Assembly: GCF_020076305.1 (NCBI RefSeq)
Contig: NZ_JAIQXE010000004.1
Span: 372,001-436,000, forward strand
Length of the DNA stretch: 64,000 nt
Direction: 5' to 3'
From: Flavihumibacter profundi
Lineage (GTDB): Bacteria > Bacteroidota > Bacteroidia > Chitinophagales > Chitinophagaceae
Below are positions 1 to 64,000 of the stretch, one piece after another. The notes beneath the pieces were generated by a model, which was not told the DNA's origin, did not search any database, and was given only the letters and a program-made list of their open reading frames with translations. The position numbers and the translations under genes are program-made. Positions within the stretch are counted from its first letter, which is position 1, and every line of letters begins with the position of its first letter.

Positions 1-435
1 AGTTAAAAATCCAGCATCGAACCCAAACTTACTGTTCATATTCAAATGCCTGCTTTTAATTTTTGGATATATATTGAATTAGGTTTAAAGGAGTTCGTAA
101 TCACAAGAAATCAAAGTCAATTTATAGCAATTCCATGTCCCCTATTTGTGCTCCGAGTTAACCAAACCCTTACCAGTTCAGCATCCCATCTGAAGTAACT
201 TTAAAACATACTAGCACTGTTCGTCAAAACCGCTCATTAATGAATATTACGTTTTCGTATTCTAATTTAAACATAATTATGGCTTCAAAAAACAACGTTT
301 TTTAATTGCGGACTTACACCTTTAACTGAACTTCAATATCCGTTGAAAAGTGGGCATCAATGTCATTTGAAGTCAAAACTTTTGGGGAGTGTCTATATAA
401 TGTAGTTCTGTCTATTTCATTTAAGGCTTGTAAGT
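1..435. other. intergenic, no supported feature
   Basis: No open frame with a convincing start or recognisable protein was found on either strand. The stretch lies downstream of the leftward sulfotransferase gene. I see no strong hairpin or repeat in it. Confidence 0.5.
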
Positions 436-1530
436 TTATAAAAACGGGTAATTCCAATGGTTAATAATGGGTTCCAATTTTTCTGTAACTACTTTCCTTT
501 CTTCTGCAGGTATTTCATGTTTTAAGCGAACAAACCTTTCCTGACGCCCGACAAAGGATCTCATCTCATTTTCACAATAACCGAAATCATCAAGACGGAT
601 CGTTTCATATATTTTTCGCATGCTTTCCAGCGGCTTTTGAATAAGTTCTTCATAGGGTATTTCAATCAATTGCCCCTCCGGTACCAGCTCCTTTTCCAGC
701 AAGTATCGATGCATCATTTTAGCATAAGTGTCCAGGATAACCGAACTGTCGTCAACCTTCCTGGCTCCTCCCAATGCAAATATTTTCTGGGTCACTTTCC
801 AGAATCGTTTATTGGAAACATAAACTTCATAAGGATTGCGATGAATAAAAATGAATTTTGCATCCGGGAAAAGCGAAAGCAAATGTTTTATTCTTGCAGT
901 ATTGGGAGGACTTTTAAGAACTAACTGTTTGCTTTGATTGGCCAGTGAGATTTTTTTGAGCAGAAAAATATATTCCTTTTTCCATGCTTCAAATTCAGAC
1001 GCTGGAATGTTTTCGAACAACACGTATTTGTGGAAATATTCATTCATCATATTCGGGAAGAAATAGCCCCATTGTGCTCCCCTGGGGTTTATAGATGTTG
1101 TCATCGTTGCATCTTCTTCACCGGGAAACCGAAAGGATAAGGGTACCCTGTGAACAGAATCGCGGAGTTTAAAAACACGACAAATGAATTCAAATACCGG
1201 TCCAAGTATTTTTTCACTGCTCAGCATTATCTCTGGTAAAACCATTTGAAAATTCGAATGATATCCCAGGCGATCGTCTTTTGTCAATAACTGATGGAGG
1301 TAAGAAGTGCCACTGCGGTAAAAACCGAGAATAAAAACAGGATCCTTTGTTATTGTATGTTGACTGATCTTTTTATTCTGAGATACCAGTTCTATCCAGC
1401 GTAAGGGTTCAAATAGTATTGTTTTAATTAACCAGGGCAGTATATTTTTTAATCCCTTTGTTGAAACCCCTCCATTTTCAAATGTAATTTTCAGGAAAGT
1501 ATAAATTGGCAAAGGGAAAAGCCGTTTCAT
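436..1530 (-). CDS. sulfotransferase family protein
   Basis: This 364-residue protein is a PAPS-dependent sulfotransferase of the Sulfotransfer_3 type. Residues 66-79 (FILGFYRSGTSYLH) form the 5'-phosphosulfate-binding loop with its GxxRSGTS pattern. Residues 225-240 (KFIFIHRNPYEVYVSN) carry the Arg and Ser that bind the 3'-phosphate of PAPS. No signal peptide is evident, so a cytoplasmic or membrane-associated enzyme is likely. The acceptor cannot be read from the sequence; lipid or glycan acceptors are usual in this family. It stands 96 nt beyond the ceramidase-like gene, in the same direction, and may be the last gene of that block. Confidence 0.8.
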   Translation of the reverse strand: MKRLFPLPIYTFLKITFENGGVSTKGLKNILPWLIKTILFEPLRWIELVSQNKKISQHTITKDPVFILGFYRSGTSYLHQLLTKDDRLGYHSNFQMVLPEIMLSSEKILGPVFEFICRVFKLRDSVHRVPLSFRFPGEEDATMTTSINPRGAQWGYFFPNMMNEYFHKYVLFENIPASEFEAWKKEYIFLLKKISLANQSKQLVLKSPPNTARIKHLLSLFPDAKFIFIHRNPYEVYVSNKRFWKVTQKIFALGGARKVDDSSVILDTYAKMMHRYLLEKELVPEGQLIEIPYEELIQKPLESMRKIYETIRLDDFGYCENEMRSFVGRQERFVRLKHEIPAEERKVVTEKLEPIINHWNYPFL

Positions 1531-1626
1531 GAAAACAGGTTTGAATTACCGCGATATAGTCCTATTGAAGGTATCGAAAAGTAGTTAAATGACCGATGCC
1601 ACCTTTGTTTTCCTGTTTTTTTATTT

Positions 1627-3021
1627 TTACCGCAACACTTTTTTTATCGCCTTCAGCAAAATCGCTTCCGTACCAGGGGAAACCCCAGATACAAGGTTAC
1701 TGGTTTCATAACCGCCCTGGGAATACGAAATTTTAGTACCGATATAACCAGGCCCGTATTCTTCATAAGCCGCAGTACAAACCTGTTCACCCGGTTTCAT
1801 AGCCTGGGCCGCTAACTGGTATTCGACAAAGCTTTCACCCGGAAGATTCAGCAACCATATTTTACCCAGGCGCAGCGAAGAAACATTTACTTTTTGTCCT
1901 GCTGCAGAACGTTCATACCATGCCAGTTTTTCCGCAGCCGCCATCTTTTCCGGGACAGAAGCCTTTTCATCAGATAAAGTAGCGCGCATATTTTTTTCAA
2001 TGAGGTTTTTGTTGAGCGGAAGTTTTACAGAAAGGCTTTTCCAGGCAAACGTATTACCGGTGACAGGTGTTTTTTTTGTCTGTTCCCATGCTTCCCGCAT
2101 AGCGGTTTCAATGCGGTTTGCCAATACCGGGCGATTCGCTTCAGACCCGTCATTGTACTTGCCGGCAGTAATATTTCCAGAAGCCCCATTGAAATGAATA
2201 TGTGGTAACCCATTTAATATTTTCTCCCTTGCATTGCGGGCTATGCCAATAAATTCACAGGTTACGTCACCCTTTCCATAATAGCTTTGCGGGTGCGTGG
2301 TGTAATAAGTCATTACCGCTATTGGCTGCAGGTTATTCCAGAAACTTACACATTTCAACCAGGGATCAATCAGTCCTTCAGGAGCTGCGATGGCAGCTGA
2401 ATCTGTTGTGCTGCTCCAGCGAATGATTTCCACCTTGCCATCCTTGCCAAGTATTCGCCGGTTAGATGCCACTTTTTCAACTTTTGCCTGCCCGAAACCA
2501 ATATGTGTAACGGGCTGTGCACTTTTAGCAGCTATCCTGACGGCATCGGCTACATGCTGTATTGCCGATTGGAGAAACGCTGTATCAAAATAAATCCCGC
2601 CCATTCCGTATTGTTCCAATATCCTGGCCATAGTGAAATCGCAATGCACACCATCATGCTGGTGCAGGGAATGTACAGAGACCCGGTCAACTGTTGTATT
2701 AGCTGCTTCTGCCAGCTTTTTCTGCCATATTTCCAGCCCTTCGTTCGCGATACCTATCCAGTCTACCGCACACAATACAACCGGCTTATCGCCTGAAAGA
2801 ATTACAACGCCCCTTGCACTAAGCGGATCCGTTATGGATCGGGCAACTGCATAGGCAACAGGGCTGCCAATGGGTGGAGTAACATCTGTATTAAAAACCC
2901 CTACCCGTAACTGTTGTGCAAATGAAGCAGGCACTAAAAACAGGAGCAATCCCCAAATCAAAAAAATAACCGGCACAAATACACGGCTCATATTTTTGCA
3001 GGTCGTTGAAATTGTCTTCAT
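1627..3021 (-). CDS. neutral/alkaline ceramidase-like exported protein
   Basis: The 464-residue protein has a signal peptide (about residues 12-36, ending SFAQQ) and then the neutral/alkaline non-lysosomal ceramidase N-terminal fold. The sequence VGVFNTDVTPPIGSP is the usual opening of that domain, and VHSLHQHDGVH holds His residues typical of its zinc site. It is shorter than full ceramidases (about 650-700 residues) and lacks the C-terminal domain. Bacteroidota encode many such short paralogues whose substrate is unknown, so amidase activity on ceramide is not assured. The HiPIP gene lies 21 nt upstream in the same direction. Confidence 0.75.
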   Translation of the reverse strand: MKTISTTCKNMSRVFVPVIFLIWGLLLFLVPASFAQQLRVGVFNTDVTPPIGSPVAYAVARSITDPLSARGVVILSGDKPVVLCAVDWIGIANEGLEIWQKKLAEAANTTVDRVSVHSLHQHDGVHCDFTMARILEQYGMGGIYFDTAFLQSAIQHVADAVRIAAKSAQPVTHIGFGQAKVEKVASNRRILGKDGKVEIIRWSSTTDSAAIAAPEGLIDPWLKCVSFWNNLQPIAVMTYYTTHPQSYYGKGDVTCEFIGIARNAREKILNGLPHIHFNGASGNITAGKYNDGSEANRPVLANRIETAMREAWEQTKKTPVTGNTFAWKSLSVKLPLNKNLIEKNMRATLSDEKASVPEKMAAAEKLAWYERSAAGQKVNVSSLRLGKIWLLNLPGESFVEYQLAAQAMKPGEQVCTAAYEEYGPGYIGTKISYSQGGYETSNLVSGVSPGTEAILLKAIKKVLR

Positions 3022-3042
3022 ACCGAATGTGTTTGATGCTTT

Positions 3043-3405
3043 TTATGATTTTCCCGATGGTGCCCAATAGGTGCAATAACCAGGTGCCGGGACAGTCCCT
3101 TTGAATAACTGGCACTTACCGCACTCTTTTCCGGGAGCAGGTGGTAACCAAAGTTTACAATTACCACAGTGCTTATCTGCGACTGGTGATTTTTTTACAT
3201 ACCCAAGTGATTCCCTTGCTTTAATATCGTCTTTACTCAGAACGGAATCATTGCAGGGATCATTTGTATCAACAACCCCATTTTCATTGGCAGGTTTTTT
3301 TTCCGGGGACTGGCATCCTGCTGAGAAAAATAATGCCCCCGCCAGGGTCATACCTGCGGCAATACATTTTTTAAAAAATAGCCTTCGTTCTTTTGACGCT
3401 GTCAT
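3043..3405 (-). CDS. high-potential iron-sulfur protein (HiPIP)-like, Tat-exported
   Basis: This 120-residue protein begins with a twin-arginine leader (KERRLFFKK, residues 5-13) followed by a hydrophobic stretch and a lipobox-like FFSAGC (Cys31). The mature part carries C80-x2-C83, C95-x2-C98 and C111 in a context (GNCKLW ... GYCTYWAP) that matches the HiPIP family, where four cysteines hold a [4Fe-4S] cluster that transfers electrons in the periplasm. There is one cysteine more than the canonical four. It sits between the ceramidase-like and propeller genes, 21 and 24 nt away, so it is probably co-transcribed and may serve as an electron carrier for an exported oxidoreductase. Confidence 0.75.
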   Translation of the reverse strand: MTASKERRLFFKKCIAAGMTLAGALFFSAGCQSPEKKPANENGVVDTNDPCNDSVLSKDDIKARESLGYVKKSPVADKHCGNCKLWLPPAPGKECGKCQLFKGTVPAPGYCTYWAPSGKS

Positions 3406-3429
3406 TGCTGTAAATATTAAACCTGCTTT

Positions 3430-5451
3430 TTATTGCTCCTGTTTCAATCCATTTGCCAGTCCTTCCCCGAACGCAGCCTGTATTTTCTTTTCACTTTTAA
3501 CGGCGGGGTCTGATAATAATTCCCTGAGGGCAACTATTTCTTCTTTTTTGTTCCGGGCGCCAGTAATGTAAGCAAACCAGTTTACAAATTCCACAGCACC
3601 GGGATTGCTGTCTTTCAGGAACAAACCCTGTTTTAATAATAATTGTAAAATCGCGGTGGAAGACCCTGTTTCAGAACTCAATACAGCTTTCCTGAATAAG
3701 GGCCTGCTACCGTATTGCCGGATTACATTTGCGAGTGCCTGAACAACAGCGGGCCCGCTATAATTACCAAGGCTGAGGCTTGCCTGCAAAACAACCTGAA
3801 CGGATGAATCCTTTATCATTTCCAGTACCTGCGGCAGGCATGCAGGGTAGCGTTCAGACAATATAATCGCCTGTTCGCGTATGCCTGGCTGTGGATCTTT
3901 CAAAGCTGTCCTGACATCAGCTTCCGTTAAAGCATCCAGGCCTTCCAGGGCATACAGGGCATGGATCCGGGCTTTCGGATCTTTGTTACCTGTAAACATT
4001 TTTTGCAGCAAAGGAATAACAGCAGTATCCTGCCTTTCTAATATTAACTGCTGGGCCTGCAAGCGCCACCATTGATTGGGGTGTGCAAGCAGGGCCACCA
4101 GCTTATCCGGCTTTTCATTCCTGAGGTTTGGAATAACTGCTTTTTTTGCTGAGGCTCCTGCCGGGAAAATGCGGTAGATCCTTCCGTAATTTTCTCCGTT
4201 GTTAAAATCCATATCCTTTTTCAGGTCATCCGGAATTGAAACAGGGGTTTCAATATGCTGCCGGTACATATCCAGTAAATATAAATAACCGTCGGGGCCA
4301 ACCGTAAAATTGACCGGCCTGAACCACGGATCTGTTGATGCCAGGAATTCCCTGTCCATTTCAGATCCTGCCCGCCTGGCTATAAATGCAGGATCATCAC
4401 TGCCTGCCACAAGCACATCCCGGTGTACCAGGTTACCAGCTACATCTCCTGTAAACACTGAGCCATAATAACTTTCCGGAAATGCATCCCCGCCGTAAAA
4501 CGTGCCACCTGATGCGCCTGTAAAATGGCCTTCTGCATATTCCTTTCTATCTAATTTCGATTCATCATAATCCTTTTGCCGGCGGTCACTTCGTTCCTTG
4601 CGCCAGTATGGTGGCGGTGTTTTTTGAAACACAACTGATGTATGACCCGAAATATCTTCATCAGCATTATCAGAAGGCAGGAAAGCGTGGCGATGCAGGT
4701 ATTTCCAGCCAATAGGCGCCTGCTGAATATGCAATGTATTCTGTGTATAAAAACGATGTCCCCAGTCATCAATAGCCATTCCAAACTGACCGGATCCGGC
4801 CACTTTTTCAAAAAGCCCTTTGTCCAGCCTGAACCTGAAATCACTTCCACCAACATTCACCGGAGGCATCCCGGGCTTCCTGAGAAAATGTATTTCCCCC
4901 TCCTGCCCGTTATTATTGGCATAGATCCAGTTATCAATTCCAAACCGAAGGCTTGTAATCTGTGCTTCTGAATTATTGGCGAAGAAACCGGTAAATAGCA
5001 CTTCCTTAGTATCGGAACGAAAATCGGCTGTTGTGTCTTTCAGGTAAACAATGTCCGGCGCCGCTGTAACGATCAGTCCCCCTTTCCATGGCAGCATACT
5101 TGTAGCACTTGGAAGTCCATCAGCAAAAACAATGGCAGTGTCAATCTTTCCGTCATTATCGGTATCCCTTAATACCCTGATCCGTCCCCTTCCTTTTCCC
5201 GGTTCCGGCTTATAGGGATAATCAGCCATTTCCAATACATAAACCGTTCCCTGTTCATCAAATACCATATCAACAGGAGATAACACATTGGGTTCCGTTG
5301 CAAAGGGTTCTATGCTGAAGCCCGGCATCAGTTCAAAATGTTTTATCGATTCCCGGGGTGAAAGAGCTTCTGCATAACGCTTCTGCCCACACGAAAGGAA
5401 CAGTATATTAAACGCAGCCAGTATTAATAATCCAGATTTTTCCAGGTTCAT
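3430..5451 (-). CDS. PVC-type beta-propeller/HEAT-repeat lipoprotein without cytochrome domain
   Basis: The 673-residue protein starts with a lipoprotein signal ending in LFLSC. Residues about 35-430 match the membrane-bound dehydrogenase-like propeller of the PVC-type family (FELMPGFSIEPFATEPNVLSPVDMVF; PVNFTVGPDGYLYLLDMYRQHIETPVSIPDDL). Residues about 450-600 are HEAT-like repeats. Family members usually end in a c-type cytochrome with CxxCH; this one ends after the HEAT part and has no CxxCH anywhere. It could rely on a separate electron carrier such as the neighbouring HiPIP. The GH20 gene lies 31 nt upstream. Confidence 0.75.
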   Translation of the reverse strand: MNLEKSGLLILAAFNILFLSCGQKRYAEALSPRESIKHFELMPGFSIEPFATEPNVLSPVDMVFDEQGTVYVLEMADYPYKPEPGKGRGRIRVLRDTDNDGKIDTAIVFADGLPSATSMLPWKGGLIVTAAPDIVYLKDTTADFRSDTKEVLFTGFFANNSEAQITSLRFGIDNWIYANNNGQEGEIHFLRKPGMPPVNVGGSDFRFRLDKGLFEKVAGSGQFGMAIDDWGHRFYTQNTLHIQQAPIGWKYLHRHAFLPSDNADEDISGHTSVVFQKTPPPYWRKERSDRRQKDYDESKLDRKEYAEGHFTGASGGTFYGGDAFPESYYGSVFTGDVAGNLVHRDVLVAGSDDPAFIARRAGSEMDREFLASTDPWFRPVNFTVGPDGYLYLLDMYRQHIETPVSIPDDLKKDMDFNNGENYGRIYRIFPAGASAKKAVIPNLRNEKPDKLVALLAHPNQWWRLQAQQLILERQDTAVIPLLQKMFTGNKDPKARIHALYALEGLDALTEADVRTALKDPQPGIREQAIILSERYPACLPQVLEMIKDSSVQVVLQASLSLGNYSGPAVVQALANVIRQYGSRPLFRKAVLSSETGSSTAILQLLLKQGLFLKDSNPGAVEFVNWFAYITGARNKKEEIVALRELLSDPAVKSEKKIQAAFGEGLANGLKQEQ

Positions 5452-5482
5452 TGCTTGTTAATTACGCCATTATTGTAAAATG

Positions 5483-7540
5483 CTATTCCAATTTAAAAAT
5501 TTCCTGGAACCTGCGCGTCCTGCTGCTTTCCATTCCATGGTCCCAGTAATCGCGCACTTTCCCTGAGAGGTTTCTCCAGAACAGGTATTCTGCATCAAAT
5601 CGTTGGGTGATCGTCCCCATTCTGTATGGCATGTTTTCTGAAAGCCATGACTGCCGGTATTCCTCTTTTATTTCGGTTGTATAATCCAGCATGTCCATTA
5701 TAAGGCCGTGAGGCGTTTCATTGATATCACTGTACCAGGAATCATCTTTCTTCTGCATGCTTTCATCCCAGCGGTCAACCATTTTCTTTGCCCATAAAAA
5801 GCGCATAGCCGTATATGAAAGTAACCTGCTGTTCACTAATAATGTTTTAATAAATGCGCTATCGGATGTACCGTAACTAAGCGCATCTGAAAGAAATTCC
5901 TCCGCAGTCTCTGCAGCAAGGCGGCTCTTTTCATAATCCGCCAGGTGCTCTTTAGTATGTTTCAGGGTATAGGGCAAAAAAGGATTGATCCACATCCGTG
6001 TTTGGGTTTGCCCGAGACATTTTCTGAGATACACCTGTGATTCGGCAAGTTTCTTAAACGCTCCAGCCATCTGGCCCGCAATCCCGGGAAAATTAAGCTG
6101 CGCATATTCCATTATGAATTCATTTCTTTCAATTGGCGTATTTTGCCATGCGGTAACAGATCCATAGGCCATAAACATCCAGTTATTCCTTAACAGGGGT
6201 TGTACGGCATCTGTCCATACGGAGGTGATATATCCCTCTGCTTTATCCTCCCGGGCTGCCTTAATGCATAAATCAATATTGTTCCAGGTAGTTTCCGTTG
6301 GATAGAGATGCGCCCATCCATCAACAGCGGACTGGATAAAAAAAGGCATCTTTTCTTTCACAATTGGCTTAATCCAACCCCTGATGGACAAAGGGTCGTC
6401 TGAATAATCCCATACCACAGGGATAACCTCTTTGGGAAATTTAGAAATGATACCAGGATAATTTTTTGATATATCCGTCCATACCATTACCTGTTTACCA
6501 TAGTCCTTAAGTTCCTTAGTAACAAATACCAGGTGATCGAGGTAAAGTTGTTCAGGCTTAATGCTTTTTGCAGTTTTTGATAATCTTTCCGTTTCCCAGG
6601 TTTCATCAAAACCCACATGTATGAAGGGGCTCGGGAATAGCATAGCATATTGCCTGATCCAGTCTTTCAGCAAGGATTGTACCGCCGGCTTACGGGGATC
6701 AAGATCATGGCCATACTTACCGATACCAAGGTCTGCATATTTTTGAAGCCTTAGCAATTCATGGAGGTGGCCATAAAAATTCACAAATGGTATTACATCT
6801 ATATGTCTCTCTTTACCGTATGCAATGATCCGCCTGATCTGTTCCTGGGTATATTTTGCATTATAATTTATCAGCGGATATCCTTTCATCTCTATGCTTA
6901 CTTCATTGTAGAAATAATATTGATTGATTTTCCATCTTGCTAAAAAATCAATCTGGCTTTTAATTTCTTCTTCTGTCAGTAAGCTTCCATGCGAAAAATC
7001 CATCATTATACCCCTGTATGCAAAAGCAGGATAATCTTCCAGGCGTGCTTCGGGCAGGTAGGCACTATTCCCGTCCTGAACAATAAGTTGCCTTAAGGTT
7101 TGGAGTGCATAATAAGTGCCGGCATCAGATTTCGCAGTAACAAGTATTTTATTTCTGGTGATATTTACCTGGTAGGCTTCCCTCGAACCTGCCCCCGCCG
7201 TTTCACCAGGCAAAGGAAGATCAGTACCTGTATGTTCACAGCTGAAGACGATCAGCGGAGTTACTGCATCTTTATCCCGGGTGGAAGTGAGAGGGATTCC
7301 TGTTCTGTTTTTTACATATTCAACAAATTGGCCGATAGCCTGCTGATCAGCTGCAGTTAAATCACCGGTAAACAATATACCGGCACCGGATAGTTGAAAT
7401 TTATTTTTTCCATATTCGGCCTTCTGCGGCGCTGGCAGCAGCTTCGGGCCCTGGGCATACAGTAATGACTGGCTGCCAATCATTAACAGCAACAGAAAAC
7501 AGCAGTACCTTAGTTCAGGGATTACTTTATTTTCATTCAC
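5483..7540 (-). CDS. GH20 beta-N-acetylhexosaminidase, exported
   Basis: The 685-residue protein has a signal peptide (cleavage near LLYAQG), a GH20 N-terminal domain (PKLLPAPQKAEY onward) and the catalytic TIM barrel from about residue 170. FIHVGFDETWE carries the catalytic pair Asp312-Glu313; the Asp orients the substrate N-acetyl group and the Glu is the acid/base. It removes terminal GlcNAc or GalNAc from glycans in the periplasm or at the surface. The C-terminal 200 residues are helical and not assigned. It is in a leftward run with the alkaline-phosphatase-like gene 36 nt upstream, which suggests glycoconjugate breakdown. Confidence 0.85.
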   Translation of the reverse strand: MNENKVIPELRYCCFLLLLMIGSQSLLYAQGPKLLPAPQKAEYGKNKFQLSGAGILFTGDLTAADQQAIGQFVEYVKNRTGIPLTSTRDKDAVTPLIVFSCEHTGTDLPLPGETAGAGSREAYQVNITRNKILVTAKSDAGTYYALQTLRQLIVQDGNSAYLPEARLEDYPAFAYRGIMMDFSHGSLLTEEEIKSQIDFLARWKINQYYFYNEVSIEMKGYPLINYNAKYTQEQIRRIIAYGKERHIDVIPFVNFYGHLHELLRLQKYADLGIGKYGHDLDPRKPAVQSLLKDWIRQYAMLFPSPFIHVGFDETWETERLSKTAKSIKPEQLYLDHLVFVTKELKDYGKQVMVWTDISKNYPGIISKFPKEVIPVVWDYSDDPLSIRGWIKPIVKEKMPFFIQSAVDGWAHLYPTETTWNNIDLCIKAAREDKAEGYITSVWTDAVQPLLRNNWMFMAYGSVTAWQNTPIERNEFIMEYAQLNFPGIAGQMAGAFKKLAESQVYLRKCLGQTQTRMWINPFLPYTLKHTKEHLADYEKSRLAAETAEEFLSDALSYGTSDSAFIKTLLVNSRLLSYTAMRFLWAKKMVDRWDESMQKKDDSWYSDINETPHGLIMDMLDYTTEIKEEYRQSWLSENMPYRMGTITQRFDAEYLFWRNLSGKVRDYWDHGMESSRTRRFQEIFKLE

Positions 7541-7576
7541 CGGACATCATTATTTATTTATCAGCCCAAGGCTCGT

Positions 7577-8704
7577 TTAATGCAATACAGTTTCGACCGG
7601 GGGTAATATTTTTTGTGGTGCAGTAAAATGGAAGCCCAGCAATTCAGCCATGGTAGCAGCCAACTGGCCCTGGTAAATTTGCATAGGTTTTGTTACTTCC
7701 CCGGATGGTTTTGTATCAGGACCAATTACAGCAAACCAGATATTTTCTGCATGATCAATTTTAGGGCCATGGGAAGTCCATTCATCATTCACTCCCCTGC
7801 CGTGATCGCAGGTAATGATCATGGTGGTTTTGCCTTTATATTCGGGCATCGACTGCAGCAAGGACCACATATCCGCTATCATAGCATCTTCTGCATGAAC
7901 GGCGCCCAAATACATATCGTATAAGCCCTGGTGCGCAAAGGCATCTGTTTCCCCCAACGGAATATACAATACTTTCGGGCGATAGCTTTTCAGGTATTCC
8001 CTGGCAGCAAAATAAGTAAGCAGGTCGGGCCGTTCCTCAATTGGTTTAGCAGTAAGCCGCTGCATATCATTCAGCATTTTCATCTGGGGCGTATTAAACG
8101 GCAAAGAATCAAAGTTGGCATTGACAATAAGTCCATTCCGCCACTTATTTAATACATAAGGAAACAATTCGGAGGTGGAAAAAGTGGCCACTTTGCCCTG
8201 GTAGCCCTTCTGTTGATTAATAAATTCAAAAACATTTATGTTCTTGTTTTTGATGAGCAAATTGGAATGGATTGCGGTATCGGGATTCCCGGTAACCGTT
8301 TCGCTGAATCCGGGATAGGTAAGTTTATAAGGATTAGCCACATCCACATAATTGCCAAGCTCCCGGTTTCCGTAGAGCTGTCCCTTTTCTGCAATAGTAG
8401 TCCAGAAAAAAGGCATTAATTTTTTCCTTCTTTCTGCTTTATTTATACCCCCATATGTATTTTCCAGGTCTTTGGGTTCCTTTGTAAACTTACTATTATG
8501 GAGAATGCCTGAATCAATGCCGCCAAAAATTTCCTGCCAGCGCATACCATCCAGGGCAATCATAACTATTCTTTCGGTTTTCCTTGCGGATGGCTTTGTT
8601 GCGCCCTGCGTTTTGTTTGTTTTCTGGGAATAAACAGTTAAAAAGCACCCAAAGAAACACAGCGAAATCATGAGGCGCTTAAGGAGAAAAAATCTTGTAC
8701 TCAT
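7577..8704 (-). CDS. alkaline phosphatase superfamily hydrolase, exported
   Basis: This 375-residue protein has an N-terminal signal and then MIALDGMRWQEIFGGIDSG, the first metal-binding strand of the alkaline-phosphatase/sulfatase superfamily. MIITCDHGRG (Asp-His) and the later His in WTSHGPKIDHAENIW complete the two-metal site. There is no CxPxR sulfatase signature, so a phosphatase, phosphodiesterase or phosphonate-type hydrolase is more likely than a sulfatase. It is the first gene of the leftward block running down to the sulfotransferase. A 6-bp inverted repeat (CCGGGT ... ACCCGG, 8737-8763) lies just upstream of its start and may be a leader structure. Confidence 0.75.
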   Translation of the reverse strand: MSTRFFLLKRLMISLCFFGCFLTVYSQKTNKTQGATKPSARKTERIVMIALDGMRWQEIFGGIDSGILHNSKFTKEPKDLENTYGGINKAERRKKLMPFFWTTIAEKGQLYGNRELGNYVDVANPYKLTYPGFSETVTGNPDTAIHSNLLIKNKNINVFEFINQQKGYQGKVATFSTSELFPYVLNKWRNGLIVNANFDSLPFNTPQMKMLNDMQRLTAKPIEERPDLLTYFAAREYLKSYRPKVLYIPLGETDAFAHQGLYDMYLGAVHAEDAMIADMWSLLQSMPEYKGKTTMIITCDHGRGVNDEWTSHGPKIDHAENIWFAVIGPDTKPSGEVTKPMQIYQGQLAATMAELLGFHFTAPQKILPPVETVLH

Positions 8705-8898
8705 TTCAAATTATATTAAAAATCATTACATCCATACCGGGTTACTGTAATAGCAATACCCGGGCATAGTGAGTTTTGCCTCTTTAAGAGATAAATCCCT
8801 GTTTGCAATACTCACCCGGACGAACAATTTTAAATGAGCCAGGCCGGGACCACCATCAATATATCAGGTAAGCGTACCAGATGGTTTCCCGGATTTCC

Positions 8899-9189
8899 TT
8901 AATGGGCAGCATGCTCCCGCATATAGTTCCTGATGGCGGTATGGTAAACGGATGCCCCCTTTTTCACTTTATAGGCCGCTTTCTTTTTCGGGTCGCGGAT
9001 AATTCCCTGGGCATAACGGACAGCCTCACCAAATATGAACTTGTATTTAAGCTGCTCCTCCGAGGGTTTTACATTGGACATATCGGGGTACTTGCTGGCA
9101 AATGTCTTCCCTCCCCGTGTACGATACACAATTTGTTTGGCAATGGTTCCCGTCATACCAAGTGTCAGTGCATTGTTTGCTCTTGCCAT
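8899..9189 (-). CDS. conserved small basic protein of unknown function
   Basis: This 96-residue basic protein starts MARANNALTLGMTGTIAKQ and contains IVYRTRGGKTFASKYPDMS. I recall similar short proteins in Bacteroidota, without an assigned function. It has no signal peptide or membrane segment. The many Lys and Arg residues would suit nucleic-acid binding, but that is only inference. The direct-repeat array at 9247-9279 lies 58 nt upstream of its start. Confidence 0.6.
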   Translation of the reverse strand: MARANNALTLGMTGTIAKQIVYRTRGGKTFASKYPDMSNVKPSEEQLKYKFIFGEAVRYAQGIIRDPKKKAAYKVKKGASVYHTAIRNYMREHAAH

Positions 9190-9246
9190 AATTTTTTCCG
9201 GAAAGGTAAGCTAAAGACAGCATATTCTGGGCATTTTCGCCCTATT

Positions 9247-9318
9247 ATCTTACGTTTATCCTACGTTTATCTTACGTCTTTAACGGCTTTAGCGCAGCAT
9301 TATCAGGGCATTATCTAC
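9247..9318. repeat. ATCYTACGT tandem array followed by an 11-bp doublet
   Basis: Three 11-bp units (ATCTTACGTTT, ATCCTACGTTT, ATCTTACGTCT) occupy 9247-9279. After 17 nt, two more 11-bp units (GCATTATCAGG, GCATTATCTAC) occupy 9297-9318. A second array with the same TCCTACGT core and the same following doublet arrangement is at 35427-35502. The 11-bp spacing places each unit about one helical turn from the next. Confidence 0.85.
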
Positions 9319-9380
9319 CTACACCGCTATTATTTTCAATGATTTGGGGTATTCGAAACGGGGGTTGCCGGCTGCAACTC

Positions 9381-9770
9381 TTATACTGCAGGTTTTTTTA
9401 TAAACATACCCTTATAATACCTGCGGTATGCATATCCCAGAAACAGGTTAGGCACGATAAGGAAAACGCCCATTAACCAGCCGGATGGGACTAAAATGGT
9501 ATGAAACAGGAATACATTCAAACTGATCGGGAACAGCACCACAGCAAAAAAAGGTGCGAACCGGTTAACCAATAAGGATAGACCACCAACGACCTGGATG
9601 GTTTTCATCATGGGATAAATATATCCGGTACCTATCAGGCCCGCTTTTAAAGCCGCTGCATTACCGGTATGCATGGGTTGATAGGGAATAAAATGCAGGA
9701 AATAATCCAGGCCGAACACCAGGTAAATAAATCCAAGGAGGACGCGGAAAATCGTTGTTGCATTTTTCAT
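9381..9770 (-). CDS. DoxX-like small integral membrane protein
   Basis: The 129-residue protein has about four hydrophobic segments (LLGFIYLVFGLDYFLHF, IQVVGGLSLLVN, FFAVVLFPISLNVFLFHTIL, LMGVFLIVPNLFLGYAY) and the DoxX/SURF4-like order with a conserved G-L near the first helix. DoxX-like proteins are often linked to redox or thiosulfate oxidation complexes, but function here is unknown. A strong terminator-like hairpin stands between 9815 and 9843, in front of the start. Confidence 0.6.
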   Translation of the reverse strand: MKNATTIFRVLLGFIYLVFGLDYFLHFIPYQPMHTGNAAALKAGLIGTGYIYPMMKTIQVVGGLSLLVNRFAPFFAVVLFPISLNVFLFHTILVPSGWLMGVFLIVPNLFLGYAYRRYYKGMFIKKPAV

Positions 9771-9810
9771 ATGAGGATAAATCTACTGCTTAAACTGTAC
9801 TGGCAATTCG

Positions 9811-9843
9811 CAAATTAAAAAAGAAAGAAGCTCCGGGCTTCTT
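9811..9843 (-). terminator. intrinsic terminator-like hairpin upstream of DoxX-like gene
   Basis: On the minus strand AAGAAGC-CCGGA-GCTTCTT forms a perfect 7-bp stem and is followed by TCTTTTTTAA. It lies about 50 nt before the start of the minus-strand gene ending at 9381, so it would end a short leader RNA or antisense transcript, or act as an attenuator. A 28-codon frame with a GAGGAGG ribosome site starts at 9899 on the minus strand and runs through it. Confidence 0.6.
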
Positions 9844-9934
9844 GTGACCAGCATCAGAGAATAGCCTGATGGCCATCACAGCCTCCTCAATAATTGCATT
9901 TTATTTTTGAATAATTAATCTTAAATGAGCGGTT

Positions 9935-10426
9935 ATGAAAAGTATTCTATTATTTACCATCTTCATAATATTAGCAAGTATATGCGTAAATGCCCAGCAG
10001 AAAAATGATAAATATCCGCTAACAAAAGCTTCCTTAAGGTCCTCCTTCTATGCCAGCATGAATGCAGGAAATTTCAGTGATTCTTCAACCCTGAAGGCTG
10101 AGTACCTGAAGAAAAGCAAAAACCAGAAAACGGCTGCCTGGGCAATGCTGGCTGGCGGGATAGCTATGGCATCAGTCGGAGGAATCCTGGTATATGCAAA
10201 CTTTGATCTATATACTCAAAACACTGCTGCTGATGTTGGGGGAGTTTTATTTGTAATAGGTGCTTGTAGTGCATTAGGCAGTATCCCATTTTTTATCAGT
10301 TCTTCCCATAATGCAAAGAAGGCAGCATCAATAAGTTTCAAGAACCAGGAATTGTTTTTACCGCATGAGAACCCTTTATACGTAAAATCACAGCCAGCAA
10401 TAACCCTGAAAATAAAAATCAACTAA
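9935..10426 (+). CDS. exported membrane protein of unknown function
   Basis: This 163-residue protein has a signal peptide (MKSILLFTIFIILASICVNAQQ). Two hydrophobic segments follow (AAWAMLAGGIAMASVGGILVYA and VGGVLFVIGACSALGSIPFFI), with a short basic tail. I do not recognise a family beyond similar Bacteroidota proteins with an Ala/Gly-rich helix pair. It converges with the MFS gene 15 nt downstream. Confidence 0.6.
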   Translation: MKSILLFTIFIILASICVNAQQKNDKYPLTKASLRSSFYASMNAGNFSDSSTLKAEYLKKSKNQKTAAWAMLAGGIAMASVGGILVYANFDLYTQNTAADVGGVLFVIGACSALGSIPFFISSSHNAKKAASISFKNQELFLPHENPLYVKSQPAITLKIKIN

Positions 10427-10441
10427 GCTGCTTGTAGAAAA

Positions 10442-11761
10442 CTATCCGGTTAATAAGGGGTTGAGACGGCCAGCGCAAAGCATACTGGTATTTTCTGTTC
10501 CTGCAATACGTTTATGCTTACCGGTTATCCAATCCCATATTTTCAGGGAGCCACCAGTTTTGCATCTCATCCTGAACCGGATTACCAGGGAGGATACCAA
10601 TGTCAGGAACCCAATGAAAATAATAGCGGCATTGATGCTTATCAAATCTGCTATGATACCGGTAAGTATTGCACCAATTGCATATCCGAGATCCCGCCAC
10701 AAACGGAAAATACCAATGCTTTTTGCCCTGTCCTGCGGATTTGTATTTTCTGCTACTGTTGCCAGGAATGTCGGGTAAACCATTGCGGTTCCCCAACCCA
10801 AAATTGAAGAGAGAATAATAAAATGCAGCATCGTATTGGCCCATACTAAAACAATCAGGGCAATAGCCTGTAATAGCATGCCAACATAGAGCATATCCTT
10901 TTTACAAAACTTGTCCGCCATTTTACCGGTGAATAATTGCCCGATGCCCCAAACAGCAGGATAGATAGCAGTGACTATGCCGATTTCCCCGATAGTGAAG
11001 CCTTTAGTTGCCAGCAGGATGGGGAAAATACCCCAGGCCATGCCATCATTCAGGTTATTTATCAACCCGGCCTGTGTCACCGAACCCAGGTTTTTATCCT
11101 TCCAGGTAGTATCCCAGAATATATTCATTAACCTGGGAATTGTATTTGTTACTGTTTCTTTTGCTACATGGTGTTTGGTGTCTTTCACTAAAAATATACT
11201 CGAGAATAAACCCAAAACAACCAATACTATTCCTGTATAAAACGGGTAAGGCCTGATGCCATATTTACTGGCAATCCAACCAGTTAAAAATGCCACCAGT
11301 GCTACGGCTATATACCCTGCAAACTCATTCAGGCCCATGGCGAAGCCTCTTTGTTTTTCGCCAACCAGGTCAATCTTCATTACCACGGTACTGCTCCAGG
11401 TTAAACCCTGGTTCACGCCTAACAATACATTGGCTGCAATGATCCAACTCCATGAAGGTGCAAACATCAGCAAAAACGGAATGGGAATTCCAATGACCCA
11501 GCCTGCCACCAACAGGTTCTTCCTTCCGAATTTATTGGCTAAAGTACCTGTGTAATAATTAGTAATGGCTTTTACAATCCCGAAGACTATAATAAAAGAT
11601 AATATGGCTGTTTTGGCTGCAATGGCAAATTCCTTTTCAGCAATACGGGGAAGGATGGAACGTTCCATACCCACCATGCCCCCTACAAAGCCATTTACAA
11701 TAACCAGCAGGGTAAACTGTTTCCAGTTTTCTTTTAATCCTAATTGAACCTGATTATTCAT
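10442..11761 (-). CDS. major facilitator superfamily permease
   Basis: The 439-residue protein has twelve predicted membrane segments and the MFS loop signature GTLANKFGRKNLLV between helices 2 and 3. A related GKMADKFCKKDML follows in the second half. The C-terminus carries a 40-residue soluble tail. It is the downstream gene of a leftward cluster with DsrE, DUF302 and rhodanese genes, starting 14 nt after the DsrE gene. Substrate is unknown; the company it keeps suggests a sulfur oxyanion or metalloid compound. Confidence 0.8.
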   Translation of the reverse strand: MNNQVQLGLKENWKQFTLLVIVNGFVGGMVGMERSILPRIAEKEFAIAAKTAILSFIIVFGIVKAITNYYTGTLANKFGRKNLLVAGWVIGIPIPFLLMFAPSWSWIIAANVLLGVNQGLTWSSTVVMKIDLVGEKQRGFAMGLNEFAGYIAVALVAFLTGWIASKYGIRPYPFYTGIVLVVLGLFSSIFLVKDTKHHVAKETVTNTIPRLMNIFWDTTWKDKNLGSVTQAGLINNLNDGMAWGIFPILLATKGFTIGEIGIVTAIYPAVWGIGQLFTGKMADKFCKKDMLYVGMLLQAIALIVLVWANTMLHFIILSSILGWGTAMVYPTFLATVAENTNPQDRAKSIGIFRLWRDLGYAIGAILTGIIADLISINAAIIFIGFLTLVSSLVIRFRMRCKTGGSLKIWDWITGKHKRIAGTENTSMLCAGRLNPLLTG

Positions 11762-11775
11762 GGCAAAAATTATTG

Positions 11776-12129
11776 TCAGAAAGTTAATACCTTATCGCTG
11801 TCCACTACCCAGTTAGTAAGTTCTGCCAGGCTGCTGATTTCCGCACCTTCCATTAATGGCAGGCTTTTAAGTCCCCTTGCTTCAGCACAGCTTCCGCAGA
11901 TTTTCACCTTTGCACCATTATTCAATGAGAGTTTCAGCATTCTTTCAATATTGTAATAACCATTAGGTGTGTTTTGTCCTGCTATGGCACAATTGGCGCC
12001 ATCTGCAATCAAAAAAATCCGGACCTCTGCATCTGCATGTTCTTTATTAAGCTGGTTGGCGATGCGTAAAGCATTATAGGCTTTTTCGCTTCCATACGGA
12101 GCATCGTTAATAATAAACAAGGCTTTCAT
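11776..12129 (-). CDS. DsrE/DsrF-like sulfur-carrier family protein
   Basis: The 117-residue protein begins MKALFIINDAPYGSEKAYNALRIANQL and has the DsrE/DsrF/YchN fold, with a Cys in a GSCAEARG loop and another in GANCAIAGQ. Such proteins relay sulfane sulfur between rhodaneses and acceptors in the cytoplasm. Its neighbours (DUF302, rhodanese, ArsR-rhodanese) fit the same pathway. Confidence 0.8.
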   Translation of the reverse strand: MKALFIINDAPYGSEKAYNALRIANQLNKEHADAEVRIFLIADGANCAIAGQNTPNGYYNIERMLKLSLNNGAKVKICGSCAEARGLKSLPLMEGAEISSLAELTNWVVDSDKVLTF

Positions 12130-12188
12130 TGTTAATCAATTTATACTGAAAGTATAACCCTATTTGTGCCGGTGCAGTTCCTGTCAGG

Positions 12189-12641
12189 TCAGCTGTTTTT
12201 CAAAGAAACCAGAAGGGCTTTCAATGTGTTAAACATGGCTGTTGCTTCATTATATAATTCAACATTATCCTCAACTGCCTTGAGCGCTATTTCCATATTC
12301 ATGGTGGAAATGATGGTGTGGCCGTCATTTTCATAAATGGCGATTTTGCAAGGCATAAAAATGGAAAACTCAGGATTAGTGGTTAACATTTTAGCAGCAA
12401 CCTTTGCCTGGCATATTTCGTATATGAAAACTTTCCGTTGGATCGGGAAACCTTTGCCTTCCAGGATTTCCTGGTAATTAAAGGTTTGCAATATGGAGAA
12501 TTTGTTTTTTTCACATACTGCCGGAACATTTGCTGTAATTTTTTCTATTGGCTGGTTACTTGCTATTTTGAAAGTAAACATTTCAATCAATTGGGCCGCT
12601 GGCACCATGGCTTCCACAGATTCTTGTTTCATACTATACAT
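12189..12641 (-). CDS. DUF302 family protein
   Basis: This 150-residue cytoplasmic protein contains the DUF302 pattern YEICQAKVAAKMLTTNPEF and IFMPCKIAIYENDG. An ATG at 12632 (MKQESVEAM) is an alternative start. The role of DUF302 is not established; the domain is frequent in sulfur-oxidation and rhodanese gene clusters, as here. Confidence 0.75.
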   Translation of the reverse strand: MYSMKQESVEAMVPAAQLIEMFTFKIASNQPIEKITANVPAVCEKNKFSILQTFNYQEILEGKGFPIQRKVFIYEICQAKVAAKMLTTNPEFSIFMPCKIAIYENDGHTIISTMNMEIALKAVEDNVELYNEATAMFNTLKALLVSLKNS

Positions 12642-12722
12642 TTATGGGTTATCGATACTATATTTAGAAAGAACCAATCCATTAAGTACCTGGCATTCAG
12701 CTTTGCCTTAGTTTCATATCCA

Positions 12723-13184
12723 TTACTTTTTTGCAACAGGATATCCTTTATCAATCCAGTCTGTTTTTATATTCGTTGAAAGATTCAGCAATTTTTGATT
12801 GGTGAACTTCATATCCTTCAGCATTTGAAAAGCAGGACGAACATTCGGGCAATGCGCAAAAGGGCAGCATCCGCAATAGATCACAATGTTTGCATCCTTA
12901 GGAAGTTTAGAAAGTTGTTCCTTGAGTTTAGCAAGATTTTCCTTTTCCTGGGCGGGGCCAATATCGATTGAGCCCTTTATGACAGCGCCCGGCCCGATAC
13001 ACAGCACTACCGGCTGGCTGGCATTCTTATCATTGATCATTTTAGCCAATTCGGAAGGGGGCATCAATTGGTTTGCTGTCCAGGGTTCAGCACTGGTAGC
13101 TTGCCCACAACTGCTGAAAGATATAGCTGTCATCAATAATACTGTAAGCAAAAAAGGTAATTGTTTGGTGATTTTCATATTCAT
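12723..13184 (-). CDS. rhodanese-like lipoprotein
   Basis: The 153-residue protein has a lipoprotein signal (MTAISFSSCGQ) and a rhodanese-like domain. IVYCGCCPFAHCPNVRPAFQML replaces the usual CRxGxR loop with a Cys-rich one (CGCC ... C). It is likely anchored in the periplasm, where it could bind or transfer sulfane sulfur or a thiophilic metal. It is the first structural gene after the ArsR-rhodanese regulator, 38 nt downstream. Confidence 0.75.
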   Translation of the reverse strand: MNMKITKQLPFLLTVLLMTAISFSSCGQATSAEPWTANQLMPPSELAKMINDKNASQPVVLCIGPGAVIKGSIDIGPAQEKENLAKLKEQLSKLPKDANIVIYCGCCPFAHCPNVRPAFQMLKDMKFTNQKLLNLSTNIKTDWIDKGYPVAKK

Positions 13185-13222
13185 ATGTTTTAGAAATATT
13201 TAAAGAATTAATATTAGCAGTT

Positions 13223-13891
13223 TTACCGTTTAGATTTACCAATTTCCGTTTGCTTTAATTTCCATTCCACATAACCATCTTCCATCCGGATGGCTTTGAA
13301 TTTCTTTTGGTTCAGCAATTTTATAGCATCAATCGCCATTACGCACAAAGGGCCACGGCAATACGCGATAATGGTTTTGTTTTTGGGCAATTCGTCCAGC
13401 CTCTTTTTGAGTTGTGCAAGGGGAATGGAAACAGCACCAGGTATATGACCGGCGTTGTATTCTTCCCCGGGCCTGACATCTATCAGCATTACCTTTTCTT
13501 TTTTAGACCTTAGCAGCAAGTCTTCAAGGGAAATGGATTCCAGTAAGTTTTTATCAGTTTTAAAATCAGCGATGAGCCGGTCTATTTCGGCGATTTTACG
13601 GAACCCTAATTCTTTTACGGCGGATACCATTTTCAGAACGCTGTCGTCAGCAATACTATAAATAATGAAATTTCCCTGGCGTTGTGTGTCCACGAGTTTT
13701 GCCGATTTCAATACCTGCAGGTGCTGGGAAGTACTGGCGACAGACATGTCGATCTCCCGGGAAAGTTCTTCAACGGAATAACTCTTCTGGGAAAGGACAT
13801 CAATCAATTCCATCCGTTTGGGATTGGAAATAGCATTTGTAACCCGTGAAAGTTCCTGGTAAACCTGTTCCTTTATTGAAGCCGCTGCCAT
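13223..13891 (-). CDS. ArsR-family regulator fused to a rhodanese domain
   Basis: With the start at MAAASIKEQV the protein has 222 residues; an in-frame ATG lies 24 nt further up. Residues about 10-95 are a winged helix of the ArsR type (recognition region SREIDMSVASTSQHLQVL). Residues about 120-215 are a rhodanese domain (MLIDVRPGEEYNAGHIPGAVSIPL) with an active-site loop C178-RGPL-C183. Such fusions are thought to sense persulfide or thiol stress through the rhodanese cysteine. It heads the leftward sulfur cluster and probably represses it and itself through the inverted repeat at 13933-13956. Confidence 0.85.
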   Translation of the reverse strand: MAAASIKEQVYQELSRVTNAISNPKRMELIDVLSQKSYSVEELSREIDMSVASTSQHLQVLKSAKLVDTQRQGNFIIYSIADDSVLKMVSAVKELGFRKIAEIDRLIADFKTDKNLLESISLEDLLLRSKKEKVMLIDVRPGEEYNAGHIPGAVSIPLAQLKKRLDELPKNKTIIAYCRGPLCVMAIDAIKLLNQKKFKAIRMEDGYVEWKLKQTEIGKSKR

Positions 13892-13932
13892 GTTAAACAG
13901 TTTAATCAGGTACAAAGATACTATCTTTTCAA

Positions 13933-13956
13933 CTATTCTACATATTTATTGAATAG
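13933..13956. promoter_or_regulatory. inverted-repeat operator candidate for the ArsR-rhodanese regulator
   Basis: CTATTC (13933-13938) and GAATAG (13951-13956) form a perfect 6-bp inverted repeat with a 12-nt AT-rich spacer, 42 nt before the regulator's preferred start. The arm spacing of about 18 nt between centres suits a dimeric winged-helix repressor. It lies in the divergence-free gap after the dienelactone hydrolase gene. Confidence 0.5.
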
Positions 13957-13990
13957 ATAGGCCTATACTATAGATTACGGCACCGGATTG

Positions 13991-14878
13991 TTACTTCAAT
14001 TTATCATTGAAAAAATCGATGGTCCTTTTCCAGGCCAGTTCTGCAGCAGATTTATCGTATCGGGGTGTAGTATCGTTATGAAAGCCATGATTTACATCCG
14101 GATATATGTACACCGTATATTCCTTCTTTTGCTCTTTCAGGGCCTGCTCATACGCCGGCCAACCTTCATTCACCCGTGTATCAAGACCGGCGTAATGCAA
14201 CAGGAGCGGCGCCTTGATTTTCGGAACATCTTCAGCTGCGGGTTGCCCGCCGTAAAAAGGGACAGAAGCTGATAAACCGGGAATGCGCACCGCCATCATA
14301 TTTGCGACCCATCCACCAAAGCAAAAACCGACAACGCCAACTTTTCCATTACAATCCTTTAGTCCCTTTAAGTAATCGTATGCAGCAATAAAATCTTCCA
14401 GTATTTCATTTCTATCGCGAGTGGCCTGCAGTTCCCTACCCTTGTCATCATTTCCGGGATAACCACCCAATGGGGTAAGCGCATCAGGAGCCAGGGAAAT
14501 GAATCCGGCCAGCGCAGCACGCCTTGCCACATCTTCAATATAGGGATTGAGTCCCCGGTTTTCATGCACTACGACGATGCCGCCCAGTTTGTTTTTTATA
14601 TCGACAGGCATTGACAATAATGCTTTTATCTTACCACCGCCTTTAGGAGACTGGTAATAAACATACTCTGATTTTAAACGGGGATCATCCGGTTTAATTT
14701 GAAGGGAACCAGAATAGTCGGGCATCATGAAACTCGTAAGGGCATTTAGCGTAATGCCGCCCACAGCATAGGTTGATAGCTTCAGGATAAAATCGCGCCT
14801 TTCAATGCGGTTGTGGGCGTAATCGTCATACAGGTCAAACACTTCCTGTTTGATGTCTTCCCTTCTTATTTCCTTCAT
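13991..14878 (-). CDS. dienelactone hydrolase family protein
   Basis: The 295-residue alpha/beta hydrolase carries the DLH nucleophile elbow GFCFGG with Cys186, the acid in HYAGLDTRV and the His in VNHGFHND. An N-terminal extension of about 60 residues holds [15 protein letters not shown], resembling a twin-arginine export signal placed unusually far in. Family enzymes hydrolyse lactones or esters; the true substrate is unknown. It is followed by the sulfur cluster regulator and preceded by the sulfatase, both in the same direction. Confidence 0.8.
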
Positions 14879-14930
14879 ATCGTATAGTTTAAGTTAAGTT
14901 ACTGGTAAGATTTTTGAAAAGCCGCTAAAA

Positions 14931-16487
14931 TCAGCTTGGAAAATAATAGGTTTCGCCGTCCACTTCGATCAGAAAATCTGCCGCGCTTGGCCAAGATGGT
15001 TTAACCGTTTGTGTACTTTCCCAGTTTTCAAGTTCATGCGTTAATTCATTTACTTCATCCGGATAACTGGAAGACAAATCATTTTTTTCCCCAATGTCTT
15101 TGGAAAGGTCAAAGAGGAATTTCTTTTTATTTTTTTCGTTGATATATAATTTCCAGTTTGCCTTGCAAATGGCTTTTGAATAACCACTTCTCCAATAAAA
15201 TACATCATGAGGATATCCATTATTATCCTTCAAAAAAGGAATCAGGTTGGTTCCGTCGTAAACCCGGTCAGTGGGAAGGGATACATTAGCAATGGCCGCA
15301 ACCGTCGCAAAAATATCCAGTGAAGACACCGGTTTATCATATACTGGTGCATCCCTGATCAGGGAACGAAATTTAATAAAAAAAGGAACCATCAAACCGC
15401 CCTCAAAATGCGTACATTTTCCGCCGCGCAAAGGTGCGTTATCAGTTGCCCTGGTATAAGTTGCCCCGCCGTTATCACTGATAAATATGATCAGGGTCTG
15501 ATCGTCGATATGCAGCTTTCTCAATTTTTCAACTATTTTCCCTACCGCATCGTCTAAAGCTTCGATCATGCCGTAATAAACGCGCTTTACAGTGTCATCC
15601 ACATGCTGGATACGATCAAAATAATTCCTGGGGACCTGGAATGGATCATGCGGTGCATTGAAGGTGAGTGTAAGAAAAAAAGGATTGTCTTTATTCTTTT
15701 CAATAAACGCTACTCCTTTTTCCGCGATTGAAAATGTCAGGTATCCGGTATCCTTCACCATATCCTTTCCCTCGCGGATTGCTGTTGCTCCGGCCCTCGG
15801 TGTCCATGCAGGCAGTTCAGAAAAAGACCAGGGCAAATGTTTGCTGATGTAGCGGCTGGTATCTACCGGATCGTCCACATATCTTGTCAATGCACCATCG
15901 AAGTAATAACTATAATCAAATCCCCTTTCGTAAGGGTGATTTCCATCATCATCACCCATGTTCCATTTACCCACCAGTCCCGTTACATAATTTTGTTTTT
16001 TCAGCAATTCAGCCAGGGTGATCTCATGCAAATCCAGGCCCGTATTGTATTTGCTTTCCTTTAAACCCAGGTGGGGCTTCAATGTTTTTAATCCGGGCAC
16101 CTGTTTGCGCAGAGAAAAATAATGCTTATGCAAATTCTTTAAAAATGCCGGATCAAATTTGTCGTAAGGCATATATTCGCTGCCGAAACGATTCTGGTAA
16201 CGACCGGTCATCATACCCATCCTTGAAGGTGAACAAATAGGTGAAGTCACATAAGCGTGAGTGAATCGTACTCCGGCAATACCAAGGCTATCGATATTGG
16301 GCGTATGAATAGCCAGATTTCCATAAGCATGAAGATCACTGTATCCCAGGTCGTCGGCAACAATTAAAATAATATTCGGTTGGCCAACTGGTCTTTTGAT
16401 TTGTTGATTTGCCGGACCGGCAGAAATTATGAGTAGAGCCCCCAATAAAAGCGCCATCATATTGAGTCGCAATCCGGGCATTTCCAT
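14931..16487 (-). CDS. exported arylsulfatase (type I sulfatase)
   Basis: This 518-residue protein has a signal peptide and the type I sulfatase fold. NIILIVADDLGYSD supplies the metal-binding Asp pair and CSPSRMGMMTGR is the sulfatase signature, with Cys85 expected to become formylglycine. FISDNGG supplies the second metal site. A formylglycine-generating or anaerobic maturase is not in the window. Substrates in Bacteroidota are usually sulfated glycans. A LytTR regulator is divergent, and a SusCD pair lies beyond it, which would suit glycan uptake. Confidence 0.85.
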   Translation of the reverse strand: MEMPGLRLNMMALLLGALLIISAGPANQQIKRPVGQPNIILIVADDLGYSDLHAYGNLAIHTPNIDSLGIAGVRFTHAYVTSPICSPSRMGMMTGRYQNRFGSEYMPYDKFDPAFLKNLHKHYFSLRKQVPGLKTLKPHLGLKESKYNTGLDLHEITLAELLKKQNYVTGLVGKWNMGDDDGNHPYERGFDYSYYFDGALTRYVDDPVDTSRYISKHLPWSFSELPAWTPRAGATAIREGKDMVKDTGYLTFSIAEKGVAFIEKNKDNPFFLTLTFNAPHDPFQVPRNYFDRIQHVDDTVKRVYYGMIEALDDAVGKIVEKLRKLHIDDQTLIIFISDNGGATYTRATDNAPLRGGKCTHFEGGLMVPFFIKFRSLIRDAPVYDKPVSSLDIFATVAAIANVSLPTDRVYDGTNLIPFLKDNNGYPHDVFYWRSGYSKAICKANWKLYINEKNKKKFLFDLSKDIGEKNDLSSSYPDEVNELTHELENWESTQTVKPSWPSAADFLIEVDGETYYFPS

Positions 16488-16698
16488 ATTTTACTTAAAG
16501 ATAGTAACTATAATGGAATGACGCCCCGACCACCACTCCCGGAAAAGTACGGACTTCTTGTCTGATCAAACCGGCCATCAGTGCGGTATCCTGGCCATAG
16601 AATCGTCAAATTTTAACATTACAGTTTTCGTTTTATTTAATAACTTTTACAGCAATTCTGTTCTTATACTTAATAATTTTTTCGGACACTTACAGGTT

Positions 16699-17070
16699 AT
16701 GATTGAATATGCCGACAATCTGAAAAAACATACAAGGCTCCTTGTACGGAAAGGAACAGAAACGCTCGCCATTAAGCGTGATGACATAGCTTTATTTTAT
16801 ACAGAAAACAAGGTGGTATTTGTCTTGGATAAGCAGGAGCAAAAATATATTTACAATAAAACCCTCACAGAATTAGAAGAAGAGTTGGATCCTCATGAAT
16901 TCTTCAGAGCAAACCGCCAGTACATTATCCATATTGATGCCATCAAAAGCTTCAAACCTTACGAGCGGGTAAAACTGCAGATCCTGCTCAATCTGACAAA
17001 CACTTTTCACACGCTCATTGTCAGCCAGCATACGGCTTCTTCTTTTAAAAAATGGATCGGCCAATCTTAG
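16699..17070 (+). CDS. stand-alone LytTR DNA-binding regulator
   Basis: From the ATG at 16699 this is a 123-residue protein consisting almost wholly of a LytTR domain (AIKRDDIALFYTENKVVFV ... ANRQYIIHIDAIKSFKPYERVKLQILL). The frame stays open upstream to 16558, but those 47 residues are Phe/Asn-rich and unlike a receiver, so I chose the internal start. It is divergent from the sulfatase and convergent with the SusD-like gene, and may control either. Confidence 0.75.
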   Translation: MIEYADNLKKHTRLLVRKGTETLAIKRDDIALFYTENKVVFVLDKQEQKYIYNKTLTELEEELDPHEFFRANRQYIIHIDAIKSFKPYERVKLQILLNLTNTFHTLIVSQHTASSFKKWIGQS

Positions 17071-17104
17071 TATCCCTTGTCTCACATCTCACGTCTAAGA
17101 CAAT

Positions 17105-18466
17105 TTAAAAATCCCAGAAAATATTTGGTGTATACAAAGTTGCCTGCGGCACATTTTTGCCGTTCAGCGAGTATTCATTGGTAGGATACAGAAAACGGCG
17201 GGGAACACCAAGCGAGCCCGCAGTAGGCGTTAAAATGGGCGAACCGGTGCGGCGCCATGTAGTCCAGGCTTCCGGGTTCTGATACAAGGCAATCCATTCC
17301 TGTAAAGCTACTTGTGCAATAGCGTCAGTCGCGTTGGAAGGCAGGGTGCCATTGGCAGCCAGATACGTGGTAATGTCTGCCGGAGCCACGCCCAGTTTTT
17401 CCATATTAGCCTTGATAGCCTCCTGGTAAAACGTTTGGGACTGTGCAATATTTCCGGAAGACCACAAGGTTGCTTCGGCTTTTACAAACAGCATCTCGTC
17501 ATAAGTGATAAACTCCACATGGCCATTGATATCACCGTAATACGATCCAATACCCGCACCGTTTACATCGTTATAGGAGGTATCCGTAAAAATGTTCAGC
17601 CGCGGATCTTTAAGGGCTATAAGTTTATTGACCAGTGTACCCGCTCCGTAGTCTATATCACCACGTTGCTCATTAAACTCGTAAATGGGATTAGCAAAGG
17701 TCTCGGCCATACCAAAAACAAATTGGGCATTATCATCTTTACTGGCAAATGCCTGGTTGGCCTCATCCAGGGCTTTGTTGGCCATATCCGGATTGCCTTT
17801 GCTTTGATGAATGAATAATCTTGCTTTAATCGCATGGCCGAATTTTACCCATAAGTCAGCGTTACCGCCATAAATGATATCATCTGTACCGGGCCTTAAA
17901 CCACCCTTATCAGGATCGGTCAATTTTGAAATGGCCACATCAATCAAATTCTGAATTGTATCATACAAAGCCTTGGCATTGTCATACCTGGGATGGGTAT
18001 TGGTAGCGCCTGTTAACGCCTCTGAATAGGGAACGTCTCCCCACATATCCGCTAATACCTGAAGCGTATACGCCATAAGGATCCTGGAAATCCCGCCATA
18101 CACATTATATCCGCCAGCATCTGCCTTCAGCATCATGTCTTTATTATTGCCGAGTACAGAAGTATACAAGTTCCCCCAGGGAGTATCAAAGTCGGTGGAG
18201 GTTAAAATATAATGATAATAGGCTTCCGACTGCCGTGAAAAGCCAACGCTTTGTTGCACAAACAAGTTGGCAAACCGGGCAAAGTCCCCTCCTTCCGTAT
18301 AGGCCAGCGAGGTTTCGACCACGGGCAATATATTGCCAGGTGTTACTGTTGCCGGAGAGTTCGGATTGATATTAGTCCGTGTAAATGTCTCTTTCGTACA
18401 GGATAGCTGAATTAACAGGGCCAAAATCAATACGGTTTTAATTAAGCTGTTATTAGAGTATTTCAT
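17105..18466 (-). CDS. SusD/RagB-like nutrient-binding lipoprotein
   Basis: The start at MKYSNNSLIKTVLIL gives a lipoprotein signal ending QLSC and a 453-residue protein of the SusD-like type 2 family (FARFANLFVQQSVGFSRQSEAYYHY; LQVLADMWGDVPYSEAL). It is the surface ligand-binding lid of the SusC transporter encoded 13 nt upstream. The longer frame from 18493 would overlap that gene's stop. Confidence 0.85.
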   Translation of the reverse strand: MKYSNNSLIKTVLILALLIQLSCTKETFTRTNINPNSPATVTPGNILPVVETSLAYTEGGDFARFANLFVQQSVGFSRQSEAYYHYILTSTDFDTPWGNLYTSVLGNNKDMMLKADAGGYNVYGGISRILMAYTLQVLADMWGDVPYSEALTGATNTHPRYDNAKALYDTIQNLIDVAISKLTDPDKGGLRPGTDDIIYGGNADLWVKFGHAIKARLFIHQSKGNPDMANKALDEANQAFASKDDNAQFVFGMAETFANPIYEFNEQRGDIDYGAGTLVNKLIALKDPRLNIFTDTSYNDVNGAGIGSYYGDINGHVEFITYDEMLFVKAEATLWSSGNIAQSQTFYQEAIKANMEKLGVAPADITTYLAANGTLPSNATDAIAQVALQEWIALYQNPEAWTTWRRTGSPILTPTAGSLGVPRRFLYPTNEYSLNGKNVPQATLYTPNIFWDF

Positions 18467-18479
18467 AATCGCAAAGAGT

Positions 18480-21400
18480 TTATAGTCCAACATTTAAGCG
18501 AACACCATAGGTTTTTATTCCGGGGTTGTTGAAGTAATCCAGCCCCTGTCCGTTAGCCGGACCCGCCAGACTGGTTTCCGGGTCCACCCCCTTGTAATTG
18601 GTGTGGATCAAAATATTGTTGGCAAATACCGTTATATTAAGGGTCCTGAATTTTTTTCCAACCAGCGATTTGGGGAAATTATAACCGAGGCTGACTTGCC
18701 GTAGCTTGACAAATGAGCCGTCTTCCACGGATGGTTCAGAAGGTCCAATAAAGCTGCTTCCAATATTTTGCCAATAGTATTGATTTAAAACAGCCGATGT
18801 GGTATTTGCATCACCAGGCCCGCTGACTTCATTTCCGTTGGCATCAAAATGTACGATCGCTCCACTGGCATTCAAATGTCCCTTTAAGCCAGTAAACACT
18901 TTGGAACTGCCCCTGTTCTCTGTTTCTTTAGAAGTACCGAAATAAGAAAGAGCGCCTCTTGTTCCGTTCCAGATAGCCCCTCCCTGCCGAACATCGATCT
19001 GGAAACCAAAGCTCAGGCCCTTCCAGGTTAAATTGTTGATAACAGACCCTTGCCAGTCAGGATTGATATCGCCCATAATGGCATTCTGTGCTGCCACGAT
19101 AGGCATGGCATATCCATTGTCAGTGGTATTGTCATTAATAAGAAGCTGCCCACTGGGCAGTTCTTTACTGGTTGTGCTGGAACTGGCATTGGCCCGAACG
19201 TAAACACTACCGAAGATTTGTCCAAAAGGCTTACCCTCAAAAGCATCAATTTCACCATTCTGAAATCCGGCCACCAGCACCTTATCTACACCGGTATATA
19301 ATTTGGTTACCATATTTCTATTCAGGGCCCAGTTAAAATTTAAATCCCAGGTCAAATCATTGGTTTTAACCGGGGTAGTATTCAACGATAGTTCAAAGCC
19401 ATGGTTAGTAATCTCGCCTGCATTCTGCAGTTTGGAAGCAAAACCGGTTGTATAGGTAAAGGGAACAGTAAAGATGGCATCTACCGTTTTGGAATAATAG
19501 TAAGTACCTGTAAAATTGATCCGGCTTTTCAGGAAGCCCAGTTCAGCTCCAACCTCGTAAGAAGAAGTTTTTTCGGGTTTCAGATCGCTATTTCCAATCA
19601 CAGATATGGTTGATGTGATCTGGTAGCCCCCTATAGGACTGCCGTTGTTGATGGGGAACAGGATGCCAGATGTAAAGCCATCATTCATAGCTCCCGGCCT
19701 ATAGTAGGTTTTATCCCCGAACACGGGAGCATCTTTGCCGACCTGTGCATAGGACAGCCTCAACTTACCATAGGTAAGAAATTTGTCTTTTAAAGCAGGC
19801 AGCTCGCTAAACAACCAGGTAAGACCGGCTGAAGGATAAAAGAAGTTCCGGTTATTTTCCGGTAAAGTAGATGAAGTCTCCCGCCGTCCGGTAAGGCTCA
19901 AATAAAGCATCTTGCGATAGGCCAGTTCAGCATCACCATAAAAGGCCATGGTACGTTTGGCAGCATCGCTTTCTAATCCTGTATAAGTCAGCGCATTGGA
20001 AAGATCAAAAAACTTGGGGGCAATCAACGCATCACCTATCGCCGTACGGCCGGATGATTGGGTATAAAAATAGTTGTGCCCCAAAAGCAGGGTTCCGGAC
20101 AGATCACTGGAAAAAGTATGTTTCAGGTTAATGGTAAAATCGGAAACGTACTGATTATTAAAATATTCATTGATGATGCCCTTGCCGGCCCGGAAGGCAT
20201 TGGAATTGATGTCGTAAAAGTTCTTAGCATCCTGTGAATATACATCACCTCCAAAGCGATAACTAAGCCCTATCCAGTCAGCGATCTGGTAATTGGTTTG
20301 CAAATTTCCAAACACCCTGTTTACGATTTCATTAAAGGGATTTCTGTTTACTGTCCAATAGGGATTATCATATCCGGCCCCGCCGCGATAATTTCTTTGA
20401 TCCCCGGTGGAAGCAATTACGTAAGCCCTTTCATCATCCTGGGCATTGGAAAGCCCCCAGGAATTATCAAAATTGGGTGGAGTGCGCAACAATCCCAGCA
20501 TCACTCCTGAAACATTGGAGCCCTGCTGCACCTTATCGTTATTAGAGTTGATATACGTCATACTTCCCGATATATTCAGTTTATCGGTAAGTTTCATCTG
20601 GCCATTAAGACTAAAACTGGTTTTTGAATATTTTGTTTTAGGGATAACGCCTTCCTGGTAGATGTTCCCAATAGAAGCACGGAAGGCAGACCGCTCCGTG
20701 CTGCCTGATATGGCAATATTATTATCCAGGGCTAAGCCGGTTTTAAAAAACTCATAGCGGTCGTAGGGGGTTACCGGGATTTTGGCCAGGGGGCTTGACT
20801 TTCCAACAATGTTTCCATGCGGATCCCATTCGTTGGACACGCCATCCCAGGACAGTGTGTCAAGGGCAGCTCCCCAGGTAATTCTCCTGTTGGAATTCCC
20901 TGAGTTGGGCGCCCTGTAAATACCGTTAGAACCTTGTGAATACTTATCCTGGAGCTCCGGTAATTGATTGGTACTACTACTGCTTGTTGTGGAGCTGAAA
21001 TCGACACGCATTTTTTGTCCTGCCACTCCTCTTTTAGTAGTAATGATCAAGGCACCGCTGGCGGCCCTGATCCCATATAAAGCAGTGGCGGCAGGTCCTT
21101 TCAATACGGTAATGCTTTCGATATCATTGGGATTTAAATCGAGTCCACGGTTAGATGGAATGGTTCCTCCTGTTAAGTTAGCATTCGCACCACTTACATT
21201 TGCCGTGGCTGATGTAGGGTCGTAATTATTAATGGAGTTATCAACAGGCACACCATCAATAACCATTAAGGGCTGGTTATCACCTGTTATGGAGGTAACT
21301 CCTCTCAGGCGAATATAAGTTCCGGCCCCCGGGTCTCCGGCGCTGTTAATAACCGTAAGACCTGCCGCTTTCCCTTCCAATTCACTAAGCGGATTTCCCA

Positions 21401-21794
21401 GGCCCGATTTGCTGAGCTGGTCACTACCAATGGTCTGCGTGGCATAAGTGAGGGCCCGCTTTTCCCGCTTGATGCCCAAAGCGGTTACCACTACCTCCTG
21501 CATTTGAGCCTCTCCGGCAGTAAGAGTAAACTGCAGGGTGTCGGTATCTGCGGTTAATGTTTTAGGCTGATACCCAACGGCCGAAACCGTTATCCGTGCA
21601 CCCGGCTTGACCACGATTATATAGTTCCCGTTTTCATCTGCCTGCACGGCATTGGAGGTTCCAACTTCGCTAATGGTAGCAAAGGGAACAACCTGCCCCT
21701 TATTGTCTTTTACCTGTCCGGAAACCTTCCTGGTCTGAGCCAGGGCGGTCATGCTGCAAATGAATAAGGCTGTAAGCAATAGAACTAATCTCAT
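18480..21794 (-). CDS. SusC/RagA TonB-linked outer-membrane transporter
   Basis: The start at MRLVLLLTALFICSM gives a normal signal peptide (TALAQ cleavage). A carboxypeptidase-regulatory-like domain follows (KVSGQVKDNKGQVVPFATI), then the TonB-box region EVVVTALGIKREKRAL, a plug domain (PLMVIDGVPVDNS; SITVLKGPAATALYGIRAASGALIITTK) and a 22-strand barrel ending in VRLNVGL. It imports oligomers with its SusD partner. No glycoside hydrolase sits directly beside it apart from the sulfatase 2 kb away, so the substrate is open. Confidence 0.9.
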   Translation of the reverse strand: MRLVLLLTALFICSMTALAQTRKVSGQVKDNKGQVVPFATISEVGTSNAVQADENGNYIIVVKPGARITVSAVGYQPKTLTADTDTLQFTLTAGEAQMQEVVVTALGIKREKRALTYATQTIGSDQLSKSGLGNPLSELEGKAAGLTVINSAGDPGAGTYIRLRGVTSITGDNQPLMVIDGVPVDNSINNYDPTSATANVSGANANLTGGTIPSNRGLDLNPNDIESITVLKGPAATALYGIRAASGALIITTKRGVAGQKMRVDFSSTTSSSSTNQLPELQDKYSQGSNGIYRAPNSGNSNRRITWGAALDTLSWDGVSNEWDPHGNIVGKSSPLAKIPVTPYDRYEFFKTGLALDNNIAISGSTERSAFRASIGNIYQEGVIPKTKYSKTSFSLNGQMKLTDKLNISGSMTYINSNNDKVQQGSNVSGVMLGLLRTPPNFDNSWGLSNAQDDERAYVIASTGDQRNYRGGAGYDNPYWTVNRNPFNEIVNRVFGNLQTNYQIADWIGLSYRFGGDVYSQDAKNFYDINSNAFRAGKGIINEYFNNQYVSDFTINLKHTFSSDLSGTLLLGHNYFYTQSSGRTAIGDALIAPKFFDLSNALTYTGLESDAAKRTMAFYGDAELAYRKMLYLSLTGRRETSSTLPENNRNFFYPSAGLTWLFSELPALKDKFLTYGKLRLSYAQVGKDAPVFGDKTYYRPGAMNDGFTSGILFPINNGSPIGGYQITSTISVIGNSDLKPEKTSSYEVGAELGFLKSRINFTGTYYYSKTVDAIFTVPFTYTTGFASKLQNAGEITNHGFELSLNTTPVKTNDLTWDLNFNWALNRNMVTKLYTGVDKVLVAGFQNGEIDAFEGKPFGQIFGSVYVRANASSSTTSKELPSGQLLINDNTTDNGYAMPIVAAQNAIMGDINPDWQGSVINNLTWKGLSFGFQIDVRQGGAIWNGTRGALSYFGTSKETENRGSSKVFTGLKGHLNASGAIVHFDANGNEVSGPGDANTTSAVLNQYYWQNIGSSFIGPSEPSVEDGSFVKLRQVSLGYNFPKSLVGKKFRTLNITVFANNILIHTNYKGVDPETSLAGPANGQGLDYFNNPGIKTYGVRLNVGL

Positions 21795-22255
21795 ATCTTG
21801 GGATTTTAGAGTAATGGATGAATTCGCCATTCAAAGAGCCTGTGCATTTGTTCAGATGAACTAATCTCACCAGCCATAAGACAATCAACCAGGTACTACC
21901 CCATGGGAAAATTCCGATCCAGCTGCCTCAGACGTGATTATTAGCTACTGAAGCATGATTTTTTACTCCTGAAAAGACCAGCTATAAACAGCGGAAGAAA
22001 GCATTTTTAAAATTCTCATCTTATAACGGCCAATGCTCCAATCCTTGTTGGGTACTGTTGGTACGGTTAATGTTTGTTTTACCAACCGAACAGGGCCGTT
22101 CTATTTCAAAAAACCTGAAGAATTCCATGAAATGGAAAGCAGGGCTGCAACCAAGTGAGGTAATTGACCTGCTTTGCAATGGTGGCAAGGGTTTCAGCGA
22201 TGGTAAAATAGAAAAGAGCAGCAAAAATGCTGCTCAGACCTGCGTGGGGGTCCAT
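21795..22255. other. intergenic region upstream of SusC gene
   Basis: This gap holds the presumed SusC promoter region and, at its right end, the terminator of the cyclophilin-like gene. Short frames on both strands (22021-22224 and 22058-22351) overlap each other and resemble no family, so they are not called. Confidence 0.4.
22205..22235 (-). terminator. intrinsic terminator of the cyclophilin-like gene
   Basis: On the minus strand GAGCAGC and GCTGCTC form a perfect 7-bp stem around a 6-nt loop and are followed by TTTTCTATTTT. It begins 20 nt after the stop codon at 22256. Confidence 0.85.
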
Positions 22256-22594
22256 TCAGATTTCAAACCTAACTGTTACATTACCATGGCCAAGTGCAGC
22301 AGCAAGCCCCGAAATATTATTAATACGCCCAAGTGGGGTGTAGCTATATGATGTATTGAAGGATTTATAGAAAAGCACCAAACAATTATTGCCGTACAGC
22401 ATCAAATCACCCGCTTGAATAGTTCCCGTATTTGATGCGTTTGCAGGCAGGGTGCCCGGGAAATAATAATACTTTTCATTACTGTTTAACTCCGTCATAA
22501 TTAAAGTAAGCGGTAACAATGTTTTAAATGACGCAGCTGTTTCATTTTCATAAAGTGTAGCTGTAAAAACTGCAGAACCAATTGTAATTTTCAT
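22256..22594 (-). CDS. cyclophilin-like fold protein
   Basis: This 112-residue protein (MKITIGSAVFTATLYENETAASFKTLLPLTL ... GDLMLYGNNCLVLFYKSFNTSYSYTPLGRI) matches the small bacterial cyclophilin-like family. It has no signal peptide as called. Members have a cyclophilin fold but no demonstrated isomerase activity. It stands alone, with its own terminator. Confidence 0.75.
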   Translation of the reverse strand: MKITIGSAVFTATLYENETAASFKTLLPLTLIMTELNSNEKYYYFPGTLPANASNTGTIQAGDLMLYGNNCLVLFYKSFNTSYSYTPLGRINNISGLAAALGHGNVTVRFEI

Positions 22595-22716
22595 CTGTTT
22601 GCCTGTTGTGTCGTTGTAGTTTTTGTTTCCATTGTTGCGGGCAGGACTTTGCGGGGAATTAAATCATAAATTTAAATAAGGTATTATCGTTATATTTAGA
22701 AAATACCATAAAATAT

Positions 22717-24666
22717 ATGCTAAAAGCCCTACTGGCGCAATTCATATATATACTTCTACTGATTAGCCCAACAGGATCTGAAAAACTTATAACAAGAAAT
22801 ACAAATGCCGAAAGGCAGTATATTTCCTGTGGCAAAGGAAAAGCGCTTTCACTGGATCAACTTCCAAGAATCAGGATTCCGCGACTGATATATCCGGATG
22901 AAAAGTCCGACTATCCACTGGTTGTCGCAAACGACAATACCGTTCCTGCCGGTAAGCTTAAGGGCAAAGTACTTGAACTGCAGTTAGAAGTTGTATGGAG
23001 TGATTTTTATCCGGAAGCAGCCAACCACCCGGGTCTCAGGATGGCTACCATTTGCGAGAAAGGAAAAGCCCCTTCCATTCCGGCACCGCTGATCCGGGTG
23101 CCAACCGGTACCAAAATACATGCTGTATTACACAATACACTGAAAGATTCATCGGCAATTTTCTTTGGTTTGCAGAAACGTCCCGCGTCCGTCTGTGACA
23201 GCATACTGCTGAAGCCAGGGGAAACAAAAGAAATAAGTTTTGAGTCCGGGATGGCAGGCACTTACCTGTATGGGTTAAAACTGGGTACCCATCCCCCGGA
23301 TCATGAAGAGCAACAATTAGGAGGTGGTTTTATTATTGACCCTTTAGGCGGATCACCGCCGGACCGCGTGCTGGTATTGAATATTTTCAGTTTCCCAATT
23401 GATACGGCACTTTTAAAGAATGGCGTCCTGGAATCTTTAACCATAAATGGCAAATCCTGGCCTTATACCGAACGAATTACGCCATCAGTTGGCGACACCA
23501 TCCGCTGGAGGGTTATCAATAGTACAATTCGAGAGCATCCAATGCACCTTCATGGATTTAATTTTACTGAATTATCCCTTGGATCCCTGCTTACTGATAG
23601 TGTGTTCAAACCGGGCTATGAACCAAGGATTGTAACACAAAGCATGGGCGGGCAGTCAACAATGACCATGAAATGGGTGGCAACCCGTCCGGGGAATTGG
23701 TTGTTTCATTGTCATCTTTCCTTTCATGTCACCCCGGAAATACGATTGCCCGGGGCAGCAGAACTGGATCCGCCCAACGAAAATCCACATATGGCCGGAC
23801 TTGTGGTTGGTATTAATATAAAACCCGGACCCAGTGATTTGATTACAAAAGGACCGCCAAACGAGTTTACCCTGTATGCTAACCAATACTTACCCCGAAA
23901 TTCACCACGCAATGGTTTTTCATTATCACCGGATTTCAATCCCGACACAAATACAATATCAACACCGGGACCTTTACTTTTATTGAAGCAATATCAACCC
24001 ACTTTTGTTACAGTGATGAACCGCATGCAGGTACCGACCAGCGTACATTGGCATGGACTTGATTTGGACAGTTGGGCGGATGGCGTACCGGATTGGAGCG
24101 CATCCGATGGTAAAATGTCGCCCTCTATTCAGCCGGGGGGAAAGTTTACCTATAAATTGACCCTGATGAGGCCAGGCACATATATTTACCACAGCCATTT
24201 TAATGATGTACACCAGGTAGCAAGCGGACTTTATGGCCCCATCATAGTAATGGGGGAAAATCAAACTTACGATCCGAAAACTGATCACTATTATATAGTG
24301 GGCTGGAAAAACACAAATCCACAAACCATGCAGGATTTGGAATTGAACGGAAGTTTTGAACAGCCAACACAAAAAGCCCGGATTGGTGAAACGCACCGCT
24401 TGCGGCTTATTCATATTGCCCCTGCCGGAGATATAAAAATGAGGATGCAATTAGACAGTGTGCCCGTTCCTATAAAGTTTATTGCAAAAGATGGAACTGA
24501 TCTGCCACCCATACAGCAAACTACCCTGAAGGAAAGTGCCTTTTTTGGTGTTGGTGAAACTGCAGATTTTGAATTCAAGCCATTAAAAGCAGGCATTTAT
24601 AATTTCCAGGTTATCATAGTCGATGGGGTATATTTCTGGAACCAAAAATGGATTGTAACAGATTGA
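22717..24666 (+). CDS. exported multicopper oxidase with permuted copper motifs
   Basis: The 649-residue protein has a signal peptide and cupredoxin domains. HPMHLHGF (274-281) and HCHLSFH (331-337) hold the type 1 copper Cys332 and trinuclear ligands; these motifs normally lie at the C-terminus. HWHG (444-447) and YHSH (His492/His494), which normally lie at the N-terminus, come after them here. A first cupredoxin-like segment (about 60-215) lacks ligands. The protein could form the trinuclear site between its second and third domains, or between subunits. It lies upstream of a cytochrome P460 fusion in the same direction, suggesting a shared oxidative role. Confidence 0.8.
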   Translation: MLKALLAQFIYILLLISPTGSEKLITRNTNAERQYISCGKGKALSLDQLPRIRIPRLIYPDEKSDYPLVVANDNTVPAGKLKGKVLELQLEVVWSDFYPEAANHPGLRMATICEKGKAPSIPAPLIRVPTGTKIHAVLHNTLKDSSAIFFGLQKRPASVCDSILLKPGETKEISFESGMAGTYLYGLKLGTHPPDHEEQQLGGGFIIDPLGGSPPDRVLVLNIFSFPIDTALLKNGVLESLTINGKSWPYTERITPSVGDTIRWRVINSTIREHPMHLHGFNFTELSLGSLLTDSVFKPGYEPRIVTQSMGGQSTMTMKWVATRPGNWLFHCHLSFHVTPEIRLPGAAELDPPNENPHMAGLVVGINIKPGPSDLITKGPPNEFTLYANQYLPRNSPRNGFSLSPDFNPDTNTISTPGPLLLLKQYQPTFVTVMNRMQVPTSVHWHGLDLDSWADGVPDWSASDGKMSPSIQPGGKFTYKLTLMRPGTYIYHSHFNDVHQVASGLYGPIIVMGENQTYDPKTDHYYIVGWKNTNPQTMQDLELNGSFEQPTQKARIGETHRLRLIHIAPAGDIKMRMQLDSVPVPIKFIAKDGTDLPPIQQTTLKESAFFGVGETADFEFKPLKAGIYNFQVIIVDGVYFWNQKWIVTD

Positions 24667-24811
24667 GTAGAAGACTTAATAGTTTGCTTTTAGATTCCTG
24701 CCATATTTTATAAAGTTGCTTGCTGTATAGCCAGGCCAACCAACTGATAATACTCTTGTCGAATATTTAATGGCAATTTCCGGGACGAATGACTGAATAC
24801 CCCATGGCTAT

Positions 24812-24819
24812 TATCTTTG
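24812..24819 (+). promoter_or_regulatory. TAnnTTTG-type promoter box for the cytochrome gene
   Basis: TATCTTTG matches the -7 box of the Bacteroidota housekeeping sigma factor and lies 91 nt before the ATG at 24911. I see no clear -33 TTTG at the standard distance, so support is moderate. Confidence 0.4.
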
Positions 24820-24910
24820 GATGCGTTAGCGCACTTATCCTACCCATTTACTCTTGTTTACGGCGTACCGGTTCGGTTACAATAAATGATCAAAATAAAC
24901 CTATAGAAAT

Positions 24911-25855
24911 ATGAAATTCCTCATCAAAAAAAGGATGTTACGGGTAATCTCATTTCTGCTTTTAGGTTTTATAATTATTCAGTTTATACAGCCACACATC
25001 GAAAATCCTCCGGTAACCGGGGATATTGCAGCGCCACTGGAAGTAAAAATTGTTTTAAAAAAAGCCTGCTTCGACTGCCATTCCAATGAGACACAATTAC
25101 GCTGGTTTGACAGGATATCACCAGTATCCTGGATTGTAGCAAAAGACATTGAGGCTGGTCGAAGTGCTGTCAACTTTTCAGAATGGAATAACCTCCCTGT
25201 GGCACAACAAAAAGATAAATTCTGGCAGATTGTAAATTTTGCCATTTCAGGGGTTATGCCCCTGAAGCAATATACACGTATGCATCCTGCTGCAAAGCTA
25301 TCGGAAGGTGACCAGGCTATATTGAAAAATTATGTATCAGGTATGGCATCTCCGGGGACATACGACACTTCTAAAACCATGGAAGCCTTTGAACAATTTA
25401 ATCAATGGCAAAAAGGTGTTGGCAATACTTCCATTCCAGTGGCATCTAATGGCGTGGCATATGACCCAGATTATAAAAACTGGCAGTCTATCAGTACTAC
25501 CGATGCTTTTAGTAACGGCACCATGCGGGTAATTGTGGGTAATGCAGTTGCCATCAAAGCGATTAAAGAGAATAATATCCGCCATTGGCCGGATGGATCG
25601 GTGTTAGCAAAAATACAATGGGACCAGTTGGCTGATAAAGAGGGGAATATTTATCCAGGCAAATTTAACCAGGTGGAATTTATGGTAAAAGATAGCAGGA
25701 AATATGCTGCCACCGAAGGTTGGGGTTGGGCCAGGTTTAAAACGATTGACCTGGTCCCTGATGATAAGGATGCAAGGTTTGCGTCAAAGTGCATTAGCTG
25801 CCATCGGCCTGTAAAAGACCTGGATCATGTATTTACATTTCCTGTTAAACTATAA
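24911..25855 (+). CDS. haem-binding domain / cytochrome P460 fusion, membrane-anchored
   Basis: This 314-residue protein has one N-terminal membrane segment (VISFLLLGFIIIQFI). A haem-binding domain with C53-x2-C56-H57 (KKACFDCHSNETQLRWF) follows. The C-terminal half is a cytochrome P460-like domain (FSNGTMRVIVGNAVAIKAI; WARFKTIDLV) with C294-x2-C297-H298 near the end. P460 cytochromes oxidise hydroxylamine or detoxify NO; others bind c'-beta type haem. The two families are usually separate genes. It is followed by a lipoprotein gene starting 4 nt after its stop. Confidence 0.75.
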   Translation: MKFLIKKRMLRVISFLLLGFIIIQFIQPHIENPPVTGDIAAPLEVKIVLKKACFDCHSNETQLRWFDRISPVSWIVAKDIEAGRSAVNFSEWNNLPVAQQKDKFWQIVNFAISGVMPLKQYTRMHPAAKLSEGDQAILKNYVSGMASPGTYDTSKTMEAFEQFNQWQKGVGNTSIPVASNGVAYDPDYKNWQSISTTDAFSNGTMRVIVGNAVAIKAIKENNIRHWPDGSVLAKIQWDQLADKEGNIYPGKFNQVEFMVKDSRKYAATEGWGWARFKTIDLVPDDKDARFASKCISCHRPVKDLDHVFTFPVKL

Positions 25856-25859
25856 TGAG

Positions 25860-26342
25860 ATGAAAAAATTGACGCATATAGCAGGTGTATGCTTATGTTT
25901 ATGGATATGTTCCTGTACAAATAACGGCAACCTCCCCAATAACATAAATACCAGGGCATCGATTCGGGATTCTTTTGAATTTAGTCCTGCCGGATTGAAA
26001 GTAATTACCAGTTTCATACATAAAAAGTCAGGCACCATGTCAACTTTATACGGTAATCCCCAGGCACTTAAAAGCGCCGGCAGGTTTAATAAAGCGTTAG
26101 CGGGTGGCGAAATATTCACCCTGGTTACCTGGAAGCAACAGCCAGATGAACACTGGTTTGGTGCCAATATTCCCGGTGATTTGCTATCAGTAGAAGTATT
26201 GAAAACAAATTTGACCAAAGCGCATGTTACGATGAACTACCAGCGATATGAGGGTAAAACATTAGGCCTGCATTCAGACACCTTGTATAAAAGTGAAAGG
26301 ATAAAGTTGATCCTTGACCAAAGGCCGTCTGTAATGCCCTGA
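25860..26342 (+). CDS. lipoprotein of unknown function, P460-linked
   Basis: From MKKLTHIAGVC the protein has 160 residues, with a lipobox ending ICSC. I recognise no domain in the mature part (FSPAGLKVITSFIHKKSGTMSTLYGN; GEIFTLVTWKQQPDEHWFGANIPG). The context of one beta-rich module with conserved WKQQ and HWFGANIPG is typical of proteins encoded next to cytochrome P460 genes. It starts 4 nt after the fusion gene's stop and must be co-transcribed. Confidence 0.6.
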   Translation: MKKLTHIAGVCLCLWICSCTNNGNLPNNINTRASIRDSFEFSPAGLKVITSFIHKKSGTMSTLYGNPQALKSAGRFNKALAGGEIFTLVTWKQQPDEHWFGANIPGDLLSVEVLKTNLTKAHVTMNYQRYEGKTLGLHSDTLYKSERIKLILDQRPSVMP

Positions 26343-26604
26343 TATTTGGCTGTAAATGAGCAGCAAATTACCAAAGCCATCAAGGGAAAATAAGACGAAT
26401 ATATCATTGCTTCAACGTTTGGCTTTGAAATTGATGATAGTGCATAACAGCCGGTTAAGAAAAATGATAGTATGCACGAATAGATAATTCTGATTCCACT
26501 AAACAAATAATGGGGGGAGCTTATAGGTTGGCACTCACGAACCGAACCGTGATTTTTTCGTTATTATTAAAAAAACTAGCTTTCCAACTATTAATCAAAC
26601 GACA

Positions 26605-29600
26605 GTGAAATCACTTTATCTTCTTTTCACCTTATTAGTTCTTAACGCCTGTTCCGGGAAAAAAGATGCAGCGCTTTTGTTTACTGAAATACCAGCAAGT
26701 CATTCCCATATTGATTTCCGGAATGATATAAAAGAAACTGTAGACTACAACATCGACACCTATGAATATCTATATAACGGTGGTGGTGTGGCGACTGGCG
26801 ACCTTAACGGTGATGGATTGCAAGACATTGTATTGGGAGCAAACATGAGCCCTGACAGGATATATCTTAATAAAGGCAATTTACAGTTTGAAGATATCAC
26901 GGAAAACTGCGGGTTTCAAAGCAGGGAAAAGTGGAAAACCGGTATTGCAATAGCAGATATCAACGGTGATCACCTGCCTGATATATATTTATGTTATTCA
27001 GGACCGGGCACAGACGAGGACAGAACAAATGAATTATACCTCAATACCGGCATCACAAATGGGATCCCGCATTTCAGGGAAGCTGCAAAAGAATACGGGC
27101 TCGATGCCCCGGGTACTTTTACAACAATGGTGAATTTCTTTGACATGGACAATGATGGCGATCTCGATATGTTTATGGTCAATCATGCGGACATGTTTTA
27201 CAATCCCTTTTTCAATTCCGAAAAATTGCGAAAGACGAGGCACCCGAAATTTGGAAACCGCTTATATAGAAATGATAATGGACATTTTACAGACATCAGT
27301 GAACAGGCCAATATAGACGGCAGTGGTTTGAACTTTGGTTTGAGTTGCGCTATCAGCGATTTGAATAATGATGGATGGCCGGATATCTATGTCACTAACG
27401 ATTACGACGAAAGGGATTTCCTCTACCTCAATAACCAAAATGGAAGTTTCAGGGAAGTATTAAATACTGCAGCCCGTCATATTTCAGAATTCTCTATGGG
27501 CTCTGATATTGCAGACTATAACAATGACGGGAAACCTGATATAATGGTATTGGATATGCTTCCCGAAGATAATTACAGGCAAAAAACATTGAAGGGCCCA
27601 GATAATTATGATAAATATATGCTCCGCTTAAGCCTTGGGTTTCAGCGGCAGCAAATGCGAAATACCTTACAGCTGAATAATGGCAATGATAAAAATGGGG
27701 TTCCGATATTCAGTGAAATAGGCCAGCTTGCAGGTGTTTCCAATACCGACTGGAGCTGGTCGCCCCTGTTTGCTGATTTTGATAATGACGGCTGGAAAGA
27801 CCTGTTTGTTTCAAATGGAGTGCTGAGGGATATGACAAACCTCGATTTTGTAAAGTATGGGCAAACCTACTCCTCTAAATCAAAAAGCCCTTTACAGGAT
27901 AAAACGAAAATGTGGGAACAAATCAGCCAGATGCCTACACCTGCTTTACATAATTATATATACCGGAATAATCACGACCTCAGTTTTACAAATTCAACCG
28001 CGGCATGGGGAATACAAAAAGACATGGTGAGCAATGGTGCTATATATGCAGACCTGGACAATGACGGCGACCTCGACCTGGTGATTAATAACCTGAATAG
28101 TGAAGCATCCCTATATCAAAATAATGCTTCCGGAAAAAGAGATGCCCATTTTTTAAAAATCCGGTTAGAAGGTGACCGGCAAAATACGCAAGGTATCGGG
28201 GCAAAAGTTTTGATCAGCGCTGCCAGTGCCAAACAGTTGCAGGAGCAATATCTCAGCCGCGGCTTCCAATCCAGTGTAGACGCGGTCATGCACATTGGCC
28301 TTGGCAAAGACAGTGTCGTCAATGACATAACCGTTCGCTGGCCAGGCGGGAAAGTTTCGCATGTTCAAAACCTGAAAGCGGACACTACACTCGTGATCAA
28401 AGAAAATACGGCCATTGCGGCAGTTGCCGACACTATTCCTGAAGATCAGTCCATGTTTGCAGATATTACTGAACAATCAGGTATTGATTACACGCACCAG
28501 GAATCCGGATTTGTTGACTTCAGTGTTAATAGCCTGCTTCCCTTTCAATTGTCCAAAACAGGTCCCTGCCTGGCAAAGGCTGATGTGAATCATGATGGGT
28601 TGGAAGATCTGTTTATTGGGGCAACAGCGAAACAGGAAAGCAAACTCTACCTGCAGCATCCGGATGGTCGATTTTCTGTTTCCCCCAGTGAACCATGGAA
28701 TAGTAAGACCGCAATAACCAATACGGATGCTTTATTTTTTGATGCAGACAGGGATGGCGATCCGGACCTTTACCTGGTAAGCGGTGGGGCTGAATATATG
28801 CCCGGCAGTAAAAATTACCAGGATAGGATTTTTGAAAATGATGGCAAAGGGAATTTTAGGGAAGTTGACAACGCTTTACCGGCAGAGACGGTAAGTGGCG
28901 CCTGTGCACGGGCAGCAGATATTGATAAGGATGGGCTGCCGGACCTGTTTATAGGTGGTATGAATTCACCAGGCCAATTTCCTGTTGCACCGGAGAGTTA
29001 TATATTGAAAAATAAAAGCCGCCCCGGATCAATTCATTTTGAAAAAGAAGACGCCATGCACTATCCGTCGTTGAACAGGATAGGCATGGTTACGGATGCA
29101 GTATGGGTTGATATGAATAAAGATGGCTGGGAAGACCTGGTGGTGGTGGGTCAATTTATGCCCATTCATCTATTCATTAACCAGCAGGGAACATTACTTG
29201 ATAAAAGTGCTGATTATGGGTTAGCCGAGACCAATGGCTGGTGGCGTCGCCTGTTTGCCGATGACCTTGATGGAGACGGCGATATTGATTTCATCGCAGG
29301 CAATATCGGCTTAAACTCTCCTTTTAAAGCCAGTAGCCAGGAACCCATCAGTATCACCTATGGATCATTTTACACCCCGGGGGTTATTAATCCTATTTTC
29401 TGTTATTATAATGGTGGTGTTAATTATCCATGGAATTCAAAAGATGAATTAGCCAGCCAGGTTCCCACAATACAACAAAAATTTTTACGCTACGAGGAAT
29501 ATGGCAAGGCAGGGCTATCAGATATTTTTACCAAGGAGCAGCTGGCAAAATCAAAAACGATCAAGGCAAAAATGCTGCAATCCATCTATCTGCAAAATAA

Positions 29601-29949
29601 CGGCAACAATACTTTCACCATTATTCCATTACCATTAGAAGCACAGGTTAGCGCAATACACGGTATTATTCCATTCGATTATAATAACGACGGTAAAAAA
29701 GATCTCCTTATAGGTGGCAACTTATATCCTTTCCGGGTACAGACCGGGCCGCTGGATGCTTCTATAGGGCTTGTATTAAAAGGAAATGGCACTGGTCAAT
29801 TTACGCCCCTTACCTATTCACAAACCGGGTTACTGATCGATGGCGATGTCAGGAATATAATTAGTTTGAAAACAAAGAACGGGAGCGCAATTATAGCAGC
29901 GAAGAATAATGGCAAGGTACAGGTGCTAACAAAACGGGGAAAAGGTTGA
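26605..29949 (+). CDS. CRTAC1-like VCBS/FG-GAP repeat lipoprotein with ASPIC/UnbV domain
   Basis: This 1114-residue lipoprotein (signal ending LNACSG) contains many DxDxDGxxD calcium-binding FG-GAP/VCBS repeats forming two propellers (NGDGLQDIVLGANM; DNDGDLDLVINN; DVNHDGLEDLFIG; DGDGDIDFIAGN). Between them, at about residues 515-600, is an ASPIC/UnbV domain (GIGAKVLISAASAKQLQEQYLSRGFQSS; ITVRWPGGKVSHVQN). The product is likely at the cell surface. Such proteins are frequent beside SusCD pairs and may bind glycans or matrix. A SusCD pair converges on it from the right. Confidence 0.85.
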   Translation: MKSLYLLFTLLVLNACSGKKDAALLFTEIPASHSHIDFRNDIKETVDYNIDTYEYLYNGGGVATGDLNGDGLQDIVLGANMSPDRIYLNKGNLQFEDITENCGFQSREKWKTGIAIADINGDHLPDIYLCYSGPGTDEDRTNELYLNTGITNGIPHFREAAKEYGLDAPGTFTTMVNFFDMDNDGDLDMFMVNHADMFYNPFFNSEKLRKTRHPKFGNRLYRNDNGHFTDISEQANIDGSGLNFGLSCAISDLNNDGWPDIYVTNDYDERDFLYLNNQNGSFREVLNTAARHISEFSMGSDIADYNNDGKPDIMVLDMLPEDNYRQKTLKGPDNYDKYMLRLSLGFQRQQMRNTLQLNNGNDKNGVPIFSEIGQLAGVSNTDWSWSPLFADFDNDGWKDLFVSNGVLRDMTNLDFVKYGQTYSSKSKSPLQDKTKMWEQISQMPTPALHNYIYRNNHDLSFTNSTAAWGIQKDMVSNGAIYADLDNDGDLDLVINNLNSEASLYQNNASGKRDAHFLKIRLEGDRQNTQGIGAKVLISAASAKQLQEQYLSRGFQSSVDAVMHIGLGKDSVVNDITVRWPGGKVSHVQNLKADTTLVIKENTAIAAVADTIPEDQSMFADITEQSGIDYTHQESGFVDFSVNSLLPFQLSKTGPCLAKADVNHDGLEDLFIGATAKQESKLYLQHPDGRFSVSPSEPWNSKTAITNTDALFFDADRDGDPDLYLVSGGAEYMPGSKNYQDRIFENDGKGNFREVDNALPAETVSGACARAADIDKDGLPDLFIGGMNSPGQFPVAPESYILKNKSRPGSIHFEKEDAMHYPSLNRIGMVTDAVWVDMNKDGWEDLVVVGQFMPIHLFINQQGTLLDKSADYGLAETNGWWRRLFADDLDGDGDIDFIAGNIGLNSPFKASSQEPISITYGSFYTPGVINPIFCYYNGGVNYPWNSKDELASQVPTIQQKFLRYEEYGKAGLSDIFTKEQLAKSKTIKAKMLQSIYLQNNGNNTFTIIPLPLEAQVSAIHGIIPFDYNNDGKKDLLIGGNLYPFRVQTGPLDASIGLVLKGNGTGQFTPLTYSQTGLLIDGDVRNIISLKTKNGSAIIAAKNNGKVQVLTKRGKG

Positions 29950-29964
29950 ACCTTTTCCCCGTTT
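29932..29964. terminator. bidirectional terminator overlapping the VCBS stop codon
   Basis: AAACGGGGAAAAGGTT (29932-29947) and its exact reverse complement (29949-29964) form a 16-bp inverted repeat around one base. The TGA stop codon lies in the loop, so the last codons (KRGKG) form half of the stem. It separates the convergent VCBS and SusD genes. Confidence 0.75.
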
Positions 29965-30001
29965 GAGGTATTTGTTAAAATGAATGTTTTGAAACAATCT
30001 A

Positions 30002-31492
30002 TTATTGGTAGCCAGGATTTTGTTTTATTGTTCCATTACTGATATCAATCTGACTTTGCGGGTAAGGAAGGAGCCGATGCTTAGCTGGATCAAAAGTTCG
30101 CTTGGGCTTATAAGTTCCTTCGGCCGGTAAATTGTTATACACTTCAGCTGCGAGTCCCCAGCGTACAAGATCAAAATGCCTGTCACCACCTTCAAATGCA
30201 AGTTCGTGTTTACGTTCATACATTAAGTCATCAAAGGTTGGCGCAGCAATTGGATCAAGGCCGGCTCTTTCACGCACCAGGTTAAAAGGCACTGCCGCTG
30301 CCGCTACAGGAACAGTCCTGTTTTGTGGTCCGCCACCGCTAAGATTCATGATCGCTTCGGCATCCAACAGGAGGATATCCGAATAACGAAGCGCTGCAAT
30401 ACTCAATCCAGGTGCCAGGTTATTATATTCCTGCTCAAACGGTCTTTGGAATTTTACGCAAACAACCGGTGATTGGTTATTTGGCGCTTTCAGTACATCC
30501 GTTACACCGAAGTACGTAACAACATCAACATTACGTTTGGCAACAGTAGCAGCTTTTCGTTCATCGCCCTCTTCATAGGAGTCATAAAAGTTTTGTGTTG
30601 CACTGACCAGCCTCCAACCATTTCCTAATGGCTCGTCATGGGCCCCACCCCAAACATCATTGGGTAAATAAAGTGTTCCGGTGATCGGATATTCCCCTTC
30701 CCTTGCGCCGAGTACCCAAAGGTTCTCGCTTGCATTATCATGCTCGATCGTAAACAAATCCCTGAAAACAGGATACAGGGAATGCTTACCAGAATTAATC
30801 ACCGTTTCAGCGGCATTTTTTGATTCTGTCCATTTTTGCTGGTAGGCATATGCTTTCGCCAGCAAACCCCAGGCAGCGCCTAAACCAGGCCTTCCTTTTT
30901 CATGATCCCATGAAAGTTGCGTTGTTGCTTCCAGTAAAACCCTTTCGATATTTGCCCATGTATCCGCCTCAGTTGCCCTTGTTAAAGGTGACTCCGGGTT
31001 AGCCGGATCATAAAGCGGTACGCCGCCATAACGGATTACTTCCGTAAAATAAGCCCAGCCCAACAGGAAATTGGCTTCTCCCAATATCCTTTTCTTTTGT
31101 GCTTCGTCCATTGTAATGTTTGGCACATTAGCAACAACATCGCTGGCTCTTTTAATAACCTGGAAATATTCAGTATAGCTGTTAAGACTAAGGTCATTTT
31201 CTGTATTCTGGTTAGCCCTGAATTCAGACATAGCTATAAAATCGGGATAATTGTCATTCTCATACCCGATATCGCTGAAGGACTCCATGCTTGCCCATTC
31301 CTCACCACCCAGGGCTTCTTCACCCTGGAGCGGTGTATACGCACCGGCCAATGCAGACTCAGCCTGGTCTGCTGTTTGCCAGAACACAGCGCTGGTAAAC
31401 GTATGTGGTTCCTTATCAAGAAAACTCTTGCTACATGAGCTCAACATGCTCAATGCCAGTATGATGATTGAATATTTTTTCATGAGCTTCAT
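30002..31492 (-). CDS. SusD/RagB family nutrient-binding lipoprotein
   Basis: The 496-residue lipoprotein (signal ending MLSSCSKSFLDKEP) has the SusD TPR-like region (SALAGAYTPLQGEEALGG; ILGEANFLLGWAYFTEVIRYGGVPLYDP) and the SusD C-terminal signature ELAFEGGDRHFDLVRWG. It starts 2 nt after the SusC stop and is the lid of that transporter. Confidence 0.9.
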   Translation of the reverse strand: MKLMKKYSIIILALSMLSSCSKSFLDKEPHTFTSAVFWQTADQAESALAGAYTPLQGEEALGGEEWASMESFSDIGYENDNYPDFIAMSEFRANQNTENDLSLNSYTEYFQVIKRASDVVANVPNITMDEAQKKRILGEANFLLGWAYFTEVIRYGGVPLYDPANPESPLTRATEADTWANIERVLLEATTQLSWDHEKGRPGLGAAWGLLAKAYAYQQKWTESKNAAETVINSGKHSLYPVFRDLFTIEHDNASENLWVLGAREGEYPITGTLYLPNDVWGGAHDEPLGNGWRLVSATQNFYDSYEEGDERKAATVAKRNVDVVTYFGVTDVLKAPNNQSPVVCVKFQRPFEQEYNNLAPGLSIAALRYSDILLLDAEAIMNLSGGGPQNRTVPVAAAAVPFNLVRERAGLDPIAAPTFDDLMYERKHELAFEGGDRHFDLVRWGLAAEVYNNLPAEGTYKPKRTFDPAKHRLLPYPQSQIDISNGTIKQNPGYQ

Positions 31493-31494
31493 TG

Positions 31495-34400
31495 TTAAAA
31501 GTTAAAGTTAATTCCGAATATAAAGGCCTTTGCCTGGGGATAAGCGCCCCGGTCTACGCCGTAAATATTGCTGTAAGAGTTCACGTCAGCACCTATTTCC
31601 GGATCAAAGCCTGAATATTTAGTAATTGTAATCATGTTCTGCAAAGTAATAAAAGCACGAAGTTTGGTTATTTTTTTACCGATCAGGTCTTCTCCGAATG
31701 TATATCCAACTGTAAGATATTTCATGCGTAAAAAGCTTCCGTCTTCAATATAAAGGGTATTGAATGTTTTATTACTATTCAAATCCTTAACAGTCACCCG
31801 CGGAATTGTTGTGCTCTTCGAAGTTGGTGTCCACCTGTCCAGGATATCAGTGCCATTGTTATAACTGGTTCCCTGCATGAATATTTCTCCCAGTTTCATA
31901 CCATTGAAAATTTTATTTCCCTGGGTGCCTGTCCAGAACATATTGAAATCAAAACCAGAATAACCAGCTGATATATTAAATGAATAAGACAATTTCGGGA
32001 AACTGTTTCCTGCATTTACCCTGTCTTTAGCGCTAATTACGCCATCTTCATTTGCATCCAGGAATTTTACATCGCCAGGTACGGCGCTGGGCTGAATTAC
32101 GTTACCATTCTTATCCTTATAGGCATCGATTTCTTCCTGTGTCTGGAAAATACCCAATGCCTTCAAAACGTAGAAATGTCCGATTGCCTCGCCTTCCGCT
32201 ATTCTTCCTACTAATGTATTCTTATAATTAGAAACGAATATTTCATTGCTTCCTTCAACACCTAGCGTTTCCAGTTTATTTGTTACGGATGAAACGTTTG
32301 CTGTTACCTGGTAAGTAAATTTACTCTTCGGGGCACTCCTGTAGGTGGCACCCAGTTCGAATCCTTTGTTAGATACAATACCTGCATTCTGGAAGGGAGC
32401 AATTCCTACGCCGTAAGAAGCAACAAGCGGAACCTGTACCAGGACATCTGTTGTTCTGCGGTCAAAATAATCTGCCGTTACCAGCAAGCGGTTTTTCAAC
32501 AATCCCAGATCAATTCCAATGTCGGTTTGGGTAGTTACTTCCCAGTGAATGTTTGTGTTCGCCATACTGTTTTGTGCAACCGCTGTATATGGAACGCCGT
32601 TCAAAGTTGGCGATCCCACACTGCTGATTGTACTAAAGTATTGGTAGTTGGGAATTTTATCATTTCCCAATTGGCCCCAGCTTGCGCGGATTTTTAATTC
32701 AGATACAGACTCTTTCAGTGGAAAGAAAGATTCATTTGATAAGCGCCATCCTCCTGATATAGAAGGGAATGTACCCCACCTGTGATCCGGTGCAAACTTG
32801 GAAGATCCATCCCTGCGGATGTTTCCTGCCAGCAGGTACCGGTTATCAAATTCATAGGTCACCCTTCCGAAATAACCCTGCAGGCTATAATCATCAGCGC
32901 TACCATTGGCGTGGTTAGGAAAGGTGCCCGCATTGTCATAATACCTCAATGCCGGATCCTGGTTGCTGAAGTTAAGTGCAGTACCTGCGCCGGTATATTC
33001 ATAAATACCAGACTCAGCAGACATACCCGCTAAAGCGGTTACATGGTGCCTGTCGATTGTTTTGTCAAAACTTATCGTGTTGTTCCATACCCAGACATTA
33101 TTCGTAGCATAATTTTCGGAAAGGCTGTTTTGTGTAAGGCCACGTCCGCCACCGTCTGCAATGGCTACAAAATTTTTACTCTTTGAAAATTGCCAGTCAT
33201 ATCCAAAATCTGTTTTAACTGTGAACATTTTCAGGAACTTATATTCCAGGTATATATTTCCGATAAGGCTCGCTCTTTTTGTTTTATAATCACGGCTGTC
33301 GAGGGAAGCTACCGGGTTTGGAAAATCACCGGAAGGTGCTCCATAAATTTTATTGGCCTGATCCACGTACACCGGTATATCACGGAAATTAAACATGGCA
33401 GAACTTAACACACCATCATAATCACCCCTGGTTTCTGCGGTCTTTGTATCAGAAAGCACTACGGAAAAATTCTCACCAAACGTAAGGTTTTTAATGAGTT
33501 CATGCTGGCTGTTAAACCGGATATTATATCGTTGAAAATTACTGCCTTTTAATATACCGTCATTATTCAGGAAACCAAGACTGAATGAATAGTTGGATTG
33601 ACCTGAACCACCCCTGATTGCCAGGTCCTGGTTGGAAATATAGCCTGGTTGCAGGATTTCGTTAAACCAGTCAGTACGGGTAACCGCATGATCGGGATTA
33701 TTATAGTAATCCCATATTGGATCAGTTGTCGGTGTACCATCATTTGTAAGGGCTTCCTTATGAATCATGTTCCTATCTGCTGCATTCAAAGCTTCAGGCA
33801 TTCTCCATGCACTCTGGATACCCTGGCTGGTATTGAACGAAACATTTGTTTTCTGGTTTCTTTTTCCTTTTTTGGTTGTAACAATTACAACACCATTACC
33901 ACCCCGTGAACCATAAATTGCAGCTGAAGCCGCATCTTTCAGAACAGAAATATTTTCAACATCTGCCGGGTTCAAACCATTAATATCCGGTGCTATAATA
34001 CCATCAACAACATACAGTGGACTATTGTTATTAATAGTACCTGTTCCCCTGATCACAATATTTGTACTTCCACCAGGTTCACCTGAGTTTTGGATAACCG
34101 TTACACCCGGAGCCTGCCCTTGCAGCGAGTTAGCAACAGACTGGTTGATCCCCTGGTTGATTTTGTCGCCGGAAACCGAAGCAATTGCCCCGGTAACATC
34201 TACTTTTTTCTGGGTACCATAACCAATCACGACTACTTCCTCATTGGTATTGTCCTTTTTTACCAGGGTTATATCAACGGGGCCGGATTGTGTAACAGTA
34301 ATTTCTGTTCCATTGAAACCGACAGATGAAATCACCAGCACTGCCTTTTCACCAGGAAGCGTGAGTTTAAAATTTCCGGAACTATCGGAACTTGTCCCGG

Positions 34401-34599
34401 TTTTCGTTCCGCGCACCACTACTGAGGCTCCCGGTACCGGATTTCCTTTGTCGTCCATTACTTTACCGGTAATATTCAGATTGGTTTGTGCATTGGCAAA
34501 AATGCAGACAATACAGGTCAACCAAACTGTGAAAAGACCCCTGATTGTAGGCGAAAGCCAGACCGGCGCGGGCCTGAATGGAAGGCGTAGCAAGTTCAT
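31495..34599 (-). CDS. SusC/RagA TonB-linked outer-membrane transporter
   Basis: The 1034-residue protein has a signal peptide (IFANAQ), a carboxypeptidase-regulatory-like domain (NITGKVMDDKGNPVPGASVVVRGTKTGT), TonB-box region EEVVVIGYGTQKKVDVTG, plug (SPLYVVDGIIAPDINGLNPADVENISVLKDAASAAIYGSRG) and barrel ending FIFGINFNF. It forms an outer-membrane importer with the SusD protein. No hydrolase gene accompanies it; only the VCBS lipoprotein is close. Confidence 0.9.
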   Translation of the reverse strand: MNLLRLPFRPAPVWLSPTIRGLFTVWLTCIVCIFANAQTNLNITGKVMDDKGNPVPGASVVVRGTKTGTSSDSSGNFKLTLPGEKAVLVISSVGFNGTEITVTQSGPVDITLVKKDNTNEEVVVIGYGTQKKVDVTGAIASVSGDKINQGINQSVANSLQGQAPGVTVIQNSGEPGGSTNIVIRGTGTINNNSPLYVVDGIIAPDINGLNPADVENISVLKDAASAAIYGSRGGNGVVIVTTKKGKRNQKTNVSFNTSQGIQSAWRMPEALNAADRNMIHKEALTNDGTPTTDPIWDYYNNPDHAVTRTDWFNEILQPGYISNQDLAIRGGSGQSNYSFSLGFLNNDGILKGSNFQRYNIRFNSQHELIKNLTFGENFSVVLSDTKTAETRGDYDGVLSSAMFNFRDIPVYVDQANKIYGAPSGDFPNPVASLDSRDYKTKRASLIGNIYLEYKFLKMFTVKTDFGYDWQFSKSKNFVAIADGGGRGLTQNSLSENYATNNVWVWNNTISFDKTIDRHHVTALAGMSAESGIYEYTGAGTALNFSNQDPALRYYDNAGTFPNHANGSADDYSLQGYFGRVTYEFDNRYLLAGNIRRDGSSKFAPDHRWGTFPSISGGWRLSNESFFPLKESVSELKIRASWGQLGNDKIPNYQYFSTISSVGSPTLNGVPYTAVAQNSMANTNIHWEVTTQTDIGIDLGLLKNRLLVTADYFDRRTTDVLVQVPLVASYGVGIAPFQNAGIVSNKGFELGATYRSAPKSKFTYQVTANVSSVTNKLETLGVEGSNEIFVSNYKNTLVGRIAEGEAIGHFYVLKALGIFQTQEEIDAYKDKNGNVIQPSAVPGDVKFLDANEDGVISAKDRVNAGNSFPKLSYSFNISAGYSGFDFNMFWTGTQGNKIFNGMKLGEIFMQGTSYNNGTDILDRWTPTSKSTTIPRVTVKDLNSNKTFNTLYIEDGSFLRMKYLTVGYTFGEDLIGKKITKLRAFITLQNMITITKYSGFDPEIGADVNSYSNIYGVDRGAYPQAKAFIFGINFNF

Positions 34600-34923
34600 A
34601 AAGTTAGTTTTAGCTTAAAAAAAAGGCATTGAAAACGGTCAGTAAGAATTGTTTTGGTGAAAAAAAATTAATCCTGGCCGGTGTAAGCGACAATGATATT
34701 AACTATCTGTAATATATCCATCCTGTACTATCCTGCAAATTAATTCCTTGTTATGAGGTAGTAATCTTGTCCTGCAATGCTTATCACGGTTTGTTCCTGG
34801 CGGTTAAAGGTACAAATTCAAGATAAAAAACGGGGCCTGCGCCATTTGAAAAACCCATTATTTACAGGATACTTATCTTGAATTCCCATAATTTTTCAAC
34901 CTCTTGCTATAATTACCTGTAGG

Positions 34924-34992
34924 TGAGCCATTAAATATCATAATGAGCCAATGATTGGTATATATGAGCCAATTATTAAGGTAAATGAGCCA
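34924..34992. repeat. four phased TGAGCCA direct repeats
   Basis: TGAGCCA occurs at 34924, 34944, 34965 and 34986, at intervals of 20, 21 and 21 bp, three of them as ATGAGCCAAT. The spacing is close to two helical turns. Internal multiple repeats of this kind are typical of IS21-family ends, and I recall TGGCTCA-type repeats near Bacteroidota IS21 elements, so a stranded IS end is the leading explanation; a regulator-binding array is the alternative. Confidence 0.8.
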
Positions 34993-35426
34993 ATTAAATC
35001 GGGCCGAATCATTTTTACCGGGCATATCCAGGTCTTCGGGAAAGGGGTGCGCCAGTCTATGGGTGGCCGTTGCTTTTGACAGTTTATCGAACGCCAGGTA
35101 TGGGAATTTACCTGTGGCGCGGTAAGAAGGAAGTTATCGAGGAAATTGGGTATTATTCTATGCTGTTGTACGTTGGATGGCTTATCGCCGGGCTTTGGCC
35201 GGAAGGCCTAAAATGCAGTGTGACAAGGGCTTTTACCGCGTAGCCTGTTATTGTTCGCAGACCGACCTATGCCAGGCCAGATAATTCCTGGCATTTTATT
35301 TGTCCTGTACTAAACTGAACCTGGCGCATATCGGGAATTGCGCAACACAGCGCTTTCCATTGAAACTGTTTTATACGATCTGTTTACACATGGCGACCAG
35401 GGTACCGGTCATTAACAGCATTTGCC

Positions 35427-35502
35427 ATCCTACGTAATCCTACGTAATCCTACGTCTTCCTACGTCTTTCCCAATGCCTCCTTATAACCATCTTATAACC
35501 TC
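35427..35502. repeat. TCCTACGT tandem array followed by an 11-bp doublet
   Basis: Four 10-bp units (ATCCTACGTA twice, ATCCTACGTC, TTCCTACGTC) occupy 35427-35466. Two 11-bp units (CTTATAACCAT, CTTATAACCTC) occupy 35481-35502. The arrangement repeats that at 9247-9318. Confidence 0.85.
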
Positions 35503-35882
35503 CAGCTATTTATCCAGTAGGTGGAACTGTATTAATACCCATTACAAAATCGATAGTTGACTTTTTCTGGTAATTCTTTCTATTCGTATTACATCATCAG
35601 TTATAGTCCAATGATACTTTTACAAATTTTTTAAATTGATATCCATATTGTTCGCCGATCCTTTTGAAATAGACATCAAACAGGTATTGGTGTCAGCTTC
35701 AGCCAAAGTTACAGGCATCATCACATGCAATTCATCAAGTCCTTTAAAGCTGTTATTGCCGGTATGTATCAGCGATAAACCATACCGGGTATAGATTGTA
35801 GTGTCGTTGAGAATACAAGTTACTGATGTATCAAGGGTTGCAGCGGATCGGGCAACATCATTTCAAATGATAAATGCAATGA

Positions 35883-36218
35883 TTATCCTTCCCCTTGAAT
35901 CGTAATCACTGCTCCATCGAGGTCTGCATTAATGAATAGCTGGCAGGACAAACGGATACTTTTACCGGATAATCCCGCTTTACCAATAGTAGCCGCTTCG
36001 TTTCTTTCCATTATATTGGCATCACCACTTAAGCCAACTACTTTAACCATGCAGGTCGCACAACGGCCCTGCCCACCACACGCGCCAAAATTTTCCAGGT
36101 ACATCTGGTTATTAAGCAGTGTCATCAGGTTCCGGAATTCACGCGAATAAGTCTTTACAGCATATTCTTCACTGGCATTTATAATGGTAATGGATATTTC
36201 ATCTCTTTGCTCATTCAT
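35883..36218 (-). CDS. 2Fe-2S ferredoxin
   Basis: The 111-residue protein has a plant-type ferredoxin motif: C in FGACGGQGRCATC (C-x5-C-x2-C) and a fourth Cys in RLSCQLF. It is preceded by AGGAG 11 nt before the ATG at 36218, inside the globin stop region; a GTG at 36230 is the alternative start. The gene follows a truncated haemoglobin gene and may supply electrons for haem reduction in NO dioxygenation or reduction. Confidence 0.8.
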   Translation of the reverse strand: MNEQRDEISITIINASEEYAVKTYSREFRNLMTLLNNQMYLENFGACGGQGRCATCMVKVVGLSGDANIMERNEAATIGKAGLSGKSIRLSCQLFINADLDGAVITIQGEG

Positions 36219-36232
36219 AAAGTATCTCACTC

Positions 36233-36622
36233 CTATACCAGGTTTTTAATACCCGACTTTTTGTAGTGCTCAATCTTCATTTCAAACAGTTCGGCCATTT
36301 TAGCGGCCCGCCAGCTGGCTTCTGCTGCTTTTTCGCCTGTAAATAATTCATCAACAGTTGGGGTGAATAATTCCATCCATTTTGCAAAATGTTCATGCCC
36401 CACGGGCAGTTGAGCATGCGGTGGAAAGGGGCTGCCAAAATAAGTATGCTCCCCCAATAATACTGTTTGCCAGAAGCAGTACATTTTTTCCAGGTGTTCA
36501 GGCCAGCGATCCTGAATCCGTTCATTAAAAATGGGGCCTAATAATTTATCTGTTCTTATTTTATCATAAAAGCGATTTACAAATAGTTTTACATCTTCTA
36601 TAGTAAGTATATCCTGCTTCAT
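36233..36622 (-). CDS. group III truncated haemoglobin
   Basis: This 129-residue protein matches group III truncated haemoglobins (VKLFVNRFYDKIRTDKLLGPIFN; MYCFWQTVLLGEHTYFGSPFPPHAQLP; HFAKWMELF). The His in GHEHFAKW is a likely proximal ligand. Members bind O2, NO or peroxide in the cytoplasm. It sits in a cbb3 oxidase operon with ferredoxin just downstream, so a role in low-oxygen or NO conditions is likely. Confidence 0.85.
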   Translation of the reverse strand: MKQDILTIEDVKLFVNRFYDKIRTDKLLGPIFNERIQDRWPEHLEKMYCFWQTVLLGEHTYFGSPFPPHAQLPVGHEHFAKWMELFTPTVDELFTGEKAAEASWRAAKMAELFEMKIEHYKKSGIKNLV

Positions 36623-36627
36623 AGCTC

Positions 36628-37035
36628 TTAGGCTTTCAGTGATAAATAGGTCAATAAATAGTATAGCGCCCAGCCTGCAAACCCAATGATCAGAATCCAG
36701 ACCCAGGAAGGAATACTTTTAGGCGTTTCACTTCCTTCTATTAAAAATATTTTCTGGTCTCCTTTACCGTAAGCATTGATCATTATTGGCAACACCCCAT
36801 CCACCACCGCATTTTCCCGGATACCTTCCACATCAATAGCCGGTCCGTTTCTTACTTCAAAGGGAATAAGCCTGATGCCTTCTTTACCAGTGGGATCTTT
36901 GCTTACAATTTTAAGTGTATGCTTTCCATCCACCAGTTTACGGGTATCCAGCTCAAAATTTACGGGAGAAATAAAAGCCGCAACGGGCTGCTCTTCATCA
37001 TCAATAAAGACAACTATTTTGCTTTTATCTTCCAT
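36628..37035 (-). CDS. cbb3-cluster protein with C-terminal membrane anchor
   Basis: Starting at MEDKSKIVVFIDDEEQ (135 residues), the protein has a beta-rich soluble part of about 100 residues (FELDTRKLVDGKHTLKIVSKDPTGKEG) and one C-terminal membrane helix (WVWILIIGFAGWALYYLL). Similar proteins accompany cbb3 oxidases in Bacteroidota, but their role is unknown. The frame is open up to 37044, which would overlap the upstream stop. Confidence 0.65.
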   Translation of the reverse strand: MEDKSKIVVFIDDEEQPVAAFISPVNFELDTRKLVDGKHTLKIVSKDPTGKEGIRLIPFEVRNGPAIDVEGIRENAVVDGVLPIMINAYGKGDQKIFLIEGSETPKSIPSWVWILIIGFAGWALYYLLTYLSLKA

Positions 37036-37036
37036 A

Positions 37037-37297
37037 TTAGTCAAGATTTAATATCAAATGTTTAATGTGAGTAACTGATTTTTCACCAGGCTTTAACAAC
37101 CATTTTATTGAATAGAAAAGGGTGGCGACAACAATAACGGACGCAAATGATATGATAAGAAAATCCCAGTTGCTTTGCGGGCCTGCACCATGTGTAATAC
37201 CTCTTAAATACCGGGGCTGGGCTTTTTCACAAGTCGGGCAGGCAAAAGCCATTAACCCTGTTATCAACATAGCAACGATCAACATTATCTTTTCCAT
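37037..37297 (-). CDS. small membrane protein of the cbb3 cluster
   Basis: The 86-residue protein has an N-terminal hydrophobic segment with FACPTCEKAQP and a second membrane helix (FLIISFASVIVVATLFYSIKWLL). The CPTC motif suggests metal binding or redox activity, perhaps in oxidase assembly. It lies between the CcoO/P gene and the anchored protein, in the same direction. Confidence 0.6.
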   Translation of the reverse strand: MEKIMLIVAMLITGLMAFACPTCEKAQPRYLRGITHGAGPQSNWDFLIISFASVIVVATLFYSIKWLLKPGEKSVTHIKHLILNLD

Positions 37298-37334
37298 TGT
37301 AATTAATTTAATGTTATGTACGTATTACCTGTTT

Positions 37335-38339
37335 TTACTTTGGAGCCTGCAGTTTTACAAAATCCATGATCTTCTTTATTTCTTCTTCTGTTACTTTTTT
37401 TGCATTGTTGCCCCAGGCGCTTCGCTCGTGGTTCATAATGGCAGCAATTTCTGCAGCATTTAAATTGGCATTGGTACCCACTGGTGGCATAACCCCGTAG
37501 TCTGCACGGGCGTCATAACCGTTCATGATGATACCCACATACAATTCGAGGTTATCACCATTTACTACCGGGCTGCCTTTTAATGGCGGAAATGCACCAG
37601 GTAACCCTTCACCGTTTGGCTGGTGACAGCTCTGGCAATTAGCGGTGTACAAGGCAGTACCGTCAATATCTTTTGCTGCAGTGGCAGTACCTGCCTGCTT
37701 TTGTTCACGTTTATATAAAAAATCGGCAGCCAATATTCCACCGGTCAGTTTGGTTTGCTTAAGAGATTGCAGGTACGCAATTAAATAAAGTGCATCTTTT
37801 GATGCTACTACTTTTCCATCTTCGCCATTCAGGTATGCTTCAGGAACATTTACTGTTACATCGCCTTTTGCCGGCTGTTTTGTTATAGAAAACAACCAGG
37901 GATAAGCTGGCATGACAGATTCTTTTACTACGATTCTTGGATTAAATAAATGTACCAGGTTCCAGTCCCTGCTGGGTTGGCGGTTACCAATATCGGTAAG
38001 ATCCGGACCGGTACGTTCAGTACCCATTAGTGTAGCTGTATTTCGCCAAATATCTGTACGATGTATGCCTGCATAATCTGCTGCCATGCCCGGCCTGGTA
38101 CCCCATACCTTATCCATATCCACGTTTCGCACCTGCTGGGTATGACAGGCCACGCAACCATTGGCGATGTAAATATTTTTGCCTTTTACAGCATCTTCAC
38201 TTAATGCTTCTGCCGCTGGTAATGGTTTATTATTCTTTTGATTACTGAGTGCCGGAAGAATGGCAACAAACACGGTTAACCCTGCAAAAAACAGAAACGC
38301 TGTCCTGAAAAGCTTTTTATGATTATTGAAAAATTCCAT
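37335..38339 (-). CDS. ccoO: cbb3 oxidase CcoO/CcoP-type fused dihaem cytochrome c
   Basis: This 334-residue protein has an N-terminal membrane anchor (TAFLFFAGLTVFVAILPAL) and a CcoO-type haem site C62-VA-C65-H66 followed by TQQVRN, with the CcoO pattern RTDIWRNTATLMGTERTGPDLT. A second class I cytochrome c domain carries C235-QS-C238-H239 (QPNGEGLPGAFPPLKGSP). It thus combines CcoO with a CcoP-like module and carries electrons to CcoN. No separate ccoP, ccoQ, ccoG or ccoS gene appears in the window. Confidence 0.85.
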   Translation of the reverse strand: MEFFNNHKKLFRTAFLFFAGLTVFVAILPALSNQKNNKPLPAAEALSEDAVKGKNIYIANGCVACHTQQVRNVDMDKVWGTRPGMAADYAGIHRTDIWRNTATLMGTERTGPDLTDIGNRQPSRDWNLVHLFNPRIVVKESVMPAYPWLFSITKQPAKGDVTVNVPEAYLNGEDGKVVASKDALYLIAYLQSLKQTKLTGGILAADFLYKREQKQAGTATAAKDIDGTALYTANCQSCHQPNGEGLPGAFPPLKGSPVVNGDNLELYVGIIMNGYDARADYGVMPPVGTNANLNAAEIAAIMNHERSAWGNNAKKVTEEEIKKIMDFVKLQAPK

Positions 38340-38360
38340 TTGTACTGTAATAATAAATGA

Positions 38361-40544
38361 TTAAACAATTTTACCTGGCGCAGTCATTTGTAGTTGTAAT
38401 TTTTCGAGTGCTGCTTCTTTCACGTCTACCGTTTCATACCTGCTTATCATTTTGTAAAAATTGTAAGCAAAGAAAATATGAGACAGCCACATAAGGCTGC
38501 CGCCAATAGCCCGCCACAACCAGTAGGGTGCCATGTGTACCACCGTGTCTATAAATGGTTTTCCGGCAATCCACATTTGTCCCCTTAATGTGCTGCCAAT
38601 CATGAGTGGCACTGTGTAAAACATCAGGCCAATTAACGCTAACCAAAAATGAGCACCTACTGTTACCTGGGGAGCTTCTTTGCCTGTTAGTCTGGGTATC
38701 ACCGCATACATACCCGCCCATAAGAAAAAGCAAATGATACCATACATGGTAAGATGAGAATGGGCAACCGTAAAGTCGGTGAAATGCCACATCAGGTTGG
38801 TAGAACGAAATGCTTCTGCCGTTCCCTGTAACGAACCGGTAAAATAAAATATGATCCCTACCAGGAAAAAAGGCAGGGTATAACTTCCTGCAATTTTATG
38901 CCAGGCTCCTTTAAACGTCATTATAAAATTAGTGGTACCTGCTACTACAGGTATTATCATACCAACGCTGCCTACAATAGCAACTGTTTGTAACCACCAG
39001 GGGATAGAACTAAAAACAAAATGGTGTGTGCCTATAAGCGTATAAAATAAAATCTGTGTCCAGAAGGCAAGTATACCAAGGCTATAAGAATAGATAGGCC
39101 GGTTTAATTGCTGTGGAAGCATATAGTAAACGATACCCAATGTAAAAAGCATGAACCACATGCCCACGCCCTGGTGCATGTAATAGCCCTGTATAATTGT
39201 TTCCCCCAGTCCATCCTGCCAGACAGGTATATAAGCTACAGCCGTGATGGTTAATGCAAACATAATTGCAGAAACAATATACCAGTTGGAAATGTAAATT
39301 TCCTTTGTTTGTCGTTTTGCAATGGTTTGAATAAAGTTGATGAGGGTAAGTATCAACCCGATACCGAATAATAACATGACCGGCCAGATATATTCCCGGT
39401 ATTCGCCACCTCCATTATTGATACCCGCCATTAAAAATATAGTTCCCAGTATAACTGCTGCATTGATCAGGTAAAGTGCATACCATCCTTTTTTTATGCT
39501 TGCCAATGGGGTATTGCTTACCCTGGGAACAATGTAATAACCCAACCCCAGCATTCCCAGCGATGCCCAACCCCAAAATACAGCATTGGTATGAACAGGG
39601 CGAAGCCGGCCAAAACTTAACCAACTGATATGGTCTACATCCGGTGCCACAAATTTGATACCCACATATTCACCAATGGTTGTACCAAATAGCAGCCATA
39701 ATGCTGCGCAGCCAAAATACCACAAAATGAGTTTCGATAATTGCGGGTCAATGTTCGGTCGTTTCTGCGCTTTCTTTTTACGGGCAATAAAATTAATATA
39801 CCCTTCTGTTTCTATATTGCCCACCAACCCTTTTTTATCATCCGGTTCTTTTTCGCCGGATAATTCATGATGGGTAAGCTTATAATCCAGTGCAGCTTTT
39901 CTTTTTGCGAGTACTTCGGTACCTTCTTCCTCAGTTAAGGTAGACAGGTAGTCCGCAAATAGAGCCGCATCATCAAGGTCCTGCCTGTCGCGTTGTTTCC
40001 GGAGCATATTGGACAACTTTATAATCAGCAACAGGATAGCAGCCAGTATGGGAATTAAAATCAGGGTAATGGTGATCAGGATACCACCATCAGTGAAAAT
40101 ACCTGCATTTGTTGTTTTAGTTTGAGCAAATAGAGAATCAACCGGAAATAAGGCTGCCAGTGCGGTATTGCCAATTAATACAACTGATTTTATGCTCCCT
40201 GAACTTTGCGCGTTCTTATGTAAACCATGCTGCTGGTGTTTGAGCTTTAATACCATTTCAATCTGGCGGCTATTCATGTTTTTAAGATACTTTTCAAATT
40301 GATGGGTACTATTTCCCGTCTTTTTATCCCTCATTTTTGCAACAAGCCCTTTAACCTCAAAAGAAAGATAGAGTGCTGCAAAAAGAATAGCCAGTAACAC
40401 CACCATCAACAAAACCATGAGGCCAATAATATCCGGAGAAGGCGAAAATCCGGCAGATTGTGATTGTGCCAACACTGTTATTGGCAAACAAATGAATGCA
40501 GGTAATAACCATTTGGGCCTGATTTCTTTAAAACAAACTTGCAT
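38361..40544 (-). CDS. ccoN: cbb3-type cytochrome c oxidase subunit I with duplicated N-terminal module
   Basis: Residues about 265-720 form the haem-copper oxidase subunit (RPVHTNAVFWGWASLGMLGLGYYIVPR; YYMHQGVGMWF; GTHHFVFSSIPWWLQ; HFTDFTVAHSHLTMYG), with the His ligands for haem b, haem b3 and CuB. It reduces oxygen to water and pumps protons. The N-terminal 225 residues hold two similar modules (about 11-108 and 117-222), each with a signal-like stretch ending in AQ, a membrane helix and a FxxYL helix. The fused cytochrome gene follows 21 nt downstream. An Rrf2 gene is 46 nt upstream in the same direction. Confidence 0.9.
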   Translation of the reverse strand: MQVCFKEIRPKWLLPAFICLPITVLAQSQSAGFSPSPDIIGLMVLLMVVLLAILFAALYLSFEVKGLVAKMRDKKTGNSTHQFEKYLKNMNSRQIEMVLKLKHQQHGLHKNAQSSGSIKSVVLIGNTALAALFPVDSLFAQTKTTNAGIFTDGGILITITLILIPILAAILLLIIKLSNMLRKQRDRQDLDDAALFADYLSTLTEEEGTEVLAKRKAALDYKLTHHELSGEKEPDDKKGLVGNIETEGYINFIARKKKAQKRPNIDPQLSKLILWYFGCAALWLLFGTTIGEYVGIKFVAPDVDHISWLSFGRLRPVHTNAVFWGWASLGMLGLGYYIVPRVSNTPLASIKKGWYALYLINAAVILGTIFLMAGINNGGGEYREYIWPVMLLFGIGLILTLINFIQTIAKRQTKEIYISNWYIVSAIMFALTITAVAYIPVWQDGLGETIIQGYYMHQGVGMWFMLFTLGIVYYMLPQQLNRPIYSYSLGILAFWTQILFYTLIGTHHFVFSSIPWWLQTVAIVGSVGMIIPVVAGTTNFIMTFKGAWHKIAGSYTLPFFLVGIIFYFTGSLQGTAEAFRSTNLMWHFTDFTVAHSHLTMYGIICFFLWAGMYAVIPRLTGKEAPQVTVGAHFWLALIGLMFYTVPLMIGSTLRGQMWIAGKPFIDTVVHMAPYWLWRAIGGSLMWLSHIFFAYNFYKMISRYETVDVKEAALEKLQLQMTAPGKIV

Positions 40545-40564
40545 ATAAATTAGTTTAAGACCTT

Positions 40565-40578
40565 TTACTCTTCTTTTA
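40565..40578. promoter_or_regulatory. TTACTCTTCT site before ccoN, half of the Rrf2 palindrome
   Basis: TTACTCTTCTTTTA shares TACTCTTCT with the palindrome at 41068-41083 in front of the Rrf2 gene. It lies 20-34 nt before the ccoN start, a position suited to direct control by the Rrf2 protein. Confidence 0.4.
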
Positions 40579-40590
40579 TATTAAAAAAAA

Positions 40591-41022
40591 TTACCTTTTT
40601 AAGTATTTTTCTCCCAATTCCAAAGAGGTATTATAATCGCCCAGCTTGGCGTTTTGCAGCATCGATTTGATATGCTTTCTAACAACAACAAACTCATCAT
40701 GAACAGGACAAGGCATTTTTGCTGAACAACTTTTTAACCCTAAACCACAGCCTGTAAATAACTTATCGCCATCAACAGCATATACAATATCTGCAAGACT
40801 TTTCTTTAACCCTGCATTGTCCAGGTAAAATCCACCGGTAGGCCCCTTTGCTGATAAAACCAGTCCTTTCTTTCCAAGATCCTGTAATATTTTGGCAATA
40901 AAAGGCTCAGGTGAATCTATCGCCCTGGCAATTTGTTTTACCCCAACTTTAGCGTCATTCACTGATTTCTGCGCTATAAAAAGCATTGCCCTGATGGCAT
41001 ATTCACAGGTTTTTGATACCAT
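40591..41022 (-). CDS. Rrf2-family iron-sulfur transcription regulator
   Basis: The 143-residue protein has the Rrf2 winged helix (TCEYAIRAMLFIAQ; IARAIDSPEPFIAKILQDLGKKGLV; KGPTGGFYL) and three Cys residues in GCGLGLKSCSAKMPC (C-x6-C-x5-C), placed as in cluster-binding members such as NsrR and IscR. It probably senses NO, oxygen or Fe-S status. It is directly upstream of ccoN and likely controls that operon and itself. Confidence 0.85.
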   Translation of the reverse strand: MVSKTCEYAIRAMLFIAQKSVNDAKVGVKQIARAIDSPEPFIAKILQDLGKKGLVLSAKGPTGGFYLDNAGLKKSLADIVYAVDGDKLFTGCGLGLKSCSAKMPCPVHDEFVVVRKHIKSMLQNAKLGDYNTSLELGEKYLKR

Positions 41023-41067
41023 TTTGCTGTTTTATTCCGTGCGAAGATATTAAAGAAAGCCAAATAA

Positions 41068-41083
41068 AAGAGTTTATACTCTT
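41068..41083. promoter_or_regulatory. AAGAGT-TTAT-ACTCTT palindrome, Rrf2 operator candidate
   Basis: AAGAGT (41068-41073) and ACTCTT (41078-41083) form a perfect inverted repeat with a 4-nt centre, 46-61 nt before the Rrf2 start. Its right half recurs before ccoN. Confidence 0.55.
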
Positions 41084-41198
41084 CTACTATAAAAACAATA
41101 TCAAAATATTTCCAAAATCGAAAGCAGAACACCATTATAGATTATTCCCTAACTTTTCCAATGATGTTTATATAACTTTATCGTTTACCGGATTATAA

Positions 41199-41537
41199 AT
41201 GAAAGCAACCATTAAAAGAGTTTACGCAGCTGCTGATAAAACAGATGGCACGCGGATATTAATTGACCGGCTATGGCCAAGAGGCCTTTCTAAAGAAGCT
41301 GCACAGGTTGATGTTTGGCTGAAGGATATTGCTCCCAGTACTGCGCTGAGAAAATGGTTTGCACATGACCCCAAAAAAATGGATGCCTTTACCAAAAAAT
41401 ATATCCTGGAACTGGAACAAAACCCCGGTCCTGTTAATGAGTTAAAGCAGCACATGAAAAAAGGTAAAGTAACTTTACTATACGGGGCAAAGGATGCAAC
41501 CTGCAATCATGCGTTGGTATTACAAAGTTTTTTATAA
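41199..41537 (+). CDS. DUF488 family protein
   Basis: This 112-residue protein matches DUF488 (IKRVYAAADKTDGTRILIDRLWPRGLSKEAAQVDVWLKDIAPS; LRKWFAHDP; VTLLYGAKDATCNHA). Function is unknown; the Arg/Trp-rich IDRLWPRG loop is invariant in the family. It is a single gene, divergent from the Rrf2 gene, and may share the intergenic palindrome. Confidence 0.8.
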   Translation: MKATIKRVYAAADKTDGTRILIDRLWPRGLSKEAAQVDVWLKDIAPSTALRKWFAHDPKKMDAFTKKYILELEQNPGPVNELKQHMKKGKVTLLYGAKDATCNHALVLQSFL

Positions 41538-41568
41538 CCATCTATCTATTTGTTATACCTGTTAATTA

Positions 41569-42031
41569 CTATTTTCCCATTTTTTTTATCAGCTTTCTTC
41601 CATGCACCATAATTTTTTGTGTTCGTTTCGGCGAATCATAATTATGTTCTTTCTGCTTTTGGTTGCTGTAGTATTTCAGAATATCAGTTGTATAAACATA
41701 AGGCAGGCTTCCTTTTAGCAAATCCTGAATGTTATCATAACCAACACCCATTGTTCCTGGGGCAAAATTTCCTGTTAAACCAATAGCAATAGCTCCGATT
41801 GCAGGCCACCACATCCAGTGAAAATCTCCCATAAAAAGCAAGACTCATAATTAATGCAATAAGTGAGACCAGCAGTTTTGCGAGAAACCCGATAAGAATT
41901 GCATTTATAACAGCCTGGATTCCCAGGTAGAAAACCCTTTCGTTGACCATCGAATTCCTGAGTACTTCATTTTTCCTGAATAGCTGACTTAAGGATGTGG
42001 AAACGGGCGTGCTTTCATCAATTCTTGCCAT
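41569..42031 (-). pseudogene. chloride channel (CLC family) remnant, frameshifted and truncated
   Basis: Two overlapping frames together resemble the start of a CLC channel. The frame from 42031 gives IGFLAKLLVSLIALIMSLAFYGRFS, and the frame ending at 41569 continues with HWMWWPAIGAIAIGLTGNFAPGTMGVGYDNIQDLL. The frame must shift near 41835, around the GCTTTTTA run. After GYDNIQDLL the sequence no longer follows the family, and most of the channel is missing. A short true protein is possible but unlikely. Confidence 0.7.
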
Positions 42032-42142
42032 AGCGTAATAGTCTGATCCGACTTTTATATTGCTTTTACAATATTTTATATAGCTTTATGACAATTTTTA
42101 ATAGTTTTAATATTACTTTAGCAATGTTCTTAAACTTATGCG

Positions 42143-42747
42143 ATGAAGGATGATACCTGTGATTTAAGCAGTTGTTTTTTGTGCAAACATTGTATTCCTG
42201 AATGGAAAGAGGTTATTGCTGTAAGGAAAAAAACGATCTCTTTTAAAAAAGGAGAGGTAATATTCAAGGAAGGAGATAAAGTAAATGGTATCTACTTTCT
42301 TTATTCAGGTGCTGCAAAAGTGCACAAACAATGGGTAGACGACCAAGAACTGATTATTCGTTTTACCAGGGCAGGTGATATACTTGGGCATCGTGGTATA
42401 GGTGCCGGCGACCTTTATCCTGTTTCGGCTACTGCTTTGGCAGAATCAACAGCCTGCTTCATAACAAACAGTTTCCTGGAAAAAACACTCAGGGCCGACC
42501 ATGCTTTTACCTACCGTCTGATGCAATTCTATTTCGCCGAACTGCAAAAGGCCGAAATGCGTATGCGCAATCTTGCCCTAATGGAAGTTAAGGACAGGAT
42601 ATTGCAGCTTATTCAGGGACAACCTATGAAACCGATTTTAAATTCTTAAAGATCCTGACTACCGCCAAAATCATAAGCGCTTCAGGTAAAAGCATCCGGA
42701 TTATTGATGAAAGCAAACTCCGGAAGATTGAGGAAAATGCAAAATAA
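42143..42747 (+). pseudogene. Crp/Fnr regulator with internal deletion and frameshift in the HTH
   Basis: The frame from 42143 to 42649 gives a 168-residue protein with the Crp/Fnr cyclic-nucleotide-like domain (KKGEVIFKEGDKVNGIYFLYSGAAKV) up to LALMEVKDRILQLI, then unrelated residues and a stop. In another frame from about 42597 the same DNA reads QDIAAYSGTTYETDFKFLKI ... SGKSIRIIDESKLRKIEE, which is the second half of the family's helix-turn-helix. The part between KDR and QDIA is lost, so the protein lacks a working DNA-binding domain. N-terminal Cys residues (CDLSSCFLCKHC) recall Fnr-type sensors. Confidence 0.8.
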
Positions 42748-42752
42748 CAACC

Positions 42753-43187
42753 ATGAAACATTATAATGACCTGGGTGAAAAGGAAAGAGCGCAATTATTA
42801 AAATTTCCCGCCTATATATCATTGCTGGCCTCCACTGCAGCAAATGGAATTGATAAAAAGGAAAAGAAAGCAGTAGTAAAACTGACACATATAAAAACAT
42901 TTTCCTGTGATCCATTACTGGCAGACTTCTATAAAGAAGCAGAGCAGGGTTTCGAAAAAACAATCACTGACCTGGATAATGAATTACCCCGCAACAAGGA
43001 AGAAAGAACAATTTCCATCTGCCAGGAATTGAATAAGCTGGAGCCAATACTAAAAAAACTGGAGCCCCGGTATGTAACTGTCCTGCGGCATAGTATGGAA
43101 TCGTATAAGCAACATATTTCAAAAGCACACCATAATATCCTGGAGTATTTTATTTTCCCGATACCCATTGACGGTATATCCTATTAG
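42753..43187 (+). CDS. helical cytoplasmic protein of unknown function
   Basis: This 144-residue protein is predicted all helical (LGEKERAQLLKFPAYISLLASTAANGIDKKEKKAVVKL). It has no signal or membrane segment. The region around ANGIDKKEKKAVVKL recalls TerB-like tellurite resistance domains, but the match is weak. It follows the broken Crp gene by 5 nt and precedes a membrane protein gene and nirK. Confidence 0.55.
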   Translation: MKHYNDLGEKERAQLLKFPAYISLLASTAANGIDKKEKKAVVKLTHIKTFSCDPLLADFYKEAEQGFEKTITDLDNELPRNKEERTISICQELNKLEPILKKLEPRYVTVLRHSMESYKQHISKAHHNILEYFIFPIPIDGISY

Positions 43188-43224
43188 CCATTGAATATTC
43201 CCTTAATCATAAAACATTTTACTA

Positions 43225-43641
43225 ATGGAAAATGAAGTTAAAAAATCAATATTTTACCGGGCCTATATGACCACGGTCTTTACGGGCATCTCTACTACCA
43301 TACTTACCATGTTATATGACCTGGTAATCGTTGACCTATTCAACTTTCCTTCCTACGCGATGATCAATGTGGCTACCCTTATTTTCTTTGTTAACATTCT
43401 TTTTCTCGCTATTGGATTCATCTATTATGGGTTTATCAGCCTGTTTAAAAAAGGAGATATTTTTTTCACCATTGTCTCAATCCTGCTTACTGTTTTCCTG
43501 GTATGGGAAGCGGAAGCCCATACTGTGAATATGCAGTTCAGGGATTTATTAACCGGGATCATTATTATTATCGGAATAGCAGCATCACTGGCAATACCTT
43601 TCTTATTCCATAACAAGAAATTTGAAGAATATATTCTTTAG
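43225..43641 (+). CDS. four-helix integral membrane protein
   Basis: The 138-residue protein has about four membrane segments (TVFTGISTTILTMLYDLVIV; YAMINVATLIFFVNILFLAIGFIYYGFISLF; IFFTIVSILLTVFLVW; GIIIIIGIAASLAIPFLF). No family is recognised. It lies 36 nt before the nirK start and may belong to the same transcript. Confidence 0.6.
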   Translation: MENEVKKSIFYRAYMTTVFTGISTTILTMLYDLVIVDLFNFPSYAMINVATLIFFVNILFLAIGFIYYGFISLFKKGDIFFTIVSILLTVFLVWEAEAHTVNMQFRDLLTGIIIIIGIAASLAIPFLFHNKKFEEYIL

Positions 43642-43677
43642 GTGCATGGAAGCCTTAAACATTTAATCACTTTCATA

Positions 43678-44703
43678 ATGAAATATGTTTTTCTTTTCGG
43701 CGGGCTACTCATTGTATTTACTGCTTGCCGGCAAAACGACACATCAGCAGGTTCAAAGAAGGTATACGGATCTGCCAATGCTATCGTAACAAATCAACCT
43801 AACCACGAGACTGCCAGTAAAGGACCGTTAGCATACGGACCTGATGTTCCCAAAATTCAGGATGGCGATACAATTGATGTCAAATTTGATGTAAGGCATC
43901 AATTATTTCATATTTCAAGTACTGTTGCTTACACAGCATGGATGTTTGGAGATGCAGTTCCGGGTCCGGTTTTAAGAATACGTGTTGGGCAAACGATACG
44001 TTTTTCCATGACGGACCGATCTAATGATTCTATGTCTAATATGGCAATGCATATGAACATGATGCCCATGCCCCATTCAATAGATTTTCATGCTGCCATG
44101 GTCAACCCGGAAGATAAATACAGAAGTATCCAGCCTGGGGAAACCATAAATTTTACCTGGACAGCAAATTACCCCGGCGTATTCATGTATCACTGCGGAA
44201 CACCCATGGTGCTCATGCATATGATCTACGGTATGATAGGAATGGTTATTGTTGAACCGAAGGAAGGCTATCCCGGGAAGGTTGATCAAGAATTCGCCAT
44301 AGTTCAAAATGAATTCTACCTTAAAAAGCAGGGAGCCAACTATATCCCAGATACGGCGATTGCAAGGTTAAAGCAACCAACCCAGGTAACCTTTAATGGA
44401 AAGGTGGGGCAGTATGTAATTAACCCTTTAAAAGTTAAGGCAGGTGAGAGAATCCGCCTGTATATATTGAATGCAGGGCCAAATAATGCAACGGGTTTTC
44501 ATATAATAGGAACCATCCTGGACAAAGTCTGGCTCGATGGTAATCCACGAAATGAATTGGCAGGCATGCAATCCGTTTATCTTGGTCCCGCCAGCAGCGC
44601 GGTTATCGAATTTGTCCTTCCGGAAAAGGGCAGGTATACCTTCGTTGACCATTCATTTGCAGATGCTGAAATGGGTGCAATAGGCGCATTTGAGGCACAG
44701 TAA
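43678..44703 (+). CDS. nirK: copper-containing nitrite reductase (NirK-like) lipoprotein
   Basis: From ATG 43678 the protein has 341 residues with a lipobox ending FTAC. PHSIDFH gives type 1 His133, catalytic Asp136 and type 2 His138. MYHCGTPMVLMHMIYGM gives type 2 His172, type 1 Cys173, His181 and Met186. GFHIIG (His275) and FVDHSF (His325) supply the second catalytic His and the last type 2 ligand. The HCGTP loop is of the class II NirK type. It would reduce nitrite to NO in the periplasm. The frame extends to a GTG at 43642, but the ATG gives a proper signal. Confidence 0.85.
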   Translation: MKYVFLFGGLLIVFTACRQNDTSAGSKKVYGSANAIVTNQPNHETASKGPLAYGPDVPKIQDGDTIDVKFDVRHQLFHISSTVAYTAWMFGDAVPGPVLRIRVGQTIRFSMTDRSNDSMSNMAMHMNMMPMPHSIDFHAAMVNPEDKYRSIQPGETINFTWTANYPGVFMYHCGTPMVLMHMIYGMIGMVIVEPKEGYPGKVDQEFAIVQNEFYLKKQGANYIPDTAIARLKQPTQVTFNGKVGQYVINPLKVKAGERIRLYILNAGPNNATGFHIIGTILDKVWLDGNPRNELAGMQSVYLGPASSAVIEFVLPEKGRYTFVDHSFADAEMGAIGAFEAQ

Positions 44704-44797
44704 TTGATCTGAGAAAACGGAAGCAAACTGTATTTTCCCGGCTGTGGCATTTATTCAGAAATAAATACCAATTGCCGACGCATTATTTCATCAACAA

Positions 44798-44992
44798 TTG
44801 ATAAATTTTGTTGGTGTAATTTTATTAATAATTACATTATTATTTATGGGCAGAAGTTTGAGCCAATTTTTCCGGAGCAAAAACACTTTAATTACAATAA
44901 AACCAGCATTCCCAATTCAAAAAAATGGCATATACAGCATTAGCAGAGCTATATTCAATCAGGATTCAATAACAAAAAGATTGATTACTTAA
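44798..44992 (+). pseudogene. isoprenylcysteine methyltransferase-like fragment
   Basis: The frame reads INFVGVILLIITLLFMGRSLSQFFRSKNTLITIKPAFPIQKNGIYSISR, which looks like the start of an ICMT/PEMT-like membrane methyltransferase, whose next residues are normally NPMYLG and a catalytic domain. The frame then ends after 20 unrelated residues. The gene is therefore a truncated fragment of about 64 codons. Confidence 0.6.
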
Positions 44993-45035
44993 ATAAAGAT
45001 TTAGATAATAAACACCGAAAAATGATTTAGTACTT

Positions 45036-45374
45036 TTAAAAAGAAGATTTTCCATGTATTAAAATGTCAACCAACATAATTATACCGATGCCGCCAACAA
45101 TAAACGCCCAATATTGCATCTTAATAAAAAACAATGAATGATTTGGTCTGAAAACAACTTCTTGTCCAGTTTGTTTGTCAATCATTGTTCTGTCCTTTGT
45201 AGTGGCATTTAATTTGTTTCCAATAACCCAAATTACACCTGCAGAAATAATAGCACCAATCGCTGCACCCATGTCTTCTGTCGAACCGATTTTTCCAAAA
45301 AGCAAACTCAAAATTGCACCAATGGCAACTGCAATAACGAGAACCAAAAAGCCATAGCCTTTCCAAATAATCAT
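45036..45374 (-). CDS. small membrane protein of unknown function
   Basis: The 112-residue protein has three membrane helices (FLVLVIAVAIGAILSLLFG; MGAAIGAIISAGVIWVIGN; YWAFIVGGIGIIMLVDILI) and a short soluble loop with DRTMIDKQTGQEVVFRPNHSLFFI. I recall similar proteins in Bacteroidota without a known role. It stands alone between mobile-element and gene remnants. Confidence 0.6.
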   Translation of the reverse strand: MIIWKGYGFLVLVIAVAIGAILSLLFGKIGSTEDMGAAIGAIISAGVIWVIGNKLNATTKDRTMIDKQTGQEVVFRPNHSLFFIKMQYWAFIVGGIGIIMLVDILIHGKSSF

Positions 45375-45571
45375 AAACTATATTTTAAATGTTTGTCAAT
45401 AAAATTTTATTGCCTGCATTTCATTTAGCACACAACACTGAAAAGTACGCATAAAATCAATTCTATTATATGTGTGGATATTACTACTAACGTGACCACA
45501 TTTTTACGCGACAAATGGTGATTTATAATTATGTTTCTTATTCAGTTATTCGTTGGAAGTTACTTCTTTCT

Positions 45572-45787
45572 TTACGCTTGGATAATTCTATCTAGAATGG
45601 CATCGGCAATGGTTAACTCTCCAATTAACTCATACCATTTACTTACGGGAACCTGGGAAGTTAAGAACGCAGATATCTTTCCATGTTGTTCTTCAATGAT
45701 ATCCATGAGCATCGTTCTGTTTTATGCATCCATGGGTTGTATCTCAAAATCATCCACACTTACATCAGCTTGGTACAAATGCCTGGA
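45572..45787 (-). pseudogene. istB: IS21-family istB (transposition helper ATPase) remnant
   Basis: On the minus strand the frame reads ADVSVDDFEIQPMDA, a TAA stop, then NRTMLMDIIEEQHGK, SAFLTSQVPVSKWYELIG and LTIADAILDRIIQA, and stops again. This matches the central to C-terminal part of IstB (DDFGLxPLD, DIIEDRxG, SQLPVxKWYExIG, TIADAILDRI). There are two in-frame stops, no Walker A part and no istA. A plus-strand frame over the same bases (45531-45794) is its shadow. Confidence 0.75.
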
Positions 45788-45871
45788 TGAATAAGAGAAG
45801 TTGAAGACAAATATTGAATAGCGAATTGTCCGGCGAGAACAAAAGATGATAAGAATTTTAACTTTTAAATT

Positions 45872-47248
45872 TTAAAATTGCTTTACGGCAATCGCATTAA
45901 TCATAGTAGCATCGGCTGCTGTGATGTAAGGAATTATTTCTACGTACTTGTTACCAACTACTCTCCAGTATTTTGGAATTCGCTTGCCATCATTTTCTTC
46001 TTCAAACCCTGCCAGAAAAACATTATCGTCAATAACATACACAGAATAGGCAATAGCATTGGTTATTCCTTTGGTTACATCAAAAGATGTAACTGTGCTG
46101 CCGTTTACTTTCCAAAATTTGGCAACTCTTTTTTGTGCAGCATTTGTTTCATAGCCGGAAATGTAGATGTCTTGCCCTTTTATAAACATAGCCGTGGGTG
46201 CTGCTTCTGCACCAGCTCTTGAAAGAGTAATTACTGAGCTGCTGTTATTTTTCCAAAGCTTAGCTGCTGCTACGCAGTTTGTATAGGGACATCCATCCGT
46301 ACCTGCTACATATACATCATTGCCTATTATTCCAATTGCGGAGGCAGTGCTGTATGAACTATAGCCGGAGAAAACAACAGAATCAGCAAACTGGTTTTTC
46401 CAGAACCTTGATGTTTTATAATAATTATCAAATGCATTGTTCCCGGCTATTAAAACATCTCCATTAGCAGTTGTTGTTATTGCATTGGCTTCTGAATAAG
46501 CAGTGTTATTATCAAACAGGGGTATTTCTGTAATGCCTGCCGGTGTTGATTTCCAGTAGAAGGCATTGGTTTTCTCGTACGTACAGTTATTAGGACAGCC
46601 CGGATCAAAAGATTTAAAACCGGCAATATAAACACTTGTATCTGTTACTGTGAGTGAAGTGGCCATGGTGGATACATTATCAATTTCGGCTGTTAGCTGT
46701 ACCGGGTTTTCATTTTTCCAGTAGGTAGGCACCCGCCATAAATTGGCAGTTACGGTATAGCCTGCTATGTATACATCATTACCTGAAAGTGTAATCGCAT
46801 TGCCCTCAAAAATATCATAATGGCCGCCAGGCAAATTTTTGTATTGCCCGTTTCTCCAATAAAAGTTTTTACCGGTAAGGAGAACATCATATTCTTTAAG
46901 CACCTGTACCACTGCGGTGGCTTTTACCTTGCTGTCTATTTCGCTGTTACCTGTTATCACCACCGTGCCTGCGGACACGGGTGAAACCGTTCCATAAGCA
47001 TTTACAGTAGCTATATTATTATCGCTGCTGCTCCATATTATCCTAGTGTTGAGGGTATCAGCAGGCGTAAATATAGCGGTTAACTGGAGTGTGGCATTCA
47101 TTACCAGCAATGATGTATCAGGGCTGATACTAAGCTTTTGTTTGGTAGTTGTATCAGGAGGAATGGCAGGAGGAGTATTAGGAGTATCCTTGCTACAGGA
47201 TGATAGAATTAAAATGGCAGACAAGATAAAAAAGAGTTGCTTGCGCAT
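45872..47248 (-). CDS. BIG2-domain lipoprotein with WK-repeat propeller-like region
   Basis: The 458-residue lipoprotein (signal ending ILSSCSKD) has a bacterial Ig-like type 2 domain at about residues 38-115 (LSISPDTSLLVMNATLQLTAIFTPADTLNTRIIWSSSDNNIATVNAYGTV). The rest is made of about seven repeats with a pattern of xFWK/YWK and GNDVYIAGY, as in a beta propeller. It is probably surface exposed. Neighbours give no clue to its role; it is the last gene before the AT-rich island. Confidence 0.75.
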   Translation of the reverse strand: MRKQLFFILSAILILSSCSKDTPNTPPAIPPDTTTKQKLSISPDTSLLVMNATLQLTAIFTPADTLNTRIIWSSSDNNIATVNAYGTVSPVSAGTVVITGNSEIDSKVKATAVVQVLKEYDVLLTGKNFYWRNGQYKNLPGGHYDIFEGNAITLSGNDVYIAGYTVTANLWRVPTYWKNENPVQLTAEIDNVSTMATSLTVTDTSVYIAGFKSFDPGCPNNCTYEKTNAFYWKSTPAGITEIPLFDNNTAYSEANAITTTANGDVLIAGNNAFDNYYKTSRFWKNQFADSVVFSGYSSYSTASAIGIIGNDVYVAGTDGCPYTNCVAAAKLWKNNSSSVITLSRAGAEAAPTAMFIKGQDIYISGYETNAAQKRVAKFWKVNGSTVTSFDVTKGITNAIAYSVYVIDDNVFLAGFEEENDGKRIPKYWRVVGNKYVEIIPYITAADATMINAIAVKQF

Positions 47249-47430
47249 TCAGTCAGGTTTTATTTTTCAAATGGCGATTTATTTTAAAATTATAAAATAA
47301 TTATAGTAATATATAATCGTTTGATTCTATCAGGAATTCCCAATCCAGACTAAAGCGTCCGATAATCCGCTACCCCGGGTAATCTTTGCCTTTATCTGTT
47401 TTTTGTATTTCAAATTGGAATAGGTTTGAC

Positions 47431-47453
47431 AATCTAATCCAGGACATTAGATT
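47431..47453. repeat. 8-bp perfect inverted repeat near the island edge
   Basis: AATCTAAT (47431-47438) and ATTAGATT (47446-47453) pair around CCAGGAC. On the plus strand it continues into TTTACTT, so it could also be a weak rightward terminator. Confidence 0.6.
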
Positions 47454-47490
47454 TTTACTTTCCGATACAGAACTTATAAATACACTACAG

Positions 47491-47521
47491 ATAACGGTTT
47501 CATGTTAATGAGGTACAAATG
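47491..47521 (+). repeat. two-arm site, copy 1 (ATAACGGT-N14-GTACAAATG)
   Basis: ATAACGGT (47491-47498) and GTACAAATG (47513-47521) flank a spacer with TGTTAAT. The same arms, with spacers of 13 and 3 nt, occur at 59599-59628 and 58838-58857 on the opposite strand, either side of the serine recombinase gene. No gene starts downstream of this copy. Confidence 0.85.
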
Positions 47522-47814
47522 GGGAACAATTTTATAAACTTATTAAAATATAATTGCTAAAGATACAACATACCCTTCCTAAGCCACTGATGCCCATTCC
47601 TTGGCTTTTCTTCCACATTCAACACTTCCTATACCCCGCTCTCATTTAAACGGCTCTTAGAATCTTCTCTTGTGGCAGTCCAGACACCAAAGCGGTGGAT
47701 GTGTTCTTAAAATTATATTTAGGCATCCTTAATTAAAATTCATGTAAAATTTTAAAAACCACAAAAGGTCCTTTGAGGCTAAATACAATTAGTTATAATA
47801 ATAAAAAATAATTT

Positions 47815-49584
47815 CTAACGAATTACCTTCTTCCAAATTTTGCTTTTTTTGCCAATCTTTGTACCTAATAATAACCCATATTCTCCATCCTTTGTTTTGG
47901 TAACTGGCATGTCAGACTGCCTTATTTCCAAAATTTCAGTAATACTATAATCACCTGATGATTCAATAATTAATTGTTCACCAACATACAATTCAACGTC
48001 CTTAATTTTCACTATACAAACAGTACCTCCTTTCAAAATCTCAGAAGGTTCATATACAAATACAAGGTCAGTTGGCTTAAATTCGATTAGCCCAAAATTC
48101 AAAAATGTTTTCATGGCCTCAGATTTTGAGATCAAACCAGATTCAATATCAAAATACAATTTAAATAATTGCCATGTGGTAAGTAACCCTCTTTCATCAT
48201 GTAATGCATCATTAACTTGAGTATCAGTAAATGGAGGATTCTTCCTTGTTAATGGGGGAAGATGTCTTTGATGATTCACTATATATAAAGCATACACATC
48301 AAAACTTTTTCTTTCCTTACACCTTCTATGCTTGATTTTTGAAATTTGACTGCAATTAGCATCAGTTGATGTGCCACCCAACCCTTTGCATTCAATGATT
48401 AATAACCCCTCGTTAATGGCAATTTGTATGTCCTCTTCAAATATTGTTGAAGTATTAGAAATAGAATCATACTCAGTAACGCCAGAAAAGCCTAGCCACG
48501 ACAAATATTTAATTATTGCCTTAACTAAATTGTCTCCAGATTCGATCAACATATCATGTAAGAATGAATATCGTCTTGTATTCTCAGCAATGGCTTTTTC
48601 AAATTCTAAAATCCTTTGTTCATATTCCAGCTCAACTACCCTCTTGCTGTCTACAAGTTCCTTGTGATTTGGCAACCAATAAATAGGTTCTTTTTTCCAA
48701 TTATACTTTGTAGCATATGGGAATATTTCCGGATGAATTGATGGGGCAATTTGTTGAAGGAAAGATTTTAAAAAATCATCTTGACTACTTATTTGTGGGA
48801 ATACATAAAGTGAAAAATAATTATCCTTTTTAACAAAGGAAATTATTTCATTTTTTGTATTCGTAATTAATGGCGAGAATGACTGATCAACTTTTGATTC
48901 AAAACCGTTAAATGTCATTGGTATTTTGAATGTTTGATGATACTTTATACCATTTTTATTCCTTTCCAAAAGTGAATAAAGGTCTGCATTAAATTCATTT
49001 AAAATCACAACCTCTTCACCATACATTTTTTTTCCCAATTGGATGGCATCACTAAATGAATAAATATTAATCGTATAATTTTCTCCATTCGATTCATTAC
49101 TTCCAATAACACTTACAGTTTCGTAATCAATAGTATAATCATCCGATCCAAAACAAATTATAATATGTTTTTTTCCTTGCATCTTATCTAACTCCATTTT
49201 TAACACAGCCGCTCCAAATGGTCTAGGATCAAATAAAGTTTGGGGATATCTGCTAACAAAATAATTTGCGTGATTTTGCGCGTGACTTTCTTTTGTATTT
49301 TCGCTCCAGAAATAGTTCTTTGTATTAAAATTATTTAGATCAATAATAACAATATCGTATTCATGAAGGTTTTCTGGAAATTCATAGTTTGAAACCAATT
49401 TTTGTGAATCGTAGGGGTTTTTCTTTGGAACTCTAACTTTTGAACCTAATGTTCCTTTAATTAAATTAATTCCACAATCCCTTAATGCTAAAAAAACATC
49501 ATCTGAAATATCAATTACACAGACTTTAGGTTTTGGTGTTGTTTCAATATCCAATGCTTGCACAATTTGATTTTTACCTAACAT
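47815..49584 (-). CDS. PD-(D/E)xK nuclease-like protein in the restriction-modification operon
   Basis: The 589-residue protein begins with a Rossmann-like part (KVCVIDISDDVFLALRDCG; YDIVIIDLNNF), has a long middle with a coiled segment (VVELEYEQRILEFEKAIAENTRRY) and a C-terminal nuclease-like domain. There, Asp385-x12-Glu398-x-Lys400 (DIQIAINEGLLIIECKG) gives the PD-(D/E)xK triad, followed by conserved-looking PPFTDTQVNDALHDERGLLTTWQLFKLYF. I do not recognise the full-length family. The gene starts 21 nt after the MmeI-like gene, so both are one operon and a role in restriction or protection is likely. Confidence 0.65.
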   Translation of the reverse strand: MLGKNQIVQALDIETTPKPKVCVIDISDDVFLALRDCGINLIKGTLGSKVRVPKKNPYDSQKLVSNYEFPENLHEYDIVIIDLNNFNTKNYFWSENTKESHAQNHANYFVSRYPQTLFDPRPFGAAVLKMELDKMQGKKHIIICFGSDDYTIDYETVSVIGSNESNGENYTINIYSFSDAIQLGKKMYGEEVVILNEFNADLYSLLERNKNGIKYHQTFKIPMTFNGFESKVDQSFSPLITNTKNEIISFVKKDNYFSLYVFPQISSQDDFLKSFLQQIAPSIHPEIFPYATKYNWKKEPIYWLPNHKELVDSKRVVELEYEQRILEFEKAIAENTRRYSFLHDMLIESGDNLVKAIIKYLSWLGFSGVTEYDSISNTSTIFEEDIQIAINEGLLIIECKGLGGTSTDANCSQISKIKHRRCKERKSFDVYALYIVNHQRHLPPLTRKNPPFTDTQVNDALHDERGLLTTWQLFKLYFDIESGLISKSEAMKTFLNFGLIEFKPTDLVFVYEPSEILKGGTVCIVKIKDVELYVGEQLIIESSGDYSITEILEIRQSDMPVTKTKDGEYGLLLGTKIGKKSKIWKKVIR

Positions 49585-49605
49585 AGTTGTTCCTTTTAAA
49601 TTCTT

Positions 49606-52425
49606 TTACAATTCATAATTTTTTTTCGATTTCTTCTCCTTTACAAACATCCCGGCAGTATACTTATCATAAAGCTCAAACAGGTACTCTATCCTCTTTG
49701 TTTCATTTGGGAATGGTTGGCTCCTGTAAGCCAAATCAACGGCCTTATCAAGCTGCTGGTGGGCTTTAATCAGCTCAGGTGGCATTGTGTTAGGGTCGTA
49801 GAGGTCAGCCAAGCTACTTTGTAGATAAATAGCTCTTGCATCCAATACCCCCTGTGCTGCTTTTTCAATAGCTTCTCTTTGCCTTTCTGTTGGATTATCT
49901 GGCCATGGGAAGTTGTTATATACAATATCATTGGAATAACGAAATCTACTTTCAAGCCGTCCACAAGTAGTTTTAATCCATGCCATATGCATAACGGAAC
50001 TCAAAACTCCAAAATGAAACAATGTGGCATTAGGAATTGAGTTGCAACTATCAGCTATAATATTTTCAGGAAGAAAAAAACCCAAAGGAATATAATTACG
50101 GTTTTCAGAGGAATGTCTAGGTATTAATATAAATTTGGAAGTAGGTTGTCTATTTTCAGTAAATAATCCTGGCATCTGAGCCCATTTTACCGTTGCTGCT
50201 TTTGTGCTATTTAACCTGAATAATTTTACTTTATCAAGTCTTTCTAATAATTTGGGTAAGCCTTTTAACTCCGTTGGATTAGCATTTACTAGCCAAAGAC
50301 ACCATCTTTTCTGATTATGTAAGAATTCCTTAGCACTTATAAAAGGCTTTATAAATTTTGACGCAGCTGGCTCAATAGTTAAAAATTCTTGTTTTTCAAT
50401 ATCTGTAAATAAAAGGTTGCCATTATCGGTAGGCTGGCTTCCTTTATACATTTCTGGAACCTGATTAATAGGCTTTTTTCTAGTAAAAATTACAAAATCA
50501 TTTCCTTCAACAAGATATGGGTTAATATTTTTTACACTAAACTCATGGGGCTCTCCTTTTACGTCTTCGTATTCATACAATTTTTTTGATGTAATATCAA
50601 AATTTCCAAAACCAATTATTACAACACTTACACCAGCTATATTTTTCCCCTCATTACTCCATTTAAATGGCCTATGAGCAAAGTGAATCTTAACCTTAAA
50701 CCTATTAAATAATTCATTCCAAAGAATACCAACCTGTTCCCCTTGTGCAATTGATTTTGTACTTACAAAAGCTACTTTTGTTTTATCCGCAACGCTTGAA
50801 ATTCTTTCATTGCATACTTCCATATATTTGGCTGCTATAACATACCAACAAGCAACATAGTCCAATACTCCTGAACCGTCAACTCCCTTGAAAACGAGCT
50901 CCATATCCTTTTTCTGTTCCTTATTTTGCAATGAGTATCCAATAAATGGAGGGTTACCTAAAATATAATTAAACCTTGCATTGCCCATTTCCCAAGGCAT
51001 TGGATCTAACAAACTCTGCCAATCAATTCTAAGAGCATTTCCATGCTTTATGCTGGCAGATTTCTTAAGAGGCAACCTAACATAGTACTCACCAAATGTG
51101 CTAGTAATAAGCTGGTTCATTTGATGATCCATTAACCACATGGCAACCTGTGCTATTTGAACCGGGAACTCTTCATATTCAATCCCATAAAATTGATCCA
51201 CATCACATTTAATTAGGTATCCCACATCCATCCTAGCACTTCGAAGTACTTCATCACGATATCCTTCTAGCTTAAGTAACTGCTTAATTACTTCAACCTC
51301 TAGTAATCTCAATTCCCTGTAAGCTATGATGAGAAAGTTTCCGCATCCACATGCAGGATCTAGAAATTTTAACTTACTGAACTTATCATGGAACTTTTGC
51401 AGCTTAACTTTACTCCCTTTTACCTGTTCATATTCTTGCCAAAGATTATCAAGAAATAAGGGTTTAATCAATTTAAGTATGTTCTTTTCGCTGGTATAAT
51501 GCTGACCAAGGTTTCTTCTTTCTTTCTCATTCACGACACTTTGAAACAGACTACCAAATATTGCCGGTGAGATCTTACCCCAATCCAAAAGGCAGCATTC
51601 AATTAATGCTTTCCTCATTTCACTATCAAATCCAGCAAGTGGTAACCTTTCTTCAAATAATTTACCATTAACATAAGGAAAGGCACCTAAGCTTTCATCC
51701 AGATTTTTTAACCTATTTGCCTCTGGCGTATTTAGGACGTTAAAGAGAGCATCTATGTGCATAGCTAGGTCAGTGCCATCCTGATTAGTTTTGAGGTCAA
51801 TGTAGTCGTGGAAAATGCCCCTCTCGAATATACTGGTATCATCAGCGAATAGGCAGAACAGCAGTCTTACCAAATATAGCTCCAATTGGTGGCCAGTGTA
51901 TCCAATGGCTTTGAGCTTATCATGGAGTTTACCCATCAGCTCAGCAGCCTCTATATTTACAGGATCTTGATCTTTATAGGTTCTTTTTTGATACCCGGCA
52001 ATAAAACCAAACAGGTGTACATGATCTACCAGAGTATCAAGTTTAAATTCCTGCTGTGTATTTTCTTCAAGGTCATACAGCCGGAATTTCTCAAAATCGC
52101 TAACAAGGATGTATCGGGGTAACTCTTTTTCAGTGAGTCCAGGAAAATAGTCCTTTGCTTGCTTGTAGGCTCTGTCCAAATCCTTACCTCTGCTCTTATG
52201 CTCAACCAGTATCATTCCCTTCCACAGCAGGTCAATAAAGCCCGTTTTAGCATCAATTTTCTTTACCTGCTGCTCAAAAGTTGCCACCCGTCTCCTGCTT
52301 ATTCCAAATATATTGAAGAAGTCATCCCAAAAGCTTTTGGCTTCCGCATCCTCACTGACTTCATCCTTCCATTCATTACTAAAGGCAGAGGCTCTACTTT
52401 TGATTTCATTCCAACTAAGAGGCAT
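49606..52425 (-). CDS. MmeI-like type IIL restriction-modification enzyme
   Basis: The 939-residue protein joins nuclease, helical, methyltransferase and recognition regions in the MmeI order. Asp65-x9-Glu75-His-Lys77 (FIDLLWKGMILVEHKSRGK) is the nuclease triad. LDPACGCGNF (Asp356) is methyltransferase motif I and NPPF (491-494) is motif IV of N6-adenine enzymes. The target recognition region follows, to about residue 850. Length matches MmeI (about 920). It cuts foreign DNA a fixed distance from an asymmetric site and methylates one strand of its own. No specificity can be read. All key motifs are intact, so it is probably active. Confidence 0.85.
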   Translation of the reverse strand: MPLSWNEIKSRASAFSNEWKDEVSEDAEAKSFWDDFFNIFGISRRRVATFEQQVKKIDAKTGFIDLLWKGMILVEHKSRGKDLDRAYKQAKDYFPGLTEKELPRYILVSDFEKFRLYDLEENTQQEFKLDTLVDHVHLFGFIAGYQKRTYKDQDPVNIEAAELMGKLHDKLKAIGYTGHQLELYLVRLLFCLFADDTSIFERGIFHDYIDLKTNQDGTDLAMHIDALFNVLNTPEANRLKNLDESLGAFPYVNGKLFEERLPLAGFDSEMRKALIECCLLDWGKISPAIFGSLFQSVVNEKERRNLGQHYTSEKNILKLIKPLFLDNLWQEYEQVKGSKVKLQKFHDKFSKLKFLDPACGCGNFLIIAYRELRLLEVEVIKQLLKLEGYRDEVLRSARMDVGYLIKCDVDQFYGIEYEEFPVQIAQVAMWLMDHQMNQLITSTFGEYYVRLPLKKSASIKHGNALRIDWQSLLDPMPWEMGNARFNYILGNPPFIGYSLQNKEQKKDMELVFKGVDGSGVLDYVACWYVIAAKYMEVCNERISSVADKTKVAFVSTKSIAQGEQVGILWNELFNRFKVKIHFAHRPFKWSNEGKNIAGVSVVIIGFGNFDITSKKLYEYEDVKGEPHEFSVKNINPYLVEGNDFVIFTRKKPINQVPEMYKGSQPTDNGNLLFTDIEKQEFLTIEPAASKFIKPFISAKEFLHNQKRWCLWLVNANPTELKGLPKLLERLDKVKLFRLNSTKAATVKWAQMPGLFTENRQPTSKFILIPRHSSENRNYIPLGFFLPENIIADSCNSIPNATLFHFGVLSSVMHMAWIKTTCGRLESRFRYSNDIVYNNFPWPDNPTERQREAIEKAAQGVLDARAIYLQSSLADLYDPNTMPPELIKAHQQLDKAVDLAYRSQPFPNETKRIEYLFELYDKYTAGMFVKEKKSKKNYEL

Positions 52426-52609
52426 TGGGGCAAAGGTTTATGGATAAAAATACTGGAAAATGCTTTGTCTTATTTACTATTAAATATTAAAATACCCTAA
52501 CTAAGACCAGTCGGGGTATAGATATCCTTTCAGAGTGAAATAAAATTAAATCCGGATGGTGGTACAATTCAACCTTGAAGCACCACATTTTCTTTTGCCC
52601 AGATCAAAT

Positions 52610-53032
52610 TCATTGTAATTTCCCTTTTTCTAATATTGAGCCGGATTGAATATCTGATGCCATTTTCTGAGAATCTTCAGAATAGACATGCCACCCATTT
52701 TGGGAGCCCGATGCAAAAATAAATGTATCAAAAGATCCTGTTGTGTCCAGAGATCCTGAGAGAATTCCTAGGCCTACAGTGGTATAAGATCCACTGTCAT
52801 TTGGTATAAGTGCATATGAGTACTTTCGATGCTTAATACTATAGTAACCATAAAGTTCATATTCTTCTGAGTTTATAAGTTCTTGTAAACTTGAGGATGC
52901 ATCCTGAGTTAATACAGTCCTAAAGCTTGCATAAGTTAGTCCACTATTGGGATCATGCTTAGGTGTTAGGAGTGATCCACTTTTTGCCCCTGCCTTCAAT
53001 TCTTTAATTAGCTCTTCCTTATTTAATAACAT
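52610..53032 (-). CDS. hypothetical protein
   Basis: This 140-residue protein (LLNKEELIKELKAGAKSGSLLTPKHDPNSGLTYASFRTVL) is Ser/Gly/Tyr-rich in its second half and has no signal, membrane segment or domain that I recognise. It is encoded between the restriction enzyme and a 99-residue acidic protein, in the same direction. Confidence 0.5.
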   Translation of the reverse strand: MLLNKEELIKELKAGAKSGSLLTPKHDPNSGLTYASFRTVLTQDASSSLQELINSEEYELYGYYSIKHRKYSYALIPNDSGSYTTVGLGILSGSLDTTGSFDTFIFASGSQNGWHVYSEDSQKMASDIQSGSILEKGKLQ

Positions 53033-53100
53033 TTTTAATGTATTATGATCAATTACCTTTTTTCTAAACCTGCTTAATTTTTAACTATTTAAAGAAGTAA

Positions 53101-53400
53101 TTAAGCTTCGTCTGGATAGAATTCTGAGAGAACATCACCTCCAAAATTATTAATTGACCTTAAGTAGCGATACCCATCTGTATCTTTTACATCAGTGATC
53201 CAATCCTTAGCTGATGAATACTCCTTAAGAATATCAATTGTGATATCTTCATCAAAGTACGGTCTACTGCCAGCGTAATAGGATTTAATAAAGGCTACCA
53301 AGCTTTTAATATCTGAGTTTTCACCCCTGTACGGAGTTGTTCCTTGAATACCATCTCCATCTTCATAGATAACTTGGTAATCCAAAAGTAAATACTTCAT
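53101..53400 (-). CDS. small acidic hypothetical protein
   Basis: The 99-residue protein (MKYLLLDYQVIYEDGDGIQG ... DVLSEFYPDEA) is rich in Asp and Glu and poor in basic residues. I recognise no family. Its position close to a restriction system and its charge would fit a nucleic-acid mimic, but this is only inference. Confidence 0.5.
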   Translation of the reverse strand: MKYLLLDYQVIYEDGDGIQGTTPYRGENSDIKSLVAFIKSYYAGSRPYFDEDITIDILKEYSSAKDWITDVKDTDGYRYLRSINNFGGDVLSEFYPDEA

Positions 53401-53437
53401 ATTGCTAGGTTTATATCATTAAAATTAACAATATAAT

Positions 53438-53563
53438 TTAACTGAAGGAGCCTACCTTTTTAATTTTAGTAATTGTATTCACGTGTAGCCCGGTAATTTT
53501 TGATACCTCAGTGGCTTTGTACCCTTTCTTCAAAAGCTGTACCCTTAACCTGTGAAACCAAAT
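53438..53563 (-). pseudogene. helix-turn-helix fragment (transposase-like)
   Basis: A 41-codon open frame without a good start reads RLRVQLLKKGYKATEVSKITGLHVNTITKIKK on the minus strand. This is a helix-turn-helix of the kind at the N-terminus of transposases or site-specific recombinases. It is closed by TGA upstream and TAA downstream, so it is a stranded fragment. Confidence 0.45.
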
Positions 53564-53645
53564 TCAGGCAATTCTCATTGGAAAAAATAAACCACCCTTA
53601 TTGGATGGTATACTTTATAAATTGCAATTTCATGTAATGCAGTTC

Positions 53646-53819
53646 TTAAATAGCCTTATTCTTTAAATAAGCATCCTCCAGTTTCTTCTGCTTGGCTATT
53701 ATTCGATCACATTTTCTCATCAGGCTTGAAATAGCATTAAGAGTTCTATCCTTCCGTGTTGTTGCATTTGGAATTCTTGCTGGTGCTGGTGCTGGTGAGG
53801 TAACTTGTGTTTTTTTCAT
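53646..53819 (-). CDS. 57-residue basic small protein
   Basis: A frame from ATG 53819 encodes 57 residues: an Ala/Pro stretch (SPAPAPARIP) followed by a basic helix (SSLMRKCDRIIAKQKKLEDAYLKNK). It has clean AT-rich flanks like its neighbours and no competing frame. It is unrecognised; a small DNA- or protein-binding role is possible. Confidence 0.4.
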   Translation of the reverse strand: MKKTQVTSPAPAPARIPNATTRKDRTLNAISSLMRKCDRIIAKQKKLEDAYLKNKAI

Positions 53820-53961
53820 TCACTATTATTTTAGAAATCAAAGTTGATCTCAAATAATCAGGCGATCAAATATATTTATATTTTTAATATCTTTAATGAT
53901 ATCGTCAACCATAGAAAGTTGTGAAATTACCGCAGCTCAGCTATTGTACAACTTATAATAT

Positions 53962-54180
53962 TCAAAATAGCTTTAAAAAACGTTCACTGTCAAACCCAAA
54001 ATAATCTACAAGCTGCATAAGATCCAAAGTGGGAATTTCGTTACCACTCTCAGCATCTTCAATTTGCTTGCTTGTTAATCCTGTTGCTGATGCTAATTGC
54101 TCCTGAGTCATTTCTTTAAATTCTCGAAGAAATTTTATCAATTTTCCAAATTTGTTGGGGATGGTTTCAGAAGTATACAT
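53962..54180 (-). CDS. XRE-family HTH regulator
   Basis: From ATG 54180 the protein has 72 residues and is almost entirely a Cro/C1-type helix-turn-helix (FGKLIKFLREFKEMTQEQLASATGLTSKQIEDAESGNEIPTLDLMQLVDYF). A TTG two codons further up is the other possible start. It likely controls island genes; TTGGCARTTAA repeats lie at and before its start. Confidence 0.8.
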   Translation of the reverse strand: MYTSETIPNKFGKLIKFLREFKEMTQEQLASATGLTSKQIEDAESGNEIPTLDLMQLVDYFGFDSERFLKLF

Positions 54181-54250
54181 TGGCAATTAAATTTTTGAGC
54201 TAATTATTGATTTTGATGCAAAGCATAAATTAACCATTCTTGGCAGTTAA
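54180..54250. promoter_or_regulatory. TTGGCARTTAA direct repeats before the XRE gene
   Basis: TTGGCAATTAA (54180-54190) and TTGGCAGTTAA (54240-54250) are exactly 60 bp apart, the first over the XRE start and the second over the stop of the upstream gene. They are candidate operators for autoregulation. Confidence 0.4.
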
Positions 54251-54441
54251 CTAAGACTACCATCTATAGGGTATGTATAATACAGCATTGCAGATGCTGC
54301 TGTAATCAGCTCCTCTAATTCTCCCGTTGATCCTTTCATCTCAGATATGCCAAGAATAAGTATTAGAAGCTCATCACTGGCAAATTTTCCGCCAATCTTT
54401 AGTGTATCTATCATTTCGGGAGAAATGGGCTTAGTGGTCAT
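54247..54441 (-). CDS. small hypothetical protein upstream of XRE
   Basis: This 64-residue acidic protein (MTTKPISPEMIDTLKIGGKFASDELLILILGISEMKGSTGELEELITAASAML) is helical, with no recognised domain. It precedes the XRE gene in the same direction and may be co-transcribed. Confidence 0.45.
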   Translation of the reverse strand: MTTKPISPEMIDTLKIGGKFASDELLILILGISEMKGSTGELEELITAASAMLYYTYPIDGSLS

Positions 54442-54516
54442 ATATTTAGTTTCACTTCCTACAAGGATAATACATATGAATATAGGCTACATTTGGAATA
54501 ATTAAACCGATAAACC

Positions 54517-54990
54517 ATGAAAATATTATTACTTGCCATTATTAGCTGCTCATGCTTACTAAATGCGAATGCTCAGTGCAAAGGACTTAAAATTAAAAAA
54601 GATGAATACACTGGAAATCTCTCAACTTCATGGCAAATGCCGGGTCGGGGCCATTTATTTCCTGCTATGATCTCAAAACTCCAAGACAAGGATACAACCG
54701 TGAATGTACTTACCTTATTAGCTCAGAATAGTGATTTTGATTTGCAGCAAGTTGGTGCATTTGTGTTGTTTACTGATGGCACTACATTCATAAATGATAG
54801 TATTAAAATTGAGGCTACTCCTACTACTGGAATGACAACATATAACGTTTTCCTGCCTTTATCAAAAGCAGATCAAGCTCTCTTCCAAACTCATCAAATT
54901 GCAAAGTTTAGGCTAGGTAGGTTTGAAAGAAAACTATTCGAAAAAGATGCCCGTGAATTGGTAGATAAAATTAAATGTGTTACCGAATAA
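54517..54990 (+). CDS. exported hypothetical protein
   Basis: The 157-residue protein has a signal peptide (IISCSCLLNANAQC) and a beta-rich mature part (DEYTGNLSTSWQMPGRG; VGAFVLFTDGTTFINDSIKIEATPTTGMTTYNVFLPL). It is unrecognised, and is the only rightward gene in the island section, divergent from the small upstream gene. Confidence 0.55.
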   Translation: MKILLLAIISCSCLLNANAQCKGLKIKKDEYTGNLSTSWQMPGRGHLFPAMISKLQDKDTTVNVLTLLAQNSDFDLQQVGAFVLFTDGTTFINDSIKIEATPTTGMTTYNVFLPLSKADQALFQTHQIAKFRLGRFERKLFEKDARELVDKIKCVTE

Positions 54991-55059
54991 GGATTATTAA
55001 TGATAAATTTCCGATAAGATATCCGAGAATTCCAGCTGTAACAATATTATTTATTTTGA

Positions 55060-55228
55060 TTACCAGTACCATCTATTGAGGTTGGTTTTTTTTGTGGTGT
55101 TCCTCTGGATACCATTGAAGTGAATGGTTCCTTGCCTGTTATTATGCTCAATGACGGCTCCTTTCATTGATTCCTTGACTGCGACATCAAAAGCCTCTGC
55201 CTTAGCAGTAATGGCTTCTTTATCCCTT
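55060..55228 (-). other. open frame overlapping the end of the 213-residue gene
   Basis: In the +1 frame relative to the gene ending at 55220, the minus strand stays open as RDKEAITAKAEAFDVAVKES and then MKGAVIEHNNRQGTIHFNG to a TAA at 55060. The residue mix looks coding. Either a frameshift near 55225 cut off a longer protein or a small gene overlaps. No strong start codon is present. Confidence 0.25.
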
Positions 55229-55861
55229 AAACCAGTACCTTAATTCTTCATCTATCTCCCATTCACTTTTCTGGTAAGTTTCCATCCATCCAATACGCTT
55301 GTGAAATAGGGCCTTTTCAAGTAAAATTTCCCTATATCGGTTTAAGATAGTACCACTCAGCCAAATACAAAGCTCATAGCCTTCAGCATCTATTGAATGT
55401 TGAATTCTCTTAACCCAGAATGTATCTGTTCCAACTTTAGCTTTAACAAAGTTGAAACTGAACTTTTCATATTCTCTGGGAACTGCATATACGGAGGATC
55501 TGATTTCGGCCCGACTATCAAAATAAGCAAAGTACAGGGTTACAGGTATCCCTGTACTTTGAAATAGTTTAGGATTCTCAAAATTCAAATCCAGCAAATC
55601 ATAGTAAGCAGATGAAATCCATTTGGTAAATTTGGGGGCATCAATTTTGAGATCAGCAGCCATACTCTTGATTGTTCTTCTATCAGCACTATCCGTGTAA
55701 AAATTATCTTTAAGCACCCTTGACAACATTTCATTGTAAGGCTTATCTGGCTCCTGCTGAATTAGATGGCTTACCCAATGTGGCATTGATGATAGGCAAT
55801 AGAAAATCTCTTTGGTGGAAGGAACATGCAGTATCTTTTCCCTTATTTTAACCCTAGTCAT
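55220..55861 (-). CDS. hypothetical protein, possible DNA-binding
   Basis: The 213-residue protein has a helix-turn-helix-like stretch (TIKSMAADLKIDAPKFTKWISSAYYDLLDLN) in its first third and a beta-rich C-terminal half (VTLYFAYFDSRAEIRSSVYAVPREYEKFSFN; GYELCIWLSGTILNRYREILLEKALF). I do not recognise the family. It is separated from the small-gene group by 120 nt. Confidence 0.5.
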   Translation of the reverse strand: MTRVKIREKILHVPSTKEIFYCLSSMPHWVSHLIQQEPDKPYNEMLSRVLKDNFYTDSADRRTIKSMAADLKIDAPKFTKWISSAYYDLLDLNFENPKLFQSTGIPVTLYFAYFDSRAEIRSSVYAVPREYEKFSFNFVKAKVGTDTFWVKRIQHSIDAEGYELCIWLSGTILNRYREILLEKALFHKRIGWMETYQKSEWEIDEELRYWFKG

Positions 55862-55984
55862 TTTTACTTAAAAGTTAATAAAAAAGCTTTAATCTTTGAT
55901 CATGGGATTGGAGCTTACTGGTCTCCTCTTAGATTCTTTAGGTATCATTATATAGAATCTTTTCACCCACCACTTCATACTAAG

Positions 55985-56203
55985 CTAGCAACCAGCCTTC
56001 TTTAGGTTCTGGTACTTCTCAAATTCCGCATGGAACCTGATTTCAGTAACCTGCCCTTGTACATAAGCTTTCCTGATAACACTAAAGGCACTATCGACAT
56101 TGGTCCGGTTTGTTGAATAAAAAATTTCAGTTGCCATGGCTGTTAGACATCCAAGGCTAAACTTTCGTTTCAATGATGATGCATTATTTCTTAATCCTTT
56201 CAT
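55985..56203 (-). CDS. small helical protein, member of a local paralogue group
   Basis: The ATG at 56203 (MKGLRNNASSLKRKFSLG) gives 72 residues; a TTG at 56230 is less likely. Its NVDSAFSVIRKAYVQGQVTEIRFHAEFEKYQNLKK segment has the same hydrophobic spacing as segments in the proteins encoded at 56349, 56713 and 57106. A GATCGCT motif lies 17-24 nt before the start. Confidence 0.45.
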   Translation of the reverse strand: MKGLRNNASSLKRKFSLGCLTAMATEIFYSTNRTNVDSAFSVIRKAYVQGQVTEIRFHAEFEKYQNLKKAGC

Positions 56204-56219
56204 CTTAGTAATATTTATT

Positions 56220-56248
56220 AGCGATCTCAATCTTAAGCGATTTTAAGC
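56220..56248 (-). promoter_or_regulatory. GATCGCT leader motif, copy 1 (double)
   Basis: On the minus strand CTTAAAATCGCTT and GAGATCGCT lie in tandem just before the start at 56203. Similar motifs stand in front of three other genes of the island. Confidence 0.5.
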
Positions 56249-56348
56249 CCATCCTATAGGCCCCACCATTTTCTCGGCTGATGATAAGGGTTTGAGTTTA
56301 GGAAGGCAACCAAGAGCTTCCTCAGGCGCTTGGAAGCCATCTGATGCT

Positions 56349-56654
56349 TTAGGGCAGATATTTATCAATCTCCTGCTTAACTTCATCCAACTGAAGGCTT
56401 GGAATCAATTGTAGATTTTCAGCATGCTCTTCCATGAATTCCCTGACGTGCCTGAGATAAATGCAATATGTGTCAAGGGTGATTAGCCCACCACCAAACT
56501 CTTCTTTTGCTTTATTAAACTTTTGCACTATTTGGTCAACAACAAACTGGGTATCCTCACGGAACTCATTTACCCTAATAGCAAGTGATTTGAGACAATT
56601 CCCAAATTCACCAGCCTCACGTGCTTTACTTTGCTTTAGAAACTCTGCATTCAT
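56349..56654 (-). CDS. small helical protein, member of a local paralogue group
   Basis: This 101-residue protein (MNAEFLKQSKAREAGEFGNCLKSLA) is predicted all helical. Its VVDQIVQKFNKAKEEFGGGLITLDTYCIYLRHVREF segment aligns with the neighbouring small proteins by pattern, not by strong identity. It ends DEVKQEIDKYLP, compared with IAVEIQKFV in the next protein. A GATCGCT motif precedes it. Function unknown. Confidence 0.5.
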   Translation of the reverse strand: MNAEFLKQSKAREAGEFGNCLKSLAIRVNEFREDTQFVVDQIVQKFNKAKEEFGGGLITLDTYCIYLRHVREFMEEHAENLQLIPSLQLDEVKQEIDKYLP

Positions 56655-56680
56655 CTTTCTTAATTTTAAGTTTTTTTAAG

Positions 56681-56688
56681 AGCGATCT
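56681..56688 (-). promoter_or_regulatory. GATCGCT leader motif, copy 2
   Basis: AGATCGCT on the minus strand lies 27-34 nt before the start at 56654 and is followed by CTTAAAA. Confidence 0.5.
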
Positions 56689-56712
56689 GGTAATACTATC
56701 TTTCAAATCCAG

Positions 56713-57063
56713 TTAAACAAATTTTTGAATCTCCACTGCTATCGATGCGGTGTCAAGGTGTTTGTTATCAAATGTGTTTTCCCGGTTGGTAAGGAATTCC
56801 TTGAGCTTTTTCAGATGATCTACATAAAAAGCTTGGATTATTCTTCTGTTCTCGTAATCACTTTTAAGCTGCTCAAATTGCAGGTTAACCTCCCTGCAAA
56901 GAGTATTAACCGCCTTTTGATCCAGCGCCACTGATTCAATAAATTCTGTGGGAGTTTCATTGGTTACTCCCTTTTGCAGGATGTTGTTGTGGTGATTTTT
57001 AATTTCTGTAATCATTTCCAGATTTTCTCCCATTGTGTCATACGAATTAGACCTGATAGCCAT
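56713..57063 (-). CDS. small helical protein, member of a local paralogue group
   Basis: The 116-residue protein (MAIRSNSYDTMGENLEMITEIKNHHNNILQ) is helical throughout. VNLQFEQLKSDYENRRIIQAFYVDHLKKLKEFL resembles the matching part of the 101-residue protein, and both end in a short amphipathic helix. A double GATCGCT motif lies 22-37 nt before the start. Function unknown. Confidence 0.5.
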   Translation of the reverse strand: MAIRSNSYDTMGENLEMITEIKNHHNNILQKGVTNETPTEFIESVALDQKAVNTLCREVNLQFEQLKSDYENRRIIQAFYVDHLKKLKEFLTNRENTFDNKHLDTASIAVEIQKFV

Positions 57064-57084
57064 TTTTTTGCTTTTTTAATTTCT

Positions 57085-57100
57085 AGCGATCTAGCGATTT
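57085..57100 (-). promoter_or_regulatory. GATCGCT leader motif, copy 3 (double)
   Basis: On the minus strand AAATCGCTAGATCGCT gives two overlapping copies before the start at 57063. Confidence 0.5.
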
Positions 57101-57105
57101 AAGTT

Positions 57106-57417
57106 TTACGATTCATTTAGTTTGGATTCCATCAATTGAGGAAGCTCATCATAAGCCCTAAGTATAGCCTTAGAATCAATAAATGGGTTATCTAGTAGCA
57201 TATTGATTACAATGCCATCTTTCAACCTTGTAATAGCCTTAGCGTATATACCTGTAGTTATATATCCATTGGTATGATCTTCTACCAGATGGTTGAAGAT
57301 TGTATCTAATGAAATACATATGTATTTCACCTTGAATTGAGTATGCTCATGGTGGGAAAACAAAGACAGGTTATGATCTAGTAAATCATAGCTGATATGT
57401 CTGGTTTGCCTCATCAT
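57106..57417 (-). CDS. small protein, last gene of the excisionase-like operon
   Basis: This 103-residue protein contains LDTIFNHLVEDHTNGYITTGIYAKAITRLKDG, with the same spacing as the three small proteins further left. It starts directly after the stop of the 213-residue gene (no gap), so it belongs to the four-gene operon headed at 58717. Function unknown. Confidence 0.5.
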   Translation of the reverse strand: MMRQTRHISYDLLDHNLSLFSHHEHTQFKVKYICISLDTIFNHLVEDHTNGYITTGIYAKAITRLKDGIVINMLLDNPFIDSKAILRAYDELPQLMESKLNES

Positions 57418-58059
57418 TTAATTTTTTGATTTTTCATTGGATAAATATTTTTCCTCCTCCTGATCCAGCTTACCCCCGATCTCTTTTAATTTCAGTGCTG
57501 CAATCTTTTTTAGGGATTCCCTGAGTTTAGCAGTGGGATCAAATGTTGTTATTGTCTGTAGGGGCATAGCTGGTAATTCTTTCTGCTTTATCTGCTCAAT
57601 ATTGGCAGTTTCTACTATCTCTGCTGCAACATCCTCAGTAACCACCTGATCCTCTCTATTGCCCTGTATTACGCTAAGGAGATTATATTCAGCCTGCTTA
57701 GTTTTCTTGATAAACTCAAGTACTTCAATTTGCTCATCCAAGGTGAGTTTAGTTAAATCATATTCTGGCTTTGAGCTTTTGACTTCAATTTTCTCATTAA
57801 TTACTTCGAGCTGGAATCCAGGATTATGGTATTGCAGGATTTTTTCTTTCTGAATCATGGTGGAAATGCAGTCACTGTATGCTCTTATCCTTCTCTCTTT
57901 AGCTTTGTAATAGTCAGATTTATCAACTCTTCCCCTTATCAGATCATCTAAAGAATAATCCTTCATTTTCAGTAAACGATCAATAATGGAATTGTATCGA
58001 TGTATATGGATTGGGATAACCTCAACAACCTGAATAAATTGATCCGCTCTTTTTCCCAT
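57418..58059 (-). CDS. protein with terminase-small-like YDLTKLT segment (longer)
   Basis: This 213-residue helical protein has PEYDLTKLTLDEQIEVLEFIKKTKQ in the middle, which repeats the tail of its upstream neighbour, then a long charged C-terminal part (LRESLKKIAALKLKEIGGKLDQEEEKYL). Phage small terminase subunits often end in a similar DLSKLTDEEL segment. Start and the upstream stop overlap by one base (TAATG), implying translational coupling. Confidence 0.5.
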   Translation of the reverse strand: MGKRADQFIQVVEVIPIHIHRYNSIIDRLLKMKDYSLDDLIRGRVDKSDYYKAKERRIRAYSDCISTMIQKEKILQYHNPGFQLEVINEKIEVKSSKPEYDLTKLTLDEQIEVLEFIKKTKQAEYNLLSVIQGNREDQVVTEDVAAEIVETANIEQIKQKELPAMPLQTITTFDPTAKLRESLKKIAALKLKEIGGKLDQEEEKYLSNEKSKN

Positions 58060-58523
58060 TACCTTGCTTTTTCCATTAAGAATTGCAATCTTGCCCGTTC
58101 AACCTCAGTAAGTTTGGTTAAATCATATTTGTGGCTGACTCCAGTTTCAGTGATGGTAATTTCACTATTTCTTACTGTGACCTTATTCCCCTCCTTAAGT
58201 ACATCCATCAGCCTCTCCTTCGCTTGGAGGGCCTTATTTGAACCAGGAGTGTAGCCTGCCTCCCGCAGGTAGGCATATATTAATTCATACTTACTAATAT
58301 GGTCCTCCATCACGGATCTTCTGTATTCAGGAGTTGAGTATAGTAAGTTTAATTTATCAATAGCACTATCAATAAGCTCATTGATGGATTCCTCCTGACA
58401 CTCCCAACCTTCATTTAGGAAAACCTGAATTATCTTATCTCTTCCCATTGCCTCATCGCAAATAAGATTGGTAATTCTGGTAATTATCTCTTGCTCTTCC
58501 AGTTCAGTTAGTGACATATTCAT
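58059..58523 (-). CDS. terminase-small-subunit-like protein
   Basis: The 154-residue protein has a helical N-terminal part (QEIITRITNLICDEAMGRDKIIQVFLNEGW), a middle ELIYAYLREAGYTPGSNKALQAKERLMDVL and the tail SHKYDLTKLTEVERARLQFLMEKAR. The order of helical core, beta strip (KVTVRNSEITITETG) and KLT tail recalls small terminase subunits, which bind packaging sites. This is pattern recognition, not a proven homology. The start overlaps the excisionase-like stop (ATGA). Confidence 0.45.
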   Translation of the reverse strand: MNMSLTELEEQEIITRITNLICDEAMGRDKIIQVFLNEGWECQEESINELIDSAIDKLNLLYSTPEYRRSVMEDHISKYELIYAYLREAGYTPGSNKALQAKERLMDVLKEGNKVTVRNSEITITETGVSHKYDLTKLTEVERARLQFLMEKAR

Positions 58524-58717
58524 TTGCTACCTCCTGCTTGATTGATTAAGGTATCCAAATGCTGTTCGGATATTAGCCTTCTACGGCCAATAAGGAGGCT
58601 GGTAAGCTTCTGCGAAGAGATTAGCTTATCAAGTGTAGGGAGGCTAATCCTGAGCTTAACAGCAGCCTCTTTCCGTGTAAATAATGATTGATTGCTTGAT
58701 TGCACAACTTTATCCAT
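58520..58717 (-). CDS. excisionase-like helix-turn-helix protein
   Basis: This 65-residue protein is a MerR-like HTH_17 domain (LFTRKEAAVKLRISLPTLDKLISSQKLTSLLIGRRRLISEQHLDTLI), as in excisionases and small island regulators. It heads a tight operon with the two terminase-like genes and the 103-residue gene. A good promoter lies 82-113 nt upstream. Confidence 0.75.
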   Translation of the reverse strand: MDKVVQSSNQSLFTRKEAAVKLRISLPTLDKLISSQKLTSLLIGRRRLISEQHLDTLINQAGGSK

Positions 58718-58798
58718 TTGAGAATGATTTTAAAAGCGGTTGTTATGCAATCCGGTAACTAAGAATTAATTACCTCACGTTATTTAGAAACGTTAGAA

Positions 58799-58830
58799 CA
58801 AAAGTAAAACAAATAAAGAATATCTGCAAA
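58799..58830 (-). promoter_or_regulatory. Bacteroidota-type promoter of the excisionase-like operon
   Basis: On the minus strand TTTG (58827-58830) and TACTTTTG (58799-58806) are 20 nt apart, matching the -33 TTTG and -7 TAnnTTTG boxes. Transcription would begin near 58793, giving a leader of about 75 nt before ATG 58717. Confidence 0.6.
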
Positions 58831-58837
58831 TAAAAAA

Positions 58838-58857
58838 CATTTGTACTATACCGTTAT
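58838..58857 (-). repeat. two-arm site, copy 2 (short spacer)
   Basis: On the minus strand ATAACGGTATAGTACAAATG carries both arms with a 3-nt spacer, 10 nt less than copy 3. It lies just upstream of the promoter at 58799-58830 and just past the serine recombinase stop. Confidence 0.8.
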
Positions 58858-58880
58858 ATCAAATATGATATTAAGGGAAG

Positions 58881-59564
58881 TTAGTTTGTAAACCGCTTAT
58901 CAATCCTTTGCACTTGAATAGCTGTCCAATCTTTTTTGCCTGTACTTGTTTCAAATCCACGTTCCATCAACTTACCAGCAATTTCCCTGTAGCTCTTATC
59001 TTCTTTACGCATAAATTTTATCAGGTCCATTACCTGTACCGTAGATCTTTGAGTTCTGGCCTTATCCCTTCTTGCATCATTACCAGCCTTGATTCTTTCT
59101 GGTGTTAGATTATTTACCACCCGCTTTCCTAATCCCCTAGCTTTACGGGCTGCAAGTGCTTCCTTAGTACGCTTACTGATACGTTCGGCCTCAAATTGTG
59201 CAAATGCAGCAAATATGCCCAAAGTAAGGGTATCCTTGATATCAGGTATATCTACAACTCTGCAATTAACACCAGACTCCTTAATAGTTTTAAAAAGAAA
59301 TGCTACATCACGGCTTAGCCGATCCAATTTGCTAACAATAAGTGTGCTTTTATTTTTTTTGCAGTATTCCAAGGCCTCACTTAACACTAGCCTATCATTA
59401 TTTCTTCCTGATTCAATTTCAATAAATTCCTTTTCAATGCAATTACCATCATTACATCCGGTATAATTAACAAGGAAGGTTTTTACAGAATGTCTTTGGG
59501 CTTCCACCCCGTATTCTTGTTTGCCTGTACTAACCCGATAATAAGCCACAAATGTTTCCTTCAT
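58881..59564 (-). CDS. small serine recombinase (resolvase/invertase family)
   Basis: The 227-residue protein has the catalytic Ser12 in YYRVSTGKQ, the Arg pair in VSKLDRLSRDVAFLF and the E-helix (FAAFAQFEAERISKRTKEALAARKARG). A C-terminal helix-turn-helix (DLIKFMRKEDKSYREIAGKLMERGF) binds DNA. It cuts and rejoins DNA through a Ser-DNA link and could act as resolvase, invertase or integrase. Two-arm sites lie on both sides of it. The gene is intact. Confidence 0.9.
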   Translation of the reverse strand: MKETFVAYYRVSTGKQEYGVEAQRHSVKTFLVNYTGCNDGNCIEKEFIEIESGRNNDRLVLSEALEYCKKNKSTLIVSKLDRLSRDVAFLFKTIKESGVNCRVVDIPDIKDTLTLGIFAAFAQFEAERISKRTKEALAARKARGLGKRVVNNLTPERIKAGNDARRDKARTQRSTVQVMDLIKFMRKEDKSYREIAGKLMERGFETSTGKKDWTAIQVQRIDKRFTN

Positions 59565-59598
59565 TACTGGTAGTTTATTCTAAAAACCGAAAATAATA

Positions 59599-59628
59599 CA
59601 TTTGTACCATATTAACAACGACCGTTAT
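59599..59628 (-). repeat. two-arm site, copy 3
   Basis: On the minus strand ATAACGGT and GTACAAATG flank a 13-nt spacer with TGTTAAT. It lies 35-64 nt before the serine recombinase start. With copy 1 it shares 25 of about 30 positions. Confidence 0.85.
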
Positions 59629-59659
59629 TATATTGTTACAGCTCTCTAAATTCCCACTT

Positions 59660-60241
59660 TTACCACAACCCCTTAAGACTATCATTGGCATGCATACTCC
59701 TCATATATCGTTTTGTAAGGTTTCCGGCATAGTATACTTTAAAGTACTTCCTAGTAACCTGCTTAGCTGTATTCTGAAGCCTGATGAGCTGCTTCAGCTC
59801 TTTTGAGGTATTCCTTTCAGTGCTTGATTGGATCTGGGATAGATAGTGAGGATTATTAATTGCCAGCTTTGATACAAACCTACCTTCATACAGGTAAAGC
59901 TTCCTTCTCAGGCTTCCTGTAATGGGACATTTGAAATAATACACTACCCCCTTCCCAATGGGAGCTTTTTTTGCCACCAGCTTTATGCTCTGAGTGATTG
60001 GCCTTCCTTTAATTGAAAATTTCACTTCCGCATAATCATTATCTGTATTGGTATCAATGTTCACAGATATCTGCATAGAGGCTGCTAATTCCTTATTACC
60101 TGTAATTGGATTGGTAGTGTACAGAGTAATGCCCTTCTTCCTCCTTCCTATGGCTTTTAAGCCTATTTCCTTATTCAAGATGGTAATGTCCAGGGGAATT
60201 AAATAATCAAGCAGTATTGCCCTCCCATTTTTCTTTTTCAT
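59660..60241 (-). CDS. hypothetical protein with degenerate zinc-ribbon-like region
   Basis: This 193-residue basic protein has YYFKCPITGSLRRKLYLYEGRFVSKLAINNPHYLSQIQSS, which recalls a phage/plasmid protein family with a CPxxG ... LYL ... zinc-ribbon-like region near replication genes; here most metal cysteines are absent. That is a recollection of pattern, with low confidence. It is encoded between the serine recombinase and the membrane protein. Confidence 0.5.
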   Translation of the reverse strand: MKKKNGRAILLDYLIPLDITILNKEIGLKAIGRRKKGITLYTTNPITGNKELAASMQISVNIDTNTDNDYAEVKFSIKGRPITQSIKLVAKKAPIGKGVVYYFKCPITGSLRRKLYLYEGRFVSKLAINNPHYLSQIQSSTERNTSKELKQLIRLQNTAKQVTRKYFKVYYAGNLTKRYMRSMHANDSLKGLW

Positions 60242-60334
60242 TAAATATTAATTATTAGCCTAACTCGATTGGGAAGATGCAATTTATAAGGGTAGGTACT
60301 TTTGCCACCAATACCTTCTTTATATATTCTATCC

Positions 60335-60958
60335 TTAAAGCATTTTAATTCTTATATCTTCCTTCCTTTTAGCTTCCTTTTCAATTTTATTCATTAAGCT
60401 CTCATTTACTATTGCCTCATTTATATTACCTACACACTGTACCAGATATTTAGCACCTTCCAAATCTTCATATTTTGCAAATAACATCCATGCACCAGTA
60501 GCCCAATGAACATCAGAGTAGCCCCCTGCTGGTATTGAATAGCTTAAATATGGTGGGGGGTCAAACTCTTCAGTGTCTTTTCTTTCTGATGGCACTTTCG
60601 CAATAACTACCTTGTGGGCAGCCCCTTTTCCAACATTTATAAGGTGGTATGTTTTCCCTTCGTGGGCAATAAAAACTAAGTAAGGCATATGTTCTTCGCG
60701 TAGCAATTTCTTCTCCCATTTATCCCTCTGATTTTGCCCATTATAAACCAGCCAACTCAACCAAGAAACCACTATTGCACTTGCAAAGTTTATTACCATG
60801 CTAAAATAATCTCCAGTCTGCCCCCATTGCTCTACACTATTTGATGCTTTTGTTCCGGAGAATTTATAAATAAAGATTACTATCAGGTAGAGGATACCTA
60901 ACCCCAATATGATCAGGATAATAGGTCCAATTTCTAAATCTTTCTTCTTGTTCTTCAT
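60335..60958 (-). CDS. two-helix membrane protein of unknown function
   Basis: The 207-residue protein has two membrane helices (IGPIILIILGLGILYLIVIFIY and YFSMVINFASAIVVSWLSWLVY) and a C-terminal soluble domain (MPYLVFIAHEGKTYHLINVGKGAAHKVVIAKV). This layout is common in unassigned proteins of mobile elements. It has no known domain that I can name. Confidence 0.55.
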   Translation of the reverse strand: MKNKKKDLEIGPIILIILGLGILYLIVIFIYKFSGTKASNSVEQWGQTGDYFSMVINFASAIVVSWLSWLVYNGQNQRDKWEKKLLREEHMPYLVFIAHEGKTYHLINVGKGAAHKVVIAKVPSERKDTEEFDPPPYLSYSIPAGGYSDVHWATGAWMLFAKYEDLEGAKYLVQCVGNINEAIVNESLMNKIEKEAKRKEDIRIKML

Positions 60959-61213
60959 ATAATGCTAGCGTTTGTAATTCAGTTATAAATTTTGATGTAT
61001 ACTTGGCATAAGTATTAATAAATTTAATTAATCTGCTCTTTAAATTTAATTTCTCTTTCTATCTCCATTCCACCAATATTTATATTTAAGTCATTCATCA
61101 CTATCCCTCTATTCTTCTCTTCTTATTTATAATTTAATTTTAAGCTTTTTTATAATTCCATTCTCCTCTCTTCCTATTATACCAATATTATAAACTTAGT
61201 CTATTGTTACACC
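60959..61213. other. very AT-rich intergenic gap
   Basis: The gap is strongly AT-rich and without an open frame of note. An origin near the possible replication gene is conceivable, but no iterons were seen. Confidence 0.3.
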
Positions 61214-62251
61214 TTAACTACATGTAACAAATGCCGAAGTTTTTTTCCTCTCATCAGCCAGATCCTCAAACTCCCTCCTTTCATTTAATAGCATGGATTT
61301 TATTTTCCCATGTAAATCATCTCCGAATTCCTTAGAAAGGTTTCTGTATTTTTTCAGGTAGGTGTTGAATGTTGCATCATCCCTTGTTTCTTTTGTCTTT
61401 AGCCAAAAGCTGGGATCATGAGCCTGATCAAGTATCCTTTTTTCAATTATTCCTACCTTTCTTTCCTTTGGAATTACAATATGAGGATCATAAATAATTA
61501 GATCATCCAGATCAGATACTAGAATATCAATGCATTTAACCATCTTACCCGGATCTTTTACATCCTCCAGAGTTTTAATTCCTGATTTTCTGGAGAAAGT
61601 TTGAGTTCTGGTATATTGCCGCTCCATCCTAAAATGGTTATTACTGGTACCATACTTCTCATCTACGCAGTAAAATTTAAATGTAAAATGCCCCTTGATT
61701 GCTTTATACCCCATTAACTCACCAGTAGCATCATTATTTATCTTTTTTAATGGAGCATCCTTAAATATTAAAAACCTACCACCCTCAAAAAACTTTTCTT
61801 TTATTTTTGAATCTGCAATGAAGTTGAAAGAAAGCTCCGGGGCAATAAATTTTAAATCAGATGCATTAAGACAATAGTAAGTCTCTACCCGTTCAATTAG
61901 TTTAAGTAATTCCGAGTAAGATACTATTTCATCGTTCTGGTTTTTATTTTTTATTGCCTTAACAGGACAAAACCTTAGCCCCAACTGAAATTCATTAGTG
62001 TTTGTGGTTAATTGTTCTACATCCAGACATTCAAAATCAATAAAGCTTCTAGATAACGTGCCAATATTGTAAGTCACCTTAGTTTCACTCCGATTGATTT
62101 TATCTGGCTTTAATTCTCCTGTAACCCTGCCAGATCCCCTATTTTTAAACTCCAACTTTCTCTTGTTAAAAAATAAATCCTCCCAGCTATTAAACTCCCG
62201 CTCATGCATAACCGATTTTAATTTAATAAAATCGAAAATTGATAATGCCAT
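61214..62251 (-). CDS. possible phage/plasmid replication initiator
   Basis: This 345-residue protein contains HFRMERQYTRTQTF and paired beta strands (TGELMGYKAIKGHFTFKFYCVDEKY), a layout that resembles gene II/X-type replication proteins of phages and plasmids. I cannot place catalytic Tyr and HUH His residues with certainty, so the assignment is tentative. Its leader is overlapped by a rightward small-RNA candidate, as in antisense-controlled replication genes. Confidence 0.4.
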   Translation of the reverse strand: MALSIFDFIKLKSVMHEREFNSWEDLFFNKRKLEFKNRGSGRVTGELKPDKINRSETKVTYNIGTLSRSFIDFECLDVEQLTTNTNEFQLGLRFCPVKAIKNKNQNDEIVSYSELLKLIERVETYYCLNASDLKFIAPELSFNFIADSKIKEKFFEGGRFLIFKDAPLKKINNDATGELMGYKAIKGHFTFKFYCVDEKYGTSNNHFRMERQYTRTQTFSRKSGIKTLEDVKDPGKMVKCIDILVSDLDDLIIYDPHIVIPKERKVGIIEKRILDQAHDPSFWLKTKETRDDATFNTYLKKYRNLSKEFGDDLHGKIKSMLLNERREFEDLADERKKTSAFVTCS

Positions 62252-62266
62252 TTAAGTAACAAGGCT

Positions 62267-62356
62267 TATCTTTGCCCTGTGTTATCAGTCTTTTGCGATT
62301 TTAATTTTCAATCTTTTCTAAATTTTTTTACCCCTGTTGTAAGCAGGGGTTTTTTT
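62267..62356 (+). ncRNA. candidate antisense small RNA opposite the replication-like gene leader
   Basis: TATCTTTG at 62267-62274 fits a -7 box and is followed after about 55 nt by the terminator at 62331-62356. The RNA would be about 75 nt, entirely within the leader opposite the start at 62251. No -33 box is seen at the standard spacing, so expression is unproven. Confidence 0.35.
62331..62356 (+). terminator. rightward intrinsic terminator
   Basis: CCCCTG (62331-62336) and CAGGGG (62344-62349) form a 6-bp GC stem followed by seven T bases. No rightward gene precedes it, so it must end a non-coding transcript or be a structure in the opposite leader. Confidence 0.8.
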
Positions 62357-62362
62357 ATTGGG

Positions 62363-62695
62363 CTACCTAATCTTACTGTTTTTTACCAGATAAGAACTAG
62401 CATCATCCCCAATTTCTTTGACAGTTTTCCTTCTGCCTTCCTTTAACCATTCATCTATCTCGGATTTGAGAAATGATAGCTTCTTACCCTTTTTATGGTA
62501 TGGAATAAGTCTTTTACGTACCCATTCATACACTGTTGGCTTTGCAGGTTTATCAGGTAAATAGGTTTGTAGTTGAACCAGATCGAACCACTGATAGGAA
62601 TCAATTGCCATTTTAGGTGACTGATTTTTCATTTCCGATAGTGTAGCTTCAATGGCTGTTAACCTTTCTAAAAGCAACTCAAAGGGATTATCCAT
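62363..62695 (-). CDS. helix-turn-helix protein of mobile-element type
   Basis: The 110-residue protein begins with a short coiled helix (PFELLLERLTAIEATLSEM). A HTH_17 domain follows (FDLVQLQTYLPDKPAKPTVYEWVRKRLIPYHKKGKKLSFLKSEIDEWLKEGRR). Such proteins stand beside tyrosine integrases in Bacteroidota mobile elements and act as excision or regulatory factors. An AAAGGAGAG ribosome site and a GATCGCT motif precede it. Confidence 0.8.
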   Translation of the reverse strand: MDNPFELLLERLTAIEATLSEMKNQSPKMAIDSYQWFDLVQLQTYLPDKPAKPTVYEWVRKRLIPYHKKGKKLSFLKSEIDEWLKEGRRKTVKEIGDDASSYLVKNSKIR

Positions 62696-62727
62696 AACGT
62701 TAAAAGCTCTCCTTTAGAGAATTTTTA

Positions 62728-62739
62728 GCGATCTTAAGT
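62728..62739 (-). promoter_or_regulatory. GATCGCT leader motif, copy 4
   Basis: CTTAAGATCGCT on the minus strand lies 33-44 nt before the start at 62695. It matches the motif before the genes at 56203, 56654 and 57063. Confidence 0.5.
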
Positions 62740-62889
62740 TCACACAATCATGTGTAGGTGGGAACTATATGCGATTTGGATTGAAACCATTAAGAAGATA
62801 GGCCAATCACGAGTCAAAGATATAAATTTTCAACTTACAATTCCAAATAATGAAAGTTAATTTATACTCTGTTAGGTTTATCTATGGAT

Positions 62890-64000
62890 TTAAAATTTAA
62901 TTTTTATTTTATTGGCTGCCTCCCTTTTCCTTTCATTCACAATCTTTGCATATATCTGTGTGGTTTTAATTTCTCGGTGGCCAAGCATCTCAGATATGAC
63001 ATATAGATCTACCCCAAAACTAAGCAGCAACGTTGCATTTGTGTGCCGGAATCCATGAAAAGTAATACCCTTATTAATTCCTGCTCTCTTGAGCCATTTT
63101 GGCAATTCTGTTTGTGTGTAGCTATATTTCAGATCATCAAAAACATGATCCTTTTCGTTCCCCCTTTCTCCCAATAAATCAAATGCTTCATCCGATATTG
63201 GCAGGGTTTCTGTTAATTTGGTTTTCTTCTGCCTGAACCGGATAAAGTACCCTTCAGTACTACTATGCTGCACTTCACTCCAGATTAATTTTTTGATATC
63301 ACTAAACCTAAGCCCTGTCAGTGATGAGAAAATCACAGCATTCTTTAGTACAGGAACTGAGCATTGTGTAGATGCCAGAAGCTTCAATTCTTCTAAGGTT
63401 AAATACTGTCTTTCAGTTTCTTCCTCCTTTATTCTTTTGATGGTGCTATTAACATCCCTTTCCAAGTATCCATCCTTGTAAGCTTGCTTTAATACAGCTT
63501 TGAATTTATTAAAATATGAAAGAGCTGAGTTTTGTGATAGTGTAGTTTTTTTACTTTTCCTGCTGGGTGCAGTTAACAGGAATTCTTTGAACTCTTCACC
63601 AAACCTTTCATTTATATCTTTAAATGGAACATCACCCCCATTTGTAAATTCTTTCAGATAAAGTAGAGCCGATTGCCAGTTACCGGAATTACCCCCTATT
63701 CTTTTCTTTGCTAATTGTTCAAAGTAATCCACAATACCTACCTTCTGCTTTTCTTCTGACAGGAATCCATAGTTACCCTTGGATACCAGCAATTGTCTTT
63801 GTGCCCTGATGCTTTCTGCCAAGATCTCCATATCATGATTATGCTTCTTTTCAGCTTCATTGAGCCTAGCTCTTTTGGGCTTACCTTTTGAATCTAATAC
63901 AGGTGCAAATCTTCTCTGTTCCTTCCCATTTGAATCAATGTAGGTTTCTGCACTGTATTCAGTTTCATCAAACAGGAACAGCTTCAAAAACTCCCTTCTG
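62890..64000 (-). CDS. tyrosine-type integrase, N-terminus cut by the window edge
   Basis: The open frame runs from the window end through RREFLKLFLFDETEYSAETYI to IKIKF, at least 369 residues. It has the SAM-like N-terminal core-binding domain and the catalytic domain with Arg in LTGLRFSDIKKL, His-x-x-Arg in FHGFRHTNATLL, His in LGHREIKTTQ and the nucleophile Tyr in IYAKIV. It integrates and excises the element. An apparent start at a TTG inside the frame is not credible, because the frame stays open beyond it. Confidence 0.9.
   Translation of the reverse strand, partial: RREFLKLFLFDETEYSAETYIDSNGKEQRRFAPVLDSKGKPKRARLNEAEKKHNHDMEILAESIRAQRQLLVSKGNYGFLSEEKQKVGIVDYFEQLAKKRIGGNSGNWQSALLYLKEFTNGGDVPFKDINERFGEEFKEFLLTAPSRKSKKTTLSQNSALSYFNKFKAVLKQAYKDGYLERDVNSTIKRIKEEETERQYLTLEELKLLASTQCSVPVLKNAVIFSSLTGLRFSDIKKLIWSEVQHSSTEGYFIRFRQKKTKLTETLPISDEAFDLLGERGNEKDHVFDDLKYSYTQTELPKWLKRAGINKGITFHGFRHTNATLLLSFGVDLYVISEMLGHREIKTTQIYAKIVNERKREAANKIKIKF

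Follow-up and report, generated by a model that had tools for sequence, protein, structure and literature searches.

Three copies of a two-word motif in a Flavihumibacter profundi island inserted in mnmE probably combine two kinds of recombination sequence

A two-word motif, ATAACGGT followed at variable distance by GTACAAATG, occurs three times in a genomic island of Flavihumibacter profundi, and the likeness between its copies is best read as two unrelated kinds of recombination sequence that share letters. According to this reading, which was considered probable, copy 3 is the crossover site of a serine recombinase, the GTACAAATG half of copy 1 is an arm of a tyrosine integrase, and the third copy (copy 2) is left without an assigned role. 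The initial annotation, made on the window (the whole stretch of 64,000 nucleotides that was analysed), was partly confirmed in what it observed and partly supported in how it was interpreted. The features concerned are given below, with coordinates counted from the first letter of the window.

47459..47475, no strand: left attachment core (attL), with a direct copy at 64700-64716 in the last mnmE codons, beyond the window.
47491-47521, plus: copy 1 of the motif; its right half equals the first integrase arm repeat, its ATAACGGT half is unexplained.
47512..47530, plus: tandem 11-bp arm-type repeat GGTACAAAT-GG-GGAACAAT, putative arm of the tyrosine integrase.
47815-49584, minus: gene of a 589-aa protein, cargo, adjoining the MmeI-type gene.
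49606-52425, minus: MmeI-type IIG restriction-modification gene, cargo.
58799..58830, minus: promoter-like TTTG-N20-TACTTTTG upstream of a 65-aa HTH_17 gene, recognized by eye.
58838-58857, minus: copy 2 of the motif, rejected as a crossover site by the matrix described below.
58881..59564, minus: serine recombinase, 227 aa, catalytic residues intact.
59599-59628, minus: copy 3 of the motif, mostly contained in the following palindrome.
59603..59640, minus: 38-bp imperfect palindrome with centre AACG-GT-CGTT, candidate crossover site, holding most of copy 3.
62890..64000, continuing to 64104 beyond the window, minus: tyrosine integrase, 404 aa.

Letters, strands, coordinates and spacers (14, 3 and 13 bases) of the three copies were rechecked against the sequence and were all exact. 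Both words with 2-20 bases between them gave exactly three matches in the 4.87-Mb genome, all within 12 kb and none elsewhere, and the reversed control gave none. The likeness had been called far beyond chance, which surrogate counts with correction for the whole window did not bear out. In short, any 8-mer followed after a gap of 2-20 bases by a 9-mer and present in at least three copies was counted in the window and in order-2 Markov surrogates, following removal of low-complexity words from real and surrogate windows alike. The real window contained three such word pairs, namely the motif itself and two others, both stemming from a repeat near 35.4 kb. At least one pair was obtained in 7/20 surrogates in a first run and in 20/100 in a second run, while a three-copy motif with at least six G/C was found in 3/100. 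The repeat caught by this count consists of ACGTAGGAT-like words at approximately 35430-35460 and at 9270.

Alignment of copy 1 and copy 3 yielded a score of 18 over 40 columns (77.5% identical). In the real window, 59 pairs (this one included) equalled or exceeded that score; the 10 surrogates each contained 28-44 such pairs. The flank to the left of GGTACAAATG was also compared with the arm held fixed. The likeness between copies 1 and 3 was reached by 54/20,000 random island stretches and that between copies 2 and 3 by 1693/20,000, stretches overlapping the sites being skipped yet counted in both denominators. The residual likeness of copies 1 and 3 (54/20,000) is unaccounted for and may reflect chance after several looks, a decayed site or shared binding. 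A fourth GGTACAAATG lies at 64557, beyond the window, in the same direction as copy 1. In viral contigs, a scan run without a control matched the two-word pattern in 96 stretches, each of the 80 listed having one match, which by a rough estimate is about the chance level.

The island spans 47459 to 64716 (17.2 kb) and is inserted in the 3′ end of mnmE (64696-66081, minus), its right end lying beyond the window. Its two ends are marked by direct copies of a 17-bp core, TTTCCGATACAGAACTT, the left at 47459-47475 and the right, within the last mnmE codons, at 64700-64716. Copy 1 had been placed at the island edge; the true left end is the left core, 15 bases outside the start of copy 1, and the right end is the core at 64700-64716. 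The mnmE gene was present in 14 of the 15 genomes of the genus (own included). A search of the 13 other genomes with the left flank of attL returned one match of 21 bases, covering the core only, and no empty site. An integrase gene, direct core repeats at both ends and arm repeats inside both ends, as expected for a tyrosine-integrase element with arm-type sites, were all present.

At the left end, GGTACAAAT starts at 47512 and GGAACAAT follows 11 bases on. The corresponding pair at the right end, GGTACAAAT-GA-GGAACAAAT, is located at 64557-64576 in the same direction, inside the island and beyond the window. Among 396 genomes of the order, the pattern GGTACAAATNNGGNACAAA was listed at 24 places, spread over 21 genomes (own included), with three matches of the reversed control in the table. 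An integrase relative (41-48% identical in the best segment) was found at no more than 1.5 kb from 8 of the 23 foreign places, the other 15 being without one. Both ends were read in the island and in three related elements (L163, L164 and L168), so that cores, arm repeats and spacing could be compared in four elements. The distances from the core end to the left arm and from the right arm start to the core start were 36/143 bases in the island and 38/140, 38/150 and 39/147 bases in L163, L164 and L168, respectively. Exact core repeats measured 20, 10 and 11 bp in L163, L164 and L168 and 17 bp in the island, with shuffles reaching 13, 13, 12 and 11. Since shuffles reach 13 and 12, the 10- and 11-bp core repeats carry no weight by their length; their weight comes from equal position and mnmE sequence. 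The second end was not identified for L165-L167 and L169-L171 within the stretches examined, and mnmE adjoined the integrase in eight of nine related loci (L166 with the mnmE end only, L169 with none).

Because tandem arms, spacing and the mnmE target recur in related elements, the right half of copy 1, GTACAAATG, is most likely part of a tandem site of the arm type, which the tyrosine integrase would use for integration into, and exit from, the 3′ end of mnmE. Compared with phage records, the best integrase matches were 38% identical and in unannotated records. In a genome of the same genus (L171, approximately 10290-10370, G012), an integrase by the mnmE end is accompanied by a different tandem repeat, GGCAACAAT-CT-GGCAACAAAT, noticed by eye; from this repeat, arm letters may vary with the integrase. 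Beside the island's integrase, a helix-turn-helix protein (62363-62695, minus) is similar, at 60.6 bits (cut-off 80), to MAD1, a model from the MADS defence system. The model may pick up excisionase-like proteins, because relatives of this protein adjoin other integrases of the class.

The serine recombinase contains a Resolvase domain (PF00239, 4.2e-28). Residues R10, S12, R82 and R85, whose catalytic roles we take to be those of gamma-delta resolvase, were invariant in nine aligned sequences. By domain and by these Arg/Ser residues it is a small serine recombinase of the resolvase/invertase group. The best 25 plasmid relatives listed were 40-45% identical over nearly the full length; 19 were from Cytophagales and the remaining six from Granulicella, Microvirga, Methylobacterium and Skermanella. 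Genome contigs yielded 13 loci, of which L023 matched over the full length (36% identity) and the other 12 in part; viral contigs yielded two, both partial. Among the 59 nearest genomes, five had a match (own included), the best other being partial and 37% identical. One relative is carried by plasmid pHsw2 (L181, 41.6 kb), on which tape measure, terminase, primase and LexA-type genes are annotated and which is possibly a phage-plasmid.

Palindromes of 38-44 bp were found at most 166 bases upstream of the recombinase gene in five of the first six plasmid relatives fetched, and for 16 of the 25 relatives, some with palindromes of other types, none of 30 shuffles reached the best upstream palindrome. 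L179, for which no start was found, was left out of this survey, and L181, the plasmid of L160, was used for whole-plasmid scanning only. The palindrome of the window, TGTAACAATATAATAACG-GT-CGTTGTTAATATGGTACA, has the same frame as in the relatives and lies 39-76 bases before the gene; by itself it scores 7, not beyond shuffles, the largest of 30 reaching 9. Sixteen similar-looking palindromes were aligned, seven of them with the exact centre AACGNNCGTT; these 16 sites, and the seven from which a matrix was built, were hand-picked from the 25 relatives for a shared dyad type.

The matrix (40 columns, seven relatives, window left out) scored 30.9 bits at 59602-59641, the next place in the island reaching 11.8 bits and the best in the 47 kb to the left 7.7 bits. 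Around copies 1 and 2, the best scores were -4.4 and -7.8 bits. Half-site scores were 17.9 and 13.2 bits for copy 3, 2.0 bits for copy 1 and 7.2 bits for copy 2, the last being the best half-site of that copy and exceeded by 75 windows in 104 kb. For the 18 relatives outside the matrix, the best place was less than 100 bases before the gene in 10, at -415 in one and elsewhere in seven. Some of these matches were low (e.g., 2.6 bits), and the counts are not independent, several relatives being nearly identical to one another. A genome-wide search with the consensus gave one full match and, at chance level, two places with three mismatches (control 0). The complete plasmids pHsw2 and pSLIN03 had no second strong site (next 6.0 and 8.1 bits); only this absence counts, because both plasmids contributed to the matrix. 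In a Runella stretch, a further place scoring 15.8 bits lies 11.4 kb away from the recombinase gene. Upstream of the recombinase gene of Runella plasmid pRUNSL03 (L183, approximately 19840-19940), two palindromes are located about 58 bases apart.

Compared with its relatives, the island hence has a dyad site with a 2-base centre near the recombinase gene, and 59603-59640 is the probable crossover site of that recombinase. In copy 3, ATAACGGT corresponds to the inner left arm plus the centre and GGTACA to the right outer end of the palindrome. Most matrix relatives have GTTACA or GTTATA at that position, so one change suffices to equal the integrase arm. The proposal that all three copies are crossover sites therefore held for copy 3, with its 30.9 bits and its counterparts in the relatives, and failed for copies 1 and 2, given their scores of -4.4 and -7.8 bits, their low half-site scores and the arm repeat in copy 1. 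A search for the site beside homologous recombinases, which the initial annotation had suggested as a check, came out the same way: Cytophagales plasmids carry a palindrome in the position of copy 3, and copies 1 and 2 fall outside the matrix derived from them.

Strand exchange would take place at the central GT, between two such sites each occupied by a recombinase dimer. Given a single site in each element, exchange would occur only between two copies of the element, which makes the resolution of dimers of the island's circular form the likeliest task of the recombinase. Such a task would imply a circular form that replicates. The palindrome before the gene may in addition serve to repress the recombinase.

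Copy 2 fits neither a recombinase site nor an integrase arm well. It lies directly upstream of the promoter-like sequence of the 65-aa HTH_17 gene, and its spacer is approximately one helical turn shorter than in copies 1 and 3, which would suit an operator. A regulator (the integrase, the recombinase or an HTH_17 protein) that binds ATAACGGT plus GTACAAATG at all three places, and thereby links both the small-gene operon and the promoter of the recombinase with the attachment site, was considered unlikely. It would explain why copy 3 precedes the recombinase gene and copy 2 the promoter-like sequence of the HTH_17 operon, why spacers differ by about one helical turn, and why three copies are gathered in 12 kb with none elsewhere in the genome, a motif of equal G+C occurring in only 3/100 surrogates. 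Some such motif was nevertheless present in 20/100 surrogates, and ATAACGG was absent between core and arm in the stretches of L163, L164 and L168 examined.

Also bearing on this explanation is a sister element from the same family of bacteria (G128:C6), which has homologues of the operon proteins p154, p213, p116 and p193 but, in the searches made, neither a serine recombinase match nor the two-word motif nor GTACAAATG, ATAACGG occurring only outside the element. The absence of the motif beside these homologues argues that copy 2 is not a conserved operator of p154, p213, p116 and p193, and the alternative of operators for two operons put forward in the initial annotation gained no support from it. 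As evidence against operators the sister element is weak, because its integrase is a different one and the recombinase is missing as well.

Cross-talk between the two systems was judged quite unlikely. Here, one outer arm of the recombinase site in copy 3 would have turned into a perfect integrase arm (GGTACAAAT), and copy 1 would be a recombinase site that has degenerated and is joined to the attL arm, with integrase and resolvase binding each other's sites and so coupling integration, excision and dimer resolution. It is decidedly improbable that the palindrome serves the recombinase gene solely as an autoregulatory operator, with strand exchange elsewhere. In most relatives having one, the palindrome lies near the start of the gene, a position suited to repressor binding, and its role in exchange is drawn from comparison; however, serine recombinase crossover sites are long dyads with a 2-base asymmetric centre, a form which the palindrome matches, and the genome search yielded no further site of this type.

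The original proposal, in which copies 1 and 3 as inverted crossover sites would flip the 12 kb that include the restriction operon, or recombination of copy 2 with copy 3 would delete the recombinase gene between them, is highly improbable: copy 3 is a probable site and its likeness to copy 1 spans most of the palindrome if two single-base gaps are allowed, but copies 1 and 2 lack the CGTT half of the centre and score negatively, the spacers of 14, 3 and 13 bases are unlike the relatives' fixed frame, and a single full site match in the genome predicts neither rearrangement. Two inverted sites flanking a segment, as for a DNA invertase, were not found with the ungapped matrix used for scoring. 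One site beside the recombinase gene, as in plasmid-type multimer resolution, was found, the Runella relative having its second, weaker place.

Besides the two recombinases and the cargo listed above, the island encodes three HTH_17 proteins and many genes without a family match. No conjugation or mobilization families were detected among the 19 island proteins by Pfam scan. Searches of Pfam, PADLOC and NCBIfam with the 589-aa protein gave no match within the limits applied; a nuclease-like IIECK stretch was noticed in it by eye. For a 345-aa protein, no Pfam family was obtained at a meaningful E-value and no plasmid or viral relative; three relatives with 23-24% identity were found in 244 genomes, and a single-sequence model had a mean pLDDT of 33.6. 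That its gene is a replication gene is a guess. The 213-aa operon protein (p213) was found in one other genome (G128) of 396, with no match in plasmids or viral contigs. Screening of 45000-64000 for RNA families gave none at gathering score.

The outcome is fairly ordinary, yet it yields testable sites. A claim of phase variation is replaced by two predictions, a 38-bp resolvase site common to a group of plasmid recombinases, mostly from Cytophagales, and an mnmE attachment-site layout in which integrases of the order use a core and tandem GGTACAAAT arms at near-fixed distances. Either can help to locate where further elements end and where their sites lie. The presence of a resolvase with a single site on an integrated island also hints at replication after excision, as in SGI1.

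Sites like these were unreported in the titles of the literature matches listed, including those for GTACAAAT with integrase, mnmE with integrase and resolvase palindromes. The closest attachment systems are the mnmE-targeting elements of the same order (L163, L164 and L168), whose integrases are 42-49% identical to that of the island and target the same end of the gene. They share with the island tandem arms at both ends, in direct order and at nearly equal spacing; they differ in having 5.5-7.5 kb between the arms compared with 17 kb, and no match to the island's serine recombinase was found within the stretches examined. The sister element (L197/L198, joined coordinates 11521-24680) also encodes a 24% relative of the 345-aa protein, but has a different integrase and a 27-bp attachment repeat of another target. 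It carries this integrase of its own together with defence-like cargo.

In passages of PMC9035990, SGI1-related elements are described as inserting at the 3′ end of trmE (mnmE) and as mostly carrying a resolvase gene and sometimes restriction genes. Plasmid-like replication of SGI1, a gamma-proteobacterial integrative mobilizable element, when excised and helper activated is described in part of PMC7826253. The island resembles these elements in combining 3′ mnmE insertion, a resolvase gene and restriction cargo. SGI1-related mobilization genes, traN/traG/traH and FlhDC-type regulators were absent among the 19 island proteins as judged by Pfam rather than by direct comparison with SGI1 proteins, and because these 19 proteins contain no conjugation or mobilization family, the island is not classed with the SGI1-related elements. 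For the recombinase, the closest systems are proteins borne on Cytophagales plasmids and annotated as "recombinase family protein" (resolvase), for example in Adhaeribacter swui, Spirosoma, Pontibacter, Hymenobacter and Runella, with an upstream palindrome in the same frame. Unlike these, the recombinase described here belongs to a chromosomal island that encodes a tyrosine integrase as well, and the palindrome is less perfect. In its anatomy, the island pairs a resolvase system of the plasmid kind with an attachment system of the tyrosine-integrase kind.
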